From the NCBI RefSeq assembly GCF_000214375.1, contig NC_015578.1, forward strand, positions 2,852,001-2,916,000: a stretch of 64,000 nucleotides of DNA, in the 5' to 3' direction. How positions within the stretch are numbered: the first letter of the stretch is position 1; every line of letters begins with the position of its first letter. The notes beneath the pieces are model-generated. The model saw only the letters and a list, made by a program, of their open reading frames with translations. It was not told the DNA's origin and did not search any database. Source of the DNA: Treponema primitia ZAS-2. GTDB lineage: Bacteria > Spirochaetota > Spirochaetia > Treponematales > Breznakiellaceae. The position numbers and the translations under genes are program-made. This document shows, piece by piece, positions 1 to 64,000 of this stretch.

Positions 1-821
1 GCTACTACGACGGAAACAACAAAAATAACCCGGTGATATTCCGGTACGGGCTTAGCACGGGACCAAATGCCTTAACCGGCGGTATTGGGACTGATCTGTT
101 CAACAACAATCCGGGAACTGCGCCAAGCGCTCAGGTGATTGCCAATAACAACACTTTCTATAAGGGCGGCTTATATACCGCAGCGGGCGGCCTGAGTAAC
201 GGCCGGGGGGTTATCGCCTGGCATGATGCCCCGGGCCGGCGGCTGATGTATTCCTATTCAAATACCCTGGATCCTTCCACCATGTCCACCCCCGACTGGC
301 AGGCAAACGCCAAAGTTATTGACGCCGATTTCGCCGGGTGGTACGTAGACCTGGCGGTGGACAGCGATAACGGCATCCATATCGCCTACTACGCCAACAG
401 TACAGGTGACCTCAAATACGTTTACCTGCCTTCCTACTATGCAACTCCCCGGGTAGTTACCGTAGATTCCTACCTCTCGGCGGGCACTAAACTCATGATC
501 ACTGTCCGGAAGGAGAATGGCGTACAGATTCCCTATATCTCCTACTACCACGCTTCATTTAGCCAAACCTCAAATTCAGTACGGGTGGTTTGGAAAATAC
601 CGGGTACTCTTACCCATGGCGCAATAAACGACATCTATACCGGCGCCTGGGAGGCAATGACCGTGCCAACTGCGAACATACCCTGGGATGAATATGTCTG
701 TAACGGGGTCCCCACCCGCAGAATCGATACCGGCCCATTAAGCATGGTGGACCTCACTAATAGTGTGTTCATAGGGTATCACACGGATAAAAACTATGAG
801 CGGGCGTATATAAAGAAGTAA
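1..821 (+). CDS. C-terminal part of a large surface protein, beta-propeller-like (5' truncated)
   Basis: The frame is open from the first complete codon at position 3 and ends with TAA at 819-821, so the start lies left of the window and the visible 272 or so residues are only the end. The sequence is rich in Gly, Asn, Tyr and Thr and has short repeated strands such as GIHIAYYANSTGDLKYVY, of the kind seen in BNR/sialidase-like beta-propellers. That fold is inferred from pattern only. No transmembrane segment or catalytic motif is visible. The next gene begins 10 bases downstream on the same strand, so the two probably form an operon. Likely an exported or surface protein of unknown binding role. 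Confidence 0.6.
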   Translation, partial: YYDGNNKNNPVIFRYGLSTGPNALTGGIGTDLFNNNPGTAPSAQVIANNNTFYKGGLYTAAGGLSNGRGVIAWHDAPGRRLMYSYSNTLDPSTMSTPDWQANAKVIDADFAGWYVDLAVDSDNGIHIAYYANSTGDLKYVYLPSYYATPRVVTVDSYLSAGTKLMITVRKENGVQIPYISYYHASFSQTSNSVRVVWKIPGTLTHGAINDIYTGAWEAMTVPTANIPWDEYVCNGVPTRRIDTGPLSMVDLTNSVFIGYHTDKNYERAYIKK

Positions 822-831
822 GGATGAATAA

Positions 832-2058
832 ATGGAAAAAATAAGCGATGGAGAAAAATTCCCTTGGAACCGTGTTCCCCGGCTCCTGAAAGCAGCCATT
901 ATTGCCGCCGCAGTTTTTCTGGCAGGAGGCATACTCTGGCTCATCCTCTGGCCCCGGCCCACCTGGTATGTGGAGGAGCGCTTCGTCATGGATTGGGAAT
1001 TTGTGCTCAAGCGTAACGATCCGCCCTTTACCCGCATCAGGGCCTATACCCCGGAGAAAGGGCCGCCCCGCCGGGGAACGGGCTGGATCATCACCGGGGA
1101 TTTGGGAGATAGCGTCGGAGATTCGGGAGATAGCATCGGAACTTCGGAAGGCAGTGTCAGAGATTTGAGAGACAGCTCCGGGGATTTGGGAGGCAATGTT
1201 GGAACTTCGGGAGACGCCTCCGGAAAAGCCTGGGGCGCCGTGCGGATTATGCGCTTCCCCGATGAAACCCTCAGCGAGGTCTCAGGTGGAGACAGCCCCG
1301 ACAGCACCCTTGCGGACGCCGGGGAAAACCGGGACACCCTGCTTTTAGCCTTGGACCCCTGGCTGGTATTCCGCAAACACTCCCATCAGGGACTGTCCCG
1401 GAACCGGGCCGAGGCTGCCGGAGAGGGATCACTATTATTGCCCGGCGGAGAAGACGAGGCGCTTTGGGCATGGGCATCCCAGCTTCTCCAGGAAAGACCC
1501 GGTATATTTACTGAGGAAGACGAGACCTGGAAGCGGACCCTGGAGGAGCTACCAGGAGACAGCCGTTTCTGGCAGGAAGCGCTACTTGCAACGCCGAATT
1601 CAGTCGGAGAATTCCTCGAGCTACTTGCAACACCGACAATAGTCGGCCCGACTATTGTCGGCAAGTTCCTCGCGCAGGAAAGCTACTGGTTTGACACGGT
1701 GGACCTGCTCCTTCGGCAAGGGCTGTCCTGGCTCTACGCCCCCCTGAGCCGTATGCGGGAACTGTCATCCTATGATATGGGGCTTCTCACCGCAGAGACT
1801 TTTCCCTGCAGGCCCGAGTGGAATGAGTACGGTCTCCAGGCGGAGATTCTCCAGGCCATACCCATGCCCGGCAAGGGGCAAACAGAAAAACTGGCGGTGG
1901 CTAAAGCCTGGCTTCTAAGGCCCGAAATTCAAACCGCCATTGCGGATCAGCTGAAGTGGATCCCCGCCCATCCCCAGGGTGAGGCCTATAACCCCATCAG
2001 CCGGGATGCGCAGCTGGCGTGGTTCAGCAGTTCTTTCTTGTGGCAAAGAGGACGGTAA
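832..2058 (+). CDS. Membrane-anchored periplasmic protein of unknown function carrying family-A repeats
   Basis: 408 residues. An uncleaved-looking hydrophobic segment at about residues 22-42 follows a basic N terminus, so the rest should face the periplasm. Residues 90-130 are a low-complexity GDS/GTS-type stretch encoded by near-repeats of about 24 bases (1096-1230). Residues 250-282 are encoded by two tandem copies of the family-A palindromic element, read in frame. The C-terminal 100 residues (AKAWLLRPEIQTAIADQLKW and onward) look like the end of an ABC-type extracellular solute-binding protein, but this is only a resemblance. AGGA lies 8 bases before the ATG. I do not recognise the gene. 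Confidence 0.7.
   Translation: MEKISDGEKFPWNRVPRLLKAAIIAAAVFLAGGILWLILWPRPTWYVEERFVMDWEFVLKRNDPPFTRIRAYTPEKGPPRRGTGWIITGDLGDSVGDSGDSIGTSEGSVRDLRDSSGDLGGNVGTSGDASGKAWGAVRIMRFPDETLSEVSGGDSPDSTLADAGENRDTLLLALDPWLVFRKHSHQGLSRNRAEAAGEGSLLLPGGEDEALWAWASQLLQERPGIFTEEDETWKRTLEELPGDSRFWQEALLATPNSVGEFLELLATPTIVGPTIVGKFLAQESYWFDTVDLLLRQGLSWLYAPLSRMRELSSYDMGLLTAETFPCRPEWNEYGLQAEILQAIPMPGKGQTEKLAVAKAWLLRPEIQTAIADQLKWIPAHPQGEAYNPISRDAQLAWFSSSFLWQRGR
1579..1675 (+). repeat. Family-A palindromic element, tandem double copy inside a CDS
   Basis: Two units abut: 1579-1619 (inner stem CCGAATTCAGTCGG, slightly imperfect) and 1620-1675, which contains two inner stems, CCGACAATAGTCGG and its exact inverse, joined by one C. 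Both units start with CTACTTGCAAC and end with an A-rich link to TTCCTCG. The whole block is open in the frame of the surrounding gene. Confidence 0.85.
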
Positions 2059-2171
2059 AACCAGGGTTCCCGCCTCGCGCCCCTGCCAGTCCCGGGATGA
2101 TGCCGAATGTTTTTTGTTTGCTATTCCTCATTGATCATTCCCCCGTGATGCCTAATTTCAAAAAAGATACT

Positions 2172-2926
2172 TTAGGGGCCTTTGGTCTTGCGAGCCGCAA
2201 TAAGAGCATTAATAGCCCGATGGACATTCTGCCGAAATTGAACGGGGTTGTAACGAGCTTTAGTCGCGGTCAGCTTTTCTTTCAGTTCCAGCGAGATGCA
2301 GGACTCCATAAACCTCTGGTACGGGGTCTTCAGGTCCTTGTCGTAGGCCTTCACCGTCTTCGAACCCACGATTAATTTGCCAAGCAATTTTTATTGGGGA
2401 CGAAGAAATTGAGGAGCGGACATCGGTATGCATAGATGCGACCAAGGACATTGTATCCCTTGTCAGTATCGTAGCGGGCAAACCCCACGTAATTTCTGAC
2501 GAAGGCATTGTTTTTCTGTTCAGTGAAGCAATTATCGTTGCTGTGATGGGCTCTGCTTCTGGTGAGCAGTACGTTGACATGATTCCAAGCAGTTTTTGCC
2601 AGATTGACGTTATCCCTGTTGATAAACTCGCTGCCGTTGTCGGAGTGAATTTCGGAAACCGGGAAGGGGCTATGGTCCAATATGAACTGCAGCCAGGAGA
2701 TAACCCATTGATGGGCCTTGTTACGCAGGGGGAAGAGGAATGTCCAGCCGGAAGCGACATCGGTGGCGGTGGGGGTAAGGCAAAACATGCCCGAATCGGC
2801 CCATCCGCAGTGATGTACCGTGTCTATTTAGCAAAATCCGGGGATAATCCGCTCTTCGTTGGTATAGCTTATCCTGATGGGAATTTGACGCATGAGCAAC
2901 TGATCCCAAACCGGGTCCCGCTCAAT
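2172..2926 (-). pseudogene. Integrase-type (rve/DDE) transposase, decayed and 5'-truncated
   Basis: The minus-strand product keeps the hallmarks of a DDE integrase core: VHHCGWADSG, TDVASGW, HSDNGSEFIN, and ENK-like TEQKNNAF. It is broken in at least two places. A TAA interrupts the frame just before the VHHCG motif (about 2833), and the last 65 residues (KLIVGSKTVKAYDKD and onward, 2172-2380) are in another frame, apparently shifted in the A-rich run near 2385. The upstream end stops exactly at the terminal repeat of the neighbouring IS256-family element at 2927, which probably truncated it. The N-terminal DNA-binding part is not present in the window. Confidence 0.8.
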
Positions 2927-4100
2927 GAACTTGTAATTTTTTTAGTGTAAACGGTAATCATAGGGGGACTCTGTCTTCCCCATAAATGATTGCGAATTGA
3001 TTGAGGGCAGCACCCCAATCCCGTATAGGCATTGTCCATTTTCTGGAAATGTTTTTCAAGCCCATAAAAATTAATTTCACCGCAGCCTCGTCATTCGGGA
3101 AAGACTGGCGGTGTTTGATAATTTTTTGAATGGTGTAATTAACCGATTCAATGGCATTGGTAGTATACACCGCCTTCCGGTCTTTGTAGGGGACAAACCG
3201 GACTGAGTTCCGGACCATATGGACGATGCAAAGCTGGACCTCAGTTTTGGGGAACACTGCGGCAATGGCGTCGGGAAAGCCGGTCAGCCCATCGACTGCG
3301 GCAAAGAGGATGTCCTGTACCCCCCGATTTTTGAGTTCATTCATAATGCCCATCAAGAGGGGAACCTTCACTGCTTCGCAGTTCGGTTGAGGAACCAGAA
3401 CTTGGCCCCTTCGTTCTGTTCAATCCAGAGCCCTAAGAGCTCTTTCTGTCCATCCAAACATATCGCCAAGGCCAAATAAACGGATTTTTTGACTACCGTA
3501 GCCCCATCGCGGATATTGACCCGCAGCGCATCCAGGAAAACTATCGGATAAAAGGGCTCAAGCGCCCGCCCCCGCCATTCGGCCGCCAGTTCCTTAACCT
3601 CATCGGTTACCCGGCTGATCACCTCAAGGACGTCAACGGCGTAAATGTCCTTGAGGTGATCTTGAATCTGGCACGTGGTCAGTCCCAGGGCGTACATCGA
3701 AAGGATTTTGTCATCGAACCCCCGAAACTCCCGCTGGTGTTTGGGAACGATTTGAGGCTCAAATGTTCCCTCCCGATCCCGCGGGACTTCGATCGGCATC
3801 GGCCCATTGTTGGTTCTTAATGCTTTGGTGTTTTTGCCATTCCGGCGGTTCGAGATTTGTTTTTCACCTTGGTCGTTTTTCTCATACCCAAGATGCTCGG
3901 TCAGTGCGAACCGAAGGTTCGAAGCCTCCATCGTCCGCTCCACCAGCGTTTTGGTTAGCTGTTTCATGATCCCTTCGGGCCCGTAAAAGTCATCGGGTCC
4001 ATGATAGTCCTTCAGAATTGCATCCAGGACTTCTTTTGGAAAGGCCATACTTGCTCCTTCTAAGTAGTATAGCCGTTTACACTAATTTTGTTACAAGTCC
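2927..4100. mobile_element. IS256-family insertion sequence, non-autonomous remnant
   Basis: Bounded by 28-bp imperfect inverted repeats, 2927-2954 and 4073-4100, sharing an ACTTGTAA outer block and the inner core TTAGTGTAAACGG. I see no clear 8-bp target duplication: the left flank reads CGCTCAAT and the right flank ATTTATTC. That fits insertion followed by loss or recombination of one side. The length of about 1.17 kb is shorter than usual for IS256 members because the transposase has an internal deletion. Confidence 0.8.
2958..4048 (-). pseudogene. IS256-family (mutator-type) transposase, frameshifted and internally deleted
   Basis: Minus strand from ATG at 4048. The first 226 residues carry the normal N-terminal half, including VFLDALRVNIRDG around the first catalytic Asp. 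The frame breaks at about 3368-3371 and continues in a second frame with AAVDGLTGFPDAI (second Asp region) and QLCIVHMVRNS. There VPYKDRKA is joined directly to VYTTNAIESVN. In intact family members some 60-70 residues separate these two motifs, so an internal deletion of roughly 200 bp is inferred. AAGGAGCAAGT precedes the start as a ribosome-binding site. Inactive unless supplied in trans. Confidence 0.88.
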
Positions 4101-4287
4101 ATTTATTCCAAACTTGCCATTTAAAGATTTAACATGGGTTCTGTAATATTCGAGATATTCTCCTGATAATTCTTACAATTCTTTTGACCACATTTTAAAC
4201 CCCAATATTATAACTCGATAAGTAAATATAAGAATTGATATTTATATATTCAAATTATGGCCAATCTATCGAGATCGAGAGATGTTT

Positions 4288-4314
4288 CTTGAGGCTGTTT
4301 CAAACAGCCTCAAG
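4288..4314. terminator. Perfect 13-bp hairpin, probable end of the lipoprotein transcript
   Basis: CTTGAGGCTGTTT and its exact inverse are separated by a single C, 25 bases beyond the stop of the minus-strand lipoprotein. There is no strong T-run on either side, so intrinsic termination is plausible but not certain. The 4101-4287 stretch before it is AT-rich and shows no gene. Confidence 0.5.
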
Positions 4315-4339
4315 TTAATGTATATTCAGTCTATTATTT

Positions 4340-4855
4340 TTATTTAGGTTTTGCAATTCCTTTTGAAGCCATATACCAAATTTCATTACTATATTTATCA
4401 TCGCACATTGCAAATATTATATAAACTTCTGCATTAGCTCCTTTAGTTTGAATTGTTCCATAAACATATTCCCATACAGACCAAAGCCCGGCTGAGTATT
4501 CATTTAAGTCTAACCAAAATTGAGTCATTATTTTGCTTGGTAACCCTCCTGTAACAACTTGTAGCGAATCATAATCTAAAAGATAAGTAAGACCGTCAAC
4601 AATCACTGAATCGCCTCCACCAGGATACGTGTCTAAAATTCTTATTAGTTCACTAGTTTTTTGATCACTACTTACCGAAGACCAATTATAATCAACTGGT
4701 AATTTTCCTGAACTTAAGTATGTTAATCGATGAAGTACTTGAGGATAAATTACATCAGTTGGTAAGTTAGTTGGTAAGTTAGTTGGCGTGTTGTTTGTTG
4801 TGTCGCAACTAACCAATAAAGCCATTAAAATAAATACGACTAAAAATCTTTTCAT
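4340..4855 (-). CDS. Small lipoprotein of unknown function
   Basis: 171 residues with a short lipoprotein signal: basic start MKRF, hydrophobic core, and lipobox LLVSC with Cys17. A Thr/Asn/Pro-rich spacer repeating TNLPTNLP follows. The mature part has no motif I recognise; it is rich in Trp, Tyr and Ser, as in small globular envelope proteins. The start is well supported by AAAGGAGA 7 bases upstream. Base composition is clearly more AT-rich than the efflux and pyrE genes, like the rest of 4.1-6.3 kb, which suggests horizontal acquisition of the block. Confidence 0.75.
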   Translation of the reverse strand: MKRFLVVFILMALLVSCDTTNNTPTNLPTNLPTDVIYPQVLHRLTYLSSGKLPVDYNWSSVSSDQKTSELIRILDTYPGGGDSVIVDGLTYLLDYDSLQVVTGGLPSKIMTQFWLDLNEYSAGLWSVWEYVYGTIQTKGANAEVYIIFAMCDDKYSNEIWYMASKGIAKPK

Positions 4856-4965
4856 TAAGAAATCTCCTTTTTCATTTTATATTCGTCGATAATATTTTGA
4901 ACTCTCAATACAAAATTTCAATTTCTATATATATTAGTAATATTTGAAATTCAACTATTTAATTC

Positions 4966-5139
4966 CTAAACTAGTTTTTCATTATCAAATATTACGTTTC
5001 CATTCTTTGGCTTACTTTTGACCAAGGTTTTAATATTCAAAAGTTTTTCCCCCACCAATAACAACTTGTCTTTATTAGTGTCATCCAAATTATCAAAATT
5101 ATTAAATAACTCTTTTACTTGAATCTCTTCATCATCCAT
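4966..5139 (-). CDS. 57-residue acidic protein, divergent from the XRE regulator
   Basis: ATG at 5137-5139 and TAG at 4966-4968. A strong AAAGGGGGG ribosome-binding site stands 6 bases upstream, with a matching promoter at 5178-5207, so I regard it as real despite its size. The predicted product is charged: MDDEEIQVKEL, then LDDTNKDKLLLVGEKLL, which should be helical, then a basic tail. The middle resembles the helical tail found after the HTH in some phage-type repressors, but I cannot assign a family. It is transcribed divergently from the XRE gene at 5398 over a region with paired direct repeats, an arrangement typical of a regulator and its partner. Confidence 0.6.
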   Translation of the reverse strand: MDDEEIQVKELFNNFDNLDDTNKDKLLLVGEKLLNIKTLVKSKPKNGNVIFDNEKLV

Positions 5140-5177
5140 AAACGCCCCCCTTTAACTGTCCCTTTTTCAAAACGGAT

Positions 5178-5207
5178 ACTATATAAAAAAATCCGGGAAA
5201 TCTTCAA
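5178..5207 (-). promoter_or_regulatory. Sigma-70-type promoter of the 57-aa gene
   Basis: On the minus strand TTGAAG (5202-5207) and TATAGT (5178-5183) are 18 bases apart. Transcription would begin near 5171, giving a leader of about 30 bases with the ribosome-binding site. Confidence 0.5.
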
Positions 5208-5257
5208 AACTTCTTTGAGTAATAATACCCACATAGAGGGAATTTAACACCCGTCAA

Positions 5258-5309
5258 TATAATTGTCAATAGGACTACAAAATATCTTAATTTCAGACTA
5301 TAATTGTCA
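5258..5309. promoter_or_regulatory. Paired 11-bp direct repeats between divergent genes, candidate operators
   Basis: TATAATTGTCA occurs exactly at 5258-5268 and again at 5299-5309, 41 bases apart (about four helical turns), between the XRE gene and the 57-aa gene. Spacing on one DNA face fits a dimeric regulator, most simply the neighbouring XRE protein. This is inferred from position only. Confidence 0.4.
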
Positions 5310-5346
5310 TAAATAACTGTATAAAAAAACATACACCTGAATTATC

Positions 5347-5375
5347 TTGAGTTAAATAGATTTATCTGTTATGGT
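5347..5375 (+). promoter_or_regulatory. Promoter of the XRE regulator
   Basis: TTGAGT (5347-5352), a 17-base spacer and TATGGT (5370-5375). The -10 box overlaps an upstream ATG at 5371, so that ATG cannot be the start if this promoter is used; the ATG at 5398 fits instead. Confidence 0.45.
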
Positions 5376-5397
5376 GATAATAGGAATATATAGGACT

Positions 5398-5748
5398 ATG
5401 AGTACGGTATATGAACGGATTAAGGAAATACGAACCCGATTAGGAATTTCTCAAGTTGAGTTTTCAGAACGGATATTTATTGGTAAAAGTTTTTATGGCG
5501 ATATTGAAATTGGAAAAAAGAAAGTTAACAAACGGATTATTTTTATCATATCTAAACAGTTTAATGTAAATGAAGAATGGATTAGCACCGGAGAAGGTGA
5601 AATGTTTACAGATAACCCGCCCGACATTAGAAAAGAGAAATTATTAAATATTTACAATCAACTTGAAGGTTCTCTCCGGGAATGTTTAGTTGAACAATCT
5701 GGTGTCCTTTTAAAGTTCCAAAAAGAAAATAACAATAAAAAAGGATGA
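5398..5748 (+). CDS. XRE-family HTH transcriptional regulator
   Basis: 116 residues from ATG 5398. An N-terminal helix-turn-helix of the phage-repressor type spans about residues 5-60: ERIKEIRTRLGISQVEFSE, with recognition helix FIGKSFYGDIE, followed by the family's characteristic FNVNEEWISTGEGEMF. The C-terminal 45 residues are a Gln/Glu/Lys-rich helical tail, probably for dimerisation. No protease or ligand domain is present, so it is not a LexA/CI-type self-cleaving repressor. It should bind near its own divergent promoter region (5140-5397). The AT-rich codon use matches the surrounding island. It ends inside a strong terminator hairpin. Confidence 0.85.
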   Translation: MSTVYERIKEIRTRLGISQVEFSERIFIGKSFYGDIEIGKKKVNKRIIFIISKQFNVNEEWISTGEGEMFTDNPPDIRKEKLLNIYNQLEGSLRECLVEQSGVLLKFQKENNNKKG

Positions 5749-5764
5749 TTTGAAAATCATCCTT
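5741..5764. terminator. Perfect 11-bp hairpin terminator between convergent genes
   Basis: AAGGATGATTT and its exact inverse with a two-base loop, with A-runs upstream and T-rich sequence downstream. It can therefore stop transcription in both directions. The stop codon of the XRE gene lies in the left arm. Confidence 0.75.
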
Positions 5765-5786
5765 AATATTTTAAATTGAAAATTTG

Positions 5787-6083
5787 TTATTTCAATTCTC
5801 TTGAAGTTTTAAGAAGATAGATTTTATCATTGGTAGTAATGACAAGCCGCCAAGTTGGGTAAGGATTACCATGAAGTATTTCTTTAACCTCAAGAGTTTT
5901 ACAATCACCGGAAATGATTTTGGAAACGGTGTCCTCGACTTTAATATTCTTGCTTTCGTCCTGAAACCAAGACTTGATTTGATAATCAGAAAATGTCTTA
6001 ATAGTTTCATCTTGATTATTCTTTTTCATTTTTAACATCCAAGTTAAATTATGAATTTGATATAAGATATTAGGATTTTGCAT
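5787..6083 (-). CDS. Small hypothetical protein of the AT-rich island
   Basis: 98 residues, minus strand, convergent with the XRE gene and sharing its terminator. There is no signal peptide and no membrane segment. The C-terminal half (LEVKEILHGNPYPTWRLVIT, then KIYLLKTSR) looks like alternating beta strands of a small cytoplasmic domain. I do not recognise the family. The start is uncertain: no good ribosome-binding site precedes ATG 6083, and a second in-frame Met lies at residue 16. The region before it carries a 12-bp inverted repeat straddling the start. Confidence 0.5.
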   Translation of the reverse strand: MQNPNILYQIHNLTWMLKMKKNNQDETIKTFSDYQIKSWFQDESKNIKVEDTVSKIISGDCKTLEVKEILHGNPYPTWRLVITTNDKIYLLKTSRELK

Positions 6084-6118
6084 TCAAAATTGAAGATTAA
6101 AAATTAAATATCTTATAT
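6060..6118. repeat. 12-bp inverted repeat across the start of the 98-aa gene
   Basis: ATATAAGATATT at 6060-6071 and its exact inverse at 6107-6118, separated by 35 bases that include the start codon at 6083. It may be an operator or a chance feature of AT-rich DNA. Confidence 0.4.
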
Positions 6119-6181
6119 TCAGGTATAAAGGTATTCCAAAAGTCCTATGGTTTAACAAGAAGGGGCCTAGATTTAATTTTC

Positions 6182-6211
6182 TTGACATGGTATATATAAG
6201 CCACATATAAT
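6182..6211 (+). promoter_or_regulatory. Consensus sigma-70 promoter
   Basis: Perfect TTGACA (6182-6187) and perfect TATAAT (6206-6211), 18 bases apart. It points into the truncated Rpn gene at 6281 and, beyond it, the efflux operon at 6818. It may therefore be a captured promoter for the latter, as no clear promoter is seen closer. Confidence 0.65.
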
Positions 6212-6280
6212 TATGTCTGGAATTAAACTAGGAGCTCGGATTAAAATATAAGGGGTAGGGAAATTTATATAAAGTGGAAT

Positions 6281-6664
6281 TTGACTAACATCAACCCCGG
6301 CCATAATGAGGAGATGCTGAAGAAATGCGATGAACTCAGCGGGTACAGCATTTTTGTTGACAAAGTGCGGGAATACTCAGAAGCCATTCCCGATGCAAAA
6401 AGTGCTTTTAAAAAAGCAATCGACGACTGCATAGAACACGATGTTCTGCGCGATTTTTTGAAATCACATTTAAGCGAGGTATTAAACATGTTGTTAGCCG
6501 AATGGAAAAACGTGAAATGGGGCGAAGTCCAACGGGAGGAAGGCCGGGAAGAAAAAGCCAGAGAAGATGCAAAGAATCTTCTTGCCCTGGGTGTAAGCCC
6601 GGAAACGGTAGCCAAAGGCGTTGGCCTTGACATGGAGACCGTCAAGAAGCTCTCCGCAGAATAA
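6281..6664 (+). pseudogene. C-terminal remnant of an Rpn-type PD-(D/E)XK nuclease
   Basis: About 127 residues remain, beginning with NINPGHNEEMLKKCDELSGY and continuing through FVDKVREYSEAI, a DDCIEHDVLRDFLKSH helix pair and an EGREEKARED charged tail. These are the C-terminal hallmarks of the recombination-promoting nuclease/putative transposase family. The catalytic N-terminal domain (PD, ExK) is absent; upstream sequence is stop-rich and AT-rich. The only initiator is a TTG, so translation is doubtful. Its last helices (LGVSPETVAKGVGLDMETVKKL) are the usual tail of treponemal copies. Confidence 0.75.
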
Positions 6665-6682
6665 GCAAATGTGGCGGATACT

Positions 6683-6710
6683 GCGCAACTTGCAACGCAG
6701 TTTCCCGCGC
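6683..6710 (+). repeat. Family-A palindromic element, short form
   Basis: Reads GCGCAACTTGCAAC then GCAGTTTCCCGCGC. It lacks the inner CCGAC-NNNN-GTCGG stem and lies 19 bases after the Rpn remnant. Confidence 0.8.
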
Positions 6711-6731
6711 AGGAAAAACATAACAGCGAGT

Positions 6732-6821
6732 ATGCCGATTATCAAGCCTGTATTAGATTTACGGAACTACATAGAAGTCCTTAGTGATATAGCAACAGCC
6801 GGAGGAATACCCTCTCCATGA
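6732..6821 (+). pseudogene. N-terminal remnant of a Phd/YefM-type antitoxin
   Basis: ATG at 6732 opens 29 codons whose start, MPIIKPVLDLRNYIEVL, is the conserved N terminus of Phd/YefM antitoxins. The remaining two-thirds are missing and the frame ends with TGA overlapping the ATG of the efflux gene at 6818. No toxin partner is present. It could now act as a small leader ORF coupled to the efflux operon. Confidence 0.6.
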
Positions 6822-8254
6822 ATTTGCTCCTTTTACTTTTTCTCCCGGTCCTTCTTTACGCCCAAACCCAACCTGAGGCAGTTTCGCTGCCTTTAGCGGA
6901 TTATGAACTGCTCCTGCACGGTTACATCGAACAGGATTCCCAGGGGAAGCGCCTGACCCTGGAAGCGGAGCGTGCCGGCCTGGAACTGCAACGCTATGCC
7001 CTGGATACCGGCATGGCTTTTACGGTGAGTTCCGGGGATGCGGTCTTTGCCTTTTCTCCGGCTGGGATGGCGGTTTCCGCCGAGCCTGGGGTGGAGCTGG
7101 GCTTTCCCAATCTGCGGAATACCCGGGTGAACATGGCTGCTCCACTACGCACCAATGGTGATACCCTGTCCCAATACGGCGCTGATGTTTCGGTGAGCAC
7201 CGAACTGATTACCGGTCAGGGGGATGCCCGGAAGGCGGGGCTTGAGGAGAGCCGGCGGCGTTTTATTGGCGCAGTACAAAAGGCGGATGATCACAGACAG
7301 CAGGCGGAAAGGGCGTTCTGCCAGGTGTTAAAGGAACTGCTTTCCCTGGAGGATGCAATCCTCAGAGCACGTTCTGCGGCGTTGGAGGCCGCGGGGGATC
7401 TGGAAGAAAAACGGGCCGGCGGTTACGGCGCTTCCAGCGTGGTCTGGCGGACCGCAGAACTGACTTTGCGCAGCCGCGATCGCGAGCTGGGGGAGGCGGA
7501 ACGGAAACTGGATCTGGCTTTGAAGGAATTTGCCGAATCCTGCGGGGTGGAAAAGGCGGGGATACCCGAAATGGTGCCCGCAGAAAAACTGCTTTCTATC
7601 GATTCCTTTGACCCAAAAGAATACGCTGAACTGGAAGAGGCACTCTGGGTTCATGGGCTAAATAACCTGAAACGCCGGGGAGAGAACCGGCTCTTTACCC
7701 TGAATGGGACTGCAGGGTATTCCTGGCGGAGTACTCTGGCTGCAGCCGGGAACGGGGGGAGCGCCTTGGACGAAACCCATGTTTCTACAGGGCTGGGACT
7801 TTCACGAGGCGGTCTTTCCCTTTCCGCAAAAGTGTCCCTGCCCATAGAAAAAATGGGTGAGCCTGCCATCACCCTGGGGTTTCAATGGAAACCTTCGGGA
7901 TGGAAAATAGCAGGCCTGGATTCCCGGCTCCGATCCCTTGCCGCCAGGGAGGAATTGCTGGCTATTGGGGAAGCGGAAAAAAAATTCGGTACCCTGGTAA
8001 GCGACTATGAGCGACGGAGGGAAGAGCTGCTCTGGCAGCAGGGGACCTATGAAGAAGAAGCGGATTTGTATAGAATAAACGCAGATGAACAGAAAACCTG
8101 GTTTGACCGGGGGGTAATCCGGGAAAGGGACTACCAGGATGCGGAAACCAATTACCGCATGGCCCAAAACCGCCTGCTCACCGCCGGCATTGACCGGAAA
8201 CTGTACAACCTGGAATTAGCAGGGCTGTTTAAGGAAAAAAATGAAGAAGAATAA
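6818..8254 (+). CDS. TolC-like outer-membrane efflux protein
   Basis: 478 residues. The signal peptide is MNLLLLLFLPVLLYAQT, with cleavage after about residue 17. The rest alternates long amphipathic Ala/Glu/Arg-rich helices (for example residues 145-240 and 370-450) with beta-strand stretches of the YSWRSTLAAAG and GLGLSRGGLSLSAK kind, as expected for the helical tunnel plus outer-membrane barrel of a TolC family channel. Conservation to classical TolC is weak, so the assignment leans on context: the next three genes are a periplasmic adaptor, an ABC ATPase and a MacB-type permease, each overlapping or abutting. It should provide the outer-membrane exit duct. It overlaps the adaptor gene by 14 bases. 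Confidence 0.75.
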   Translation: MNLLLLLFLPVLLYAQTQPEAVSLPLADYELLLHGYIEQDSQGKRLTLEAERAGLELQRYALDTGMAFTVSSGDAVFAFSPAGMAVSAEPGVELGFPNLRNTRVNMAAPLRTNGDTLSQYGADVSVSTELITGQGDARKAGLEESRRRFIGAVQKADDHRQQAERAFCQVLKELLSLEDAILRARSAALEAAGDLEEKRAGGYGASSVVWRTAELTLRSRDRELGEAERKLDLALKEFAESCGVEKAGIPEMVPAEKLLSIDSFDPKEYAELEEALWVHGLNNLKRRGENRLFTLNGTAGYSWRSTLAAAGNGGSALDETHVSTGLGLSRGGLSLSAKVSLPIEKMGEPAITLGFQWKPSGWKIAGLDSRLRSLAAREELLAIGEAEKKFGTLVSDYERRREELLWQQGTYEEEADLYRINADEQKTWFDRGVIRERDYQDAETNYRMAQNRLLTAGIDRKLYNLELAGLFKEKNEEE

Positions 8255-9251
8255 AAAAAAGGTAATTTTGGCGATTATCATCCTTATCCTGCTTTGCGGG
8301 GGCGGATTATTTTTCTTTTTACGAAAAGGACACAGTACTACTGGGAAAGGTGAAGCGGTTTATACAGTACAGGAAGAAATGTTCAGAAATGTTATCGAGA
8401 TTGCCGGTAATATTGAAGCGGCCCAACAGCAGAATATCCAGGCTGCCGGGGACGGCACCGTGGAAGCGGTTTTTGTTAAAGAAGGGGATAAGGTCAGGGC
8501 GGGACAGATATTCTTTCAGTTGGACGATTCCCAGGAACGGTACAATCTGGCGAGCCACGATTTTCAGATGAACCAGGAACGGATCAGCGGCGCTTCAGGC
8601 AGGCTTGCCCTGATGGATAAACAGCGGGAAGTGCTGTTGAAGAAGATTGAAGATCGCCGCCTGGAAGCCCGGTTTGACGGGGTTATCGGCAAGCTCACCC
8701 TGGCCCAGGGGGACTATGCCAAGGCCCAGGATATTTTCGGCTACCTCATTGACCGCAGCTATCTTAAAGCCACCGTAGAGGTAGTGGAGACCGATGCTGC
8801 CCGGCTTAAGGCGGGCCAGCGGGTCAGGCTTGTGTTCCCCAGCTATCCTGATATGCGGGTTGAAGGACTGGTACTTTCCTATCCTGCGGTGGGCCGGATC
8901 ACCAGCCGGGGCGCCACGGTGCTGGACACCCAGATCCGCATTGACAATCCCCCGGAAGAGATCCTGCCGGGCTATTCCTTTACCGGGGAAATTTTCGGGG
9001 GCGAAGAAGAGCGCATCCTGACCGTGGAAGCCGCCGCCATTGCCTATGAAAATGGCCGCAGTTATGTGGAGCGGATCGTTTCGCCTGAAAATTCAGAGCG
9101 GGTAACAGTAGAAGTAATCCCTTATGGTCGCAATATGGTAAAAATTCTGTCGGGCCTTGAAGGCGGGGACCAGTTGAAGGGCCAGGCAAAGGCGGAAGGG
9201 TTTTCTTCCCCCCGGCGGGGACGGGGCATGTCGGTCCGGGTGGGAAGATAA
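8241..9251 (+). CDS. Periplasmic adaptor (MacA/HlyD-type membrane fusion protein)
   Basis: 336 residues. A Lys-rich N terminus and one hydrophobic segment (residues 8-28) anchor it in the inner membrane. A lipoyl-like half-motif (GDGTVEAVFVKEGDKVRAGQ, residues 71-90) is followed by a short coiled hairpin around residues 100-140 and the returning lipoyl half (EARFDGVIGKLTLAQGDYAK). A beta-barrel domain (LKAGQRVRLVFPSYPD) and a membrane-proximal domain complete the family order. The hairpin is short compared with MacA, which may reflect a different periplasmic spacing. It links the ABC transporter to the TolC-like protein. Its stop overlaps the ATPase start by one base. Confidence 0.85.
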   Translation: MKKNKKKVILAIIILILLCGGGLFFFLRKGHSTTGKGEAVYTVQEEMFRNVIEIAGNIEAAQQQNIQAAGDGTVEAVFVKEGDKVRAGQIFFQLDDSQERYNLASHDFQMNQERISGASGRLALMDKQREVLLKKIEDRRLEARFDGVIGKLTLAQGDYAKAQDIFGYLIDRSYLKATVEVVETDAARLKAGQRVRLVFPSYPDMRVEGLVLSYPAVGRITSRGATVLDTQIRIDNPPEEILPGYSFTGEIFGGEEERILTVEAAAIAYENGRSYVERIVSPENSERVTVEVIPYGRNMVKILSGLEGGDQLKGQAKAEGFSSPRRGRGMSVRVGR

Positions 9252-9931
9252 TGGCATTGATAGCCCTGGATGGGGTGCACAAAACCTACCGCATGGGGGA
9301 AACAGAGGTTCATGCCCTAGATGGGGTTTCCTTTGCCATAGAGAAGGGGGAATTTCTTTCCATCATGGGACCTTCGGGATCCGGGAAGTCAACCTGCATG
9401 AATATGATTGGCTGCCTGGACAGGCCCAGCTCGGGGGAAATCCGCATCGATGGGGTCAGTACCTCCCAAATGCGGGAGCCTGAGTTAGCGTTGCTGCGCA
9501 ATAAAACTATCGGCTTTGTGTTTCAGCAGTATCACCTTATCGCCAACATGAGCGTCCTGGAAAACGTGATGCTTCCCCTGCGTTATCTGGGCCTGTCCCT
9601 CCACGAACGGAAGGATCGCGCCCGGGAGGTACTGGAGCGGGTGGGCCTGGGGGATAGGCTGAAGCACCGCCCCCAGGAGCTTTCCGGGGGGCAGAAGCAA
9701 AGGGCCGCCATTGCCCGAGCCACGGTAACCCAGCCGGCGATCATCCTGGCCGATGAACCCACCGGCGCATTGGACAGCGAGACCGGGCAGTCGGTGATCG
9801 ATCTCTTTAACACAATACACAAAAACGGTGCCACTATCATCATCGTTACCCACGATCCGGATATCGGGAATGTGGCCCACCGGCGCATCCATATCCGGGA
9901 TGGAAAAATCACGGAGGACGAATTTGTTTGA
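9251..9931 (+). CDS. ABC transporter ATPase of the MacB/LolD type
   Basis: 226 residues. Walker A is GPSGSGKST (residues 40-48), the Q-loop FVFQQYHL (about 90), the signature LSGGQKQR (about 144), Walker B IILADEPTGALD (about 164) and the switch His in IIVTHDPD (about 200). Length and the DEPTGALDSETG block are typical of the lipoprotein/macrolide export subfamily. Here the ATPase is a separate polypeptide, unlike E. coli MacB, where it is fused to the permease. It energises the permease encoded immediately downstream. All catalytic residues are present. Confidence 0.93.
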   Translation: MALIALDGVHKTYRMGETEVHALDGVSFAIEKGEFLSIMGPSGSGKSTCMNMIGCLDRPSSGEIRIDGVSTSQMREPELALLRNKTIGFVFQQYHLIANMSVLENVMLPLRYLGLSLHERKDRAREVLERVGLGDRLKHRPQELSGGQKQRAAIARATVTQPAIILADEPTGALDSETGQSVIDLFNTIHKNGATIIIVTHDPDIGNVAHRRIHIRDGKITEDEFV

Positions 9932-11117
9932 GGATTTTATAAATGCCCTGCGGAATTTCAAATCCAACAAAACCCGGACCTTCCTGTCCCTCCTAGGGAT
10001 CATCATCGGTGTGGCCTCGGTGATCATGGTTACCACCATTGGCCAAAGTGCCACAGAAAATGTAAAGCGTTCCCTGGGCCAGGCGGGGCTGGATCTGGTG
10101 CAGATTCACCCGGGATGGGCCATGAACCGGTCCCAGCAGATAGAACTGAATGAAAATTTCAGGAACGAACTGGCATCTTCAATCCGGGGAATACGAAATA
10201 TCGTTTTTAACAATGATTTTGGCGGGCATCTGCGCTACGGCAGCCTGGATCTGGGAATTTCCATCCAGGCAGTGGAGCAGGATTACTTTGCCATAATGGG
10301 CATAGCCCTGGATTACGGCAGACTTTTTTCGGTCACCGAGCAGGTTCTGGGTTCCCAGAAGATGATCCTGGGTTCCGAAAGCGCCCGCTACCTCTTTCCC
10401 GAAGGGAACGCCCTGGGAAAAACAGTAATACTGCAAATGGATGGATACATAATGGGTTTTGAAGTGATAGGGGTTCTGGCGGAGTCAGACAGCTCCGGAT
10501 TTCAAAACCCTAACCAAACCAGCTTTGTTCCCCGGAGCGTCTATACCCGGAAAATCAACCCCGGGGATACCAAAGCTGGGAACATCCTGGTCCAGGCGCT
10601 TGAGCAGAACACTACCCCCCGGATTCAAGCCGAAATCCAGGCCCTGGGCCTGGAAAAAACAGGGAACGAACAGGCACTAATGGTGTTCTCCATGCAGTCC
10701 ATCCTGGACCAGTACAACCAGGTCATGGGCTCCATGAACCTGCTCCTTTCGGGGATCGCCGGCATCTCTCTCCTGGTTGGGGGCATCGGTATCATGAACA
10801 TCATGATCGTTACGGTGACGGAACGGAAAAAAGAAATCGGCATCCGCAAAGCCCTGGGCGCCAGCCCCGGCGCCATCCGGACCCAGTTTCTGGTGGAGTC
10901 CGCTACCATCACCCTGGCCGGGGGCATCCTGGGCATAAGCTTAGGCCTGCTTCTGAGTTCCCTGGTAGTGTCTTCCTTTGGCTGGCCCCTGATAATACAG
11001 TGGCGGAACTGTCTGATAGCCTTTAGCTTTTCTGCGGTGGTGGGGATTTTCTTCGGCCTCCACCCGGCCCTGCGGGCAGCTAAGCTAGATCCAGTGGAAG
11101 CCCTGGCGGACGTGTAA
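9924..11117 (+). CDS. MacB/FtsX-type ABC permease
   Basis: 397 residues from TTG 9924, chosen because GGAGG stands 6 bases upstream within the ATPase gene; an ATG at 9900 is the alternative. TM1 is TFLSLLGIIIGVASVIMV. A large periplasmic domain of about 200 residues (MacB_PCD type) follows, and then three C-terminal TMs with LVGGIGIMNIMIVTVTERKK, EIGIRKALGASPGAIRTQF and a final LRAAKLDPVEAL. These motifs are diagnostic for the family, which uses mechanotransmission to drive periplasmic substrates through an adaptor-TolC duct. The start overlaps the ATPase stop, so translation is coupled. Substrate unknown. Confidence 0.92.
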   Translation: MFEDFINALRNFKSNKTRTFLSLLGIIIGVASVIMVTTIGQSATENVKRSLGQAGLDLVQIHPGWAMNRSQQIELNENFRNELASSIRGIRNIVFNNDFGGHLRYGSLDLGISIQAVEQDYFAIMGIALDYGRLFSVTEQVLGSQKMILGSESARYLFPEGNALGKTVILQMDGYIMGFEVIGVLAESDSSGFQNPNQTSFVPRSVYTRKINPGDTKAGNILVQALEQNTTPRIQAEIQALGLEKTGNEQALMVFSMQSILDQYNQVMGSMNLLLSGIAGISLLVGGIGIMNIMIVTVTERKKEIGIRKALGASPGAIRTQFLVESATITLAGGILGISLGLLLSSLVVSSFGWPLIIQWRNCLIAFSFSAVVGIFFGLHPALRAAKLDPVEALADV

Positions 11118-11128
11118 AGGCCGCGCCC

Positions 11129-12361
11129 CTAAATAAAGTGCCGGACTTCCCGGTCCTCCTGGAAATCACTGGCCCTGGCAAGGGCGAAAGAAGCAAAACA
11201 GGCGATCATCACATCCAAAAAGGCGCCGGTCGCGATAAGGTAGAAGGCCAAGGGTTTGAGGATCAGGTACCCTGCCTCAAAGCCCCGGCCGTAACCCTGG
11301 CAGAGCACCGCCAAGGCTATGTAGGCAGCGTTGCCGGAATGACGGGCCAGGAGGAAGGAGATCAACACCGCCCGGAGGCCGATGGAGACCACGTCCGCTA
11401 AGGTCACCCCCAGGCTGGAATAGGATTTGATGATCACAATAAAGGCCGCCGCCGCCACCATGGCGCTCCCGGCCCGGCCGAATGCGGTAAAAAGGGTTAC
11501 CGTAACAGTATTCGCACGGCGCCGGACCCCGAAGTTTTCCTTCACATGCCGGAAAATAACCGGAATAGAAAAGTTGATGTCCCCGGAAAAGAAGGCTGCA
11601 ATGGCGGGCCCCAAGGAGCCGTAGAGCAACACCCAGGGATTCACCCTGGGTTTGAGAAAATAGAGGAGCAGAGGCAGGATGACAAAACCCAGTAGGGCGC
11701 TGAAAATCCAAAGCAGGGCGATCAGGTCCCGGAACACATCCGCCTGAAGGGCCCCGTGGAAACGTATGGCCCAGTAGGCTGCCAGGACTATGATGATCAA
11801 TCCAAGGATCTCCGAAAAGAAGGAAGCCACATGGTAAAAAATCCGGGAAAGGGAATCCACCAGGGAGATCACCGACTTGGTATAGTTCCGGTCATAGGAC
11901 AAGCCCATACCCAGAAAAAAGGCAAACACACAGAGGGGCAGAAGGTAGACCCCGTCGGAGAAAAGGGCAGTGAACATATTGGAAGGGAAAAGTTGAAGTA
12001 CCGCTTCGCCTACGTCCAGGGAAGCCAGCTCAATCTGCTCTTCAATCAAAATCGGAATACGGCCGGGGGGGAAAACCATGGTGACCAGGATCCCTGCGGA
12101 GATCACAAAAACAGAACTCCCCACTATTAATAGAAAAGAGCGGAAGAGCAAACCCCAGAACTGGCCATCCTGCCTGAGCTCGTAGATCGCTATGGTAAGA
12201 GAAAAAACAAGGATAGGAACCGTTCCGTAACGGCCTATCCCTATGGCCATTTTTTCTAGCCAGCCGAGAATTGAAAGAACCCGCAGATTATCATAGGGCA
12301 GGATGTATCCAAGGATGATCCCCAAAAGGGACCCGATTAACAGTTTAAGCCAAACCTTCAT
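11129..12361 (-). CDS. Dicarboxylate/amino acid:cation symporter (SDF family)
   Basis: 410 residues, very hydrophobic, with about eight membrane segments plus two re-entrant loops. The first loop region GSLGPAIAAFFSG corresponds to the Ser-rich HP1. NTVTVTLFTAFGRAG corresponds to the conserved NMDG-type segment in TM7, and LARHSGNAAY falls where HP2 begins. The NMDGT motif itself is not intact, so substrate specificity may differ from glutamate or C4-dicarboxylate carriers. It is convergent with the efflux operon and divergent from pyrE. A promoter lies so close to the ATG that the transcript may be leaderless. Confidence 0.82.
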   Translation of the reverse strand: MKVWLKLLIGSLLGIILGYILPYDNLRVLSILGWLEKMAIGIGRYGTVPILVFSLTIAIYELRQDGQFWGLLFRSFLLIVGSSVFVISAGILVTMVFPPGRIPILIEEQIELASLDVGEAVLQLFPSNMFTALFSDGVYLLPLCVFAFFLGMGLSYDRNYTKSVISLVDSLSRIFYHVASFFSEILGLIIIVLAAYWAIRFHGALQADVFRDLIALLWIFSALLGFVILPLLLYFLKPRVNPWVLLYGSLGPAIAAFFSGDINFSIPVIFRHVKENFGVRRRANTVTVTLFTAFGRAGSAMVAAAAFIVIIKSYSSLGVTLADVVSIGLRAVLISFLLARHSGNAAYIALAVLCQGYGRGFEAGYLILKPLAFYLIATGAFLDVMIACFASFALARASDFQEDREVRHFI

Positions 12362-12367
12362 TACAAG

Positions 12368-12396
12368 AGCATACTTGAAGGCTTCCCCCTCGTCAA
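12368..12396 (-). promoter_or_regulatory. Promoter of the symporter gene, possibly giving a leaderless mRNA
   Basis: On the minus strand TTGACG (12391-12396), a 17-base spacer and TATGCT (12368-12373). Only six bases separate the -10 box from the ATG at 12361, and no ribosome-binding site fits between. Confidence 0.5.
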
Positions 12397-12417
12397 TTAA
12401 GCGGATATGATCCGGGT

Positions 12418-13020
12418 ATGAAAGATACCATCAGTTTACTGAAAGAATCGGAGGCCATGCTGGAGGGACATTTTCTCCTCTCCTCGGGGCGGCACTCGGA
12501 CCGGTATTTCCAATGCGCCCGGCTCCTCCAGCACCCGGATCGGGCAGCGGAAGCCCTGGCAGGGGTGGCGGAACGGCTCAGGGCGGACATGAAGACAGGG
12601 AAACTCGCCCTGGACGCCATTGTGGGCCCCGCCATGGGGGGGATCATCGTTGCCTACGAGCTGGCCCGCCAATTGGGTCTGCCGGGCTTTTTCACCGAGC
12701 GGGACGATACCGGAGCCATGGCCCTGCGCCGGGGCTTTCAGGTTAGCCCGGGGATGAGGATACTTATCGCCGAAGACGTGGTCACCACGGGGAAATCCTC
12801 CGGGGAAAGCGCCGCAGTCCTGGAAGCCGCAGGGGCCAAAATAGCGGCCCTGGCCTGCGTGGTGGACCGCCGCGGTCCCGGCCTTCCCCTGGCCTGGCCC
12901 CTCTACGCGGCCTGTACCGTGGAAGTGGGAAACTGGGAACCGGACAACTGCGAACTCTGCAAGCAGGGGATACCCGCGGTAAAGCCCGGGTCCCGCAAAA
13001 TTCAGGAACCTAAGGGATAG
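12418..13020 (+). CDS. pyrE: Orotate phosphoribosyltransferase
   Basis: 200 residues. It condenses orotate with PRPP to give OMP in pyrimidine synthesis. The PRPP-binding loop ILIAEDVVTTGKSS is at about residues 115-128. The flexible catalytic loop ERDDTGAMALRRGF and the N-terminal EGHFLLSSGRHSDRYFQC (orotate and phosphate contacts) are as in the family; length is normal. No Shine-Dalgarno sequence is visible before the ATG, and a TATGAT box ends 6 bases upstream, so a leaderless transcript is possible. The HAD gene starts two bases after the stop. Confidence 0.93.
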   Translation: MKDTISLLKESEAMLEGHFLLSSGRHSDRYFQCARLLQHPDRAAEALAGVAERLRADMKTGKLALDAIVGPAMGGIIVAYELARQLGLPGFFTERDDTGAMALRRGFQVSPGMRILIAEDVVTTGKSSGESAAVLEAAGAKIAALACVVDRRGPGLPLAWPLYAACTVEVGNWEPDNCELCKQGIPAVKPGSRKIQEPKG

Positions 13021-13021
13021 T

Positions 13022-13732
13022 TTGTCCATGCCGAAACAGGCCGTCCTTTTCGACCTCTTCTTCACCCTTATCAACCCCATGAAGGAAGAATACTCCCGGG
13101 TAAGTGAATATTCGGTGTTGGGTATGGAGCGCCGGGAGTTCGAAGCATATAACGGCATAGACTACCCGTTCCGGGCAAGCGGCGGAATTCAGGACCCCTA
13201 CGATATGGTCCGCCATATCCTGCGAGGCCTGGACATCGATGACAGCCTCATACGCCGGGCAACCGACGCCCGGCTTGAGCGGATCAGGCGGGGCCTCTAT
13301 GGGGTTGAGAAAAAAAACCTGGGCCTGCTCCGGGACTTGCGGGAACAGGGCTTCAAGATCGCCCTGGTGAGCAACGCCGATGCGGCTGATGTGTACCACT
13401 GGAAAGGATCCCCCCTGGATGCCCTCTTTGATACAGTCGTTTTTTCGTACCATGCGGGGGTGCTGAAACCGGACCCCCGGATTTTCAGGCTTGCGGCGGA
13501 TCGGCTGGGACTTCCACCGGAACAGTGTTTCTTTGTGGGGGACGGCGGTCATGAGGAACTGGGGGGCGCCAGGGCACTGGGGATGACAACGATTCTGACC
13601 ACCGAGTATATTAGCGGACTCTGGCCCGAGCGTATTCCTGGGCTCAGAAATGATGCGGACTACGAAGTAGCCAGACTTGAAGATATCAGGGATATTGTCA
13701 ATCAGCCAAGCCTGTCCCACAATTTAGTATAA
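13022..13732 (+). CDS. HAD-superfamily hydrolase
   Basis: 236 residues from TTG 13022 (AAGGGA seven bases before it); ATG 13028 is the alternative and changes only two residues. Motif I is VLFDLFFTL: the nucleophile Asp is present, but the usual second Asp two positions on is Phe, as in haloacid-dehalogenase-type rather than phosphatase-type members. Motif II is ALVSNAD, motif III the Lys of LKPDPRIF, and motif IV FVGDGGHEELGGA. A helical cap lies between motifs I and II (subclass I). Substrate cannot be deduced. It lies two bases after pyrE, and may be co-transcribed with it. Confidence 0.85.
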   Translation: MSMPKQAVLFDLFFTLINPMKEEYSRVSEYSVLGMERREFEAYNGIDYPFRASGGIQDPYDMVRHILRGLDIDDSLIRRATDARLERIRRGLYGVEKKNLGLLRDLREQGFKIALVSNADAADVYHWKGSPLDALFDTVVFSYHAGVLKPDPRIFRLAADRLGLPPEQCFFVGDGGHEELGGARALGMTTILTTEYISGLWPERIPGLRNDADYEVARLEDIRDIVNQPSLSHNLV

Positions 13733-13763
13733 TGGTGAAATTCTTCTTACTATTCAGTTTTGC

Positions 13764-13792
13764 TTGACATGTATCTACGTAATGTATATACT
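13764..13792 (+). promoter_or_regulatory. Strong promoter of the mazEF operon with direct repeats
   Basis: TTGACA (13764-13769), 17 bases, TATACT (13787-13792). ATGTAT occurs at 13769-13774 and 13782-13787, on both sides of the spacer, and could be the site where the antitoxin represses its own operon. Confidence 0.7.
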
Positions 13793-13810
13793 TTTATGGT
13801 GGAGGAAAAA

Positions 13811-14065
13811 ATGAATGTTACATCGGTCGTTTCAAAATGGGGTAACAGTCAAGCCCTGCGGCTTCCGGCGGAAGTAACGCGCCGTTTGGAACTCCATCCT
13901 AATGATAGGGTTTTTCTGGAGCTTGAGGATAATAAGCTCACCATAACCAAAGTCCCGGCGCCTAAAAAGGGGACCATCGAATATCTCTTTAAGGATTATT
14001 CAGGGGAATCCTTCAAGACTGAACTGATAAACCCCGAAGAAGCGCTTGGTGAAGAGCGGTGGTAG
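13811..14065 (+). CDS. mazE: MazE-type (AbrB/SpoVT fold) antitoxin
   Basis: 84 residues from ATG 13811, which has GGAGG six bases upstream. The N-terminal swapped-hairpin DNA-binding domain reads VVSKWGNSQALRLPAEVTRR, then VFLELEDNKLTITKV, the standard MazE pattern. The acidic C terminus (YSGESFKTELINPEEALGE) would wrap around and block the toxin. It overlaps the toxin gene by seven bases. Expected to neutralise MazF and repress the promoter just upstream. Confidence 0.9.
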   Translation: MNVTSVVSKWGNSQALRLPAEVTRRLELHPNDRVFLELEDNKLTITKVPAPKKGTIEYLFKDYSGESFKTELINPEEALGEERW

Positions 14066-14415
14066 AAGGTGTGCCCACCCAGGGTGATATAATTAAAATA
14101 AACCTGGATCCGAAAAAGGGATACGAACAAATGGGGTATCGCCCTTATATTTGTCTGAGCAACAAGTTGATAAGCGACTATGCAAATATCGCGGTCTTTG
14201 CCCCTATATCAAATACCAAGCGCCAATACCCTCTGTATATTCCGCTTAAGGGGATCAAGACTACCGGCGTGGTTCTGCTGGATCAACTGGTGACTATTGA
14301 TTACGCGGCCCGGCAATTCCAGTATACAGAAACGGTTTCCCCTGGATTTCTGAGGGATTTGCTCAATACCGTGGTACTGGTATTTCAGAATAACCAAGAC
14401 GCAGATGGAGAATGA
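14059..14415 (+). CDS. mazF: MazF/PemK-type mRNA endoribonuclease toxin
   Basis: 118 residues from a GTG inside the mazE stop region. The family pattern is present: QGDIIKINLDPKKGYEQMGY followed by RPYICLSN, and later TTGVVLLDQLVTIDYAAR, equivalent to the conserved DQ...D..R block. The Arg in GYRP and the Thr in the TTGV block match catalytic residues of the family, by position. Length is normal. No frameshift. The operon ends just before a family-B hairpin and a family-A repeat. Confidence 0.92.
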   Translation: MVEGVPTQGDIIKINLDPKKGYEQMGYRPYICLSNKLISDYANIAVFAPISNTKRQYPLYIPLKGIKTTGVVLLDQLVTIDYAARQFQYTETVSPGFLRDLLNTVVLVFQNNQDADGE

Positions 14416-14431
14416 TAGGTGGCAACGCAAG

Positions 14432-14454
14432 GGTGACAGGCGCCTTTTTCTTCC
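14432..14454 (+). repeat. Family-B hairpin with T-tail
   Basis: GGTGACAGGCGCC followed by TTTTTCTTCC. The imperfect stem plus T-run could terminate mazEF. The same tail occurs at 21998-22007 and 22223-22232. Confidence 0.65.
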
Positions 14455-14455
14455 C

Positions 14456-14499
14456 ACCGACTGAAGTCGGCCCGACTTCAGTCGGAGAGTTCCCCGCGC
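14456..14499 (+). repeat. Family-A element, two inner stems
   Basis: CCGACTGAAGTCGG, one C, then its exact inverse, then AGAGTTCCCCGCGC. The usual TTGCAAC arm is replaced by unrelated sequence, so this copy is truncated at its left end. It lies 7 bases from the stop of the LysM/transglutaminase gene. Confidence 0.82.
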
Positions 14500-14506
14500 T
14501 ACTTAG

Positions 14507-16948
14507 TTACCATGTCCCGCTGCGCTTCTCTCCGTAAATTGGCGGGATACGCAGGATCATGCCGGGCAGTATGAAATCCGGATCGCCCCGGAGGGGGAAC
14601 GCGTCCTTGTTGGCTTCATAAATACGTCTCCACTGTCTCCAATCGCCGTAGATGTAACCCCGCTGGGCAATGCGAACTAAGCTGTCGCCATAGACAACCC
14701 GGTAGAAAGCGGCCAGGGCGGGGGATTCTTCTTCCTGCTCCACCGCAGTCTGCTCCGCCTCCGTAAGCCACTCCGTTTCCGCAGCCTCCGCAGCTATTCT
14801 GTTCGTTTCCAGCTGCCATTGGGCATCCATCCACAGGGTTGTTACCAGGCGGTCCGAGTAGCTCAGGGGCTGTCCCATGGTTTCCCGCCAGGTTCCCAGG
14901 TAGGGATACTGTTCCGCCAGTTCCGGGTTGGCTTCCTGTAAATACCGGTACTCCCGTTCCGCCCCGGCATAGTCCCCCTGCTCATAGCAGGTCCGGGCCA
15001 GGCCGAGCCGGGCCAGGATGTTTCCCGGTTCCCGCTCCAGGCTTTCCCGGTACAGGCTTTCGGCGTCATCATAGTGGCCCCGCACAAAAGCTATGTTTCC
15101 CAGGTTGAGCGCCACCGGGGCGTTTGAGGGTATGCGGCTTAGTTCGGTTTCCGCATTGAGGAGCATCCCGGTCTTTCCGTATAAGCCGCCCAAGTCGTTC
15201 CGCCGCACCATGGCGATCCCCGATGAAGAGGCCGCGATCTGCCCTTCCAGTTCCCGGGTCCGGGGGCGTATAAGAAACCCGGCATAGATGTTCAGGGATT
15301 CCTCTATGGCGTCAATAAGGCCGTCCTCATCGGGCAGCTCGGGCATCTTGTCCGCCGCATCACTGACGCTTACCGGCTTATAGCGGGCCCAGGATTCCCG
15401 CATGGGGAAGAAGCTGCCTTCTGATCCGGCGTCCCGCCATTCCTGCGCCCCGGTCCGCCAGGCCTGATAAAAGGGCGCGGCGGTCTGGGTTATCTCCAGG
15501 GGAACCCAGGCTTTCCCCCCCTGGTAAATCAAATCATCGGGGAGAAAAAACTGTTCCCGCCCTTCTTCTTCCGTGAGCCCCGAATCAAAGGCCATGTAGA
15601 TGTGCCCCGGTATGGTGATAAACGCCGTGTCTATGCCCAATACTTCCAGCATCGAGCAGAACAGGATAGACAGGTCATCGCAGTCCCCGCCCCGGTAGTA
15701 CAGGGTCTGGTAGGGATAGTTCAGGGTATCCAGGCTGCTTGCGTTTTCCGACAGTTCAATATAGGAGCTTGAGGGGTCGATGACATAATTGATGCCGTAG
15801 ACCTTGAGGGCCTCAAAGAGGCCCAGGGCGTATTGGATATTCCGGGGGATACGCTCTGAGGAGCCCTTAAAGGGCCTGAGCCGGGTGTCGGTAATGGACT
15901 GCACATGCCGGGCAAAGAATTTTGCCGCCGGGTCCTGGGATGACACAAAAGATGCGGCCCGGCGGTCATCGTCCCAGCTCATGGCGTTCCGGTGGTAGAT
16001 GGGCATTTGCAGGGGCAGTTCCGCCTGCTTAACCTGGCTCAGCGCCCGATAATCAATACGCAGGGACGCATTGGCGGTGATGTTTTCCGTCAGGTCCATC
16101 ATGGCTTCATTAAACAGGGCGGTGACCGGGACCTCCACAGACTCCCCGGGCTTGAGAAGGGGTATGGTATAAAACAGGGTGGGCTGCCCCATGTACCGCT
16201 CCAGGTAAAAAGAAAGCTGCACATCGTTTATAGCGGTGGGTTCCTGGTTGGTGACCCGCACGGAAGCTAGGGGGTTATTTTCGTACCAGGCGTAAGAAAC
16301 GGGAAATACCGACTCCTGGGTTTTCTTTTCCCCGGCAACCCTTGTCTCCTTGCGCAGTAATTCTAACAGGTCCAGGCGTACTCCCAGGTTAATGCCCAGG
16401 GTAGTGAGGGAACTGTCGGGAGTAATACTGTGCCAGTTGTAATCTGCGGCGGCATAGAGGGCTATAGACGGGGTAAGATGAAAATCCGCGCCCAGGCTCC
16501 CTCCCAGGCGCAGCCGGGTGTCGGCGGTATCATCCCAGGAGTAGTTGTAGGTAAAGATACCCCCGTTTCCTTCCACCCAGAGGGAGAGCCGGTCCAGGGC
16601 GCGCCACTGGAAAAAAAGCCCCAGCTTCCCCTGGGTAAAAACAATAGGGGACCCGGTTTCCACGGCAATCTGGAAAAACCCACCCCCCAGCCGTAGGCCC
16701 GAAAAAAACCGGCTTTGGGGCTTCAGGCTGAACGCCCACTCCGCCAGGCCTGCGGCCCCGAAACCGGGCACAAAGACGCTATCCCCCAAGGGAATGGCGG
16801 CGCCCGGGGAAAGCCGCAGGGCAATGCTGTTTTCGCCATAGGCGGCGGCAGCGGTAAGCAGCAAAAAGGCGATAAGCACAGGGAAAATCCGGCAGCATTT
16901 GTGCGCGGGGAACTTGCCGACTAAAGTCGGCGTTGCAAGTCGCACCAC
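14507..16948 (-). CDS. Envelope protein: barrel-like N terminus, transglutaminase-like domain, TPR, LysM
   Basis: 813 residues. An N-terminal signal (VLIAFLLLTAAAAYG) is preceded by a peptide, LATPTLVGKFPA, encoded by a family-A repeat. Residues 30-200 are Gly/aromatic-rich alternating strands, as in outer-membrane barrels. A transglutaminase-like core follows, with YRGGDCDDLSILFC (putative catalytic Cys about 420) and TIPGHIYMAFD (His about 450). TPR-like helices span about 600-690. A C-terminal LysM (YRVVYGDSLVRIAQRGYIYG to ILPGMILRIPP) should bind peptidoglycan. It is followed, in transcription order, by the repeat at 14456. A paralogue lies one base upstream on the same strand, so they form one operon. 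Likely role in cell-wall attachment or processing, inferred. Confidence 0.78.
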   Translation of the reverse strand: MVRLATPTLVGKFPAHKCCRIFPVLIAFLLLTAAAAYGENSIALRLSPGAAIPLGDSVFVPGFGAAGLAEWAFSLKPQSRFFSGLRLGGGFFQIAVETGSPIVFTQGKLGLFFQWRALDRLSLWVEGNGGIFTYNYSWDDTADTRLRLGGSLGADFHLTPSIALYAAADYNWHSITPDSSLTTLGINLGVRLDLLELLRKETRVAGEKKTQESVFPVSYAWYENNPLASVRVTNQEPTAINDVQLSFYLERYMGQPTLFYTIPLLKPGESVEVPVTALFNEAMMDLTENITANASLRIDYRALSQVKQAELPLQMPIYHRNAMSWDDDRRAASFVSSQDPAAKFFARHVQSITDTRLRPFKGSSERIPRNIQYALGLFEALKVYGINYVIDPSSSYIELSENASSLDTLNYPYQTLYYRGGDCDDLSILFCSMLEVLGIDTAFITIPGHIYMAFDSGLTEEEGREQFFLPDDLIYQGGKAWVPLEITQTAAPFYQAWRTGAQEWRDAGSEGSFFPMRESWARYKPVSVSDAADKMPELPDEDGLIDAIEESLNIYAGFLIRPRTRELEGQIAASSSGIAMVRRNDLGGLYGKTGMLLNAETELSRIPSNAPVALNLGNIAFVRGHYDDAESLYRESLEREPGNILARLGLARTCYEQGDYAGAEREYRYLQEANPELAEQYPYLGTWRETMGQPLSYSDRLVTTLWMDAQWQLETNRIAAEAAETEWLTEAEQTAVEQEEESPALAAFYRVVYGDSLVRIAQRGYIYGDWRQWRRIYEANKDAFPLRGDPDFILPGMILRIPPIYGEKRSGTW
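16903..16944 (-). repeat. Family-A element, long form, at the 5' end of a CDS
   Basis: In minus orientation: CGACTTGCAACG, inner stem CCGACTTTAGTCGG, then CAAGTTCCCCGCGC. It supplies codons 3-15 of the 813-residue protein, directly before its signal peptide, and overlaps the only plausible start (GTG 16946-16948). Confidence 0.85.
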
Positions 16949-16949
16949 C

Positions 16950-18872
16950 CTACTCTCCCCGCTGCAGGGCCATCTGGGCCAGGCCGTTTTTCGCTGCGGC
17001 GTTTTCCGGGTTCAGCCCCAGGGCCTGCCTGAACCAGGCTTCCGCCCCGGTAAAATCCTTGTCAAGCAGGGAAAGGTTTCCCCGGTTGACCATCCCCGCC
17101 GCAGAGCCGTACGAAGCGGCCTGTTCAAAAACCGGCTTTGCATCTTCCGGGCGGTTGGCCCGCAGTAATAGTAAGCCCAACTGGTTAAATGATGCAGCCC
17201 CAGGATTGGCGCCGAGCTGGGCTTCCAGGGCCCCTATCTTAGGCTCAAGCTCAGTGGCAATGTATATGCCAAAGGCGGTGTCCACCCGGCGGTTTAAGGC
17301 CCCTTCCTCCGGCCGGGCGCTCTGAGCCTCCACCGGGGGAACCACCGGAGGATAGGCCGCCCAGGCATCGGCAAACCTGATAAAATCAAGGGCCTCCCCG
17401 GCTTCAAAGGCCTGGTTCAACCGTTTGCTTCCCCCTTCCCAACTGTTCATAAAGCCGTTATTGAAATTCGCCATGGAAAGGGGCATCCACATTTCATCAT
17501 TGATAACCAAAAGATTTTCTATATTGGTAAAAAGACTGTCCGCGGCAGCCTGGCTTATACCTAAGGAATAGAGGACCATAAAATCATCCTCCAGGGGTAT
17601 AATCGCGGCGGGAATGCCTGAGGATTCCAGGGTATTGGCGTAGAGCAGACCAATATCCACGGCGTTCCCGGAACGGAAAGCCAGGGTCTCCGAGGGGAAC
17701 TGGATGCTGTCAATGTCAGTAACCCTGTTAGAGCCTGAGCCCTGCCTGAGCCCTGCAGTCAGAAGGCCCTCGTAGAGCCAGAGGGAAAACTGCATATTCT
17801 GGTTTAAGCCGGTGCGCCGCTTGCTCCGGGCCAGGCCCACCACATACTTGGCATACTCCAGGGGCGCCTGAGCGGTGGGGGATACAAAGGCCGCCAGGCT
17901 TGCGTTATCCCCCCAGCGGTAGGCATTGCGGTTTACCACCCGCACAGTACTACTAATGACCGCCGTCCGTTCCGAGCCCAGGAAGGTATAGCGGATCACC
18001 ACTTCCCCCAGGATGCGGCCGTCCTCAGTAAAGTTAAGCAGCGCCGGGGCAAAGTCCGCATACAGGGGCAGGTCCGCATGGCGGCCCCGTCCGATAAAGC
18101 CGATATTCCCGCAGCTGATCTCCGAGGATGTATACTGCCCTGCCCGGAAACTTACCCGCACATTCCGTATCTCTGCATTTTCGTAGTTACTAATCCTGAG
18201 GGTCCCCGCGCCGTTCCGCTGGTAGAGGGACAGAAACAGGGGGTATACGGGCTCCTCCTGGATCAGGTCCAGATGCAGGCCCGCAGCGCTTTTGGTGGAA
18301 AGGGTAAACTGAAACGTAAGCCCAGCGTAGAGCCCCTGGTACAGGGCTCCGTCCCGGCGCTCGTTATGGTAATACCGGTAGCCGCCGTTCAGGGCAAAGG
18401 TGAAAAACGGGGCAAAGCGGAACCCCGCCTCCGCCCCGGCCCGCCAGTACCAGGAGGCGGCGCTGCCGTCTTCCTGGTGCCCATAATGCTGAATAGCCTG
18501 GGAAAGCCCAAAAGCCCCGTCCAGGGAAAGGGCAAGCCGGGAAAGAGGATAGCCGAAAAGCCGCGCCCCCGCCCCGGCGGAATAGATCTGGATATCCCCC
18601 TCCGCCCCCTGGGCAAGATCTGCGTAGATAAAAGCCCCTTCCAGGCCCAGGGAATACCCGAGCCCCCAGGGATTGGTAAGGATGCTGGAAACATCCAGGT
18701 CAAAAAGCAGATCCCCCCCGTAGCCCATGGCATAGAGATCGGCTACTTCGCCCTGGGGGAAAAGCAGGAAGGGCCGGGGCCGCAGGGTAAAGTCCAGGGC
18801 AGGAAGCCGGACGAACCGGCCAAAGGCCAGGAACAGGAGGAAAAAGAGGGCTTTATATTGCCGGGATATCAT
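16950..18872 (-). CDS. Paralogous envelope protein with degenerate transglutaminase-like domain and TPR
   Basis: 640 residues. The signal peptide is at residues 1-26. A Gly/Tyr/Leu-rich barrel-like region covers 30-210, a Ig-like middle follows, and then a transglutaminase-like segment aligning with the downstream paralogue. Where that gene has RGGDCDD this one reads RSGNAVD, and where that gene has PGHIYMAF this one reads EDDFMVLYS, so both the catalytic Cys and His are missing. C-terminal TPR repeats span about 545-637 (LLLLRANRPEDAKPVFEQA, DFTGAEAWFRQALGLNPE). No LysM. First gene of a two-gene operon with a good promoter 38 bases upstream. Probably a structural or scaffold partner rather than an enzyme. 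Confidence 0.78.
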   Translation of the reverse strand: MISRQYKALFFLLFLAFGRFVRLPALDFTLRPRPFLLFPQGEVADLYAMGYGGDLLFDLDVSSILTNPWGLGYSLGLEGAFIYADLAQGAEGDIQIYSAGAGARLFGYPLSRLALSLDGAFGLSQAIQHYGHQEDGSAASWYWRAGAEAGFRFAPFFTFALNGGYRYYHNERRDGALYQGLYAGLTFQFTLSTKSAAGLHLDLIQEEPVYPLFLSLYQRNGAGTLRISNYENAEIRNVRVSFRAGQYTSSEISCGNIGFIGRGRHADLPLYADFAPALLNFTEDGRILGEVVIRYTFLGSERTAVISSTVRVVNRNAYRWGDNASLAAFVSPTAQAPLEYAKYVVGLARSKRRTGLNQNMQFSLWLYEGLLTAGLRQGSGSNRVTDIDSIQFPSETLAFRSGNAVDIGLLYANTLESSGIPAAIIPLEDDFMVLYSLGISQAAADSLFTNIENLLVINDEMWMPLSMANFNNGFMNSWEGGSKRLNQAFEAGEALDFIRFADAWAAYPPVVPPVEAQSARPEEGALNRRVDTAFGIYIATELEPKIGALEAQLGANPGAASFNQLGLLLLRANRPEDAKPVFEQAASYGSAAGMVNRGNLSLLDKDFTGAEAWFRQALGLNPENAAAKNGLAQMALQRGE

Positions 18873-18909
18873 GCCTGTTTTGCCTTTTTTATGTGACCCT
18901 TATATGGAA

Positions 18910-18938
18910 ATAATATCACGCTTGCTAATAAATTTCAA
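18910..18938 (-). promoter_or_regulatory. Promoter of the transglutaminase-like operon
   Basis: Minus strand TTGAAA (18933-18938), 17 bases, TATTAT (18910-18915), ending 38 bases before the ATG at 18872. Confidence 0.6.
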
Positions 18939-18981
18939 TATTTTGTCATTTTTTTCGGAAAACGAAGCAAAATGGGGATAC

Positions 18982-19017
18982 TAGGCGAATTCAGCGCCAT
19001 GCGCCTTTTTTCGCCTA
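18982..19017. repeat. Two-level hairpin related to family B
   Basis: Outer arms TAGGCGAA and TTCGCCTA enclose an inner GCGCCATGCGCC followed by six T. It looks like a rho-independent terminator on the plus strand, though no plus-strand gene ends here. Confidence 0.5.
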
Positions 19018-19354
19018 TGCCCGGAGGAATATAATGATTAAATCAAAAATATTAACGGCCGTTTTACGGGAAGCTATGCTGCATTCATAACCCACAGTCA
19101 CCTTAAAGTCATTACCATTCATGGGGATAATAGCTGCCTTCCGGGACAGTGATATTGAAGGTGTCCCCCGAGGGCTCAAGTACATAAAAGACCTTTTTCA
19201 AGGCATAGGTTTTTCCCCGTACCCCATGTATGGAGCCGCCGTGAAAAATACTTTAGCGGGAAATTATTTTTTGTGGGATTTTTTGTTTTTTCGGGAAAAC
19301 GCAGGTGGGGGGATAGCTTAGGCAGAGGCCGCGATTTTTCCCTTTTGGCTTCCT

Positions 19355-19543
19355 GCGCCGGGGCAAAGTCCGCATACAGGGGCAGGTCCGCCTGGCGCCC
19401 CCGTCCGATAAAACCGATAGTCCCGCAGTTGATCTCCGAGGAAGTATACTGCCCGGCCCGGAAACTTACCCGCACATTCCGTATCTCTGCATTTTCGTAG
19501 TTACTAATCCTGAGGGTCCCCGCGCCATTCCGCTGGTAGAGGG
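19355..19543 (-). pseudogene. 189-bp ectopic copy of a segment of the 640-residue gene
   Basis: Colinear with 18041-18229, same orientation, about eight mismatches by eye. It encodes the IRNVRVSFRAGQYTSSEI to PLYADFAP stretch and is then abruptly followed by unrelated sequence at both ends. There is no start or signal, so it is an isolated gene fragment. Confidence 0.85.
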
Positions 19544-19592
19544 TATGTACTTTAATACTACTGTTCCCGTCCGTAATCTAAACGCCGATCAC

Positions 19593-19991
19593 TCATTCTA
19601 TGATGCTTAGTCCTTCTTTTTTTGCCAGCATAAGTAAGGGGTGATCGAGGGTCAACAAAGTTGCCCCCGTTCTTCGGGCAAGGGACAAATAGAGCATGTC
19701 ATAAGCGGAATAATCCAATCGTATTGCTTCATTAAAGGCTTCTATGTTGTTTTCCCTTATGGGGATAAATTCGTCAACCAGTCCTTCCGCCGTTTCCAGC
19801 AGTTCATTGCATTGTTCCCGGTTTATAAAATTTCCCTTGTAGTATTTTCTTATAACATTGGCAACTTCGATTCTAAAAAACTCGGAGCTAACTACTTTTT
19901 CTGACTGCTCTATCGCTTTAGTGAAATCAATTCCTTTTCCTTGTTGCAAGACAATGGCTATTGCAGCATTACTATCCAATACAACAATCAT
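19593..19991 (-). CDS. vapC: VapC-type PIN-domain toxin ribonuclease
   Basis: 132 residues. The acidic PIN residues are in place: Asp6 in VLDSNAA, Glu42 in RIEVANVIRK, Asp98 in YSAYDMLYLSLAR and Asp116 in TLLTLDHPL. Length fits VapC. The ATG overlaps the antitoxin stop by four bases (ATGA), typical of the module. Predicted metal-dependent RNase acting on tRNA or other RNA; the precise target cannot be told. Confidence 0.92.
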   Translation of the reverse strand: MIVVLDSNAAIAIVLQQGKGIDFTKAIEQSEKVVSSEFFRIEVANVIRKYYKGNFINREQCNELLETAEGLVDEFIPIRENNIEAFNEAIRLDYSAYDMLYLSLARRTGATLLTLDHPLLMLAKKEGLSIIE

Positions 19992-20233
19992 CTATCCCTA
20001 TCCTCCCGTATTAGTTTTCCCGGATCAGGGAACGTATCCACATCCTTTAGATTTAAATTTTTAATTCTCTGCAATACAGATTTTCGGCGCAATTTTCTTT
20101 CCTGTGTAAGATTTAAAGCGTTTTTTAAGAGAACTATCGTTTGCTGAGAAATGCTCCGGTTTTCAATTTTTGCCACTTGTGAGATTGTTTCATACAGTTC
20201 CTGTGGACAATCCCTTACCTGTAATAATGGCAT
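19988..20233 (-). CDS. vapB: FitA/VapB-type antitoxin
   Basis: 81 residues. The N terminus MPLLQVRDCPQELYETISQV, then IENRSISQQ, is the ribbon-helix-helix domain typical of FitA-like VapB antitoxins. The basic middle RKLRRKSV and acidic tail (LKDVDTFPDP) would contact VapC. AAAGGAGC eight bases upstream supports ATG 20233. It should autorepress the palindromic promoter just upstream. Confidence 0.88.
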   Translation of the reverse strand: MPLLQVRDCPQELYETISQVAKIENRSISQQTIVLLKNALNLTQERKLRRKSVLQRIKNLNLKDVDTFPDPGKLIREDRDR

Positions 20234-20262
20234 ATCAAGCTCCTTTGTCTACCTATATTTCA

Positions 20263-20292
20263 ATAATATATGCATTTTGCATACAATGTCAA
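20263..20292 (-). promoter_or_regulatory. vapBC promoter with a 15-bp palindromic operator in its spacer
   Basis: Minus strand TTGACA (20287-20292), 18 bases, TATTAT (20263-20268). The spacer contains the perfect palindrome TATGCATTTTGCATA (20269-20283), well placed for a ribbon-helix-helix repressor. Confidence 0.75.
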
Positions 20293-20320
20293 GAAAAAAG
20301 AGAACCTGATAACGAATTTT

Positions 20321-20338
20321 GGTGACTGTCACCTTTTC
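20321..20338 (+). repeat. Family-B hairpin, GGTGACTGTCACC form
   Basis: Palindromic GGTGACTGTCACC plus TTTTCC. The same 13 bases recur exactly at 29014-29026. It lies between TA modules. Confidence 0.6.
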
Positions 20339-20434
20339 CCCGCTTCGAAGGGTATCATGCTTCTTCCCATTTATGGATAATCCGGAGATTATTGAGGAAT
20401 GGATACGGCATTTCATGGCGCCCGTCCGGCTTCC

Positions 20435-20662
20435 TTAAGCAGAGGCCGCGATTTTTTCCCGCACAAGCTCGCTGATAATTTCCGTCGCAGATTTGTGGGT
20501 TTTTTCGCTCATGGCGTCCACCCACTGGGCGGTGAGATTATCCACGACCATGGTGTGGGCCATGTGGGTGGTGTAATAGCCCGGCTTGCCCGAAAGCTTT
20601 GGTGTAGTCCGAGTCCACAGCTCATCCAGGGCGTCCGCTTCTTCATCGGTCATTGCTGCCAT
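20435..20662 (-). CDS. Putative antitoxin of an uncharacterised TA pair
   Basis: 75 residues. Two parts are visible: an N-terminal helix and loop (EEADALDELWTRTTPKLSG) and a C-terminal ribbon-helix-helix-like segment (NLTAQWVDAMSEKTHKSATE to LVREKI). That is in keeping with a DNA-binding antitoxin. GGAGG lies before ATG 20662. It follows the small toxin-like gene by nine bases. Fragments of a close relative lie at 21041-21091 and 21130-21207, so the family is multicopy. Function inferred from context. Confidence 0.6.
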   Translation of the reverse strand: MAAMTDEEADALDELWTRTTPKLSGKPGYYTTHMAHTMVVDNLTAQWVDAMSEKTHKSATEIISELVREKIAASA

Positions 20663-20671
20663 AGTATCCTC

Positions 20672-20947
20672 CTATAGGTTGGCGAGGCTGCGCGGGGAAC
20701 TGCGTTGCAAGTAGCGCCAGGATTTACGGCACGGCATCGCATGGAACACGTTGATTTTATTGGGTTCGATCACATTATACAGTATTTCAAGCAGATTTGC
20801 ATTGGCGTCAAAGTCGATAAGCAGGTTCTTTTCTTCTTCTCCCGCTACCGTTTCGTCATGGATTCGGTGGGTAAAGGCGTGGCGGATTGCCACCTCGGTA
20901 AGGCCATGCTTAAAGGCAGACGGATCAAAGGTAATGATCTCGGCCAT
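20672..20947 (-). CDS. Putative toxin (BrnT-like fold suspected) ending in a family-A repeat
   Basis: 91 residues from ATG 20947, no strong ribosome-binding site. The core reads ITFDPSAFKHGLTEVAIRHA, then LLIDFDANANLLEILYNVI and INVFHAMPCRKSW. This pattern of a short His-containing helix followed by a beta sheet with a terminal FHAM.CR motif recalls small RelE/BrnT-type toxins. It is not a certain assignment. The last 14 or so residues (RYLQRSSPRSLANL) are encoded by the family-A element at 20690-20717 and adjoining bases, so the original C terminus has been replaced. The stop overlaps the leader of the putative antitoxin downstream. Confidence 0.6.
   Translation of the reverse strand: MAEIITFDPSAFKHGLTEVAIRHAFTHRIHDETVAGEEEKNLLIDFDANANLLEILYNVIEPNKINVFHAMPCRKSWRYLQRSSPRSLANL
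20690..20717 (-). repeat. Family-A element, short form, forming the end of a toxin CDS
   Basis: 28 bases, exact inverse of the copy at 28848-28875: starts GCGCTACTTGCAAC, ends GCAGTTCCCCGCGC in minus orientation. Confidence 0.9.
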
Positions 20948-20998
20948 AGGGTAAGTATACCGGCAAACAGGGGGTTTGCCAATATTATGGTTCAAACC

Positions 20999-21015
20999 GG
21001 TGCCAGGCACCTTTT
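20999..21015 (+). repeat. Family-B hairpin, perfect
   Basis: GGTGCC-A-GGCACC followed by TTTT. It marks the edge of a rearranged TA fragment. Confidence 0.65.
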
Positions 21016-21040
21016 GGCTTCCCCCGGCGGCAAGGGCGCG

Positions 21041-21091
21041 GAATACTGGGACGATCTCTTTACCCGCACCACCCCCAAGCTTGCTAGTGGC
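21041..21091 (+). pseudogene. Antitoxin N-terminal fragment in inverted orientation
   Basis: Plus-strand translation gives YWDDLFTRTTPKLASG, matching LDELWTRTTPKLSG of the antitoxin at 20435-20662. It has no start and runs into unrelated sequence. Confidence 0.55.
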
Positions 21092-21129
21092 CCCCAGCGC
21101 GGCTATCTTCTGCCTCCCCTTTTTGGGGG

Positions 21130-21207
21130 CTAGATGGCGGCTTTTAGTTCTTTGCGCACCAGCTCGCCGATGATTTCCGCCGTGGATTTGTGGGTCTTTT
21201 CGCTCAT
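21130..21207 (-). pseudogene. Antitoxin C-terminal fragment
   Basis: 25 codons, MSEKTHKSTAEIIGELVRKE and a short tail, matching MSEKTHKSATEIISELVREK of the complete antitoxin. The N-terminal half is absent on this strand, and a related piece lies inverted 40 bases away, so the locus was broken by inversion or patchwork recombination. Confidence 0.7.
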
Positions 21208-21248
21208 GTATTGACACGTTACACGTTACAGCCTAAGATATAAGCATA

Positions 21249-21527
21249 ATGATAGGTTCATTCAAGCACAAGGGACTTGAGCAATTCTTCTTGACGGGAA
21301 CTAAGAGAGGGATCATTCCCGCTCACGCAGATAAGCTGGAACGGATTCTTGATCGTTTAGATGCCAGTCTTTCACCCAGTGACATGAACTTACCCGGTTA
21401 CCGTCTGCACGAACTTTCCGGGCAGGAGAAGGGCGTATGGTCGGTTTCGGTAAATGGGAATTGGCGTGTAACCTTTCGATTTGAAAACAATGACGCACAC
21501 ATTGTGGACTATCAGGATTATCATTAG
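21249..21527 (+). CDS. higB: HigB-type toxin (RelE superfamily)
   Basis: 92 residues. Family features include MIGSFKHKGLEQFF at the start, RLDASLSPSDMNLPGYRLH, then LSGQEKGVWSVSVNGNWRV and FRFENNDAHIVDYQDYH at the end. The W-S-V-x-V-N-x-N-W-R-V strand is diagnostic for HigB. Predicted ribosome-dependent mRNA nuclease. It is followed 13 bases later by the antitoxin gene, in the toxin-first order usual for hig modules. Confidence 0.92.
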   Translation: MIGSFKHKGLEQFFLTGTKRGIIPAHADKLERILDRLDASLSPSDMNLPGYRLHELSGQEKGVWSVSVNGNWRVTFRFENNDAHIVDYQDYH

Positions 21528-21540
21528 AAGGAGAAGGATA

Positions 21541-21840
21541 ATGAAGCAAACACGAAAACCGGTGCATCCGGGGAAGGTTTTTTTGGAAGATGTTCTTGTT
21601 CCGCTTAATTTGACCATTACCGACGCGGCTGCATTACTCGGCATAACACGGAAAACGCTCTCTGAGTTTGTCAACGGGAAGTCGGCATTGAGTCCTGTAA
21701 TGGCATTACGGATTGCCAAAGCTACCCACACCACAGCAGAAAGCTGGCTTACGATGCAAATAAAACGGACCCTTTGGGAAGCAGAACAATATGAACTATC
21801 GGGTATTAAAGATTTTCCTCAAGTAGGCGTAAGCGCATAA
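21541..21840 (+). CDS. higA: HigA-type antitoxin (XRE HTH)
   Basis: 99 residues from ATG 21541, with GAAGGAGAAGGATA directly upstream. The family signature is clear: HPGKVFLEDVLVPLNLTITD, AAALLGITRKTLSEFVNGK (HTH), MALRIAKATHTTAESWLTMQ. It neutralises HigB and should autorepress. The last residues (GVSA) and the TAA stop overlap the GCGC arm of a family-A element, so the repeat inserted at or formed the end of the gene. Confidence 0.93.
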   Translation: MKQTRKPVHPGKVFLEDVLVPLNLTITDAAALLGITRKTLSEFVNGKSALSPVMALRIAKATHTTAESWLTMQIKRTLWEAEQYELSGIKDFPQVGVSA

Positions 21841-21875
21841 TGCAACGCCGACTTTAGTCGGAGAGTTCCACGCGC
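21833..21875 (+). repeat. Family-A element, long form, at the end of higA
   Basis: GCGCATAATGCAACG, inner stem CCGACTTTAGTCGG, then AGAGTTCCACGCGC. The stop codon of higA is within the left arm. Confidence 0.82.
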
Positions 21876-21919
21876 ATAAATCAATCCCTGAGGAAAATGA
21901 TGTTGCGCCAGGGTTAAAT

Positions 21920-22096
21920 TCATAACCGGCGTGTGATCCCCCCGTGGCGGCCGGCTTGGATCGCTGGGCCGGGCCGCCGGAAACGGCGCCGGGCACCTTT
22001 TTCTTCCTTGGTGATAGTTCCCTTGGCAACCGCGCCGGCAACCCGGTCAACAATGGCGTCCACATCGTATTCCGGTGAATCCATCTTTTCGTCCAT
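21920..22096 (-). CDS. 58-residue hypothetical protein flanked by family-B hairpins
   Basis: ATG 22096, with AAGGGGTAGGAT immediately upstream, TGA at 21920. The first 33 residues (MDEKMDSPEYDVDAIVDRVA, then GAVAKGTITKEEKG) look like a normal acidic helical protein. The rest is Arg/Pro/Gly-rich and starts exactly where a family-B hairpin (21985-22007) lies, so the original C terminus has probably been replaced by repeat-derived sequence. No family recognised; its setting suggests a TA-related remnant. Confidence 0.4.
   Translation of the reverse strand: MDEKMDSPEYDVDAIVDRVAGAVAKGTITKEEKGARRRFRRPGPAIQAGRHGGITRRL
21985..22007 (+). repeat. Family-B hairpin with TTTTTCTTCC tail
   Basis: GGCGCCGGGCACC plus TTTTTCTTCC, inside the 58-codon frame on the opposite strand. 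Confidence 0.65.
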
Positions 22097-22209
22097 ATCC
22101 TACCCCTTCAGCAATTCGTAAAATTGCTTTCTCACTTTCATTGCATACTAAGAGCAAAATGTGAAGCTAAACCGCAATCCGGAAGAAAACGGCGATGGGG
22201 GCGTTTTCC

Positions 22210-22232
22210 GGCGCCGGGCGCCTTTTTCTTCC
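22210..22232 (+). repeat. Family-B hairpin with TTTTTCTTCC tail, perfect stem
   Basis: GGCGCC-G-GGCGCC plus TTTTTCTTCC, 29 bases beyond the stop of the beta-helix lipoprotein on the other strand. Confidence 0.65.
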
Positions 22233-22260
22233 CTACGAGCCGTTTACGCCCCACAGGGGG

Positions 22261-24795
22261 TTAGGGATCTTTTTTTATCTCTTCGTCCTTAAAACCCATA
22301 GTCTCCTCATCGCCTACGATCCAGGCCCCCGAGTCATTGTCGTACTTTGCCACACCATCCTTTTCCTTATACAAGGTCTTGCCGCTAGCGGCAGTGTTGG
22401 TGCCTGCAATGGTTCCGCCCAACATGTAGAACTTGCCTCGAGCAATATACACCCCGCCGCCGGCGTCGTTGATGGTGGCGTTGGTGGTGGTGCCGGTGAC
22501 GTCATTGCTGCGGATGGCCGCCATCCCGTTCATGTTGAAGGTCCCGCTGCCCACATACACCCCGCCGCCAACGTTGTCGGCGGTATTGCCGCTGATGCTT
22601 CCCCCGTTCATGTTGAAGGTCCCGGTGTTCATAAGCACCCCGCCGCCGACGCTGTCGGGGGCGTTATTGCCGCTGATGCTTCCCCGGTTCATGTTGAAGG
22701 TCCCGTTGTACATAAACACCCCGCCGCCCCCGTAGGAGGTAAAGGAAGTATTGCCGCTGATAGCTCCCCCGTTCATGGTGAAAGTCCCGTTGTACATATA
22801 CACCCCGCCGCCGCTGCCGCTGTAGGTGCCGTTATTGTCGCTGATGCTTCCCCCGTTCATGATGAAAATCCCGCCGTCCATATACACCCCGCCGCCGTAA
22901 GCGGCCTTATTGTCGCTGATGGCTCCCCCGTTCATGGTGAAAGTCCCGCCGTCCATATACACCCCGCCGCCGTGGCCCCAGCCGGAGGCGTAGCCGCCGA
23001 GGGCGGTATTGCCGATGATGGTTCCCCCGTTCATGATGAAGGTCCCGCCGTTCACATACACCCCGCCGCCTTTGTTGTTGGTTTGGTTGCCATTTACATG
23101 GTTCTGTAGCATGGTGTTCAAGTTCATGACCAGGGTTCCTGTCGCATTAATAGTAATCATCGCGGCGTTATTATACCCTTCCTCCAGGGCGAGGTACTTG
23201 ATCCCGTCCCCCAGGGTGAGGATGGCGTTCGAGCCCACCGTGAAGAGAGAGGCGTTGGAGTTGGAGCTGCTGTTCTGCTTTATGGTATTCCCCCCTGTAC
23301 CGGAGGACACCAGTTGGACGTATTTGTTGCTAAAGCTAATGGGGGCGCTGGACACATCATTCAACAGGGTGATCACCGCCGGGGCGCTCGCAGTCCCCTG
23401 TGCGGCGGTAATGGCGGCGCTCAGGGTGGTATAGGCAAGGCCGTTCATGGACGCGGCCATATCGGGGTCGGTCTTGGACACAAAGGTCGCGCTGATGGTT
23501 ACGGCGGCTGCGGGCATGGTGAAGGTATTGGCGGCGCTGATGGATACGTTGGAGGTGGGGGATGTGGTCCAGGTAACCTTCAGGGACGACCCGGCCTGGA
23601 GCAGGGAATTGGCCTCCGGCGTTACGGTCACGGCCACGGTGCTGCCTTTGAAGGCGGCGGTGGGGGCGGTGATGGCGCCGGAACCGGTACCGGGGTTGGT
23701 CGTGATAATGGCATAGATGGTATAGGTCTCGCCGTCGAGGTTCTGTTCTATGGGAGCCGTGGCGGTGCCGGTAGTGATCGCCGACCCTATGGAGGAGTAG
23801 ATGATTGCCCCGCCGCTTATCACGGCCTTGAGCCGCAGGTACACCTGGGCATGGTTGGTGGGGATAAACAGAGTATAGGCGCCGTCCACCACCGTGCTGG
23901 TCCCCACCAGGGTGCTGCAAGCCTCATCGCTAAAGGCTTCCACGGTGCGGGAAACGACGTCTACCGCGCCGGTAGTGACGGTCCCATACACGGGGACCTC
24001 GACGTTAAAATCCCCGTCGGTAAAGTCCCGGGTGATGGTGGTGGTCTGCCCGGGATACACATGGACGCCCCCCAGCCAGGTTGCGGCGGTCCCGGCGTCG
24101 CTTTTTATGCGCAGCTCCACCAGGTATTCCCCGCTCGCTATGTCCGCCCCGGCCTCATTCAGCGCCGGGGATTCGTCGCCCAGCTGAATCGGGTTGGTGA
24201 GATCATCCCCCGTGATGGCAACCTCTTCCCCATCACCGTCAAGCACCCGCAGGGTATTGCCCCCATAGCTGCCGTCGGGAAAGGTGATGTTCCAGCTGAG
24301 TTTGCCCGGCTCCGAGTCCATTCCCCGGTACCGGTCCAGGCGTATCCGCACCGATGCCGGGGACGCGGCCTTCACCGGCACGCCGGGGGCGGCGCCGGTT
24401 CCGGAGAGGATGTCCCCCGCATAGGCTTTCACCGTGATCTTCCAGGTTCCCGGGGGCAGGTCCACGGAGGCTGTGGCGCTGGTCAAGGTTGCCTCAACAT
24501 CGGGATAGTCGCCGTTGGTTTCCGCAAAGGTCAGCACATACTTGGTAAACTGGTTTTCGGGGAAGATCGTCCGGGCGCGGAGGCTTGCCGCCGGGAGCGC
24601 CGCCGTATCCGGGGGAAGTTCCAGGGAGATTTGCAGCCGCCCCATCCCCGGCGCGGGAAACTGGGTTGCAGATTCCGGGATGGGCGTGTTTTCCGGGCCC
24701 AAGGCGTTGGCGCAGGAGCCCAGGATGAGGCCCGTTGCCAGCAAGGCTGCCAACACGATTGCTATTTTAGTACCGTTTTTCCTGTATATGTTCAT
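22261..24795 (-). CDS. Surface lipoprotein with right-handed beta-helix repeats
   Basis: 844 residues. Lipobox LILGSC with Cys28. After a linker come several beta-sandwich domains (about 50-440), including an InlB-type/Big-like stretch with FTMPAAAVTISATF. From about residue 576 to 790 there are about eight repeats of roughly 25-30 residues with the frame GGGVYMDGGTFTMNGG followed by an ISDN- or ISGN-type turn, as in polymorphic outer-membrane and autotransporter beta-helices. The Gly triplets and Asn ladders support a parallel beta-helix. It lies 16 bases downstream of the FnIII lipoprotein gene, so they are co-transcribed. Probably an exposed adhesin or glycan-binding protein; function inferred. 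Confidence 0.85.
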   Translation of the reverse strand: MNIYRKNGTKIAIVLAALLATGLILGSCANALGPENTPIPESATQFPAPGMGRLQISLELPPDTAALPAASLRARTIFPENQFTKYVLTFAETNGDYPDVEATLTSATASVDLPPGTWKITVKAYAGDILSGTGAAPGVPVKAASPASVRIRLDRYRGMDSEPGKLSWNITFPDGSYGGNTLRVLDGDGEEVAITGDDLTNPIQLGDESPALNEAGADIASGEYLVELRIKSDAGTAATWLGGVHVYPGQTTTITRDFTDGDFNVEVPVYGTVTTGAVDVVSRTVEAFSDEACSTLVGTSTVVDGAYTLFIPTNHAQVYLRLKAVISGGAIIYSSIGSAITTGTATAPIEQNLDGETYTIYAIITTNPGTGSGAITAPTAAFKGSTVAVTVTPEANSLLQAGSSLKVTWTTSPTSNVSISAANTFTMPAAAVTISATFVSKTDPDMAASMNGLAYTTLSAAITAAQGTASAPAVITLLNDVSSAPISFSNKYVQLVSSGTGGNTIKQNSSSNSNASLFTVGSNAILTLGDGIKYLALEEGYNNAAMITINATGTLVMNLNTMLQNHVNGNQTNNKGGGVYVNGGTFIMNGGTIIGNTALGGYASGWGHGGGVYMDGGTFTMNGGAISDNKAAYGGGVYMDGGIFIMNGGSISDNNGTYSGSGGGVYMYNGTFTMNGGAISGNTSFTSYGGGGVFMYNGTFNMNRGSISGNNAPDSVGGGVLMNTGTFNMNGGSISGNTADNVGGGVYVGSGTFNMNGMAAIRSNDVTGTTTNATINDAGGGVYIARGKFYMLGGTIAGTNTAASGKTLYKEKDGVAKYDNDSGAWIVGDEETMGFKDEEIKKDP
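22430..23075 (-). repeat. Tandem imperfect repeats coding for the beta-helix
   Basis: Units of about 75-90 bases sharing the plus-strand block CACCCCGCCGCC and a conserved CCCCCGTTCATG a fixed distance away. The near-identical units could expand or contract by recombination. Confidence 0.8.
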
Positions 24796-24810
24796 GGCGA
24801 TCTTTCCTCT

Positions 24811-27800
24811 TTACTGGGTAACCGTAAATTTCAATTCCCGGGTATACAAAACCCCGGCTGTTGTTATCACCTTCACCGTAAGGGTGTGGTCCGACACCAG
24901 GTAATCACGGGCATACAGGGTAACACTCGCCGTTGTGCCGTAATCACTGTTATTGCTATGGGCAGTGATGGGCAGCTTCACGCCGTCCACGTACCACTGT
25001 ATGGTATCGCTGATTCCAGTTCCGCTCACCGTAAATTCCTGGGTACGACTCCTGCCCCAGCTTATGCTGACGGCTTTTTCGGGGCTAATGGCGATGGGGT
25101 CCTGAGCCCCGTCGATGGCTATGCCCGCCTGCTGTAGCCGGGTTACGTTTATGGTGTAGTATGTGGTTGCCGAACCGTCCTCAGACTTTACCGCAATCTG
25201 TACCGGTACTATTTGTCCGGGATTAATGTTCCCGGTGGGTGTCGAAGTCAGGGGATTATCGCCGAATTTATAGCGCGCCGTTCCGTTGTTCCAAGGAACC
25301 GCAATCAAGACTATGGCATTGGAAGTGTTGGGGATAGTCACCCCTGCCAGAGTGTCGCTGCTTGTGTCTACACTGACGTCGTTCACCAAAAGGATTTCCA
25401 ATTTGGCGGTATTCGATCCCAGGGTTCCCGTTACACTTGGGGAGTAGTCCCCGGCGGCGGCAGCGTTACTGTTGCCTGCTTTAACCCACACATAGTAACT
25501 GGCGCCCGGTTCAAGGCCTGTAAGGGTCTTGGTGGTTACATTACCAAGAATTTGGGTCAATGCGCCTACTGGGGTATCAGCATCGATGGTTTTTCTGTAC
25601 GCCAGGGTATAGTTCGTTGCCCCGCTCACCGAGCCCCAGGAAACGGAGAGCTGACCGAAAGCGCCAGCCACCCGGCTTACCGCAGGAGCCGCCGGTGCGG
25701 CGAGTTTCCGGGTTACGGTTATGGTATAGTTATTAGTGGCGCCGCCGGCCGCCGTTACCAATACTTTGGCCTGTACCACCGCGCCGTTGTTGATATTCTT
25801 GTAGTTAATACCGCTCAAAGAACCGCTGTCAAATCCGTAAGAAACCACCGCATTGCTGTCCGCCGCAGCAGCATGAACAGTGACCTGGTTACTATCCGCC
25901 GGAAGTAGTACCGAGTAATTCGACGTACCCGACATAAAGGGCGGGGTCAAAGTCGCCCCATCTATGCTCAGGGTGCCCAGGGCAGCATTGCTGCTTTTCG
26001 GTGTTCCGATGATCGGCACGGTATTGTAGTCCCCGCTTACGGTCCCGTTCTTCGCCCGGACCCACACATAGTAAACGGTCCCATCGGTAAGGCCGCTCAG
26101 GGTTGTACTGGGGTTCGTTCCCCCATCGCTTATGCCCAGCTCTGTAGCGCCCAAGCCGCTGCTTACCGTTCCGTAGCGCAGATCATAGCCCGAAGCCCCG
26201 CTCACCTTATTCCAGCTTACTTTAAGTTCCCCGGAATTAAGGGTATTAACCGCAGTAATACTACCCGGCGTGGCGGGCCGGCTGTCGGTCCGTACATTTA
26301 CGGTTTCACTATTCCCCACATTCCCGGCACGGTCCGCCGCAGTAACGGTAATGCTGTATTGCCCGCTGTTATAGCCCACTGAATCTATGGCATAGGCCTC
26401 TTCCCCCTTGTTCAGGGTAAGGCTTGTCAAAACCCCGGTTCCCGCCTGCCAGGCAAGGCGGATCTCTTTCAAGTCAGGGTCCACCGGATCGGTCCAGGTA
26501 ACGGTAATCCGCTGTACATCCCGGTCGTAGGAACCCGCCAGGCCCCACACGGCCCCGGGCGGGGTGGTGTCGGTTTCTACAGTCTTTGAAGTCCCGGCGG
26601 ACTGGTTCCCCGCGCGGTCAACTGCATAGGACCGCACCGTATAGCCCCGGCTGTCCGAAACAACCCCAGTAATAACGTAGGATTGCTGCCCCCGGCCTAT
26701 CCGCTGGCTTCCCGCAATGCCTTCCCCGGTGATCCCCCATTCCAGCAATATTTCCTGCAAATCTGCATCCGCCGGATCGGTCCAGCTGGCCGCGATGGTC
26801 TTGGAGCCCTGGTTATAAAAAGGGGTAACCGTAACCGCGCCGGGGGGCGTGATGTCCGGGTATACGGTCACCGAGGTCCCGCCGGATTCTTTCAATGCGT
26901 TGGCGGTCTTCACCGTTACTGTGTATGCCGCGCCGTTGGTCGGCGCTATGCCGGATATGACATAGCCCTGGCTTGGGCCGCTTAAGGCTAGGGAGGCTGA
27001 ACCGCCAGCAGTACCGCTCCAGCTAATCTTGATGGTTTCCGCTTCCGTATCCCCCACGGGGTTAGTCCAGGAAAGGACCATACCCTCTGATGCCTGATTG
27101 TAGGAACCCTGCAGATCGCTGACCGGGCTGGGGATCGTAGAATCCGCGTTAAAGGGGAACTCAGCCGCGCTGCGGTTCCCGCCCCGGTCGACGGCGCTAA
27201 GGGTAAAGTTATAGAGCCCGGAATCAATGCCGGCCAGGACCGCCCGCTGTTCCCCCGCATTCGCTTTTGCTGTACCCCCGGCCCAGCTTATGTCGATATA
27301 ATCCAGATCCACATTGGCCGGATCAGCCCAGGTCAGGGTGATAGTCCCGGCAGCCCGGTTATACACGCCCCCAATCCCGGCTACCGGGTCCGGGGGCAGG
27401 TCCAGCAGGGCCTCCACATACAGGCCCCGGGTCTGGGCATCCACATAGCTGTACCCGATCCCGAAAGAGTCCCGGGGCTGTATGTAAAACCGGATGACCC
27501 CTTCCTTGGCGGTCTGCACCGTGTGGGGGATTACAAAGGGCGTCTTTTGGAATTCCTGGGCGTACTTCAAGGCCAGGGGGGAATCGGCGTTCCGCAAATT
27601 CTCGTTGGGGTAGGCCGGGGAAGGCAGAATCTCGGCAGTCACCGCGCGGCCTGCAATATCCATAACCCGTTCCTCGGTGATGCTTATTTCCTTTATCATC
27701 GCCGAGCTTTTATAGGCGTCAAAAAGCAGGTACACAGTCCGCTTGCCATCTTCATCGCTTTTTAGGGCATATTCCGCCGGCCAGGTCCGCCCGGCGCTGT

Positions 27801-28701
27801 CATAGCTGATGGTTTTCCCGGAAAAAAAGACATCCTCCTCCTCAAGGCCCAGGGCTCCCCTGATAAGCCCGCTGTCAACCACCGGGAAGTTCAGGTCAGG
27901 GCCGTCCGCAGCCCCGTAGCTAAAGGCCCGGCTTTCCGCCATATATATGGGATAGTCTCTGCTGCGTATGCCGGTCCCCAGTTCTATCGTAATATTGTTG
28001 TTGGAAAGGGAAACGCCGTTCCGCAGGGGCTCCAGGCGTATCCAGAGCCCCGCCGGGTCCTTTTGCATATCGTACTGGCCCGTCAAATCCCGGACCACCG
28101 GGTTCATCCCCTGGTCAGCCTTCCCGGTAATGGCGATGGTTCCCTGGGGATTGTCCGTATTCAGGAAAGAAAGGCTTTCCGGATCAATCGGCGTGTTAAA
28201 GCGTATCTCCACGGGGTAGTTGGTGGGCAGCCGCTCAAAGGTAGCGTTGGGCAGGTTATGGTCCGTCACCACCGGCAGGGCCGCGCAAAAGGGGGTGATG
28301 ATTAGTTCTTCATTGATAAAGGCCGTCACTTCAACTTCGGTCCCCGAAGCGTTAAGGCTTCTAAACTGCACCTCGGCCTCTAATTTCACGCCCGGCGCGG
28401 CAGCCCGATAAGCCTGCCATTCCACAAAGCCGAACCCGGGGTTTACGGTAAAGGAGGCGTTAAAGGGTACTTCCAGCTTGGGCCGGTTGTCCGCCAAGGA
28501 AATGAGCCCTGCCGGGGGGTTGGAAGAGCCCGAACCGGGGACCAGTTCCATACGCACCGAAAGGTGGGGCGCCTTGGACAGCCATACCTCGTATTCCGCC
28601 CCGGAAATGGCGTCCTTTTCCGGCTTATTGAGAAAAAGGTCGCACCCGGCAAATATGAGGGCGGCTCCGCAGACCAGGGCAAAAAAGCGCACTGCTTTCA
28701 T
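24811..28701 (-). CDS. Large FnIII-repeat surface lipoprotein
   Basis: 1296 residues from ATG 28701, chosen because AAGGAG stands 7 bases upstream and the lipobox LIFAGC (Cys20) then has a normal distance. The N-terminal 400 residues form an uncharacterised Big-like region. Then come at least five FnIII-like repeats with the frame GAVTVTPFYNQGSKTIAASW, then DPADADLQEI and AVDRAGN. Two cadherin-like beta-sandwich domains follow (LGTLSIDGATLTPPFMSGTS, then NYTITVTRK) interspersed with FnIII domains (SVSWGSVSGATNYTLAYR). A C-terminal Ig-like fold ends it. No enzyme motif. Such chains of sandwich domains usually form long surface fibres or spacers. First gene of a two-lipoprotein operon. Confidence 0.88.
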   Translation of the reverse strand: MKAVRFFALVCGAALIFAGCDLFLNKPEKDAISGAEYEVWLSKAPHLSVRMELVPGSGSSNPPAGLISLADNRPKLEVPFNASFTVNPGFGFVEWQAYRAAAPGVKLEAEVQFRSLNASGTEVEVTAFINEELIITPFCAALPVVTDHNLPNATFERLPTNYPVEIRFNTPIDPESLSFLNTDNPQGTIAITGKADQGMNPVVRDLTGQYDMQKDPAGLWIRLEPLRNGVSLSNNNITIELGTGIRSRDYPIYMAESRAFSYGAADGPDLNFPVVDSGLIRGALGLEEEDVFFSGKTISYDSAGRTWPAEYALKSDEDGKRTVYLLFDAYKSSAMIKEISITEERVMDIAGRAVTAEILPSPAYPNENLRNADSPLALKYAQEFQKTPFVIPHTVQTAKEGVIRFYIQPRDSFGIGYSYVDAQTRGLYVEALLDLPPDPVAGIGGVYNRAAGTITLTWADPANVDLDYIDISWAGGTAKANAGEQRAVLAGIDSGLYNFTLSAVDRGGNRSAAEFPFNADSTIPSPVSDLQGSYNQASEGMVLSWTNPVGDTEAETIKISWSGTAGGSASLALSGPSQGYVISGIAPTNGAAYTVTVKTANALKESGGTSVTVYPDITPPGAVTVTPFYNQGSKTIAASWTDPADADLQEILLEWGITGEGIAGSQRIGRGQQSYVITGVVSDSRGYTVRSYAVDRAGNQSAGTSKTVETDTTPPGAVWGLAGSYDRDVQRITVTWTDPVDPDLKEIRLAWQAGTGVLTSLTLNKGEEAYAIDSVGYNSGQYSITVTAADRAGNVGNSETVNVRTDSRPATPGSITAVNTLNSGELKVSWNKVSGASGYDLRYGTVSSGLGATELGISDGGTNPSTTLSGLTDGTVYYVWVRAKNGTVSGDYNTVPIIGTPKSSNAALGTLSIDGATLTPPFMSGTSNYSVLLPADSNQVTVHAAAADSNAVVSYGFDSGSLSGINYKNINNGAVVQAKVLVTAAGGATNNYTITVTRKLAAPAAPAVSRVAGAFGQLSVSWGSVSGATNYTLAYRKTIDADTPVGALTQILGNVTTKTLTGLEPGASYYVWVKAGNSNAAAAGDYSPSVTGTLGSNTAKLEILLVNDVSVDTSSDTLAGVTIPNTSNAIVLIAVPWNNGTARYKFGDNPLTSTPTGNINPGQIVPVQIAVKSEDGSATTYYTINVTRLQQAGIAIDGAQDPIAISPEKAVSISWGRSRTQEFTVSGTGISDTIQWYVDGVKLPITAHSNNSDYGTTASVTLYARDYLVSDHTLTVKVITTAGVLYTRELKFTVTQ

Positions 28702-28847
28702 AGCGCAGCTCCTTGGCATAATGCAGCATGAGGATGGGTATTTGAAAGATACGGGATATATCCTAGTAAATCTATCGGAATTGGGGGGGGTAAGAAATGT
28801 ATCATAGTATTCCTATTAGATATATAATAAATAAGCTTCCACAACAA

Positions 28848-28875
28848 GCGCTACTTGCAACGCAGTTCCCCGCGC
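28848..28875 (+). repeat. Family-A element, short form, intergenic
   Basis: 28 bases, starts GCGCTACTTGCAAC and ends GCAGTTCCCCGCGC; identical to the inverse of 20690-20717. Confidence 0.9.
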
Positions 28876-29013
28876 AGCTTACAAAAGAGCAAAAACGGGT
28901 ATATGGGCTATCTGACATATATCCCCCAATTTCTGACTATACAAGTATAATATACCAATAAAAAGAATTTTTCTACTTTTTTTTACTAAAATTCGTAAAA
29001 TTAACGACAGAAA

Positions 29014-29031
29014 GGTGACTGTCACCCTTTT
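29014..29031 (+). repeat. Family-B hairpin, GGTGACTGTCACC form
   Basis: Same 13 bases as 20321-20333, followed by CTTTTC. Confidence 0.55.
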
Positions 29032-29172
29032 CACCCGGCCCGAAAGGACAAAGAAAAAGCGGTATTTAGTCCCTATGCTGGGCGCTTAAATTTTCAGCTG
29101 CTTTCATTCTTTGTCTTCTTTCTATAAAATTAACCTAAGGCTATTCGGAACTTACGGCGAAAGGGAGGGCCC

Positions 29173-29952
29173 ATGACTGGGGCTAAAAAGGCAATTTTTC
29201 TGGACATTGACGGAACCCTGGTAATCAATCGGACAGGCCCTTTCCCTGAGGACACGGATATGATCACCGCGGCCCACCAGGAGGGGCATAAAATCTTTCT
29301 CAGCACCGGGCGTTCCCTGGCCCATATTCCCCAGGAATTGCAGGAAGCGCCATGGCTGGACGGCATAATCGCCGGCGCCGGGGCCCAGGTGCTCATAGGG
29401 GACAAAACTGTGTACCACAAATGGGCGCCCCGGGAAATACTCCTCCCAATCTGCGCCTATTACCTGAAGAATGATAAGTTCTGCGTTTTTGAAGGGGAAA
29501 ACGGCGTCTTCGGGCTAAACCTACCCGACAGATTTAGCAACACTGAAAATATCCTCCCCATTACCGGGGCCGACGACTTCGTTACCCGCTACCCCGATGC
29601 CATTATTTCCAAACTTACCCTGGGAGGGCAGCCCAGCGATCCTGAACGGCTCCTTTTATCGGAATTCTTCCAGATAAACGCCTTCCCCAATTACTTTGAA
29701 GGGATCATCCTAGGGGAAAGCAAATCCAAAGGCATGGGCATTATCCTGCAAACCCTGGGGATGGCCCGGGAAAACACTATCGCTATCGGAGACAGTGCCA
29801 ACGATATTGACATCATCTGCGCTGCCGCCCTGGGCATTGCCATGGGAAACGCCAGCGAAGAATTAAAAGCCCTGGCCGGCGCAATCACCGGCAACTGCGG
29901 CGAAGGCGGGGTCGGCCAGGCTATTAAACGCTTTGTGCTTGAGGCTGATTAA
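29173..29952 (+). CDS. Cof-type HAD phosphatase (subclass IIB)
   Basis: 259 residues. GGGAGG precedes the ATG. Motif I is IFLDIDGTLV with both Asp; motif II is IFLSTGRS. The C2B cap lies between about 85 and 185. Motif III is the Lys of ESKSKGMGI and motif IV is TIAIGDSANDIDII. All catalytic residues are present. Relatives dephosphorylate sugar phosphates, pyridoxal phosphate or FMN; the substrate here cannot be read from sequence. It converges on the giant gene, with only 56 bases between stops. Confidence 0.92.
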   Translation: MTGAKKAIFLDIDGTLVINRTGPFPEDTDMITAAHQEGHKIFLSTGRSLAHIPQELQEAPWLDGIIAGAGAQVLIGDKTVYHKWAPREILLPICAYYLKNDKFCVFEGENGVFGLNLPDRFSNTENILPITGADDFVTRYPDAIISKLTLGGQPSDPERLLLSEFFQINAFPNYFEGIILGESKSKGMGIILQTLGMARENTIAIGDSANDIDIICAAALGIAMGNASEELKALAGAITGNCGEGGVGQAIKRFVLEAD

Positions 29953-30008
29953 AACCCGCATCAAGCACAAAGTTTTCCTGTCCTTCCGGATCAAACACAA
30001 ATATTCAC

Positions 30009-33000
30009 TTAGTTTTCCTGTTCTTCTACAAAATCGCCGTCCAGCTCCACTGCCTTTTCCGCCCTGTACTCCACCACCCCGTCGGGGGTATAGAGTTCCA
30101 GCCTGAACCGCAGATGGCCGCTTTCCCCAATCGCCACCTCCGCGGCTTCCCAGCGGTTTCCCTCCAGGGGCATCCACCCCTCATCGCCGTAGACCAGCCA
30201 GCGTTCCCGCAGGGGCAGACGGCGCCTGTACTGCCAAGGCTGTACCAGGGCTTCCAGGATGAATACCTGCGCGGGGAACTTGCCGACTAAAGTCGGTGTT
30301 GCAAGTTGCGCGGATTCCACAGCATCAGCCTCGACAATTTCCTGCCGAACCAGAATATCCGCAACAACGCTGCCCCGTTCCTGCACCATGATCAGGGGCT
30401 GGGACAACCCGGCTGGTGTGCCGGGAAGTTCCACCACAGCCTGAGCGCCGTAACGCCGCATGTAAACCGATACACCGCCGGGATAATAGAAGCGGTTAAG
30501 TTCCCCCCGCTCCTCCACAAAACCCCAAGCTGGAGGAGCTTCTGTCTTTTTGGGCAGGAAGAGGTAGACCACGGCGTCCCGCAGTACCCGGAAACGGATA
30601 CCAGCCCTTTCGTCCAAAAGCTCATCCCCTTCTTCCCAGAGTATGTACTCCGCCCCCAGGGTGTAGGACGGCAGCCTGGTCATGGCCGCAGTATCCCTGT
30701 GGCTGGATGATCCAATATCCATATCTTCCCCGCCTCTGATAAGGGGCATGCCGTTATGGGCATGGTACATCACGGCCCGTTCCGCGCCGTTTATCTCTGC
30801 ATGGTCAATCATAGAAACAGTCGACCTGTTGGGGGCAACCCAAACATCACAAGCCTGCCAGGAACCGCTGTTATCAGCCCGGTCCACCCCCCGGTAGAAA
30901 ACCCTGTATCCCCCTTCTTCCATAAAAACAACAGGTTCCCTGTAGATTTCCACCGGGCCATTGTTGACCCGGTATTCAATACGGGCTACACCGGACAGGG
31001 CATCCCGGGCCTTCAGGGTCAGTTCCCCCATTCCCTGATCGTACAATACCGAAACTTCCATTAGAGGAGGTTCAAAGTCAATTCTAATATCTTTACTGCG
31101 AATCTCTTCCCGATTACCCGCTTTATCCAGGGCATACCAGGAGTAATGGTGTACCCCCTGATCCGCAAAGACCACCGGGGCGGTATAGGCGCCTGTGGAA
31201 TCCCAAATCCAGTCTATACCGGATACACTATCCTGGACTTCCAGAGAGAGGGTTACTGTGCTGTTGTACCAGCCACCTTCCCTTTCAACCGGGCTAAGGG
31301 TAAAGGAACTCTCAGGCGCTCCTGAGTCAACTTTAAGTTGTACCTGCACATCTTTTCCCCTTAAGCCCCGGGTATCGACGCCATAGGCACGGATCATGTG
31401 TTCCCCGTCTTCCAGAACCAGGGACGCCGGGGCTTCCTCCCAGGAATCACTATTATGCTGCATGGGGATCTCCGCCGCATAGGTTTCAATATCCGTGCTG
31501 ATAATCTCAAGCAATGGGTTCTGGGTATACCAACCCTGGGAGCCATCGGGCGCAGCAGGGGTGACGCGCAGTTCTGTTACAGGGGCCTGGATATTCGGGT
31601 GACCCTTGAAGGCATGGATGACACCATCCGTGTCTGCGGCGTAGATACCCTCGTGGTAGAGGGCAAATGCGCCATAGGCCCTGGCATCCCGCCAGATACT
31701 ACCGCCGGTATAGCGGTTAAACACACTTAACCCTTCTTTGCCGGCAACAATGGTTTTCTCCTTTCCGTTCCCCGGTACAGCATCATCCTGCCCCGCGGCT
31801 CCGGTTTTATCCCTAAGCCCTATTTGCCTCTGCCACTGGAGCGAAAGATCATCCCGTTTATAGGAGCTGAGGCGCCCCCTGTCCAGCAGGGAGACTCCCG
31901 CTTCGGTTAGGGATATCAGGGTATCAGGGCTGTGGGCCCCCTGTACGCGCAGTATTTCTCTTAATTCATTGTCAAAGAGGATCAGGGATTCGGCTGTTAC
32001 CGCAACCCCACCCCGAGAATCCGCCCCTATGGCGAGTATCTCTTCTCCCGCATCCCAGGGCTTGCCGGGACCGTACAGGGGTATCAAGCGGCTCCCCTGT
32101 ATCTCATACAGGGTTCCGTATACCCACAAAGTTTCTGCTACTGGGATGGTTCTTTTCCTTTCCTCGATCAGGGTTCCCCGTGCTGGGTTTCTGAAAAACA
32201 AAGCCGTTGGCGTCAGCTCCATAAGCGTGGCGCCATCGCTACTGATAGCCAGTATCCCTTCCCGGGTCCAGAGCAGATTTCCTGTAAGGGGGTCACGGAC
32301 TTCCAAGGTTTCCCCTGTCAGAGCGTAGAGCCTGCCCCCGGCGCAGATCAACTGCCTGTAAAGGCCTTCAATTTTCCAGGCCTGGCTTCCATCCCTGATC
32401 CTGAGAGCCCCAAGGCCGCCCTGGCCGCGGATAATAATTAGATTTTCCACCCCGAGGATCTGTAATACCGGGGCATTGCCCTGAACGGTCCAAGCCTGAT
32501 CTCCTGAAGCAGGAAGATCCGATACCACCGACCGGCTCCGACCTCCATCCCGGCCTTCCTGGCCCCAAATTTCCTCCCACACAGTGATGGTGTAGGATCG
32601 GCTGTCCTTCCAGCCTTTGCCATCCTGCACCTCAATCTCCACCGGGTACTGACCCCGCTCCAGGGGACGCCCGCTGATAATTCCCCGGAGGCTCAGAGAA
32701 AGCCCCGGGGGCAGGCTGCCCCGGATAACCCGGTACTCGGTAATTCCCCGGGCATTACGGCTGATGATTTCGCCGGAATAACTCTGCTCTACATAGCCAT
32801 CCGGTAATTTAGAAGTAGTAATGATGAGGGAACTCCCGATGCGTACCGTAATTCCCTCAGTCACCTCAAAACCCCGGCTCCTTCCGCGGATGGCTATTTT
32901 CCACAGGCCGTTAGCGGCGAAGGGTTCAGCCCGTATCGTCAATCCGACCGAATCTCCGGGACGGATCTCTGATTTTTCCAACACCGCGGCAAATGGCGCA

Positions 33001-36000
33001 TTCTCCTCACATTCTGTGCTAAGTTCCACCATGTCGTCATACCCGCTAATAGTAATATTAATAGTTTTTCCTTCACCCGCAGCCAGTTCAATATCAGAGG
33101 CTGATGGGTACATGATAAAACCCCGTTCCCTTACAGTAAAGTTCAGGACATTACTTTCGTTCCCCCCCACAAGGATCCGGAGTTTCCCGCTTGCCCCATC
33201 ATCGGGGGTGGTGAACACTATTTCTTCTCCGGACCAGGACTTCGCCGGTATAACCTGTTCATTGAGGTACAGGGTTCCCTTTGAACCAAAACCGTACCCG
33301 TAGAGATGGACATCCTCACCCCTGTAGGCCGCTCTGGGGACAACACTGGAGAGCCGGGCAGAGGGCAGCTCTTCCCGTACTATGGTGATCAGCTCAAAAA
33401 ATTTCCCCCTTTGCCCTTCAATATTAATCTTGTAAATTCCCGGAGCGGCATTTTCCCTGGCCTCTACCTTTATGCCCCCGGTGGTCCGTCCTCCGGCAGT
33501 GAGGACCGGCAGGGGCAGACTAATATCCAGCTCATCGGGCTTCTCAAGAATACGGAAGGATAGGGGTCCCTCAAACCCATTCAGGGATAGTGCCCCAAAG
33601 GCATAGTTTAGCTTTCCCCCTGGAACAGTTTCTGCGCTAAGGGTATAGTTGGTAAGCCGCCAATCCGGCAGCAGCACCGTTACTGTGAACCGGGCCCTAT
33701 CTCCCCCGGGACCTTCAAGGGTCAATTCACCCTTGCCGTCCTTTGCCCTAAGCGCTTCCATGTCCCTGATCCTGGGCAGGAGTGCCCGTAGAAAACCGGG
33801 AGACGGATCCGCTTCAAGGATGGCCAGCTCTTCCCCTTCCCAAAAAACCCTGGAGCCGGGCATAAACCCGTTCCCATAGATGGTAAGAACATTTTCAAGC
33901 CCGGGGTCTATCTCAGCAGGCTCCACTGCACTGATATCAGGCTGCGGCCACCTTAGATCTATTACCAAGGTAAAGGGACTGCTCAAGGCGCCATTGGCCT
34001 CATTGAAAAGCTCCCAGGGATATTCGTAGAGTCCGGGGGTCATTGTTTCTGCTATACCCATATACCAGGGCATCTCAAAAATCGGACCGTCGATTCTTAC
34101 GGGACCTGCAAAATGGATGTTCAGGAAGCTATCCTGCTCCGCTCCTGCATAACGGGCTCCGATATAATCAGAGGCATCACCCTGTAACTTGAAATTTTCA
34201 ACCCTGCCCTGTATCCTGCCCTCCACAAATCCGCCTATTGTACCCCGAGCTTCGATCCGTTTTGAGTATACCGCCGGGCTGTTCCAAACCGGCCTTTCTG
34301 ATCCGAAAACCATGGTTACCGGATCAGACCAAGGACCGGCCTTGTACTCAGAATCCAGGGTGCAAATCGCGAAGGACAGTTCCTGCCCCGCTTCATAACC
34401 CGGGAGATCAAGGCTAGTAATATTACCCACATACAGTATGGATTCCGTATCCTCCCTGACATTCACTATTCTGAGCTTGTACCCACCTGTACGTCCTCCA
34501 TTGGCATTAGCCCACCGCAGGCTCAGGGTACCTACATTGGTTTCCGCAGCTGTTAAATTTGCCGGGGCGAGCAGGGGCAGATCGCTCCTTTCAACCAGGA
34601 TTTTTCCCGGAGCATACACCATGGGAGAAACCTCGGTTCCCGTGGTTTCAAACTCTGCGCAGATATAGTATTCCCCATCGCAAAGATCAAACACCGGTAC
34701 AGTCACATCAAAACTGCCATCCGCCCTGGTCATCCGGGTTCCCAATTCCATAGCCGGCAGCCCTTCTGCTTCCCGGGCAAAGATACGGAAAGAGCGCCCG
34801 CTCTGATCCGTTGTTCCCTGTACCCGCAGTTCCGAAACAACCTTCTCCAGCCCGTAGGAAGGCTCCCGGATATTCATCACCGGCAGAGCTTTGCTGCCCA
34901 GGACACTTAATTCATAGTACTTCTCTTCCAGCTCCTGCACCCGAAGCTGCCAAATTCCCGCTTCGTTTGAGGGGATAGAAAAAACAATGCCCCCCTCCAC
35001 AAGCACCGTTTCCATTCCCGGATACCCCTCGCGGTATTCTATCCCCGAAGGGGAACGTACCGTTAATTCAGGCGCCCCATCGGAGTACGTAAGGATCACA
35101 ATGAGCCGTTGAAGTCCTGAAGGGGGAATTTTATCCATTCTGCCATATTCCGCCTGGAGCATGTTCAGGGGCGCGGCTATATCCTTATTTCCCGGCGGGA
35201 CAAACACACTGTATATCAGATCATCATCCCCTGGCCGGTCATAGCTGTCCTGCGAAAGGGTATCCGGATTTTCACCGGGGACAAGTGCCGGCCTGAAGCT
35301 TTGTGTCCAGCTTGGTTTTTCTATTTGGTAGCTGGAGAGGGCGCCAAAGTCAAAGACCCCGGGACCCACAAATACTCCCACATACCCGACGAGAGGCAGG
35401 TCGACACTTCCTTTAAATCCTGATCTTCCGTTGCTAAATCTTCCAAAGTCCGCAGAAATTCTGGCAAGCCACATGTTACCGGTGGGTATTTTTATCAACC
35501 AGCTATTAATAATAGCGCCTTTTGCCAGGCCAAACCTGACGTACCCCACTCCGGATAAAATGGTGGTTCCTTGTTTATCAAAGATATAAATGGTAACCCC
35601 GCCTTCGGCGTAACTTAAGCTGACATAGAAATCCCCTACGAAACCCTGCCTACCCAGGGTAGCGCTCGTAGTGGCACTAATATTAAGAGCGCCCCGTAGT
35701 ACCAATGCAGTCCCCTCAAAAGCCCAGATACCGTTGGTAATATCCACCCAGACTGTGGGAGCCATACCAATGATAGTACCTCCATAGTAATCCCCTACAT
35801 GGAGCCCCATGACCAGCCGCGGCCCCTTGCTGTTAAACATCCCCCGATAAAAACCCGGTACCTCATCCGGGGGACCATAGGCAATGCCGCCCTTTATGCC
35901 GCTCAAAAACAACCCGCTATTACCCAGGGGAATACCGCCCATAGCCACGATATAAGAAAACTCCGCCTGCTTAAGCCCTAATGGATAGGTTGATGATTTT

Positions 36001-39000
36001 GTTGCAAAGGAAATAATAACGCCAATATTCCCTGCCCCGGGTATTAATACTGAACCACCGCCACCCAGGATATATTCACCATCGGTAATAGAGAATTCAA
36101 CCTGGATATTACTAAAAGATAAAACACCTACATCGAAACTCGGCAGTTTTATTGAACCCCCGCCGACCTGTAAACCATTGGCAGCCGAAAGGCTTACATT
36201 TTTCAGGGCAAGCTCTCCCTTAGGGGCAATAAAATCAGGAAGCTTCAGGGTAACCTTAGAAAAACTAATACGACCCTGGGAAAATTCCAAGGCAGGCTTA
36301 TCCATAATCAGGGTGAATCCGGCAATTACGGTTTGAATCTTCGATATCTCAATATCCCCGAGGAAGCTGCCGTTCTTTGGGTTGAATTTTGCATTCTTCA
36401 GAGCCACATACTGACCGCCGAAACTGCCAAAATTCGCAGGGATCTCCAGGCGGCAGCTTTTTAGGGTTACCCAGAACTGGTTTGAGCTGTCCCTTTCAAA
36501 GAAAAGTTCTTCAAACTTTACGGTAAATCCTCCAATGTTTATTGCAGCATTTGAAAAGCCGCCCTGTATATCCATCAGGGTACCGTCCCAGCTAAATTTG
36601 AGAACCTTGAGAGCAATCCTGATATTGGCTAACCCAGGATAATTTGAGGGAAATTCGGCGCCAGCGCTGAGGCTTAATCCTGAATTGCTTACTCCCAGAG
36701 AAGTAACACTGATTTTGATACCTCCAAGGATGGGAAACTCAAGCTTTGTACCGGTACTTAATCCCACATCAAAGGCCTTAAGCCCATCCTTGGTGGATAG
36801 CTCAAATTTTCTGATCTCAAGAGAGGCCTTACTAATTGCCTCAGGCAGGCCCGGCCTGGTAATACTGATTTTTCCACCCACGTCTATAAGGAATTCATGC
36901 CCTGTACCTTTTTTGAAGAAAAGACGTCCATTGCTTAAATTAACGGCATTGAATATTTTAACATTCAGCCCTTCAACACCGATATTAAGGTCTGCAATTT
37001 CCCCGGCAGTATTTATAGTAAATTTCCCTATATTAACAGTGGTTCCCCGGAGCCCTTCAGGAAAATTATCCGGCAGCTTCAGTTTCCCTGCAATGGATAC
37101 CTCCAGGGGACTCCCTTCTTGTTTTGAAATGGAAAAGGCGCCGTTCATCAGTTCCATAACATCGAAGAGTTTATTCTGCGGCAAAGCCGCCGATGCGGAA
37201 GCGCTTTTCAGCCCCGAAACCGTATCAAATTCCATAGCAATAGCGGTTTGCAGCCCCCCTATACCCGCAGGAAATTTACCCTCCTGAAGTATCACCGTTC
37301 CTGCAAGGTCAAATTTCATCACCTCTTTTTTGAGGGAAGCTTCAATGGCAATATCCCTCAGCTGAACCGCGCTGAAAGCATTATACACCTTCCCCTTTTC
37401 AGAATTGTATTTTGCTGTAAAGGACTGGATAACCCCATCAAAGCCTATTTTAAAATTGTTGATCTTCGCTTCCTGGCCGGCAAAAACATCAGGAAAACTG
37501 TTGGGTAGAATCAGGCTGCCCGAGAGGTTCAGAAAACCGGTCTGTTTTACCTCGTTCCAGTCAATACCGATGGTGAGTTTTGAAAACAGGTTCCCCAGAG
37601 CATTGGCGGTGGGCAGGGTAACTGATGCCTTCAAACGGGTAATTTCAAGTGAAGCAGTATCGAAAGTAAAAGTATCTATCTTTAAGGATGTTCCGGCCAC
37701 CCATTCGGGCATATCCTTTCCAAAGCTGATATTGCCTGCTATGCTCATGGCCAGGGACTTCTCCCCTTCTTTAAGCAGGGAGACGCTCCCCTTTTTCAGG
37801 CTCAGCCCCTTCATATACGGAATGATAGCCCCCTCAAGCCCATCGAGGCTGATATTCATATTTCCCAGGGAACCATCCCGGCGGATCTCAAAATTTTTCA
37901 CCTCCGCTGTTTTGCCTGCTATAAAATCCGGCATCCCGGAAGCGGGGAATTGCACTGAGCCGCTAAAAGCGATGGTCCGTTCGGAATTGACGCTCAGCCT
38001 GTTCAGGTAAAAATCAATGCCGCAGAACCCTATATTAAGAGGGGCCTTGCCCTCCAGGGTAATATCCGCAAATTCAAATTTTCCTGAGATGGGGTTGAAT
38101 TTGACATGGTCGATGTATGCGTTATCAACTTTGTATTCCACGGGAAACAGGAGCTTTACCTGCTCTGCGACAATCCAGGGCTGCCCCGCAGCATAGGTAA
38201 CCGAGACATTCCGGAAGATGAGATCCCAGACCCCTGCAAAGGGAACTTTGTACTCCCCATCCAAGTGTATATCAATGGATTTTATTTTCCCTGCAAGATC
38301 TGCCGTAAAATCGTTGATACGAATTTCCCTGCCCGCCAATTCTCCGGCTATATCCTGAGGAAGTCGAATGCTGCCCTCAAGGTTAACCAGCTCATTTTGG
38401 ATAGAAAAATTACTCAGCTTGAATTCCATATTCCACAGGGTAAAGGGGCTAACCTGGGCATTTTCCAGGGTAAGCTTCCCGGTATTAGAAATCCATACCC
38501 CATTGGCACTGATAGTAACACCCTCCATAGATACGGGCAGGGTTATCATGGTCTTTTCCGCCAGAAGGCCATTTTCATCCAGGAAAATATCCTCCATAGA
38601 AAACGTAAAACCCTGGGCGGTAAAACCTATCTTGTCAATTTTTTTCTCTATCCGGAATTCGCCATTCTGGCGGAGACCCACTTTTTCAAAATCAAAGGAT
38701 TTGCCACCCAACAGTTTGGGCAGGGTAATGGCCACCGACGCTTCAATGCCATCTTCGGAAAACCTTGTCTCGGTAATCCTAGCCCCTGAGCCAAATAGCG
38801 AAACTGAGATATCCTGTTTACTGATTACCCGGTTAAATAGTTTTCCCTCCAGACTGATAACTATCTCGCCTATATTAAATTCTATCTCCCGGTACAAAAC
38901 CTTGCCTAATCCAATCCGTATCCGGTCAGGATCAAACCTTATATTTTCACCCCTAATGGACCAGCCGGCGTAGTTGAACAGGGTACCTGTGTCCGGGCCT

Positions 39001-42000
39001 GCCCCTGTCAGGCTAAGATCCGGACGGAAATAGAATTTCCCTGCGGGGAAGGATATTTGCCGGTCCCCCCACTGGAATGTAAGGGAACCCTCCAGGGCGA
39101 GGCCGTCATTTTCTATCCCCGCATTTTTCGTCTCCATGGGGTACCCATTACGGGAGCTAAAGGAGATAGTTCTCCACTCTTTCTCTCCCAAAAAAACAGT
39201 ACCATCACAGTTAAACTGCGTTTTTCCAAAGAGTATATCAGGCCCGTTAATTTCCATTAACGAAAGAAGGGGATACGCTGCTTCCAGGACATAGCCTTCA
39301 TTCAGAGCTTTCAGGGAAACCCCATCCACAGAAAGGGACAGGCCTTTGATTATTAAAATATCCCGAACCTCCTGAAGAACACTGCTGGCAAAAAGCCCTT
39401 CCGGAGAAATTCGGCTTTCGGGAAATTCCAGCGTCCGGCTCCCCAGTTTTTCAGGCAGATTGATAAAGCCCCGCCCATTAATGCCTCCCCCGTCAAAATA
39501 CAATTCTTTATACTTAACATTCCATCCGCCGGCATTAAATTGACGGTTTCCCTTCGCAATGCCCTTTGAAAACACACCATTACTGTTTAAACTGAGACCG
39601 GTAAAAACAAGGGAACCGGAATCAAGGTTAGGGACAGGCTCCAGGCTTCCCTTTCCAATCCGCAGCAGCCCATCTTCAAACAGGATATTCTCGGCCCTGA
39701 GTAGGGCGCCGGCAATACCGAAGGCCCTTTCCCCGGGGTAATTTCCCCGGACAGCCCCGTCACTTTCAAGTTTTGCCCCGGTGAAATTCAGGAACCTTTC
39801 CCCGGTCTGATCGCTAATATCCGGGCTCAGGGGAACTGCAATGGTTCCAAATAAGCCCGGATCCATAAGCGCTGCAGAGCTGACCTTTAGCAATGAACCG
39901 TATCCGGGATCTCCTGAAAACTCGCCGGTAATGATCCCGTCACTGTATACCCCGTTCGGTTCACCTTCTTTCAAGCCGAGACCGTTAATGCCCAGCCTGT
40001 TACCCCAAATATCAATGGTTCCTTCCGCAACATATATGCCCTTTGCGCTAAGCCGCGTTTGATGGCCTGTTACGGCAAAGCCGTGGACAAGGGCAGAAAA
40101 CCCGCTTATCCCCGGGCCGGACTCCCAGTTAATACCTAAGTTGGTGAGCTGCGTATCTCCTGTTTTAAAAACCCCGTATAGGCCGGAGCTTAAGGTTCCT
40201 GAAACCATGAGGCGGCCCCGGGTATCAAAATATATGCTTGTCCCTTCAAATACTGCGCCGCCTTCAGGTATTGTAACCGTCACCAGAGCGCGGGAATCTT
40301 CGCCGGAAGTACCGGCGGCAAAATCAGGCCCGCACTTCACAAGGCCGGTCAGGGAGTCGATAATAAAATTGCGGATCTCCAGTTCCCTGGGCTCATAGCC
40401 CTGGGGAAGGGACAGGACAGCTTCGTAGATTTCCAGGGAACTCCCGCGCAGTCCCCCCTTCCGCACCCCATATACCGTATCCGCCATGGTAAGGTTCAGG
40501 GGTTTATCCGCGGAAATATCCAGTTCCGCACCAAGGTTCATGCTTGCCGGGTCCATACGGCTCTGGCGGAGCCTGAGGGTTTCCCCTTCAACGGCAGGCT
40601 CAAGGGAGATACCCAGGCGGTCAAACAGATCCCTGTCGAAGGACAGATCTTCCCCGGTAAACCATTCTCTGCCGTTTCCCAGGCCAAGTTCTTCAACATC
40701 CGTCAGGGTAAACCCAGACCCACTGCCGGTATAGCTTTCGATACTCCCTTTATTTCCAATAGAAACTCTGTTACTGCTTACAATGCTCATAGGCGGGTTC
40801 CCCACAGATGCGGTTCCCAGGGCTGCGGTACGGTCCTTTCTCCGGCCATCCTCAATCACCGGCCGGGTGTAGGCCGAATCCCCAACAGTGAGCCCCCGGG
40901 TGCGGTCAAAGCCGATCACACTCCCCTCCAAGGTAAATCCCCCTGAGCGGAGTTCGTATCTGCCGCTTCCGCTGCGCCCGCCCCTAAAAACGCCCTCCCC
41001 TTCATCGGTTTCTTCAAAAATCAGGAAATCCAGAGGCTTCCTGATTTCACTGCCATCAAAAACAGTAATACTACTCATGTCAATTCCATCAGGAACATGT
41101 AATACTATATCAGCATAAGAAGTACTTTCCTGGCCAATAATTCTCATACCGGTCAAGCGGTATCCGTTAATCATTTCCTGGTAGGGTATTGAATAGGTTT
41201 CAGGGACAGGAACATTCCCGGTGGCGCATGCGCCCCATTGCTCAGTGAAATTTCCTGCCCTGTCATAAGCTCGAAGAACCACCGTAAATACCTGGTTATC
41301 ATCCAGAGGTGAAATGATATATTCCTCTGTATCCGGCCCCAGGGTATAGCTCCTGGTAATACCATTATTGGTAACCAAAAGTGTCACATGATCGACCCCT
41401 GAGTCCCGGTCATCAAGCTTCCCCCAGAAAACCAGTTTACCCTTGCCGGTGATATTCTCAGCATCCGCAAAGGCAAGCTTAGTGTTTTTGAATTCCGGCG
41501 GAATAAAATCAACCTTAAATGAATTTGTCCCAAATTTCCGGTTCCCCGCATAGTCAATGGCCCAGACCCCAACATGCACAGTACCGGCCCCCGAATCACC
41601 CAGTAGATCCCGAAGGTTCGCCGTAATTACTGTATCCGGTGTATGATCCCAGAGCAAAGGATCTTCCGCCCGAAGTTCTGCTTCCCCGCCTGTACTGGAA
41701 ATTTCGCTGCTGGCATCACTGAGGCGGTAGCGGTACTCTGCAACCCCGGTCATATCCCGGGGTTTGTTCCACCGGATCAGGGTATCCCCCTGGTTATACC
41801 AGAAGGAACTTTCCGCCTGGGGTATTGCCTGTATACGAAGGTCCCCGGGGGCTTCGGTATCCACACGGAACCTGTAAAGCCCCTCAGAGCCGGCATTGTA
41901 ATTTCCGCCGATACAGGATACTGCCAGACGGTAGAATTCATACTCATCATTATCCTCAAGCTCCAGAGAAAGCCGGCCTTTTCCCTCCTGATCAGTATTA

Positions 42001-44942
42001 CTCACCAGCCCTTCCAGTATGGTTACCCCAGGCCCTTCTTGTCCCTCACGGATGATTAGCTTTTCCAGCCGGTACCTGTAGGCCCTGGCACCTGACTTTA
42101 TTCCAAAGGCAGGGGAGAAGGTGAATTCCCCACGGGATAAAAAGCTTGCCTGTTCCACAATCCGGGCTTCAGCATGGGTGCTGCTGCGTATCACCGGAGC
42201 TCCGGGACTGCTCTGATCCTGTAACAGAATAAAAGCAAGGGTATTACTAAAGTTACCTGCCCCGTCCTCCGCCCGCACATAGACGTAGTTAATTCCATCC
42301 CTAAGGTTCTTTAGGGCAAATTTATTTCCCTCCGACTGGTTCATTGGACTAAATACCGGCTGAACATCGCTTTTCTGGGTTGTCCCCCAACTATAATATT
42401 TTATTATTCCTTGATGCTCCTCTGCACCTTGCATATACTTGTCTATACCTGCTATGGTTACCAGGACGCCTCCCCCGGCGGTATAGTCATCCTTTCCAAG
42501 GATACGATCAGGATTATTCCCATCCCGAAATTCTCCGGCCCTAAGCTCCGGCGGGGTTCTGTCTATGATAAATTGATATTCTATCCCTTCACCACTGTTT
42601 CCAACTTCGTCGGTTCCCCCTGCCCTGATAGTATGTTTACCCTCAGCCAGGGAAGCCAGGGCAATTTCCATTGATTTCCAACGGGACTTTTCTAATTCCG
42701 TTTTGGCTCCGTCCAGGCGGTACCAAAGGTGTGTAATTTCCAAAAGATTATCAGCAGAACTTATAGTCACCGGCAGTTTTTCTTTCGTGCCATAGGGGGG
42801 TAGGGACAGAGAAACCTGGGGAGGGGTTAAATCTATATAGAACACCACTGCTTGTTTTGCACTATTGCCCGCCTTATCCTTTAGGGTAAATTCCTTTTCC
42901 CATTTTCCCTCACCGAGACTTTGCGCCTCTATGGTATATCCCCCGGGGCCGGATACTCCCGGAACAACAGAGTACCATCCGGCTTCATCAACTCCGCTGG
43001 AATCATCAAAGGCAGCGATAGTAATTTTACCCTGGGACGATTTATATGCCTCCTGAAGTATCCTTGGAGGAGTACGGTCCAGCTTGAAATAGAATGTCCG
43101 CTCCGCAATATTATTCGCATTGTCCGATGCTGTAAGAAGTACCTGGTAAGTTCCATCAGGCGCATCGTTTCTGAATGTTATCCGGGAGCCGTCATGGGTA
43201 AAGCCGCTAAAGGCCGATGAAAAACCGCTTTGGAGCAGAGTTTTTAATTCCACGGATTTACTTTTTACCCCCGTTCCCGGGTCAATAATGGTATAATCAA
43301 AATAATTCCGGTTAGTCCAAACAGCTTTCTCAGGAGTATCAGCGAGCAGTGATCCAGGAGATATAACCGGGGGAACATCGTCAACAGTAATGGTAATAGA
43401 CTGTTCCTGGATATTTCCAACCATGTCCTCAGCATAAACCTTAATAGTATGGTTTCCCCCGGCAAGGGACTTGACTGAAATCAAGCTATTAAAGACAGCC
43501 CCCATACGGGTTCCATTTAATTTTGTTTTATTTCCAGCATCCAAAAAATAGGCCAGGGAAGCAAAATCAAAACCGCTTCCCCAATCGCTGATACCCGTAA
43601 GTTTCAGCGGGATTTTCCAGTTCCCGTCTTCTCTGCACACGATTCCGTCCAGGGAAGCAGTAAATACAGGCGGGGTAGTATCAATATTAACCCTGCCGGA
43701 AAGATTGGCTTCATTGCCGGCCTTGTCCTTTGCCCGGAATATGGCGGTATGCGCCCCATCCTCGGTAATGGTTATCTTCCCCTGAAAACTACTAATACCA
43801 ACCCAGGAGCCATTATCCAGGGAATAGTCCAGGCTCGCCATACCCGAGAGCCCATCGCTTGCCTTGATTTCAAGGACCTCTTGTTTTTCTGCAGTCCAGG
43901 TGCCCCCCCTGTCACCTTTTAATTCCATTTCCGGCACTTTTTTATCCACACCGCAGATTATGGAAGCAGTACCTGTGTTCCCGGCTTTGTCTTTCACCCT
44001 AAAACGGACATCCATTTCTTCTTCATTTGTGATAGTGACACTGTTATTTGCCGCTGATGCCGAGGCCCATGACACACCGCCATTGGTAGAATATTGCCAA
44101 GACTGCCGGTCTAAACCGGAAAGGACATCGCTTCCAAGGGCGTCTAATCTGACAGAAGAACCATTTGTCCAGCCGTTTGCAGGATTTGCCATTATGCTTA
44201 CTGTCGGATTAGTGCGGTCAATTATAATGGCGCCGCTTTTTGTTCCTTCATTTCCTATATTATCTTTAACTTTAAAAGTAAGCGGATAGTTCCCTTCGGT
44301 CTTCAGAGTCACGCTTCCCCCGTTGTATTCCCCGCCATTGAGGGTATATTTCCATGTTGCTGTATTAACACCTGAACCACTATCGGAGGCGCTTCCGGTT
44401 ATGGTTATTTCATTCTGGTTGGTATAATACGTACCGGATATAGCCTTACCGCCTGAGTTTATTTCGACAGATGGGCTGGTGTTATCGGCGGAATACAAAA
44501 CTGAATGGTAATATGAATCTTGAATTATCGGCACGCTATAAACCGGCCTTGACTGTGTATGGGGTACAACATAGTGATCAATATAAAAATCTATCGATAT
44601 ATTTTGTTTTCCGATAGAACTTTTTACGTCGAATGAATCACTAATATTATTAATACCGCTCATATTACTATTAGTATCACAATCATAAAAAATAAGTGTT
44701 GTAATATAACTAGAATCAGTACTACTAATTGCTGTAACATTGATATCAAACTGAATACCATTCCCCTTGAAATAATTTTTATTGTTTTTTGTAAAATAAC
44801 TAGTGGCATTTTTCAAGGTAATGGTAATAGTATAATCATTGTCTATTTTCTTGGTATATACATAATCTGCTGCCATCAGCAAAGGGTGAATGGTAAGAAA
44901 AAGCAGGCAGCTCAGAATGGAATATTTAATGCGTTTAGTCAT
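30009..44942 (-). CDS. Giant secreted multidomain protein (4977 residues)
   Basis: Signal peptide: MTKRIKYSILSCLLFL to about residue 25. Approximate order: 150-1350, a dozen or more Ig-like repeats with the frame NIDTTPPVF or DRTPPRILQ and AEDMVGN or KDKAGN; 1380-3200, a very long array of short amphipathic beta strands with the recurring frame LP..f.G....I.nF.i..dG.i, resembling AsmA/TamB/VPS13-type grooves or a beta-solenoid; 3290-3560, a PPC-like and an FnIII domain; about 3670 and 3870, two IPT/TIG domains; about 4050, a putative Ig (He_PIG, GSLPPGLSLS); 4140-4450, a PQQ-like propeller; 4455-4690, two OmpL47/Ig-like repeats; about 4880, LATPTLVGKFPAQ from a family-A repeat. No catalytic motif. 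GGAGG precedes the ATG, inside the last codons of the upstream gene, so translation is coupled. Its first 500 bases are more AT-rich than the rest. Confidence 0.9.
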   Translation of the reverse strand: MTKRIKYSILSCLLFLTIHPLLMAADYVYTKKIDNDYTITITLKNATSYFTKNNKNYFKGNGIQFDINVTAISSTDSSYITTLIFYDCDTNSNMSGINNISDSFDVKSSIGKQNISIDFYIDHYVVPHTQSRPVYSVPIIQDSYYHSVLYSADNTSPSVEINSGGKAISGTYYTNQNEITITGSASDSGSGVNTATWKYTLNGGEYNGGSVTLKTEGNYPLTFKVKDNIGNEGTKSGAIIIDRTNPTVSIMANPANGWTNGSSVRLDALGSDVLSGLDRQSWQYSTNGGVSWASASAANNSVTITNEEEMDVRFRVKDKAGNTGTASIICGVDKKVPEMELKGDRGGTWTAEKQEVLEIKASDGLSGMASLDYSLDNGSWVGISSFQGKITITEDGAHTAIFRAKDKAGNEANLSGRVNIDTTPPVFTASLDGIVCREDGNWKIPLKLTGISDWGSGFDFASLAYFLDAGNKTKLNGTRMGAVFNSLISVKSLAGGNHTIKVYAEDMVGNIQEQSITITVDDVPPVISPGSLLADTPEKAVWTNRNYFDYTIIDPGTGVKSKSVELKTLLQSGFSSAFSGFTHDGSRITFRNDAPDGTYQVLLTASDNANNIAERTFYFKLDRTPPRILQEAYKSSQGKITIAAFDDSSGVDEAGWYSVVPGVSGPGGYTIEAQSLGEGKWEKEFTLKDKAGNSAKQAVVFYIDLTPPQVSLSLPPYGTKEKLPVTISSADNLLEITHLWYRLDGAKTELEKSRWKSMEIALASLAEGKHTIRAGGTDEVGNSGEGIEYQFIIDRTPPELRAGEFRDGNNPDRILGKDDYTAGGGVLVTIAGIDKYMQGAEEHQGIIKYYSWGTTQKSDVQPVFSPMNQSEGNKFALKNLRDGINYVYVRAEDGAGNFSNTLAFILLQDQSSPGAPVIRSSTHAEARIVEQASFLSRGEFTFSPAFGIKSGARAYRYRLEKLIIREGQEGPGVTILEGLVSNTDQEGKGRLSLELEDNDEYEFYRLAVSCIGGNYNAGSEGLYRFRVDTEAPGDLRIQAIPQAESSFWYNQGDTLIRWNKPRDMTGVAEYRYRLSDASSEISSTGGEAELRAEDPLLWDHTPDTVITANLRDLLGDSGAGTVHVGVWAIDYAGNRKFGTNSFKVDFIPPEFKNTKLAFADAENITGKGKLVFWGKLDDRDSGVDHVTLLVTNNGITRSYTLGPDTEEYIISPLDDNQVFTVVLRAYDRAGNFTEQWGACATGNVPVPETYSIPYQEMINGYRLTGMRIIGQESTSYADIVLHVPDGIDMSSITVFDGSEIRKPLDFLIFEETDEGEGVFRGGRSGSGRYELRSGGFTLEGSVIGFDRTRGLTVGDSAYTRPVIEDGRRKDRTAALGTASVGNPPMSIVSSNRVSIGNKGSIESYTGSGSGFTLTDVEELGLGNGREWFTGEDLSFDRDLFDRLGISLEPAVEGETLRLRQSRMDPASMNLGAELDISADKPLNLTMADTVYGVRKGGLRGSSLEIYEAVLSLPQGYEPRELEIRNFIIDSLTGLVKCGPDFAAGTSGEDSRALVTVTIPEGGAVFEGTSIYFDTRGRLMVSGTLSSGLYGVFKTGDTQLTNLGINWESGPGISGFSALVHGFAVTGHQTRLSAKGIYVAEGTIDIWGNRLGINGLGLKEGEPNGVYSDGIITGEFSGDPGYGSLLKVSSAALMDPGLFGTIAVPLSPDISDQTGERFLNFTGAKLESDGAVRGNYPGERAFGIAGALLRAENILFEDGLLRIGKGSLEPVPNLDSGSLVFTGLSLNSNGVFSKGIAKGNRQFNAGGWNVKYKELYFDGGGINGRGFINLPEKLGSRTLEFPESRISPEGLFASSVLQEVRDILIIKGLSLSVDGVSLKALNEGYVLEAAYPLLSLMEINGPDILFGKTQFNCDGTVFLGEKEWRTISFSSRNGYPMETKNAGIENDGLALEGSLTFQWGDRQISFPAGKFYFRPDLSLTGAGPDTGTLFNYAGWSIRGENIRFDPDRIRIGLGKVLYREIEFNIGEIVISLEGKLFNRVISKQDISVSLFGSGARITETRFSEDGIEASVAITLPKLLGGKSFDFEKVGLRQNGEFRIEKKIDKIGFTAQGFTFSMEDIFLDENGLLAEKTMITLPVSMEGVTISANGVWISNTGKLTLENAQVSPFTLWNMEFKLSNFSIQNELVNLEGSIRLPQDIAGELAGREIRINDFTADLAGKIKSIDIHLDGEYKVPFAGVWDLIFRNVSVTYAAGQPWIVAEQVKLLFPVEYKVDNAYIDHVKFNPISGKFEFADITLEGKAPLNIGFCGIDFYLNRLSVNSERTIAFSGSVQFPASGMPDFIAGKTAEVKNFEIRRDGSLGNMNISLDGLEGAIIPYMKGLSLKKGSVSLLKEGEKSLAMSIAGNISFGKDMPEWVAGTSLKIDTFTFDTASLEITRLKASVTLPTANALGNLFSKLTIGIDWNEVKQTGFLNLSGSLILPNSFPDVFAGQEAKINNFKIGFDGVIQSFTAKYNSEKGKVYNAFSAVQLRDIAIEASLKKEVMKFDLAGTVILQEGKFPAGIGGLQTAIAMEFDTVSGLKSASASAALPQNKLFDVMELMNGAFSISKQEGSPLEVSIAGKLKLPDNFPEGLRGTTVNIGKFTINTAGEIADLNIGVEGLNVKIFNAVNLSNGRLFFKKGTGHEFLIDVGGKISITRPGLPEAISKASLEIRKFELSTKDGLKAFDVGLSTGTKLEFPILGGIKISVTSLGVSNSGLSLSAGAEFPSNYPGLANIRIALKVLKFSWDGTLMDIQGGFSNAAINIGGFTVKFEELFFERDSSNQFWVTLKSCRLEIPANFGSFGGQYVALKNAKFNPKNGSFLGDIEISKIQTVIAGFTLIMDKPALEFSQGRISFSKVTLKLPDFIAPKGELALKNVSLSAANGLQVGGGSIKLPSFDVGVLSFSNIQVEFSITDGEYILGGGGSVLIPGAGNIGVIISFATKSSTYPLGLKQAEFSYIVAMGGIPLGNSGLFLSGIKGGIAYGPPDEVPGFYRGMFNSKGPRLVMGLHVGDYYGGTIIGMAPTVWVDITNGIWAFEGTALVLRGALNISATTSATLGRQGFVGDFYVSLSYAEGGVTIYIFDKQGTTILSGVGYVRFGLAKGAIINSWLIKIPTGNMWLARISADFGRFSNGRSGFKGSVDLPLVGYVGVFVGPGVFDFGALSSYQIEKPSWTQSFRPALVPGENPDTLSQDSYDRPGDDDLIYSVFVPPGNKDIAAPLNMLQAEYGRMDKIPPSGLQRLIVILTYSDGAPELTVRSPSGIEYREGYPGMETVLVEGGIVFSIPSNEAGIWQLRVQELEEKYYELSVLGSKALPVMNIREPSYGLEKVVSELRVQGTTDQSGRSFRIFAREAEGLPAMELGTRMTRADGSFDVTVPVFDLCDGEYYICAEFETTGTEVSPMVYAPGKILVERSDLPLLAPANLTAAETNVGTLSLRWANANGGRTGGYKLRIVNVREDTESILYVGNITSLDLPGYEAGQELSFAICTLDSEYKAGPWSDPVTMVFGSERPVWNSPAVYSKRIEARGTIGGFVEGRIQGRVENFKLQGDASDYIGARYAGAEQDSFLNIHFAGPVRIDGPIFEMPWYMGIAETMTPGLYEYPWELFNEANGALSSPFTLVIDLRWPQPDISAVEPAEIDPGLENVLTIYGNGFMPGSRVFWEGEELAILEADPSPGFLRALLPRIRDMEALRAKDGKGELTLEGPGGDRARFTVTVLLPDWRLTNYTLSAETVPGGKLNYAFGALSLNGFEGPLSFRILEKPDELDISLPLPVLTAGGRTTGGIKVEARENAAPGIYKINIEGQRGKFFELITIVREELPSARLSSVVPRAAYRGEDVHLYGYGFGSKGTLYLNEQVIPAKSWSGEEIVFTTPDDGASGKLRILVGGNESNVLNFTVRERGFIMYPSASDIELAAGEGKTINITISGYDDMVELSTECEENAPFAAVLEKSEIRPGDSVGLTIRAEPFAANGLWKIAIRGRSRGFEVTEGITVRIGSSLIITTSKLPDGYVEQSYSGEIISRNARGITEYRVIRGSLPPGLSLSLRGIISGRPLERGQYPVEIEVQDGKGWKDSRSYTITVWEEIWGQEGRDGGRSRSVVSDLPASGDQAWTVQGNAPVLQILGVENLIIIRGQGGLGALRIRDGSQAWKIEGLYRQLICAGGRLYALTGETLEVRDPLTGNLLWTREGILAISSDGATLMELTPTALFFRNPARGTLIEERKRTIPVAETLWVYGTLYEIQGSRLIPLYGPGKPWDAGEEILAIGADSRGGVAVTAESLILFDNELREILRVQGAHSPDTLISLTEAGVSLLDRGRLSSYKRDDLSLQWQRQIGLRDKTGAAGQDDAVPGNGKEKTIVAGKEGLSVFNRYTGGSIWRDARAYGAFALYHEGIYAADTDGVIHAFKGHPNIQAPVTELRVTPAAPDGSQGWYTQNPLLEIISTDIETYAAEIPMQHNSDSWEEAPASLVLEDGEHMIRAYGVDTRGLRGKDVQVQLKVDSGAPESSFTLSPVEREGGWYNSTVTLSLEVQDSVSGIDWIWDSTGAYTAPVVFADQGVHHYSWYALDKAGNREEIRSKDIRIDFEPPLMEVSVLYDQGMGELTLKARDALSGVARIEYRVNNGPVEIYREPVVFMEEGGYRVFYRGVDRADNSGSWQACDVWVAPNRSTVSMIDHAEINGAERAVMYHAHNGMPLIRGGEDMDIGSSSHRDTAAMTRLPSYTLGAEYILWEEGDELLDERAGIRFRVLRDAVVYLFLPKKTEAPPAWGFVEERGELNRFYYPGGVSVYMRRYGAQAVVELPGTPAGLSQPLIMVQERGSVVADILVRQEIVEADAVESAQLATPTLVGKFPAQVFILEALVQPWQYRRRLPLRERWLVYGDEGWMPLEGNRWEAAEVAIGESGHLRFRLELYTPDGVVEYRAEKAVELDGDFVEEQEN
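30269..30311 (-). repeat. Family-A element, long form, in frame inside the giant gene
   Basis: In minus orientation: GCGCAACTTGCAACA, inner stem CCGACTTTAGTCGG, then CAAGTTCCCCGCGC. It is read as QLATPTLVGKFPAQ, and the protein continues for about 87 further residues. Confidence 0.9.
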
Positions 44943-44945
44943 ACA

Positions 44946-46487
44946 CTATTCCTCCATGCGGTAAAGACGGACTCTATTCTTTGCCCAGGTTGCCAGATAT
45001 ATAACGCCGTTAAGCCTGATACTCCAGGCATGACTTTGTTTTTCCAAAAACTGATTTTCCCCCGATTCGGTTTGAAAGAAGGCTAGCGCCTCAGGAGAAA
45101 CGGCGGCTATAACTTTAGCTTCGGTATAGAAGGGGTTAAGTGCGGGAATTTCAGTGGGATGCCAATCAGACCCGGGCAAGGCGGCTGAAATAGCCGGTTC
45201 CTGTAAAACTATCCAGGCGCCTGCTGCGCTTTCAAAACGGCAATGAACCAGAATAGCAGAAACGCTGTTTTTTTGACCTGCTGAACCAGAAATAACGCTG
45301 AGGACATACAATTCCGGTGACTCATTCCCGCCCGTATAAAGTATCCTGACCGGTTTCCCCGGGATTTGCAGGCGGTTATCCTTTATAAGGACTCCATCCG
45401 AACTGATAAGGGCGTTACGCCAAGCCTCCTCACGACAGTACAGCAGAGAAATCCGGTTATCATCGGTAATGAAAATATCCAGCAGTTCTCCTGGGGGCAG
45501 GGAATACAACAGTTTTAATACGGGCACACCGGAACTTTCGCGGGTCACCGCATAAAGCAATTCCTCACCATTGGCCTGGCCTATCAATAATCCCATGGAA
45601 GCTCCGGTCCCAAAGACAGATCTATATTGCAGGACCTTCACCGGTGCTGTGAAATGCAGATATTTTGTAAAGGCGCCATCCTTGCCCTGGTACAGCACAA
45701 TATCCCTGTCCCGGCAGAGGGTAAAAACCGATATTCCGGTGGGGAAAATCCGGCAATCCAGCCGGGAAGTGGCGGAGGAACCTCCTGTTTTTTCCCGAAT
45801 CAGGCGCCCCTGGGTTCCCACAGAAAAAAGGGTTATTTCCCACTGATCATCATAAAAGTTGCGGTACCAGCCATAGTTTATCCCACCCATACCATAAAAA
45901 AAATCAAAGGCATCTACCTGTTCAGAAGGGGAAGAAATTTCCTCTCTGGTCCAAGGACGATCCTCCCTACCGGGCCCGGTAAGTAAATAGAGGCGTCCCC
46001 CGGCAAGTATGCTGACAAGAACTTCACCCTCAGGAGAACAGCCCAGGGAGTAGTCGAATATGGAAGCAGCGCCGAATCTCTCTTCGGCAAAGTAGCAGGA
46101 ATATTCCCCCCGGTGGGTAACACCAAAAATATACAGCCCATCATTTCCGTCCTTTTTTCCGATAAAGGCGGTATACTGCTCCGGCTCACCGGTCATAAGC
46201 TTGAGGTTCCTGACGCTGATCCCCGGGCTTTCAAACCCTTCCGGGTCATATAAGCGGGGCTCTTCATCCCTACCCATCTTCAGGACCCGGAATTCCCGAT
46301 CCGCAATATAGGGTATATACACGCCTCCGTCCAAATCGTGGACCACCTGCATTTCCGTAACCCTACGTTCCTCCGGCCAGAACCCAACCGGCAAGGCCGC
46401 TGGCAGCGCAGCCGTAAAACCATTTTCTTGCCCGTACAGGGTAAGCCCCGCCAGAAAAACAAGAATACCTGTGATAAAGCCCTTCAT
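44946..46487 (-). CDS. Exported beta-propeller-like partner of the giant protein
   Basis: 513 residues from ATG 46487, selected for GGGAGG seven bases upstream and a signal peptide starting MKGFITGILVFLAGLTLYGQ. The remainder has repeated four-strand-like blocks (YTAFIGKKDGNDGLYIFGV, VLVSILAGGRLYLLTGPG, ALISSDGVLIKDNRL), suggesting a six- or seven-bladed propeller. Only patterns, not a named family, support this. It ends three bases before the giant gene's ATG, whose ribosome-binding site is in its final codons. The two are therefore made together and likely act as a complex or secretion partners. Confidence 0.7.
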   Translation of the reverse strand: MKGFITGILVFLAGLTLYGQENGFTAALPAALPVGFWPEERRVTEMQVVHDLDGGVYIPYIADREFRVLKMGRDEEPRLYDPEGFESPGISVRNLKLMTGEPEQYTAFIGKKDGNDGLYIFGVTHRGEYSCYFAEERFGAASIFDYSLGCSPEGEVLVSILAGGRLYLLTGPGREDRPWTREEISSPSEQVDAFDFFYGMGGINYGWYRNFYDDQWEITLFSVGTQGRLIREKTGGSSATSRLDCRIFPTGISVFTLCRDRDIVLYQGKDGAFTKYLHFTAPVKVLQYRSVFGTGASMGLLIGQANGEELLYAVTRESSGVPVLKLLYSLPPGELLDIFITDDNRISLLYCREEAWRNALISSDGVLIKDNRLQIPGKPVRILYTGGNESPELYVLSVISGSAGQKNSVSAILVHCRFESAAGAWIVLQEPAISAALPGSDWHPTEIPALNPFYTEAKVIAAVSPEALAFFQTESGENQFLEKQSHAWSIRLNGVIYLATWAKNRVRLYRMEE

Positions 46488-46599
46488 GTCCGCCTCCCAA
46501 GTGCGATGTGCTATTTTGGGGAGAAAAAACATTTCCCCTTTCACACACCCTTAGCGGACCCTTATTTAATTTGCTTTAACCGGAAGGAAAAATATTTTT

Positions 46600-46619
46600 A
46601 AAAAAACGGCGCCATGGCG
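46600..46619 (-). terminator. Hairpin and T-run terminating the prepilin peptidase gene
   Basis: On the minus strand CGCCATGGCG, then CCG, then seven T (46600-46606), 22 bases after the stop. The stem core resembles the family-B elements. Confidence 0.6.
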
Positions 46620-46641
46620 TTACCCTATAGAATGCTTTAGT

Positions 46642-47079
46642 TCAGGCACAAAACCTGCTCAGAAAAAACACCCCCACTGTTCCGGCGGTCATGAATGGGG
46701 CGAAGGGCAAGGGGCGGCGGAACTGATCCTTCTTGAAAAGCCTCAGGAAGAGGAAGCCCAGTATCCCTGCGAGGCTTGCGCCGAGGAAGGCAAGACTGAC
46801 CCAGGGGCCGCAGCATAAACCCATGAGGGCGGCGAATTTGACATCCCCCAGGCCGAGCCCTCCGGCTATTTTTCGGATAAAAAGGAAAAAAAGAACGCTC
46901 AGCACTGCTGCCCCTATTCCACCGGGCAGGGAGCGGGGGCTTACCAGCGCCTGAACCAGCAATGCCGCCCCAAGGCCGGGAAAGATGAGCCGATCCGGGA
47001 TGCGGAAACTCCGTATATCGATCCAGGAGGCAGGCAGGGCGAAGAATAAAAATGTCAGAAATACCGGCAAGGCCATCAT
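46642..47079 (-). CDS. Prepilin peptidase (A24 family, short form)
   Basis: 145 residues from ATG 47079 with GAGGGAC upstream. Polytopic. The two aspartates of type IV prepilin peptidases are in WIDIRSFRIPD and GLGLGDVKFAALMG (GxGD). There is no N-terminal methyltransferase domain with its CxxC motifs, so it resembles the short TadV/CpaA-type enzymes. It sits divergently next to the secretion operon, which encodes at least three proteins with prepilin cleavage motifs, and should process them at the inner membrane. Confidence 0.9.
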   Translation of the reverse strand: MMALPVFLTFLFFALPASWIDIRSFRIPDRLIFPGLGAALLVQALVSPRSLPGGIGAAVLSVLFFLFIRKIAGGLGLGDVKFAALMGLCCGPWVSLAFLGASLAGILGFLFLRLFKKDQFRRPLPFAPFMTAGTVGVFFLSRFCA

Positions 47080-47284
47080 TGTCCCTCGCTTAATAATACT
47101 CCCCTTCCACAAAAAAACAACTAAAATATTTTTAAATATTTTTACATTCCGTTAAAGCATTTTTTCACTTTTCACCCCTAAAGGGGGTATTCCGGCAGCC
47201 ATGTACTGCGGGACAGCTTCAGAAACACTTTTCTTAATGGATGTGTTCCGGGGCAAAAAAATTTTGAAGAAAACAGGTAGTAAT

Positions 47285-49258
47285 ATGAAGCAAAGGATCT
47301 TCTTTCTAATCCTGACGGCCCTGTCCCTGAGCCAGGGCCTCCATGCCCAGCGGATGAGGAGTATGGATTTCCGGAATCAGCGTATAAGCGATATCCTCAT
47401 GGCCCTGGCAGAAATTTCAGGGACCTCCATCATAGCCGATGAAACCGTGGAAGGATCGGCTTCCTTCCACTTTACTGATTCGGATTTTGAAGAGTCCCTG
47501 AAATCGTTTCTTTCCTCTTATAATCTTTTCTATAAAAAGGATGGAAACATCATTCGTGTTTCCCGGGTAGACGCATCCCTGAACAGTGTGACAGGCCTTG
47601 TCACCATGAGGGCCCGGGAGCTGGAGCTGGAAAGCCTTGTCCAGACCCTGGCCCGGATATGGAACACCACCATACTCTACGATCTTCTGCCCAACACTAC
47701 CCTTACGGTGGACATGGAGGGGCTTCGCCCGGAGCAGGCCCTGGATATTTTTCTCCGCAAACTTCCTGAGTTTGCCCTGGAGAAAGGGGATTCCTATTAC
47801 TATATACGCCGCAGCAGCCAGGGCACACCCCGTCTTTCCGCATCGGGAAGAGAAATCAGCCGCTCAGGGGATCAGTACGCCATAGCCCTGGAAAACGCCC
47901 GGTTTCTGGAACTGCTCCCGGAGCTTTTCAAAAAGGCAGATCTGGAATACGCCATTATGACCAAAACAGATACCATGCTGGAAAATCTTTACTATACCGG
48001 AAAGGACTTCGACACCCTGCTGGGGATTATCTTGGAACAGGGAAACGCTGATTATGTGGTCCGGGACAATATCTACTATGTCATTGAATTACAGCGCAGG
48101 GATATTATCAAAAAATTCAGAGAGACAAAACTTGTCACACTAAACTACTTATCGGCCCAGGAAATTCCCGCCCTCCTTCCTTCTGAATTGGGGGCAGGAA
48201 ACAGTATTAAAATTGATAAAGGCTCCAACACAGTTATAGTTACAGGTACCGGAGCGGAGATAAACCCTATTGTTTCCTTTATTGAACAGATAGACCGGCC
48301 CGGGGAAAACTGGCCGGTAAGCCTGAAGTACCTTAAAACCGAAGAATTACTCAAGACCCTGCCCCCATCGATAGGAAAGGAAGAAATTCTTGCCTCAGGT
48401 TTTCCCAACCTGGTATTTTTTACCGGCCCCAGGGAAAAGCGGGAAATTTTTCTGAAGGAACTGGCCCTTATCGACCGGCCCAGGCCGCAGATCCGCTATG
48501 AACTTTTGGTGATAGAATATTTGAAAAACAGCGAAATCCGCAGCAGCGGCGGAATTTCTGCAAACAACCCATCAAAATCCGATGATCTTTCATTCCTGGG
48601 AAGTCTGTCCAATGTAATGAACCTGAGTTTTGATGTGGTTGCCCAGTTCGGTTACCAGTTTGCAGCAAACCTGAGCCTCCAGTTGGGGGAAAATACCGCC
48701 GAGGTCTATGCCAACACCACCCTGAACGGTCTTTCGGGGCAGGAAATTAAATTTCAGAATACCGATACCTACCGTTACCAGGAATTTGAAGTGGACGCCG
48801 ATACGGGAAATGTTTCCCGCACCGGTGTAACCAGGGAGATTAGCTCGGGGCTCATCGTATCCCTGAACGGGTGGGTATCCGGCGACGACATGATTACTGT
48901 TTCAGTCAACGCTACTGTGTCAAAACAGAACAACAATTCCCCCGGGGACACCACTGCCCTGCCAACAACCTCCGAGCGGGTGGTGAATACCCAGGTCCGT
49001 ACCCCATCGGGAAAGCCCCTGGTACTCAGCGGCCTCATGAAGGAAGGTACAAACAAAATCGTGAAAAAGGTTCCGGTTTTAGGAAGCATTCCCCTTTTGG
49101 GAAGGCTTTTCCGGGATCAGTCGGATACCCGGGAAAAGACGGAGATAGTCATTTACATAGTCCCCTATCTTTCCCGGGATAGTGATAGTGAAGGCCAGGA
49201 TAGCTCCCTGAGGCTTGAACGTTACTACCACAGTTTTATTGAGGGAAATATAAAATGA
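47285..49258 (+). CDS. gspD: Type II secretion secretin
   Basis: 657 residues from ATG 47285, where a signal peptide begins (MKQRIFFLILTALSLSQGLH); an in-frame ATG at 47201 with AAAGGGGG upstream would add 28 residues and hide the signal. N domains at about 25-230 (DFRNQRISDILMALAEISGT, then two STN/N1-like modules) precede repeated secretin N modules (LVTLNYLSAQEIPALLPSEL). The secretin C domain carries VPVLGSIPLLGRLFRDQ and TEIVIYIVPYL at the end. It forms the outer-membrane gate. The stop overlaps gspE by four bases. Confidence 0.93.
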   Translation: MKQRIFFLILTALSLSQGLHAQRMRSMDFRNQRISDILMALAEISGTSIIADETVEGSASFHFTDSDFEESLKSFLSSYNLFYKKDGNIIRVSRVDASLNSVTGLVTMRARELELESLVQTLARIWNTTILYDLLPNTTLTVDMEGLRPEQALDIFLRKLPEFALEKGDSYYYIRRSSQGTPRLSASGREISRSGDQYAIALENARFLELLPELFKKADLEYAIMTKTDTMLENLYYTGKDFDTLLGIILEQGNADYVVRDNIYYVIELQRRDIIKKFRETKLVTLNYLSAQEIPALLPSELGAGNSIKIDKGSNTVIVTGTGAEINPIVSFIEQIDRPGENWPVSLKYLKTEELLKTLPPSIGKEEILASGFPNLVFFTGPREKREIFLKELALIDRPRPQIRYELLVIEYLKNSEIRSSGGISANNPSKSDDLSFLGSLSNVMNLSFDVVAQFGYQFAANLSLQLGENTAEVYANTTLNGLSGQEIKFQNTDTYRYQEFEVDADTGNVSRTGVTREISSGLIVSLNGWVSGDDMITVSVNATVSKQNNNSPGDTTALPTTSERVVNTQVRTPSGKPLVLSGLMKEGTNKIVKKVPVLGSIPLLGRLFRDQSDTREKTEIVIYIVPYLSRDSDSEGQDSSLRLERYYHSFIEGNIK

Positions 49259-50757
49259 CAAAATTCACAAGCCTTGAAAATTACGAACCTATTCCGGAAG
49301 GGGGATCCCAATACCCCATAGAATTCATCGAAGCCCGGGGATTTATCAAACTCCGGGAGGATGAAAAGCTGGTAGAAATCGGCTTTACGGAAAAAGCCGA
49401 AGAACTCATAAAGGGCATACTCCGTAACTATCATAAAAAGAGTGTGGTTTTTATCCCCATAGATCCGGCAGAACTGTCCGCCTACCTGGGAAATAAGCTG
49501 GGTGAGATTCAGGCGCCGGAAAACCGGGAAGAGCCGGAGGATGATTCAGTATTGCTGGACAAACTGGCAAACGATGCGCCGATTATCAACCTGGTAAATT
49601 CCATCTGTATCGAGGGCATACGTTCCGGTGCATCGGACATCCATCTGGAATCCACAGGTCCCCGGCCCGGCGTTCCCGGGGGGCTGCGTGTACGTTACCG
49701 CCTGGACGGTATTTTGCGGACCGTAAAAACCATTGAAGGCAGCCGCTTTCCGGCAATTTCTTCCCGGATAAAGGTTATGGCTAACCTCAACATCCTTGAA
49801 CGGCGCCAGCCCCAGGATGGCAGGATCACCGTAAAGCTTGGAAACGAACAGGTGGATCTCCGGGTATCCATAGTGCCTGTGGCCGGGGGCGAGTCAATAG
49901 TTCTGCGCATACTGGGCAAAAAGGCTTCAGTTTCACTCACGGAACTGGGTTTTCATGATGAACAAGTTCAGGCCCTGAAACGGCTGCTCAGGATGCCCCA
50001 CGGGCTGATCCTCATCACCGGCCCCACAGGAAGCGGGAAGACCACTACCCTGAACGCCATGCTCAGGGAAATTGTGTCAGATTCGTTAAAAATAGTCGCC
50101 ATTGAGGACCCGGTAGAATTTCTGATGGACGGGGTCAACCAGATCCAGATCAATGAACAGATAGGCCTGGGTTTCGACATACTCCTCAGGAGGGTACTGA
50201 GGCAGGACCCCAATGTGATCATGATCGGAGAAATCCGGGATTCCGCCACCGCGGAGATCGCCCTCCGCTCAGCCCTGACCGGGCACCTGGTACTGTCAAC
50301 CCTGCACACCAACGATGCTGTTTCGGTGATACCCCGGCTTATCAACATGGGCATTGAACCCTACCTGATCGCCTCGGTGCTCCGGGGAGCGGCGGCCCAG
50401 CGCCTGGTACGCCGGATTTGCCCCAATTGCAAGGAGGCCTATACCCCTGGACCGGAGGAACAGCGCTTCCTGGCTGCCGCGAACATTTCTGCGGACACCC
50501 TCTACCATGGGCAGGGTTGTTCCGTCTGCGGTTTTACAGGGTTTTCAGGGAGGACCATAGCAGCAGAACTGTTCACTAGCAGCAGCGGCCTTGAAGACCT
50601 GATCCTGGGACGGGCCAATGGGGCGGCCCTCACGGGGTATCTACAAAAACAGGGTATGAAAACCCTGCTTGAGGACGGGTTGGGGAAAGCCCTAGGGGGC
50701 ATTACCACCCTCGCCGAAGTAGAACGGGAGATCATCCTGGCCAGCGGAGGCGCCTGA
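49255..50757 (+). CDS. gspE: Type II secretion ATPase
   Basis: 500 residues. A GspE_N-like N terminus is followed by the catalytic core. Walker A is TGPTGSGKTTT (about residue 256), the Asp box IAIEDPVEFLMDG is present (AIEDPVE), Walker B is NVIMIGEIRD, and the His box LHTNDAVS. A tetracysteine zinc motif is present (CPNCKEAY and CSVCGF), as in T2SS ATPases. Full length, no lesions. It powers pseudopilus assembly at the cytoplasmic face with GspF and the GspL-like protein. Overlaps gspF by one base. Confidence 0.95.
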   Translation: MTKFTSLENYEPIPEGGSQYPIEFIEARGFIKLREDEKLVEIGFTEKAEELIKGILRNYHKKSVVFIPIDPAELSAYLGNKLGEIQAPENREEPEDDSVLLDKLANDAPIINLVNSICIEGIRSGASDIHLESTGPRPGVPGGLRVRYRLDGILRTVKTIEGSRFPAISSRIKVMANLNILERRQPQDGRITVKLGNEQVDLRVSIVPVAGGESIVLRILGKKASVSLTELGFHDEQVQALKRLLRMPHGLILITGPTGSGKTTTLNAMLREIVSDSLKIVAIEDPVEFLMDGVNQIQINEQIGLGFDILLRRVLRQDPNVIMIGEIRDSATAEIALRSALTGHLVLSTLHTNDAVSVIPRLINMGIEPYLIASVLRGAAAQRLVRRICPNCKEAYTPGPEEQRFLAAANISADTLYHGQGCSVCGFTGFSGRTIAAELFTSSSGLEDLILGRANGAALTGYLQKQGMKTLLEDGLGKALGGITTLAEVEREIILASGGA

Positions 50758-51812
50758 TGTCAAAGAACAGGGAAAGGGCCGTACTGGAATTTACCGAGAT
50801 GATGGAAATACTGCTGAATTCAGGGCTGTCCATAAAAGATGCCCTGGAGGTATTAACCGTAACAGGCCAGGAAGCATCCCGGGGAAACCGGGGCGCGTCA
50901 TTGGGGAAACAGCTTCTGGAATACATACACAAGGGCGCCTCCTTTGCCCAGGCAGTGAATCAGCTTGAGGAATACTTCCCCCCAATCTACCGGGGCATGA
51001 TCCGTGTGGGAAATGCAGCAGGCTCCGTGGAGCGGATATTTCCCCGGCTCAGGGTCTACCTTTCGGACCAGAAGAAACTACGGGAAAAGGTTTCCGCCGC
51101 CCTGGTCTATCCGGTGCTGGTTTTGGCGGTCGCCTTCCTGGGAACCCTGGGCCTGATTTTTTTCGTAATGCCCAAGATGGAACAGATCTTCGCCGGTTTC
51201 GGCGGTGACGCCGGAAACACGGTACGGGGCAATATCCGTATTATAGAAACGGGCCTTATCATTCCGTCGTTTTTATTAACACTGATACTGTGCATTCTAA
51301 TTGTAATAAGGAAAAATAAAGGCGGGTCTTCTGAAATCAACAAGCTTATTGACCTGCACCTGCTATCCATGCCTTTGATAGGCCCCTATATCAGTTCTTG
51401 GGAAACCTTCAATTTTAGTTTTGCCATGGAAGTGCTTACAGGTGGGGGCATAGCCGTGGAGAATGCACTGGGAGAAGCGGCGAATCTGGTTTCCAACAGC
51501 GCCTACCGTTTATCACTACTCAAGGTCAGGGAGCGGGTATTGAACGGCGGCAGCCTTGCCGCAGCGTTTCTGAAAGAAACGGCCCTTCCTTCAAACCTGG
51601 GACACTGGGTAGCCGTGGGGGAAAAAGCAGGAAAAACGGATCTGGTATTTTCCAGGATCCGGTCATGGTTTCAGGAGGAACTTGAACAGAGAACTTCAAA
51701 ATTTCTTCTCCTTCTGGAACCTGTACTGATTATAATTATCGGCCTGGTGATACTCGGCCTGGTGGTGGGAATAATACTGCCTTTATTTTCAATTTATGGA
51801 ACAATTTTATAA
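50757..51812 (+). CDS. gspF: Type II secretion inner-membrane platform protein
   Basis: 351 residues. Two T2SSF domains, each with a helical cytoplasmic bundle: the first starts FTEMMEILLNSGLSIKDALE, the second NFSFAMEVLTGGGIAVENAL. Three membrane segments are visible (about 120-145, 168-190, 320-345). The N terminus is about 50 residues shorter than in E. coli-type GspF. Overlaps gspE and is 14 bases from gspG. Confidence 0.93.
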   Translation: MSKNRERAVLEFTEMMEILLNSGLSIKDALEVLTVTGQEASRGNRGASLGKQLLEYIHKGASFAQAVNQLEEYFPPIYRGMIRVGNAAGSVERIFPRLRVYLSDQKKLREKVSAALVYPVLVLAVAFLGTLGLIFFVMPKMEQIFAGFGGDAGNTVRGNIRIIETGLIIPSFLLTLILCILIVIRKNKGGSSEINKLIDLHLLSMPLIGPYISSWETFNFSFAMEVLTGGGIAVENALGEAANLVSNSAYRLSLLKVRERVLNGGSLAAAFLKETALPSNLGHWVAVGEKAGKTDLVFSRIRSWFQEELEQRTSKFLLLLEPVLIIIIGLVILGLVVGIILPLFSIYGTIL

Positions 51813-51826
51813 ACAGGAGTTTATGT

Positions 51827-52306
51827 ATGTTAGTAATAATATTACTGCACATAATAAAAAACCGCAAGAACAGGAAAATCAGGGAAGACAAACAGGGTGG
51901 ATGGACTTTCATAGAAACCTTGATTGTCATAGGTATCATCCTGGTTTTGACATCCTCTGTAGGCTTCATGGCGGTAAAGTACCTGGACCGGGCCAAGGTT
52001 GTTACCGCCCGCAGCCAGATAGAAACTCTGGCACTATCGGTGGACGCCTACTTTTTCGACTGCGGCCAGTACCCCCAGGACACACAGGGGCTTTCCGCAC
52101 TCTGGGAAAAGCCCAAAACAGGAACCGTCCCCGTTTTCTGGAATGGCCCCTACATTAACAAACCCCTGCCAAAGGATCCCTGGGGTAACGACTATGAGTA
52201 CCTCATCCCGGGATACAAGGGTATGCCCTACGGCATTCGTTCTCTGGGCGGAGACGGCTGCGAAGGAGGAACCGGTAATGAAGCAGACTTATGCTCCTGG
52301 GAATGA
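51827..52306 (+). CDS. gspG: Major pseudopilin
   Basis: 159 residues. Prepilin motif KQGG followed by WTFIETLIVIGIILVLTSSV, with Glu at +5; Trp instead of Phe at +1 is unusual, and the leader (25 residues, with MLVIILLHII at its front) is long. The C-terminal part has NGPYINKPLPKDPWGNDYEY and SLGGDGCEGGTGNEADLCSW, the calcium-site signature of GspG. AGGAG precedes the ATG. Forms the pseudopilus shaft. Confidence 0.92.
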   Translation: MLVIILLHIIKNRKNRKIREDKQGGWTFIETLIVIGIILVLTSSVGFMAVKYLDRAKVVTARSQIETLALSVDAYFFDCGQYPQDTQGLSALWEKPKTGTVPVFWNGPYINKPLPKDPWGNDYEYLIPGYKGMPYGIRSLGGDGCEGGTGNEADLCSWE

Positions 52307-52505
52307 GAGGGGTTTTGCCCTTTTGGAAGCCCTTTTCTGCCTGTACATAACGGCCTTATTGATTGTGTTTATTTCAGGGAGCGTATCCCTAATTTTTAGA
52401 AACTCATCAAAGACTTTTACTGATGGGGTTAATATTATTAAGGATAGGAATATCAGTACCCAAGCAAGCCGGAACCCAGAAAGGATGATGCGCCATGGGG
52501 ACTAG
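52278..52505 (+). CDS. Short minor pseudopilin (GspI-like)
   Basis: 75 residues from ATG 52278, with AAGGAGG inside gspG nine bases before. Prepilin motif ERGFALLEALFCLYITALLI gives the cleavage Gly, Phe+1 and Glu+5. Only about 45 residues follow the helix, far shorter than normal pseudopilins, so it is either a minimal tip component or truncated. Overlaps gspG by 29 and the next gene by 11 bases. Confidence 0.7.
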   Translation: MKQTYAPGNERGFALLEALFCLYITALLIVFISGSVSLIFRNSSKTFTDGVNIIKDRNISTQASRNPERMMRHGD

Positions 52506-53004
52506 GGATGAAGGGGGATTTACCCTCCTGGAAACTTTGGCTGCCATGGGGATACTCAGCATACTGGTGTGCCTTATCGCCCTTTCCCTTTCATCTTCCC
52601 TTGCCACACTGGGAAGATCAAGGAACCGGCTCATCTTCGCCGTCAAACTTCTGAAGGCCGATGCCTTAATACGCAGCAGGGTTAATGGGATAGCCATCCC
52701 CTACTGGGAAACACCTTCCCTGGAAGATGGTGGTTCCTCCCTGGCCATACCCTGGTACAAGGGGGAAAAAGAAAGTTTTTTGAGGATAAAAGCCGAGGAG
52801 GGGCGGCTCATCTTGGAAACCGATGATGGCAAAAAAACTGAAACCTTAACCCTGCTCAATGACATTGAAAGTGTGGAACTTTCTCTACTCAGGAACGATT
52901 ATGATATGCCCTGGGGCATCGCTGTGACCTATATCTATAAACAGCAGAACTACCACACCTGGGCCGCTTTTTCATCAATTCCCCTGGGGAGGGACGCCCC
53001 ATGA
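52495..53004 (+). CDS. Minor pseudopilin (GspJ/GspH-like)
   Basis: 169 residues. The N-terminal prepilin sequence DEGGFTLLETLAAMGILSIL has the consensus cleavage site and Glu+5. The globular part (residues 45-165) has alternating strands ending in IAVTYIYKQQNYHTWAAFSS, as in GspJ. It lies between the short pseudopilin and the GspK gene, the position of gspJ in other operons. Confidence 0.82.
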   Translation: MGTRDEGGFTLLETLAAMGILSILVCLIALSLSSSLATLGRSRNRLIFAVKLLKADALIRSRVNGIAIPYWETPSLEDGGSSLAIPWYKGEKESFLRIKAEEGRLILETDDGKKTETLTLLNDIESVELSLLRNDYDMPWGIAVTYIYKQQNYHTWAAFSSIPLGRDAP

Positions 53005-54020
53005 AAGCATGTACTATGTTTTTCTGTACCCTGTTCCTCATTTCAGCCATTACCCTTGGGGCTTGCGGCTTTATTGCTTCGCTTATAAAAATTGAAGGGC
53101 AGGCAAGGCAGGAGAACAAACAGGCAACGGAAACTATGGCAATCCTTGACTCCCTGATGGATGCCCTTCAATCGGATACGAGCCCTGAGGAAAACGGCCC
53201 GGATGATCCGATATGGTCATGGGATGGGAAAACCATAGGAAACTATACAGTTTCTATCCGCACACTTTCGGATAGGTTAAACCCCAATTTTGTAAGGAAA
53301 AATATTTTTGACAAAACACGGCTTTCCGTACTATTTAGACCCGGGAAGACCCCAGATGAACTACAGCAGTACAGGGAAGATCACGGATTTAGCCTTAAAA
53401 AAGGAGGATATAAGGATTTTTTTGAAGATAATTTCTATGAACAGTATTTTTCCCCCTATGGATGGGCAAACATCAACCTTACCGATGAATTCGCCGCCCG
53501 GCAGTTGGGAACTTTACTAACAGGTTCAGCCATAAAAGGCGAAGCTCTGAGGGGGAAGATAGAGACCCTTCTTATCAGCCAAAGCATCATGAGCAGGGAG
53601 GGGCTCAGGACCTTTTTGGGTTCCTCCTGGGAAGAACTTTATCCCTTTGTTAATGCCGAACCTTTGATGAACATCAATTTTATTGAACCCCTGCTGCTCA
53701 GGGAAATCCTGTCTTACCCGGATTACCGTATAGCCCATTATGAAACACGCTGTGAAGAAATACTGTACCGTCGTTCCCGGGAAACTCTGGGCCAGGAGGA
53801 TGTTTCTGTAATCCTTGGAATAGGGAAAACCCATGCATTGTTTTACTACCTTGGCTGCATAAGCTGGTTCTGGGAATTCCGTATATACGGTAACCCTTCT
53901 GCGGGAAACAACCATTCCAGAACAGTGATACTATGCAGGATTCCACCATCAACCGATGACAAGGTTGACTATAAAATTATTGAAGAGAGGTTAGAATATG
54001 CCCCCATTGCCAATTTTTAA
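53001..54020 (+). CDS. gspK: GspK-like minor pseudopilin
   Basis: 339 residues. A hydrophobic N-terminal helix lacks a perfect GF cleavage site: it reads FCTLFLISAITLGACGFIAS. The large domain matches GspK in order: DRLNPNF, then FSPYGWANINLTDEFAARQL, then helices followed by a second saddle (MNINFIEPLLLREIL). This protein caps the pseudopilus tip. Absence of the prepilin Gly suggests it may not be processed or may start elsewhere. Overlaps neighbours by 4 and 23 bases. Confidence 0.8.
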   Translation: MKACTMFFCTLFLISAITLGACGFIASLIKIEGQARQENKQATETMAILDSLMDALQSDTSPEENGPDDPIWSWDGKTIGNYTVSIRTLSDRLNPNFVRKNIFDKTRLSVLFRPGKTPDELQQYREDHGFSLKKGGYKDFFEDNFYEQYFSPYGWANINLTDEFAARQLGTLLTGSAIKGEALRGKIETLLISQSIMSREGLRTFLGSSWEELYPFVNAEPLMNINFIEPLLLREILSYPDYRIAHYETRCEEILYRRSRETLGQEDVSVILGIGKTHALFYYLGCISWFWEFRIYGNPSAGNNHSRTVILCRIPPSTDDKVDYKIIEERLEYAPIANF

Positions 54021-55152
54021 TGAAACTGCCTTCCTGGTATCCCCCTTGGATATCATGGTGTTTCTGCTAAAGCTCAAGTCTCGCAACAAAGACATTGCGG
54101 AGATAGAAATACGTACTCAACTAAAAACCCTCTACCCCGGCAACCCTGAAGAAATGGTTTTTGATTATCGTATTTATGGCCCAAAACGTCATAAACAGAA
54201 ATACTGCACAGCAGCGGTCTTTGTAAGTACCCGTACCCTTTATGAGTCCTACAAAAAAATCAACCGGCCCCTTATCCCGGGGATAATCCTTATGTCCACA
54301 GGAACAGAAGATATCAGGAGTTATAAAAAAATTGTAATCCTCATCACCCCCAGGTGGATAGAAGCAGGGCAGTTTGAACAAGGGAAACTGTTCCGCTACG
54401 CCTCCTATCCCAAGGCTGAGGCAGGGAACAGCCCTGAAAGCACCAGAGAGGACTGTATTAAAAGTATTGAAAATATGCCCACATCACCAATAAGCCCCTT
54501 CTTTACCGAAACCGATGACAAGGAAATACCGATATTTCTCATAAACGCCGGAGTGGAAGACAGTGAATATAAAAAAACAGTAAAGGTTCTGGAAACTTTA
54601 TGCAAAAGCGTAATCCCCATGGATATCGGCACTATTAATCCCCGCCGGGCGTGTAGGCTTCATGGAATATTTCATGAAGCCTACACGCCTTCCCCGGTGC
54701 GTAAGAAAAATATCATCTATATCCTTGTTCTATTGAACCTCCTGTCCCTTATCGGATCTTTTCGGATTATCATTGCCGGAACAAACCAAGAAATGTCGCT
54801 CTTACAGGAATACTGCCGTGAACAGGAACTACTTTCAAAAAAAGCAGCGTCCCTGGAAAGAGAAATAGGGGAACTGAACTCCCGGCAGTCCGGAGGAAAG
54901 ATAACCATATATGAGGCTATCGGGGGATTACAGTCCTGCCTTCCAAAAGGTTGGGTAAAATCCCTGGTTATTCAGGAAGGAAAGATCAGCCTTGAAGCTG
55001 AGGGGGATGATTCCCTGAATGTTCTGGGGCGGCTGCAATCCTCCGGCCTTTTCTCCAACCTAACCCTGCACCAGGCTTCCCCCTCCGGAATAGCCGGGGA
55101 AGTTTTCAGTATCTCAGGAAACTTGGGAGGCATAAACAATGGAAAAAACTAA
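53998..55152 (+). CDS. GspL-like assembly platform protein
   Basis: 384 residues. A cytoplasmic actin-like half of about 235 residues (weakly conserved) precedes one membrane helix (NIIYILVLLNLLSLIGSFRI), a coiled coil (EQELLSKKAASLEREIGEL) and a C-terminal ferredoxin-like domain typical of GspL/PilN. Position between gspK and a GspM-like gene supports the role of connecting GspE to the membrane. Its coding sequence contains a perfect 17-bp inverted repeat at 54648-54689, just before the membrane helix. Confidence 0.75.
   Translation: MPPLPIFNETAFLVSPLDIMVFLLKLKSRNKDIAEIEIRTQLKTLYPGNPEEMVFDYRIYGPKRHKQKYCTAAVFVSTRTLYESYKKINRPLIPGIILMSTGTEDIRSYKKIVILITPRWIEAGQFEQGKLFRYASYPKAEAGNSPESTREDCIKSIENMPTSPISPFFTETDDKEIPIFLINAGVEDSEYKKTVKVLETLCKSVIPMDIGTINPRRACRLHGIFHEAYTPSPVRKKNIIYILVLLNLLSLIGSFRIIIAGTNQEMSLLQEYCREQELLSKKAASLEREIGELNSRQSGGKITIYEAIGGLQSCLPKGWVKSLVIQEGKISLEAEGDDSLNVLGRLQSSGLFSNLTLHQASPSGIAGEVFSISGNLGGINNGKN
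54648..54689. repeat. Perfect 17-bp inverted repeat inside the gspL-like gene
   Basis: GGCGTGTAGGCTTCATG (54648-54664) and its exact inverse (54673-54689) around an 8-base loop. It is translated as RRACRLHGIFHEAYTP. No T-run follows. Confidence 0.85.
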
Positions 55153-55660
55153 ACGATTTCGTGGGACATCTTTGTTAGCAATTCTCTTCACAAGCATACT
55201 TATAACAGCATTCGCCTACAGCATTTGGGAACTCCGTTCCGCCCGGAATACCCTGGAACAATACCGGGACAGGGCTTATGGGGTAAAACCGGTATCCCGG
55301 GACTCACTTACGGTACTGGAAAACCAAGCCGAAAACCTACGAAAACTGGAAATTATCCGGATGGATAAGGGAGGATCAGGGAAAAAGAACATATTTTCAT
55401 CAGTAAAACTATCTATGGAGGAAAAAACAAACCTTATCCGTGACATGCTCCGTACCAGATCTGTCGGAATAGAACGGTTTAGGATTAACAACAGGGATGG
55501 GGGATCGGAATTTACCCTCCATTGCCCGCCAATTCCCTTCTTTGGTTTTCTCGCCGAGCTGGAGGAAAAAACAGCCCTTGAACCGGATTACATCAGCATC
55601 AAACCGGCTTCCGGTTTTTCAACAATCAATGTTACTGTGAGGTTTAACCATGTACCGTAA
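55139..55660 (+). CDS. GspM/PilO-like protein
   Basis: 173 residues. N-terminal membrane helix (LLAILFTSILITAFAYSIW), coiled stretch and a ferredoxin-like periplasmic domain with FTLHCPPIPFFGFLAELEEK and the ending NVTVRF. That is the architecture of GspM and PilO, which pair with GspL/PilN. It overlaps the preceding gene by 14 bases. The sequence is divergent, so the name is from position and architecture. Confidence 0.72.
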   Translation: MEKTKRFRGTSLLAILFTSILITAFAYSIWELRSARNTLEQYRDRAYGVKPVSRDSLTVLENQAENLRKLEIIRMDKGGSGKKNIFSSVKLSMEEKTNLIRDMLRTRSVGIERFRINNRDGGSEFTLHCPPIPFFGFLAELEEKTALEPDYISIKPASGFSTINVTVRFNHVP

Positions 55661-56222
55661 ATTACTTTTTATTGAAATTGTCCTTGCATTGGGCATTCCG
55701 GCTTTACCCCTGGGTGCAATACTAAGCTTAACCACCGGGACCAGGAACAAAATCCAGCCTCCGAATGTGCCGCCCGGGGAAAACCCGATGCTGAGTGTCG
55801 GGGCTGCGGGTTCCGGCACTGAGGAGCAAACTGTCCCACCTGTATTTCCAGCACCGGTTTCAATCAAAGAGCTTCCTACGGGAAAGGCCTCCCCGGAGCA
55901 GCTGGCCCTCGCCTTCCGGCCCCCGGCGCCGAATACTGTCGTTGCGGTCCCGGCAACTGGGAAACGGGCTGGAGAAGGAAACGCGGCGTCCCCTGCAGCG
56001 TCCCCTGAAAAATACCGGAGAGACGATAAATTCAAACACCTGGGTTCCATCAGGGATGGGGGCGACCGGGAATGGCTGTACTTTAAAGACAATGAATCAG
56101 GCAGAATCATTGCGGTCAGCCCGGATGGCGCTTCCCGGAATGGCATAGAGTTAGTATCTGCGGATACAGAATCCTATGTGATTACTAAAGACAATATTGA
56201 ATACCTTATAAGGAGGAATTAA
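55650..56222 (+). CDS. GspC/PilP-like inner-membrane protein
   Basis: 190 residues. Membrane anchor LLFIEIVLALGIPALPLGAI, then a Pro/Ala-rich disordered linker (about 30-120), then a small beta domain of about 65 residues (FKHLGSIRDGGDREWLYFKD to SYVITKDNIEYLI). Anchor, linker and a small HR-like domain is the layout of GspC/PilP, which bridges the platform to the secretin. Sequence similarity is weak. Overlaps the previous gene by 11 bases. Confidence 0.6.
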   Translation: MYRKLLFIEIVLALGIPALPLGAILSLTTGTRNKIQPPNVPPGENPMLSVGAAGSGTEEQTVPPVFPAPVSIKELPTGKASPEQLALAFRPPAPNTVVAVPATGKRAGEGNAASPAASPEKYRRDDKFKHLGSIRDGGDREWLYFKDNESGRIIAVSPDGASRNGIELVSADTESYVITKDNIEYLIRRN

Positions 56223-56224
56223 GT

Positions 56225-56890
56225 ATGAGTAAACACTTAATCTGCGTGTATCTTGTCATCGCTATTTTTGTTTCCTGCACATCAGAGCCTACACCCAAAA
56301 AAACCGATCTGAGCCTCTACGGGATGATCTATGACCGGGACAACAGGCCGGTTAACGATGCCAGGATCTATATTGACGATACCTACCGTGCCATCAGCGA
56401 TATACACGGCCGTTTCAGTATCCCGAAACTGAAGACCGGCAGGGAATATCAGATCCGGGCTGCTAAGGCAAACCACGAAGAAGTATGGCTGGATGTGAAT
56501 TACCTGGACCCCCAGGATGTGCTGTATATCAACATGTACAGCGCAGAGCAGCTTTTAAGCGGGGCTGAACAGGCCCTGAAAGACCGTGACTGGCTGAAGA
56601 CAGAATTCTTTCTGACCCGGGCAGAGGAAGCCCACTGTGAGTATGCGGCGCTAACGTATCTGCGGGGGATTTTGGCGTTTTACAAAAACGATTATTCCCG
56701 AGCCCTGGAAATCCTGGGCTCCCTTGCGGAACAGGAAAAGAGCCTGCCCTACCTTGACCTCTTCATTGCCGATTTGCACCAATACTACTCTGGGGATAGT
56801 GAACAGGCACTGAAGTATCTGAAAAAATTCCTTGAAGCCCGGGAAAACCCGGAGGTACAGAAACGGGTCCGGGAGCTGGAAGGATCGTGA
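56225..56890 (+). CDS. Lipoprotein with carboxypeptidase-regulatory-like and TPR domains
   Basis: 221 residues. Lipobox IFVSC (Cys18). A CarboxypepD_reg-like beta domain spans about 28-100 (LSLYGMIYDRDNRPVNDARI, ISDIHGRFSIPKL). TPR-like helices cover 105-220 (LSGAEQALKDRDWLKTEFFL, FYKNDYSRALEILGSL). AGGAGG precedes the ATG. Last gene of the secretion operon; a lipoprotein with TPRs here could serve as a secretin pilotin, though this is only context. Confidence 0.75.
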   Translation: MSKHLICVYLVIAIFVSCTSEPTPKKTDLSLYGMIYDRDNRPVNDARIYIDDTYRAISDIHGRFSIPKLKTGREYQIRAAKANHEEVWLDVNYLDPQDVLYINMYSAEQLLSGAEQALKDRDWLKTEFFLTRAEEAHCEYAALTYLRGILAFYKNDYSRALEILGSLAEQEKSLPYLDLFIADLHQYYSGDSEQALKYLKKFLEARENPEVQKRVRELEGS

Positions 56891-56941
56891 GATTTGCACG
56901 AACAGAGCTACAGAAATTGTGAATGACAGGAGTTTGCAGCT

Positions 56942-57903
56942 ATGCCCGGAAGCAGTAAAAAGAACAAGTCTGCCCGAAAAATCCATTGGCACCCTGCTTT
57001 TTTCCAGGCCATACAGCGCGAATTGGCGGACTATAAAGATGCGCTGGAGTTCAAATATGAACATCAACTCACCACCGAACCGCTGAGGATCGATGTGCTC
57101 CTAATCAACAACCTCGCCCTAAAGGGACGAGGTTGTTGTTCTCATAAGGTATTTGTATTCGGGGTTTAATACCCTTTTTAAGCGCCCTAAAGGGCGGGGT
57201 ATTAAACCCCTCAACACGAATTAAGAAACCCCGGGACCTCGCTATACGCAAAAACATTGGCCGGATATTCCGTGCAGAAAACCTGGTGGAGTATAAAAGC
57301 CCCGGGGGCTACCTTTCTGTCAGGGATTTCCATAAAGTGTATGCCTATGCCAGCCTCTATGCCGCCATCACCGGAGGAATTAGCTTTTCCGACTTGACAA
57401 TCACCTTTGTGCAGAAACGGCATCCCCGGGAGCTTATCAGATATCTTACCCGGGAACGGCATTACACCATTGAGGAAGCCTCGCCGGGGATATACATTGT
57501 ACATGGGGATTACCTTCCCATTCAGATCATCGAATCCAGAAAGCTTTCCATCCAGGACAATCTCTGGCTAAAATCCCTGACCGATGACTTGGAAACCGAG
57601 GAAGCCCATGCTATACTGAGGGAAGACGTAAAATGGGATATAGGCCTGGATGCATACCTGCATACGCTGCTCCAGGCTAATTACAAATCTTTTTGGGAGG
57701 CAAGTGAAATGCCAAAAAAAGAGACATTCGAGGAATTCTTTACCAGGGTCGGCCTTATCCCTGAATGGAGGGAACAGGGGGCCCTAAAAGTAGCCCAAAA
57801 TCTCTTGAATAAAGGGATGTCCGTGGAAGAAACGGCGGAGACGGCGGAGTTGCCTATCGAAAAGATCCGTTCCTTAAAGACCTCGGAAAAAACCAGTAAT
57901 TAG
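56942..57903 (+). pseudogene. Rpn-like PD-(D/E)XK nuclease gene split by a hairpin element
   Basis: The N-terminal piece, HWHPAFFQAIQRELADYKDA, then LTTEPLRIDVLLI, holds the catalytic Asp. The frame is then interrupted by the 116-bp insert. Deleting the insert restores KKPRDLAIRKNIGRIFRAEN and LVEYKSPGGYLSVRDF, which contains the ExK motif, and then 205 further codons. The C-terminal part ends with helices (LLNKGMSVEETAETAELPIE) as in treponemal Rpn copies. Without the insert the gene would encode about 280 residues and looks otherwise intact. The downstream half could be translated separately from the in-frame ATG-like codon at 57286 but would lack the catalytic Asp. Confidence 0.85.
57106..57224. 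mobile_element. ~116-bp miniature element with two hairpins (IS200/IS605-end-like)
   Basis: Hairpin 1 (57106-57138): arms CAACAACCTCG and CGAGGTTGTTG, inner CCCT-AA-AGGG with one bulged A. Hairpin 2 (57161-57210): 14-bp arms GGGGTTTAATACCC and inverse, enclosing a second stem CGCCCT-AA-AGGGCG. The element begins within CTAATCAAC and ends before AAGAAACCC. No target duplication larger than two bases is apparent, which together with subterminal hairpins fits a palindrome-associated derivative of an IS200/IS605-type transposon. No transposase. Confidence 0.65.
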
Positions 57904-57906
57904 TGT

Positions 57907-57929
57907 CTAGCCATAATGACCCTGGCTAG
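57907..57929. other. Small stem after the nuclease pseudogene
   Basis: CTAGCCA and TGGCTAG, nine-base loop, without a T-run. The rest of 57930-57995 shows no feature. Confidence 0.35.
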
Positions 57930-57995
57930 GCGCTCATAGTCGGAAAATAAAAAGCTTGCGTTTATATTGGAAGTAAACAATCCATAAAAACAAGA

Positions 57996-58043
57996 AGCTT
58001 TGCACTACTTGCTACGTAGTTTCCCACGCAACCGCGCAAAGCT
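57996..58043. repeat. Degenerate family-A element between AGCTTTGC arms
   Basis: CTACTTGCTACG then TAGTTTCCCACGC (58006-58030) is a worn copy of the short form. It is enclosed by AGCTTTGC (57996-58003) and its inverse (58036-58043), which would make a longer hairpin. Confidence 0.6.
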
Positions 58044-58081
58044 CCTTGCTTTAACCTACATTACAAAAACTGCTGCCCGGC

Positions 58082-58456
58082 CTACTCCATCCCCACCAGG
58101 CCGGCAAGCCCTTCAAGGCCATCCGGTTCGGGAACGGCTTCCGGGGCCGGGGCAGGCAGGGCTTCCCGGAGGGGCTCCCCGGAACGGAGGCCAAAGAGCT
58201 TTACCCCTTCCCCGGGGAACTGTTCCTTAACTTTGGCAACCGCCCGTTCAATGGTCCGGGCTTCCTCTTCTTCACACCAGATCACCAGAACAAAATTTTC
58301 TTCAGGCCAGATGGCATCCCCCATCTTTGGGCCGGACTTGCCGACTCCGTTGACAGCGGGGATTTTGGTGTAGAACTTACCTACATTTTCTGCGGCGAAG
58401 GCTTCAAAGAGATTCTCCTCCACCGAGTGGTTGGCGATTAATTCTATCCGGATCAT
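58082..58456 (-). CDS. P-II/CutA-like protein of the RND operon
   Basis: 124 residues. The N-terminal 95 residues (MIRIELIANHSVEENLFEAF, then FVLVIWCEEEEARTIERAVA) have the ferredoxin-like P-II/CutA pattern, followed by an Ala/Pro/Glu-rich tail. Similar small proteins (for example the PG0750/DUF3240 type) accompany RND pumps in other bacteria; they may sense metals or nucleotides. The ATG overlaps the RND stop by four bases. No T-loop Tyr typical of GlnB is visible. Confidence 0.72.
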   Translation of the reverse strand: MIRIELIANHSVEENLFEAFAAENVGKFYTKIPAVNGVGKSGPKMGDAIWPEENFVLVIWCEEEEARTIERAVAKVKEQFPGEGVKLFGLRSGEPLREALPAPAPEAVPEPDGLEGLAGLVGME

Positions 58457-61400
58457 ACCCCGGCCTCCTGGATCTTGGAATCAGGCAAGAGTCCTCCACG
58501 GGACCTGCCGGTCTCAGCGGTTCTCGCGACGTTCTGGGCCTTGGCCTGTTTCCGGGTCAAACCCTTGGCTATCCGTTCCCGGCGCGCTTCCGCACGGGCT
58601 GCCTGTTCATCCGAATGCCTGTTCATGATGTAGTACACCGTGGGCATCAGGAATAGTGTCATGAGGGTACCGAAGGCAAGGCCTCCCAACACAGTTTTAC
58701 CAATGGGCGCGGTCATTACTGAACCTTCGCCGGGGACGAATGCCATGGGGGCCAGTCCCAGGATGGTGGTGAGGGTGGTCATCAGGATGGGCCTGAGCCG
58801 GTTCCCTGCGGCTTCCACGCAGGCATCGTGCAACGAGTACCCCCGCTTGCGCAGTAGGTTGGTGTAGTCTACCAGGACGATACCGTTATTAACAATAACC
58901 CCTACCAGTACTAACAGTCCTACTGCGGTAAGGATATTAAAGACATCGCCGGAGATGAAGTAAATCGCCACCACGCCGATGAGGGAAAGAGGAATAGTAA
59001 GAATAACGATGAAGGGATCCTTGAAGGATTCAAACAAACTTGCCATGACTCCAAAGACCAGGAATATGGCTACCACGACGATCAGCAAGAAATTGCCCAT
59101 CATCTTCATCATTTCCGAGTTGCCCCCGCCGTATTCAATGACCACATCCTCATCGGCGGGTATTGACGACTGAACCAGGAGGCGGACTTTCTCATCCAGG
59201 GTATTAAGCTTGGCCCCGGGAGCGCCGCTGGCGGTAATATGGATGACCCGGCTTTGGTTTTCACGGTTGATCGACATGGGCCCGGTGCCTTCTTTATAAG
59301 TAGCAAAGTTGGAAAGCGGAATCCGCCCGCCGCTCATCTGGCTGTTCACAAAAATATGATCCAGCGCCGGCCGGGTACTCCGGTCCGCTTCCGCCAGAAC
59401 CAGCACCACATCGTAATTGATGCCATTGTCTTTGTACCGGGTGGCAGTGATGCCGTCCACCGCAGCTTTTATCTCATTACCAATGGTGTACGCGTTAAGG
59501 CCCATGGAGTATATCCGGTCCCGGTCAAGCTCAATCTCAATCTGGGGCAGTCCGTCTTTTAGGCTTACCTGAGGCTCCTTTACCTCGGGAACGCTATCCC
59601 GGAGGAGTTGGGCAATTTGTTCAGCCAGGACCTTGCCCTTCACCAGGTCATCGGTGCGGAGGGTGATATCAACTGCGGGGCTGCTCATGCCGCCCATGCC
59701 GCCCATGCCGCCGCCGGAGAAACTAAAGGAAACCCCGGGAAATTCGTTAAAGTGGGCGCGCATCTTGGTTTTAATGTCCTCGGCGCTGTCGATCCGCTGC
59801 GCAAAATCCGGGAGGTTGATACGCAGGGAACCCGAGTTGGTCGAGGAACCACCGCCGAACATACCGCCGCCCCCGGCGTTCAGAACGATCTGATCATAAC
59901 CCTGTACTTCCCGCTGCACAATGAGCTGCATTTTCTGCAGGGTTGCCTCGGTTTCCACCAGGGGGGTTCCCATGGGAAGGGTAGCGGTAATGCTCACCGA
60001 GTCAGCGTCTTGTTCGGGCATAAAAACCCAGCCTATTTTGGGGATAAGCATAATGCTTCCGGCAAAAAGCAGGACCAGGAACCCTATCACAACGGCCTTG
60101 TGCCGCAGCACCCGGTCTACCGCCTTGCGGTATGCATTATCAAGGCCGGTGAAGAAATTCTCGAAGCCCTTGTCAATGGAAGCGAGGAAACGATTATTCA
60201 GAGGTTTCTGCTTCCGGGTTACCAGGGGGAAGTAATGGCTACCCAACACGGGCACCAGGAAGATTGCCACCAAGAGGGAGATGGTCAGGGATATTACCAC
60301 CGTAAAGGCCAGGCCCGCAAACATTTCGCCGGCCATTTCCAGCAGGCCCTGAAACATGACCAGAGGGGCAAACACACAAATGGTGGTCAGGGTGGAAGCG
60401 GCAATGGCAACGACCATTTCCGATGTGCCCAAAATAGCCGCGGGCTGAAGTTTGGCTCCCTTTTCCCGGTAATGGTAGATATTCTCCAGGATAACAACGG
60501 AGTTATCCACCAGCATACCTATACCCAGGACCAGCCCCGCCATGGTCATTAAGTTCAGGGTAAGGCCTAAGAAGTACATCAACATGATAGTAACAACAAT
60601 GGAAACAGGAATACTGATGCCGATGATCAGGGTCGGCTTTATGGACCGGAGGAATATGAATAGCACAATAATTGCCAGGGCCGCCCCGGACAGGGCGCTG
60701 TTTGTTACTTCATTAAGGGAATCTTCTATCTGATCCGTGGTGTTAAAGTTCTCTGTTATCTTGATGTCCTGGGGAATCTCACCGGCGATCTTGACCAGCC
60801 GGGCCCGCAGTTCCTTGGCGGTCTGCACTGAATTTTTTCCGCTCTGTTTCTGGACCATGAGCATCACCGAAGGCTGACCGTTCACTAATACTACCGATTC
60901 CTGGCTCTTGTAGCCCTCGAAGACATCGGCAATATCCCGGAGGTACACCGTATGGGGCATCTCCACCTGGCCGTTTACCAGGCCGCCGCCCTTGTAGGAG
61001 ATAACCGTATTACGAATCTGTTCCAAGGAGGTGTATTCACCCATGGTGGTGAGGATATAGTTCATCCCCCCTTCGGTGATGGACCCTGCGGATACCTGGG
61101 CATTGTTCCCCGCCAGCATCTGCTGGATCTGGGTTACCGTAAGGCCGTAGGCTTCAAGCCTGTTTTGGGATACCTCCACCCGGATGATCTTTTCCCGCCC
61201 GCCGTTTATCGACGCGGTGGCCACACCGGGGGTCTGCTCTATCCGGGGAATAATGGTGTCCTCGGCAATCTCCCGCAGTTCCTCCGGAGAACGGTTCCCC
61301 GTAACCTGGAGCCCCATGATGGGCAGCATGGAGGGATCCATTTTGAACATCATGGGAGTATCCGCCCCGCTGGGCATATAGTTCCTGATCCGTTCCAGGG

Positions 61401-61731
61401 CATCCCGGACGGAGTTGGCTGCATCCGCCAAATCGGTTCCGTAGGTAAACTCCATGATCACCATACTGGTGCCCTTGGATGAAGTGGATGTCAGCTCTTT
61501 AAGGGCGGACACACTGGATAGCGCCGCCTCCAGGGTCCGGGTTACGCTGCGTTCAACCTCTTCGGGGCCGGCCCCGGGATAGGATGTGTATACCACCAGA
61601 TAGGGAGGGTTAATTTCCGGAAGCAAGTCGATGGGCATATTTACCATGGCAAAGACACCCAACCCGATGAGAAGCGCAAAAATAATAAATATCGTTGTCG
61701 GCCTTCCGACCGCCATTTTAGCCATACTCAT
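58453..61731 (-). CDS. RND efflux transporter (AcrB/SwrC-like)
   Basis: 1092 residues. TM1 follows MAVGRPTTIFIIFALLIGLG. The porter-domain start MPIDLLPEINPPYL, then YPGAGPEEVE, is conserved, as is a second TM block (YFISGDVFNILTAVGLLVL). In TM4 the proton-relay pair reads LVDNSVVILENI (Asp407-type kept, Asp408-type is Asn). In TM10 the Lys940 position is Asn (IVNNGIVLVDY). Both changes occur in the SwrC/YerP-like branch. A Gly/Met-rich loop (GGGMGGMGGM) lies at about residue 680. AGGAGG before the ATG. Works with the adaptor and TolC-like protein encoded just upstream. Substrate not deducible. Confidence 0.93.
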   Translation of the reverse strand: MSMAKMAVGRPTTIFIIFALLIGLGVFAMVNMPIDLLPEINPPYLVVYTSYPGAGPEEVERSVTRTLEAALSSVSALKELTSTSSKGTSMVIMEFTYGTDLADAANSVRDALERIRNYMPSGADTPMMFKMDPSMLPIMGLQVTGNRSPEELREIAEDTIIPRIEQTPGVATASINGGREKIIRVEVSQNRLEAYGLTVTQIQQMLAGNNAQVSAGSITEGGMNYILTTMGEYTSLEQIRNTVISYKGGGLVNGQVEMPHTVYLRDIADVFEGYKSQESVVLVNGQPSVMLMVQKQSGKNSVQTAKELRARLVKIAGEIPQDIKITENFNTTDQIEDSLNEVTNSALSGAALAIIVLFIFLRSIKPTLIIGISIPVSIVVTIMLMYFLGLTLNLMTMAGLVLGIGMLVDNSVVILENIYHYREKGAKLQPAAILGTSEMVVAIAASTLTTICVFAPLVMFQGLLEMAGEMFAGLAFTVVISLTISLLVAIFLVPVLGSHYFPLVTRKQKPLNNRFLASIDKGFENFFTGLDNAYRKAVDRVLRHKAVVIGFLVLLFAGSIMLIPKIGWVFMPEQDADSVSITATLPMGTPLVETEATLQKMQLIVQREVQGYDQIVLNAGGGGMFGGGSSTNSGSLRINLPDFAQRIDSAEDIKTKMRAHFNEFPGVSFSFSGGGMGGMGGMSSPAVDITLRTDDLVKGKVLAEQIAQLLRDSVPEVKEPQVSLKDGLPQIEIELDRDRIYSMGLNAYTIGNEIKAAVDGITATRYKDNGINYDVVLVLAEADRSTRPALDHIFVNSQMSGGRIPLSNFATYKEGTGPMSINRENQSRVIHITASGAPGAKLNTLDEKVRLLVQSSIPADEDVVIEYGGGNSEMMKMMGNFLLIVVVAIFLVFGVMASLFESFKDPFIVILTIPLSLIGVVAIYFISGDVFNILTAVGLLVLVGVIVNNGIVLVDYTNLLRKRGYSLHDACVEAAGNRLRPILMTTLTTILGLAPMAFVPGEGSVMTAPIGKTVLGGLAFGTLMTLFLMPTVYYIMNRHSDEQAARAEARRERIAKGLTRKQAKAQNVARTAETGRSRGGLLPDSKIQEAGV

Positions 61732-61742
61732 GAACTACCTCC

Positions 61743-62702
61743 TTAATTAGCAGCGCCCAAAGGCGCGACCTGTTCTATCACGTTGATCCGTGAGCCATCT
61801 TCCAAAAGGGTTTGCCCCCGGATGATGATTTCCTGATTAGGGGTAAGCCCCTGCTGTACTTCCAAAACGCCGTCCACCAGAATCCCCGGTGTTATGACCT
61901 GCCGTCGGGCAATACGGAACGCCGGGTCCCGGGGATCCGTGGCCACAGTAAACACATAATCTTCACCGGAACGCTGCAGCATGGCGCCGTTGGGAATCTT
62001 TACAATATTACTTTTTTCTTCCGTGATGATCCGAACCTTGGCGAACATCCCCGCCTTGAGCTTGGCACCGGGGTTCTCCACATTGACCCGTACCTCCATG
62101 GTTCGGGAAGCGGCGTCCACTACCGGGGATATTTCGGTAACACTGCCCCGGAAAACATCTCCGGGCCAGGCGTCCAGGCTAATCTGGCAGGGCTGCCGCA
62201 GGGCTATCTTGGAAATAAACCGTTCCGCCACATACAACTTGATCTCCAGGGCATTCCCCCCGGCGATCCGGGCCAATGGCACCGCCTGGCTTATGGTCAT
62301 CCCCACCTGGGCGGGCAGGGCGGTGATGGTCCCGGCAATAGGCGCCCGGACTATATTAGCCTGGTAGGTCATCCCGGGCCGGGAAGGGTCAACCGCTGCC
62401 ACAGGATCATTCCGGGCAACCCGGTCGCCGACGGACACATAGACCCGGGTTATCTTCCCCGCGGCGTCCGAAAAGGTATCCACCGAGGTACCGGAAACAA
62501 TGTCCCCCGAAAGGGCGAGGTAGTCCAGGATTTGCCCCTGAACCGCAAGGGTGGTGTTCACCGCAAATACCGGCACAGCCGGCGCTTCGGCGGCCCCTTT
62601 ATTCTGGCCCGGAGAGGCCTTGGCTTGATTGCAGCCCGAAAGAACCGCCCCTATAAGTACTGCCGCAAAAACTCCGGCGGCCCTATGATGTATCCTTTTC
62701 AT
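61743..62702 (-). CDS. RND periplasmic adaptor lipoprotein
   Basis: 319 residues. Lipobox AVLSGC (Cys24). Barrel-sandwich halves: IVSGTSVDTFSDAAGKI, then VYVSVGDRVARNDPVAAVDP and IVRAPIAGTITALPAQVGM, with hardly any coiled hairpin between them. Beta-barrel LKAGMFAKVRII and the C-terminal IPNGAMLQRSGEDYVF, then LTPNQEIIIRGQTLLEDGS complete the family. The missing hairpin suggests direct contact with the RND porter domain. Overlaps the TolC-like gene by four bases; 12 bases to the RND start. Confidence 0.92.
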   Translation of the reverse strand: MKRIHHRAAGVFAAVLIGAVLSGCNQAKASPGQNKGAAEAPAVPVFAVNTTLAVQGQILDYLALSGDIVSGTSVDTFSDAAGKITRVYVSVGDRVARNDPVAAVDPSRPGMTYQANIVRAPIAGTITALPAQVGMTISQAVPLARIAGGNALEIKLYVAERFISKIALRQPCQISLDAWPGDVFRGSVTEISPVVDAASRTMEVRVNVENPGAKLKAGMFAKVRIITEEKSNIVKIPNGAMLQRSGEDYVFTVATDPRDPAFRIARRQVITPGILVDGVLEVQQGLTPNQEIIIRGQTLLEDGSRINVIEQVAPLGAAN

Positions 62703-64000
62703 TTGACGCTCCCTGCATCACCCTGGGAATCCGAGCTTCCCTGGGAACTCAGGGTTCCGAAGGGAACCCCTATAGAATATTCCAGGTCAATAAGACCTGT
62801 ACGATAGTTAAACTGCTGTTCCAGCATCTGCACCCTGGCCTGACGCCGGGAAAGATCCGCGTTCTGCACCTGCAACAGGTCCTGGAGCCCCGCCTGGAAT
62901 GCCTCTAGGGTAAGCCGATAAGTACGCTCCGCCAATTCCACGGTCTGGGACTGGGCCTCTGCGGTAACCTGGGCTTTTTCCAGGGTGAACACAGTATTGT
63001 AGATTTCCAGCTCCGTTCCCCGAATAGCCTGGGCAAGGCCATTGTTCAGGGTGCGCAGGCCATTGTCCACATCCTTAAGCCCCTGGCCCTGCTTGGTAAA
63101 GGGGAAAAGACTGTTCAGGCTCATCCCCAGAGTTATGGAGAAATTCCCCCGGTCCATCCAGTTGTCCCCATCGCCCCAGCTATCCTTCCAGGGGTCTCGG
63201 GTAAAAGTAGGAGTATAAGCCCATGCAAAATTAAGATATGGAGTATGCATCTGTAAAGCCTGGGATTTCCGGGCGCTGGTGGTATAAAGAATACTTTGCC
63301 GCAATTCTATAATATCCGGTTTTCCCCGGGAGGCTTTGGAAATTAAGTCCTTTAGCTCCAAGGAAATATAATTAAGCTCACCCTCCACCGGGACCAGTTC
63401 AAACTGGGTGTCGTAATCCAACCCCAGGGTCATGGCAAAATTTGCCATTAACATCTTCAAGCCGTTTTCCGCCTGATCGATATTGGGCTTCATGTTATCC
63501 CTGGCGACCTGTGCCTGGAGCAGGGTGAGCTGGGGGGCAAGCCCTGCATTGTAATTTGCCCGGGCCATGGTAACCTGCCGTTCCGCAGCGGCATAGCTTT
63601 CCCTAAGGAGGCCGACATTTTCCTGGAGCAAGAGCATCTGGTAGTAGGATTTCCGTATATCCCGTTCCATCTGGGCCTTAGCCTTGGCATAGGTCAGCAA
63701 CCCGGTCTGGTATTCCAGCTTGAAGGTCTTTATCCCTTCTAACAGTGCAAAGCTGAACATAAGGGATGCGGAAAAATTACCCGAGACATTCCACTGGGAC
63801 GCGGAAGGAGAAACCTCGTTGGTCCGCGCCAGGGTCCCCCTCACATCAAACTCCGGAAGGAACTGATTCCACACCAGATCATATTTCCGCTTTTTAGTAT
63901 CCAGGGCGATGCGGGAAGATTCTAGGCTGAGGTTGTTCCGTATGGCCAGTTCCACCGCCTCATCCGGGGTAATGCGCCGGGCCGTCTGAGTTTCGGCTTG
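62699..64000 (-). CDS. TolC-like outer-membrane factor (5' truncated at window edge)
   Basis: About 433 residues are visible; the frame is still open at 64000, where it reads ARRITPDEAVELAIRNNLSL, the typical start of the mature OEP domain, so signal and start lie outside. Two OEP repeats are clear: long helices with LLLQENVGLLRESYAAAERQ and AQSQTVELAERTYRLTLEAF, then AGLQDLLQVQNADLSRRQAR. Strand blocks (YLNFAWAYTPTF, FSITLGMSLNSLFPF) fit the barrel. First known gene of the RND efflux operon. Confidence 0.9.
   Translation of the reverse strand, partial: QAETQTARRITPDEAVELAIRNNLSLESSRIALDTKKRKYDLVWNQFLPEFDVRGTLARTNEVSPSASQWNVSGNFSASLMFSFALLEGIKTFKLEYQTGLLTYAKAKAQMERDIRKSYYQMLLLQENVGLLRESYAAAERQVTMARANYNAGLAPQLTLLQAQVARDNMKPNIDQAENGLKMLMANFAMTLGLDYDTQFELVPVEGELNYISLELKDLISKASRGKPDIIELRQSILYTTSARKSQALQMHTPYLNFAWAYTPTFTRDPWKDSWGDGDNWMDRGNFSITLGMSLNSLFPFTKQGQGLKDVDNGLRTLNNGLAQAIRGTELEIYNTVFTLEKAQVTAEAQSQTVELAERTYRLTLEAFQAGLQDLLQVQNADLSRRQARVQMLEQQFNYRTGLIDLEYSIGVPFGTLSSQGSSDSQGDAGSVK

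Follow-up and report, generated by a model that had tools for sequence, protein, structure and literature searches.

The chromosome of the termite-gut spirochete Treponema primitia ZAS-2 (a single molecule of 4,059,867 bases) contains, within the stretch of 64,000 nucleotides analysed here (the window), a gene for a protein of 4,977 residues. The locus raises the question of what such a giant does and, in particular, what kind of structure its long central region forms. A reading made from the sequence alone had described a repetitive β-core between about residues 1380 and 3200, and had likened it to the lipid-carrying β-groove proteins of the AsmA/TamB/VPS13 type or to a very long β-solenoid. 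The giant is encoded by one uninterrupted frame, as that reading had it (Table 1), and 15 other spirochete sequences contain full-length, colinear homologues of 4,100–6,440 residues. The domain order of the T. primitia giant is kept throughout these homologues, indicating that it is one conserved protein and not a chance shuffle of domains. The 6,440-residue frame belongs to a Spirochaetales MAG (locus L058). A search for related loci with an eight-row alignment produced 11 loci, all of them spirochetal, and a plasmid search produced no match to the giant. The giants come from several families and their tree is in broad agreement with family limits.

Table 1. Features of the giant protein gene and of the adjoining type II secretion cluster, in window coordinates.
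Feature	Position	Strand	Evidence and remarks
Giant protein gene, 4,977 aa	30009..44942	-	Single ORF, ATG start
Signal-peptide-like N-terminus, residues ~1-24	44871..44942	-	MTKRIKYSILSCLLFLTIHPLLMAADY, read by eye; homologues alike
Ig-like/OmpL47-type domain array, residues ~161-1245	41208..44462	-	NF047446, PF19077
Core, N half, decayed repeats, residues 1400-2074	38721..40745	-	hhalign; all-β model
Core, 12-13 clear ~70-aa units (4 strands + LP loop), residues 2075-2965	36048..38720	-	
Conserved non-repeat block closing the core, residues 2966-3205	35328..36047	-	38-60% identity to homologues
fn3, TIG and He_PIG domains, residues ~3206-4125	32568..35327	-	
Probable PQQ-type β-propeller, residues ~4126-4420	31683..32567	-	PF13360
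C-terminal OmpL47-type domains and tail, residues 4421-4977	30012..31682	-	NF047446, best stretch 4640-4700
Partner gene, 532 aa, signal-peptide-like	44946..46544	-	Directly upstream of the giant; conserved
Prepilin peptidase (A24)	46642..47112	-	PF01478, 52.9 bits (cut-off 26.5)
GspD-type secretin	47201..49258	+	PF00263, 102.9 bits (cut-off 27.5)
GspE ATPase	49255..50757	+	PF00437, E=2e-117
GspF	50757..51812	+	PF00482, E=7e-34
GspG major pseudopilin	51827..52306	+	TIGR01710, 119.8 bits (cut-off 88.9); PF08334
Minor-pseudopilin-like genes	52143..54020	+	N_methyl motif in 52495-53004; synteny; probable, assigned by position
GspL/GspM-like genes and TPR lipoprotein ending the T2SS cluster	53998..56890	+	Probable in part

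The core is flanked by OmpL47/Big-type Ig-like, fn3, TIG and He_PIG domains and by a probable PQQ propeller, in keeping with the sequence-only reading. The likeness to Leptospira OmpL47 is confined to the flanking Ig-like domains: NF047446 matches at 219 bits (cut-off 40) in seven stretches over the whole giant, all of them in the flanks and none in the core, and the giant lies below the OmpL47 equivalog threshold (156.7 versus 250 bits). PF19077 scores 97 bits, and the match of PF13360 to the propeller region (E=1e-5, 25.6 bits) falls below its cut-off of 27.6. The N-terminus, judged by eye, is hydrophobic with an AxA-like site and shows no convincing lipobox. The C-terminal regions align in most homologues, among which no polymorphic (variable) toxin tip was seen.

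The core is of a different nature, being a long repeat that is predicted to be all β and amphipathic. Cutting it at the LP loops gives clear units of 59–76 residues (mean ~69) that span residues 2075–2965 and have the consensus LP..LP.GL.G..h.I..F.I..DG.I..FDA, in which the motif reported earlier (LP..f.G....I.nF.i..dG) is recovered. An HMM built from units 1–6 only, taken from all homologues, detects units 7, 9 and 10 of the window protein at 21, 30 and 15 bits, respectively, compared with a best score of 3.6 bits among 50 shuffled sequences; unit 8 and units 11–12 gave no convincing match. The reverse HMM, built from the second-half units, finds unit 5 at 31 bits together with part of unit 3. 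In hhalign comparisons the unit region aligns with itself shifted by one unit (E=4e-49) and also with residues 1400–2070 (E=4e-10), indicating that the latter are a decayed form of the same repeat. The held-out HMM and the profile self-comparison exclude chance, and residues ~1400–2965 of the giant are a genuine tandem repeat. The repeat stops short of the C-terminal limit first proposed for it, since residues 2966–3205 form a non-repeat block with no hhalign match to the unit and no match in Pfam, NCBIfam or the PDB. This block is the best-conserved stretch of the giant and carries the signature GGIPLGxTGLxLxGIRGGxAYGPPDEVP. Searches of Pfam, NCBIfam and PDB sequences with the core, singly or as a 15-member profile, returned nothing, and no paralogue of it was found elsewhere in the genome. 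Shorter proteins with core-type sequence, in frames of ~580–1,170 residues, are present in eight genomes (G004, G011, G042, G092, G095, G167, G199 and G294), suggesting that the repeat module is able to stand without the flanks of the giant. The predicted four-strand β-repeat is a previously undescribed one that is found in spirochetes of several families.

AlphaFold models of two overlapping segments, residues 1390–2480 (mean pLDDT 82, pTM 0.37) and 2030–3210 (mean pLDDT 73, pTM 0.34), are all β with no long helix, concur at 96% of the residues in their overlap and show no division into compact separate domains, the outcome that the sequence-only reading had named as its own refutation. Four strands of ~10 residues each are predicted between successive LP loops throughout residues 2075–2900, with predicted loop lengths of 10–13 residues in the 12 clear units. 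The core is most likely to be a continuous antiparallel meander, with antiparallel pairing probably maintained throughout; at a pTM of only 0.34–0.37, its overall shape is not fixed by the models. A long β-solenoid of the parallel form, which would have short rungs of ~20–30 residues, is unlikely given the ~70-residue period, the four ~10-residue strands and the antiparallel character of the fold matches described below. Plain odd/even amphipathicity is not significant over residues 2030–2900 (z=1.6) or 1400–2030 (z=-0.3), and a recurrent h.h..h.h break in strands 1–3 masks the alternation. Allowing one β-bulge per strand gives z=12.4 for residues 2112–2900, in a test that grants its null equal freedom and is partly post hoc, having been devised after the h.h..h.h motif was known. 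With one hydrophobic strand face, the sheet would have to curl on itself as a tube, groove or flattened roll.

The neighbourhood of the gene offers a further indication of function, as it adjoins a type II secretion system (T2SS) cluster. The partner gene, which ends three bases upstream of the giant start codon, gave no match in Pfam or NCBIfam; in both family f1 and family f3 a homologue of it lies directly upstream of the giant (hhalign E=1.5e-10 between the two families), and the upstream gene in genome G011 shows no detectable homology to it. Within the cluster, TIGR02517 is the best NCBIfam match of the secretin, below its cut-off, and PF04612 matches weakly at 55139–55660, where the order of the GspL/GspM-like genes is the same in relatives. 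Of the 16 genomes of the order that encode the giant at full length, 15 have GspG, compared with 91 of the 378 others (Fisher p=1.6e-8, a test that ignores shared ancestry, so that the co-occurrence is partly confounded by phylogeny). The single GspG-less genome among the 16 is a 68%-complete MAG, and a further five giant-bearing genomes all have GspG, bringing the T2SS to 20 of 21. Of the 16 gene copies whose flanks are long enough to judge, nine, belonging to several families, are no more than ~15 kb from gspG, whereas random placement would achieve this ~1% of the time. The other seven are not near gspG (G380, G306, G005 and G300, the second copy in each of G107 and G668, and G511, where the distance is 48 kb).

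Among T2SS-positive genomes that lack the β-core giant, another giant of 1,831–3,514 residues is found near the T2SS in seven of ten loci examined, one such frame running off its contig after 2,407 residues. All five that were scanned contain RHS repeats (loci L082, L087, L090, L093 and L095 in genomes G032, G080, G186, G195 and G127), two of them together with SpvB and TcdB-middle domains; of the remaining two, that in G240 is RHS-like by eye and that in G052 was judged on position and size only. These treponeme giants resemble the β-core giant in their great size, signal-peptide-like start and location near the T2SS, whereas the β-core giant has no YD/RHS repeats, polymorphic tip or detectable sequence kinship with them: PF05593 does not match it but scores 80–260 bits in the sister RHS giants, and hhalign between these and the core gives less than 1%. 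The occurrence of different giants in the same T2SS neighbourhood fits exported cargo better than machinery.

Taken together, these observations lead us to favour, on balance and with some reserve, the view that the giant is a Sec-targeted exoprotein that is likely to be exported by the T2SS and displayed or released at the surface, with a stiff amphipathic β-core as a spacer. The signal-peptide-like N-terminus would direct the protein to Sec, and the neighbouring T2SS could then export it, perhaps aided by the ~500-residue partner, for display at, or release from, the cell surface. The core (residues ~1400–3205), with its ~70-residue four-strand units, would form a stiff and presumably rod-shaped spacer that keeps two arrays of Ig/OmpL47/TIG/propeller domains apart. 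A surface location accords with the OmpL47-type and TIG domains, and the domain types suggest adhesion; adhesion or scaffolding in the gut would be a likely task. A folded rod of ~530 kDa would, however, be an extreme T2SS cargo, and the seven of 16 assessable copies that are not near gspG also count against the T2SS-cargo view. The searched literature contains almost nothing on the T2SS of spirochetes, and no account of such a spirochete giant or of T2SS cargo in termite treponemes was found in it; giant exoproteins are now linked to this system. If this is confirmed, the spirochete T2SS would handle folded cargo that is among the largest known and is interchangeable with RHS-type giants.

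The β-core shares with the RBG superfamily (AsmA/TamB, VPS13, ATG2 and BLTPs) a very long repeating all-β meander with amphipathic strands, and could accordingly be imagined as a hydrophobic lipid conduit in the periplasm or between membranes. Foldseek matches of the core model to LptD (E=1e-6) and ApoB100 (E=8e-5) in the PDB, where VDAC and ushers were also matched, and to chorein/VPS13-type proteins among viral models (E=7e-5, probability 0.99, TM 0.10) point in the same direction. However, TM-scores normalised to the core model are at most 0.13, and structure matches to DDB1, SF3B, LptD and porins occur at similar scores, suggesting that matches of this kind are generic to long antiparallel β-structure. 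They are read here as local similarity between long antiparallel meanders and not as family membership; ApoB100 and LptD, which share a long amphipathic antiparallel sheet with the core by local structural-alphabet match, show no sequence match to it. VPS13 and TamB are not among the PDB matches listed, which does not count against them. The RBG unit comprises five strands plus a loop that crosses back (PMC7613979), whereas the predicted core unit has ~70 residues in four strands and a short LP loop. The core shows no kinship in sequence to 13 spirochete TamB proteins (hhalign probability 2.9%), TamB being the only RBG family compared profile-to-profile, and Pfam and NCBIfam scans of the giant and of 15 members gave no RBG/AsmA match; the T. 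primitia genome already has a TamB of its own. In contrast to RBG proteins, the core sits between extracellular-type Ig/OmpL47/TIG/propeller domains, no membrane anchor is evident, and its gene is linked to the T2SS, which favours an exported protein over a periplasmic lipid bridge. A groove protein does work with the T2SS in other bacteria: GspN, an AsmA-like accessory of Acinetobacter and Klebsiella with a single helix as its predicted inner-membrane anchor, helps the T2SS to move lipoproteins (PMC12802150). The giant, whose core may be of the β-groove type, resembles GspN in its association with a T2SS, but has 4,977 residues and a signal-peptide-like start and is missing from most T2SS-positive relatives. 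A conduit of this type is considered rather unlikely, and a lipid groove in the core is possible but not favoured. Of the AsmA/TamB/VPS13 relationship suggested by the sequence-only reading, some fold matches to lipid-handling proteins survive, while membership is not supported, given the four-strand unit, the TamB comparison and the low TM-scores.

Part of the core, especially the block at residues 2966–3205, might alternatively form an outer-membrane β-barrel that anchors the giant. VIA-align gives Z-scores of up to 12.9 with such barrels over residues ~2799–3113, but with a high rmsd (9–12 over ~250 residues), and other parts of the core give similar matches. The clearest simple hydrophobic/polar alternation does occur at residues 2900–3200 (z=4.4); against this, the pLDDT drops under 50 over much of residues 3107–3162 and the chain continues for more than 1,700 residues beyond the block, making an anchor of this kind improbable. 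Little probability is likewise given to a secreted or surface-displayed groove rod, exported by the T2SS, that would carry lipids or other hydrophobic molecules outside or between cells and would have evolved independently. Were it correct, the architecture of bridge-like lipid-transfer proteins would have a second, independent form with four strands per unit, and the core is a test case of whether long amphipathic β-rods outside the AsmA/VPS13 lineage bind lipids.

The genomic neighbourhood shared with the RHS giants, together with matches of the model of residues 1390–2480 to teneurin (E=1e-5) and TcdB–TccC (E=2e-4), could also indicate that the core is an RHS/Tc-like hollow shell around a cargo, as a remote relative or an analogue of those proteins. 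Propellers and outer-membrane barrels score equally in the same list, however, so that these matches look generic, and the missing RHS/YD repeats, the negligible hhalign probability and a C-terminus of conserved Ig/propeller domains in place of a variable tip make a shell very unlikely. Least probable of all is a structural or accessory T2SS component, since, despite its adjacency to and co-occurrence with the T2SS, the giant is missing from 91 of the 106 genomes of the order that have a T2SS, is distant from the T2SS in some genomes and has its place in the neighbourhood taken by unrelated RHS giants in others.

Downstream of the giant in family f3 come a protein of ~1,100–1,275 residues and then one of ~310–430 residues (L031/L043, L030/L042 and L036/L048), the latter with an SH3_3 domain in G107. 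These two proteins precede T2SS genes in G107 and G110, and the arrangement is possibly one operon. G107 contains a pair of closely similar giants, each with its partner gene and separated by ~280 kb (L031/L043 and L032/L044); only one of them adjoins the T2SS.

Other large genes are present in the window. Two adjoining ones at 14507–18872, of 813 and 640 residues, have TPR and resemble each other in their outer-membrane-like N-terminal parts; the first has an additional C-terminal LysM-like match. Two more at 22261–28719 encode exported-looking proteins with lipoprotein-like starts, one of 844 residues with GGGVYMDGGTFTMNGG repeats and one of 1,302 residues that matches OmpL47 weakly. The palindromic element ACTTGCNACNCCGACTTTAGTCGGCAAGTT, 30 bases long, is found at window positions 16911–16940 and 30277–30306 and has 30 copies in the genome at three or fewer mismatches, compared with none for the reversed control. 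One copy is translated in frame within the giant as ATPTLVGKFPA (residue 4881), part of a loop whose sequence varies among homologues.

Follow-up and report, generated by a model that had tools for sequence, protein, structure and literature searches.

A two-hairpin element, probably non-autonomous and of IS200/IS605 type, within a nuclease-like gene of Treponema primitia ZAS-2

The interrupted gene and its intact paralogue

The window, a stretch of 64,000 nucleotides from the genome of the termite-gut spirochaete Treponema primitia ZAS-2 (a single contig of 4,059,867 bases), includes a nuclease-like gene that is split in two. Its 5′ part (56942–57105, plus strand) and 3′ part (57222–57903, plus strand), both defined by open reading frames and alignment with a paralogue, are separated by an insert of 116 nt at 57106–57221. 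The paralogue, L280, was found in a search with the downstream half of the gene; it is uninterrupted, forms an open frame in the same genome and shares 82% amino acid identity. Pairwise DNA alignment with L280 gave only one gap, which coincides exactly with the insert, and the junction reads CATAAT|AAAGAAACC in L280 and CCTAAT[116 nt]TAAGAAACC in the window. AAT is present at both edges of the insert; hence the position of the cut is fixed only within 3 nt, and no target duplication is needed.

A reading made earlier from the sequence only had proposed a mobile hairpin insert in this gene. The empty site in L280 confirms it, and the inverted repeats lie where they had been placed. The proposed length of 116 nt is correct, but the interval given, 57106–57224, ends 3 nt too far according to the L280 alignment. 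The TAA at 57222–57224 (plus strand) belongs to the target and not to the element, and corresponds to the TTA of TTAATT on the minus strand. The possibility that the 116 bases are a conserved part of the gene did not come true, as L280 is without them.

The alignment also upheld the proposal that the insert lies between a catalytic Asp and an ExK without target duplication; the D...ExK positions were read by eye. The reading frame is lost, since the upstream open reading frame stops at 57169, within the insert, and the gene is now, to judge by its sequence, a pseudogene. Interruption of the gene is thus established, but its proposed assignment to the PD-(D/E)XK nucleases is only weakly backed: L280 matches TIGR01784 (Rpn family) over the C-terminus only, with an E value of 1.5e-4 and a score short of the curated cut-off, and it has no match to a Pfam nuclease. 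The nuclease label, and with it an Rpn-like identity, is tentative.

Architecture and fold of the element

The element carries no gene and is made up of two DNA hairpins. The complete unit (57106–57221), defined by the paralogue alignment and by its multiple copies, is described here on the minus strand, which is the IS200-like direction. The left end (LE; 57161–57221, minus strand) consists of the CGTGTTGA linker and a long stem with a nested stem at 57183–57196. On the minus strand, the target TTAATT lies immediately before it and shares ATT with the edge. The right end (RE; 57103–57138, minus strand) consists of an AACAAC..GTTGTTGATT hairpin and the terminal motif TTGATT, with the ambiguous AAT/ATT at 57103–57105. 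The linker between the hairpins (57139–57160, no strand assigned) has TCTCATAAGGT starting at its left edge. Inverted repeats pair 57106–57119 with 57125–57138 and 57161–57174 with 57197–57210, and the nested stem appears in the predicted fold, in agreement with the two hairpins, one of them nested, that had been proposed. Folded as single-stranded DNA, the 119-nt stretch gave −34 kcal/mol with z of about −9 for both strands; none of 200 shuffled versions folded as well.

Covariation was examined in 31 diverse sequences, selected from 95 copies by length and a similarity of at most ~93%, plus the window. Changes on both sides were found for 14 of the 26 predicted pairs. Paired cells amounted to 97.0%, as compared with 85.1% after shuffling, and double-sided changes to 95 cells, as compared with 25 after shuffling and 2–13 in slid controls, in which the structure is favoured over its slid versions because it was derived from the same alignment. 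The foot of the RE hairpin, CAACA/TGTTG, is invariant in the 31-sequence alignment. The linker core TCTCATAAGGT is kept in two bacterial families, being exact in 55 of the 95 copies from the host's own family (f1) and in 39 of 40 copies from a second family (f3); 90 of the 95 f1 copies have it with at most two substitutions.

An apparent match between the LE and RE hairpin tips of one copy is not convincing: the tips were identical in 12 of 55 copies scored (shuffled mean 6.5, maximum 13), 40 of the 95 copies being unscorable. At L019, L020, L021, L044, L155 and L330, which come from several genomes, the tip of one or the other hairpin is replaced by a further hairpin of ~20 nt (CTCCC..stem..GTTCTT), as if the tips were exchangeable modules. 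No longer element was seen behind the unpaired ends at the own-genome locus L111.

Copies, targets and strand preference

The T. primitia ZAS-2 genome contains ~30 dispersed copies, represented by 32 BLAST rows, some of which are pieces of one copy, and by 34 covariance-model matches. Within f1, matches were found in 107 of 145 genomes and 48 of 56 genera. An order-level sample, in which the top two candidates per genome were scored and families were counted by eye, gave matches in 115 of 291 genomes (f1, 85; f3, 28; f4, 2). GTDB contigs yielded at least 120 matches, and all titles among the matches listed were Treponema, Spirochaetaceae, Spirochaetales or Spirochaetia. No match was found in viral contigs (exact pattern), plasmids or phages. 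In f3, the copies share this architecture but differ in their hairpin arms, and four f3 genomes carry 24–50 matches each, many of them 95–99% identical to one query. In G028, a single-contig carrier, the sequences include at least eight dispersed copies that are 100% identical over 117 nt and have different flanks; L334 is one of these copies shown again. These data point to a large family of mobile elements that spans two families within a single spirochaete order and is apparently undescribed: no paper on this element was found in searches of the open-licence literature, and the text of PMC12306157 does not mention Treponema.

Matches to LE alone in f3 are segments of 50–52 bases including ATT, in which LE is fused to the RE hairpin to give units of 47–49 nt. 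They occur at 15 sampled places (L419–L433), behind TTTATT (12) or CTTATT (3). One such unit has the same flank in two f3 genomes (L425, L426). Deletion between direct repeats of the two hairpins can be another origin of these units; as a single-hairpin derivative, the 47-nt form would rank among the smallest candidate mobile units.

On the minus strand, the copies lie 3′ of TTNATT and have TTGATT as their terminal motif. The patterns used to pick them demand AAT/AAA at one edge and a near match to CACGAAT at the opposite edge; the edge letters are therefore fixed by construction, and the bases outside are free. Beyond the CACGAAT edge, the right flank is mostly VAA, with AAA in 50 and CAA in 23 of the 95 copies, and AAA follows in 33 of 40 f3 copies; the flank on the other side is near random. 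In the window, the target is the CTTAATT of the nuclease-like gene. At L015 and L025 in the own genome, new copies lie directly behind the ends of older ones, and such tandem insertions are predicted by the TTNATT rule. At both of these loci and, in G028, at L325, the junction of tandem copies or remnants falls exactly on the CGAAT end of the older copy.

The strong covariation would also suit a conserved structured RNA or a cis-regulatory leader that is not mobile, and a putative gene start lies shortly downstream on the plus side of 13 copies versus 8 on the opposite side, as judged by a crude ORF rule that could be applied to 77 of the 95 copies. Such an RNA is highly improbable, as the copies are dispersed into unrelated contexts at TTNATT, insert in tandem at their own ends and, in the window, split a gene. 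Moreover, a search of Rfam gave no match at the gathering score, the best of the sub-threshold matches being rnk_leader, with 27.6 bits where the gathering score is 50. In GC-rich DNA, the classification of gene context was not strict enough for intragenic copies to be counted, and it was kept out of the main claim.

Insertion 3′ of TTNATT together with a TTGATT end is the insertion logic of IS200/IS605 elements and thus supports an IS200/IS605 reading. Several features expected of this type are present: foldable hairpins at both ends, a fixed 5′ motif, no duplication and a target-like motif at RE.

The orientation of the copies was related to replication. The origin of the own genome was placed near 0 and the terminus near 2.2 Mb by the GC skew in 20 samples, each of 20 kb. 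Of its 27 copies (32 rows minus pieces of the same copy), 19 have the orientation predicted for the lagging-strand template (p=0.052). The same orientation is found in G028, from which one of 29 rows was dropped as a piece, for 23 of 28 copies if the terminus is placed at 2.2 Mb and for 20 of 28 if it is placed at 2.0 Mb. The target motif is itself slightly strand-biased (~52–54%, by hand from counts); after correction for this bias, the two genomes together gave 39 or 42 of 55 copies (p=0.01 or 0.0006). Four f3 genomes gave 43 of 73, a bias that is not significant (p=0.16), with origin and terminus assumed and selected rows only. Throughout, the orientation may be confounded with gene direction. 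Two of the own-genome samples, G000:C1:426001-446000 and 2346001-2366000, have a GC content of 0.32 and 0.375, respectively, as compared with mostly >0.48 elsewhere, and are possible foreign islands.

Related tnpA elements and the source of the transposase

Y1_Tnp genes are present in 89 of the 145 f1 genomes. In a group of near tnpA genes, related to P0003 from L084, a left end is found directly upstream of the gene, e.g. TTTATT|n5-GGGGTTTAATACCCCGCC-hairpin, and at several of these loci a hairpin ending in TTNATT follows tnpA, e.g. ATACC-hairpin-GGGTTCTTGATT at L088. Scored against six typed element ends, the LE similarity upstream of tnpA had a median of 18 in the near group (n=22) and 8 in a far group (n=14; p=1.5e-4). 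The RE similarity was weaker, at 13 (21 loci) and 9 (15 loci), respectively (p=0.08). The full left-end pattern, one of a set written after the data had been seen, occurred in 0.015% of 20,000 random windows from samples of two genomes and in 0.22% in element-bearing contigs. The presence of near-group TnpA is loosely linked to that of the element (20 of 107 carriers and 2 of 38 non-carriers, p=0.06), and that of any Y1_Tnp does not track it (68 of 107 and 21 of 38, respectively, p=0.44).

The sequence-only reading had looked to full-length IS200/IS605 elements with the same ends, and to hairpins beside tnpA or tnpB in relatives. Elements of the near group in relatives have a very similar LE and a partly similar RE, and the own genome has none; similar ends do accompany near-group tnpA, and the elements whose ends could be read are tnpA-only. 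The motif rule, the hairpins, the lack of duplication and the tnpA-like ends largely support the proposal, made in the sequence-only reading, of a palindrome-bearing IS200/IS605 derivative. That reading had also likened the right half of the insert to the end from which TnpB guide RNAs arise. Such an origin is extremely unlikely: it has in its favour a general likeness of hairpin ends only, there is no TnpB (PF07282) match in the own genome, and in the related, tnpA-only elements the right end comes directly after tnpA. In addition, that half is the left end in the IS200 direction, i.e. on the minus strand.

No match to P0003 was found in the own genome, which encodes three other Y1 proteins in open frames of 185–257 aa. 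These genes were rejected as partners of the element, as no copy lies within the 4.4-kb loci around them and two carry other palindromes. The latter, at L038 and L039 (G000:C1 ~3456598 and ~2112139), are RAYT-like Y1 genes flanked by the short palindromes GGTGCCaGGCACC and AAAGGTGACaGTCACCTTT, apparently representing REP families of their own. The two hairpins per unit and the three Y1 proteins would fit a REPIN moved by a domesticated RAYT (TnpA-REP) of the own genome. This is very unlikely given the other palindromes at the Y1 genes and the lack of nearby copies; furthermore, G028 carries the element without a Y1 gene, and a script found no GTAG/GTGG on the element's plus strand.

Among 14 finished or near-finished carriers (13 f3 genomes, each in one to three contigs, plus G028), 13 gave no Y1_Tnp (PF01797) match, and the lone match is decayed, with three stops inside. 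There are three alternatives: loss of the transposase after bursts of transposition, its action from elsewhere, or the work of another enzyme. How an IS200-like element multiplies where no IS200 transposase remains thus becomes a testable question.

The last of these alternatives, a different, undescribed non-Y1_Tnp enzyme resident in these genomes, would make the IS200-like ends ancestral or convergent. In its favour are the 13 carriers without Y1_Tnp, set against the identical copies of G028 and the many close matches in the four f3 genomes, and the conservation of linker TCTCATAAGGT across families, though recognition of the ends alone seems not to need it. The element would then belong to an order-wide hairpin family that multiplies without Y1 and is moved by an unrecognised enzyme reading the linker and both hairpins. 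Such an enzyme is, on balance, unlikely: the element agrees with IS200-type elements in its insertion rule, hairpins and LE, loss of a transposase may follow a burst, and no candidate enzyme was found.

The element is probably a non-autonomous one of IS200/IS605 type, moved by a Y1 TnpA in trans. Its boundaries, dispersal in multiple copies, target rule, lack of duplication, covarying hairpins and LE similarity to tnpA elements were observed directly. When the minus strand of the window is single-stranded, e.g. as the lagging-strand template, the two hairpins would fold, and a Y1 (HUH) TnpA would cleave the left end 3′ of TTNATT and the right end 3′ of TTGATT. The excised element would form a single-stranded circle and be inserted 3′ of another TTNATT, here the CTTAATT of the nuclease-like gene. 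The transposase would derive from an IS200-like element that is absent from the genome or has been lost by it.

Comparison with known systems

IS200/IS605 elements have hairpin ends and insert 3′ of a fixed motif that flanks LE, with a related motif at RE, and PATEs are derivatives that consist of the ends only, as described in PMC6006769 and PMC7290912 (the latter for PATEs). The present element resembles IS200/IS605 members (IS608, ISDra2) and PATEs in its subterminal hairpins, the absence of inverted repeats at the tips, the lack of duplication and the fixed motif at LE. However, a tnpA element with the same ends is absent from the host, and most finished carriers are without a Y1 gene. The element further differs in the long nested stem of LE, in a linker kept across families and in the use of the six-base TTNATT rather than a tetra- or pentanucleotide.

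REPINs, which reach high copy number and consist of two hairpins, are thought to depend for their movement on a Y1 enzyme acting in trans, the RAYT (PMC3116915); the element is likewise a miniature two-hairpin unit present in many copies. In contrast to REPINs, no RAYT is flanked by its palindrome, its plus strand has no GTAG/GTGG tag, and its ends are different. Classical bacterial MITEs are similar in being short, non-coding and dispersed, whereas the element has neither terminal inverted repeats nor target duplication. The element is best described as a non-autonomous IS200-type variant, the transposase of which is absent from most of the finished hosts examined.
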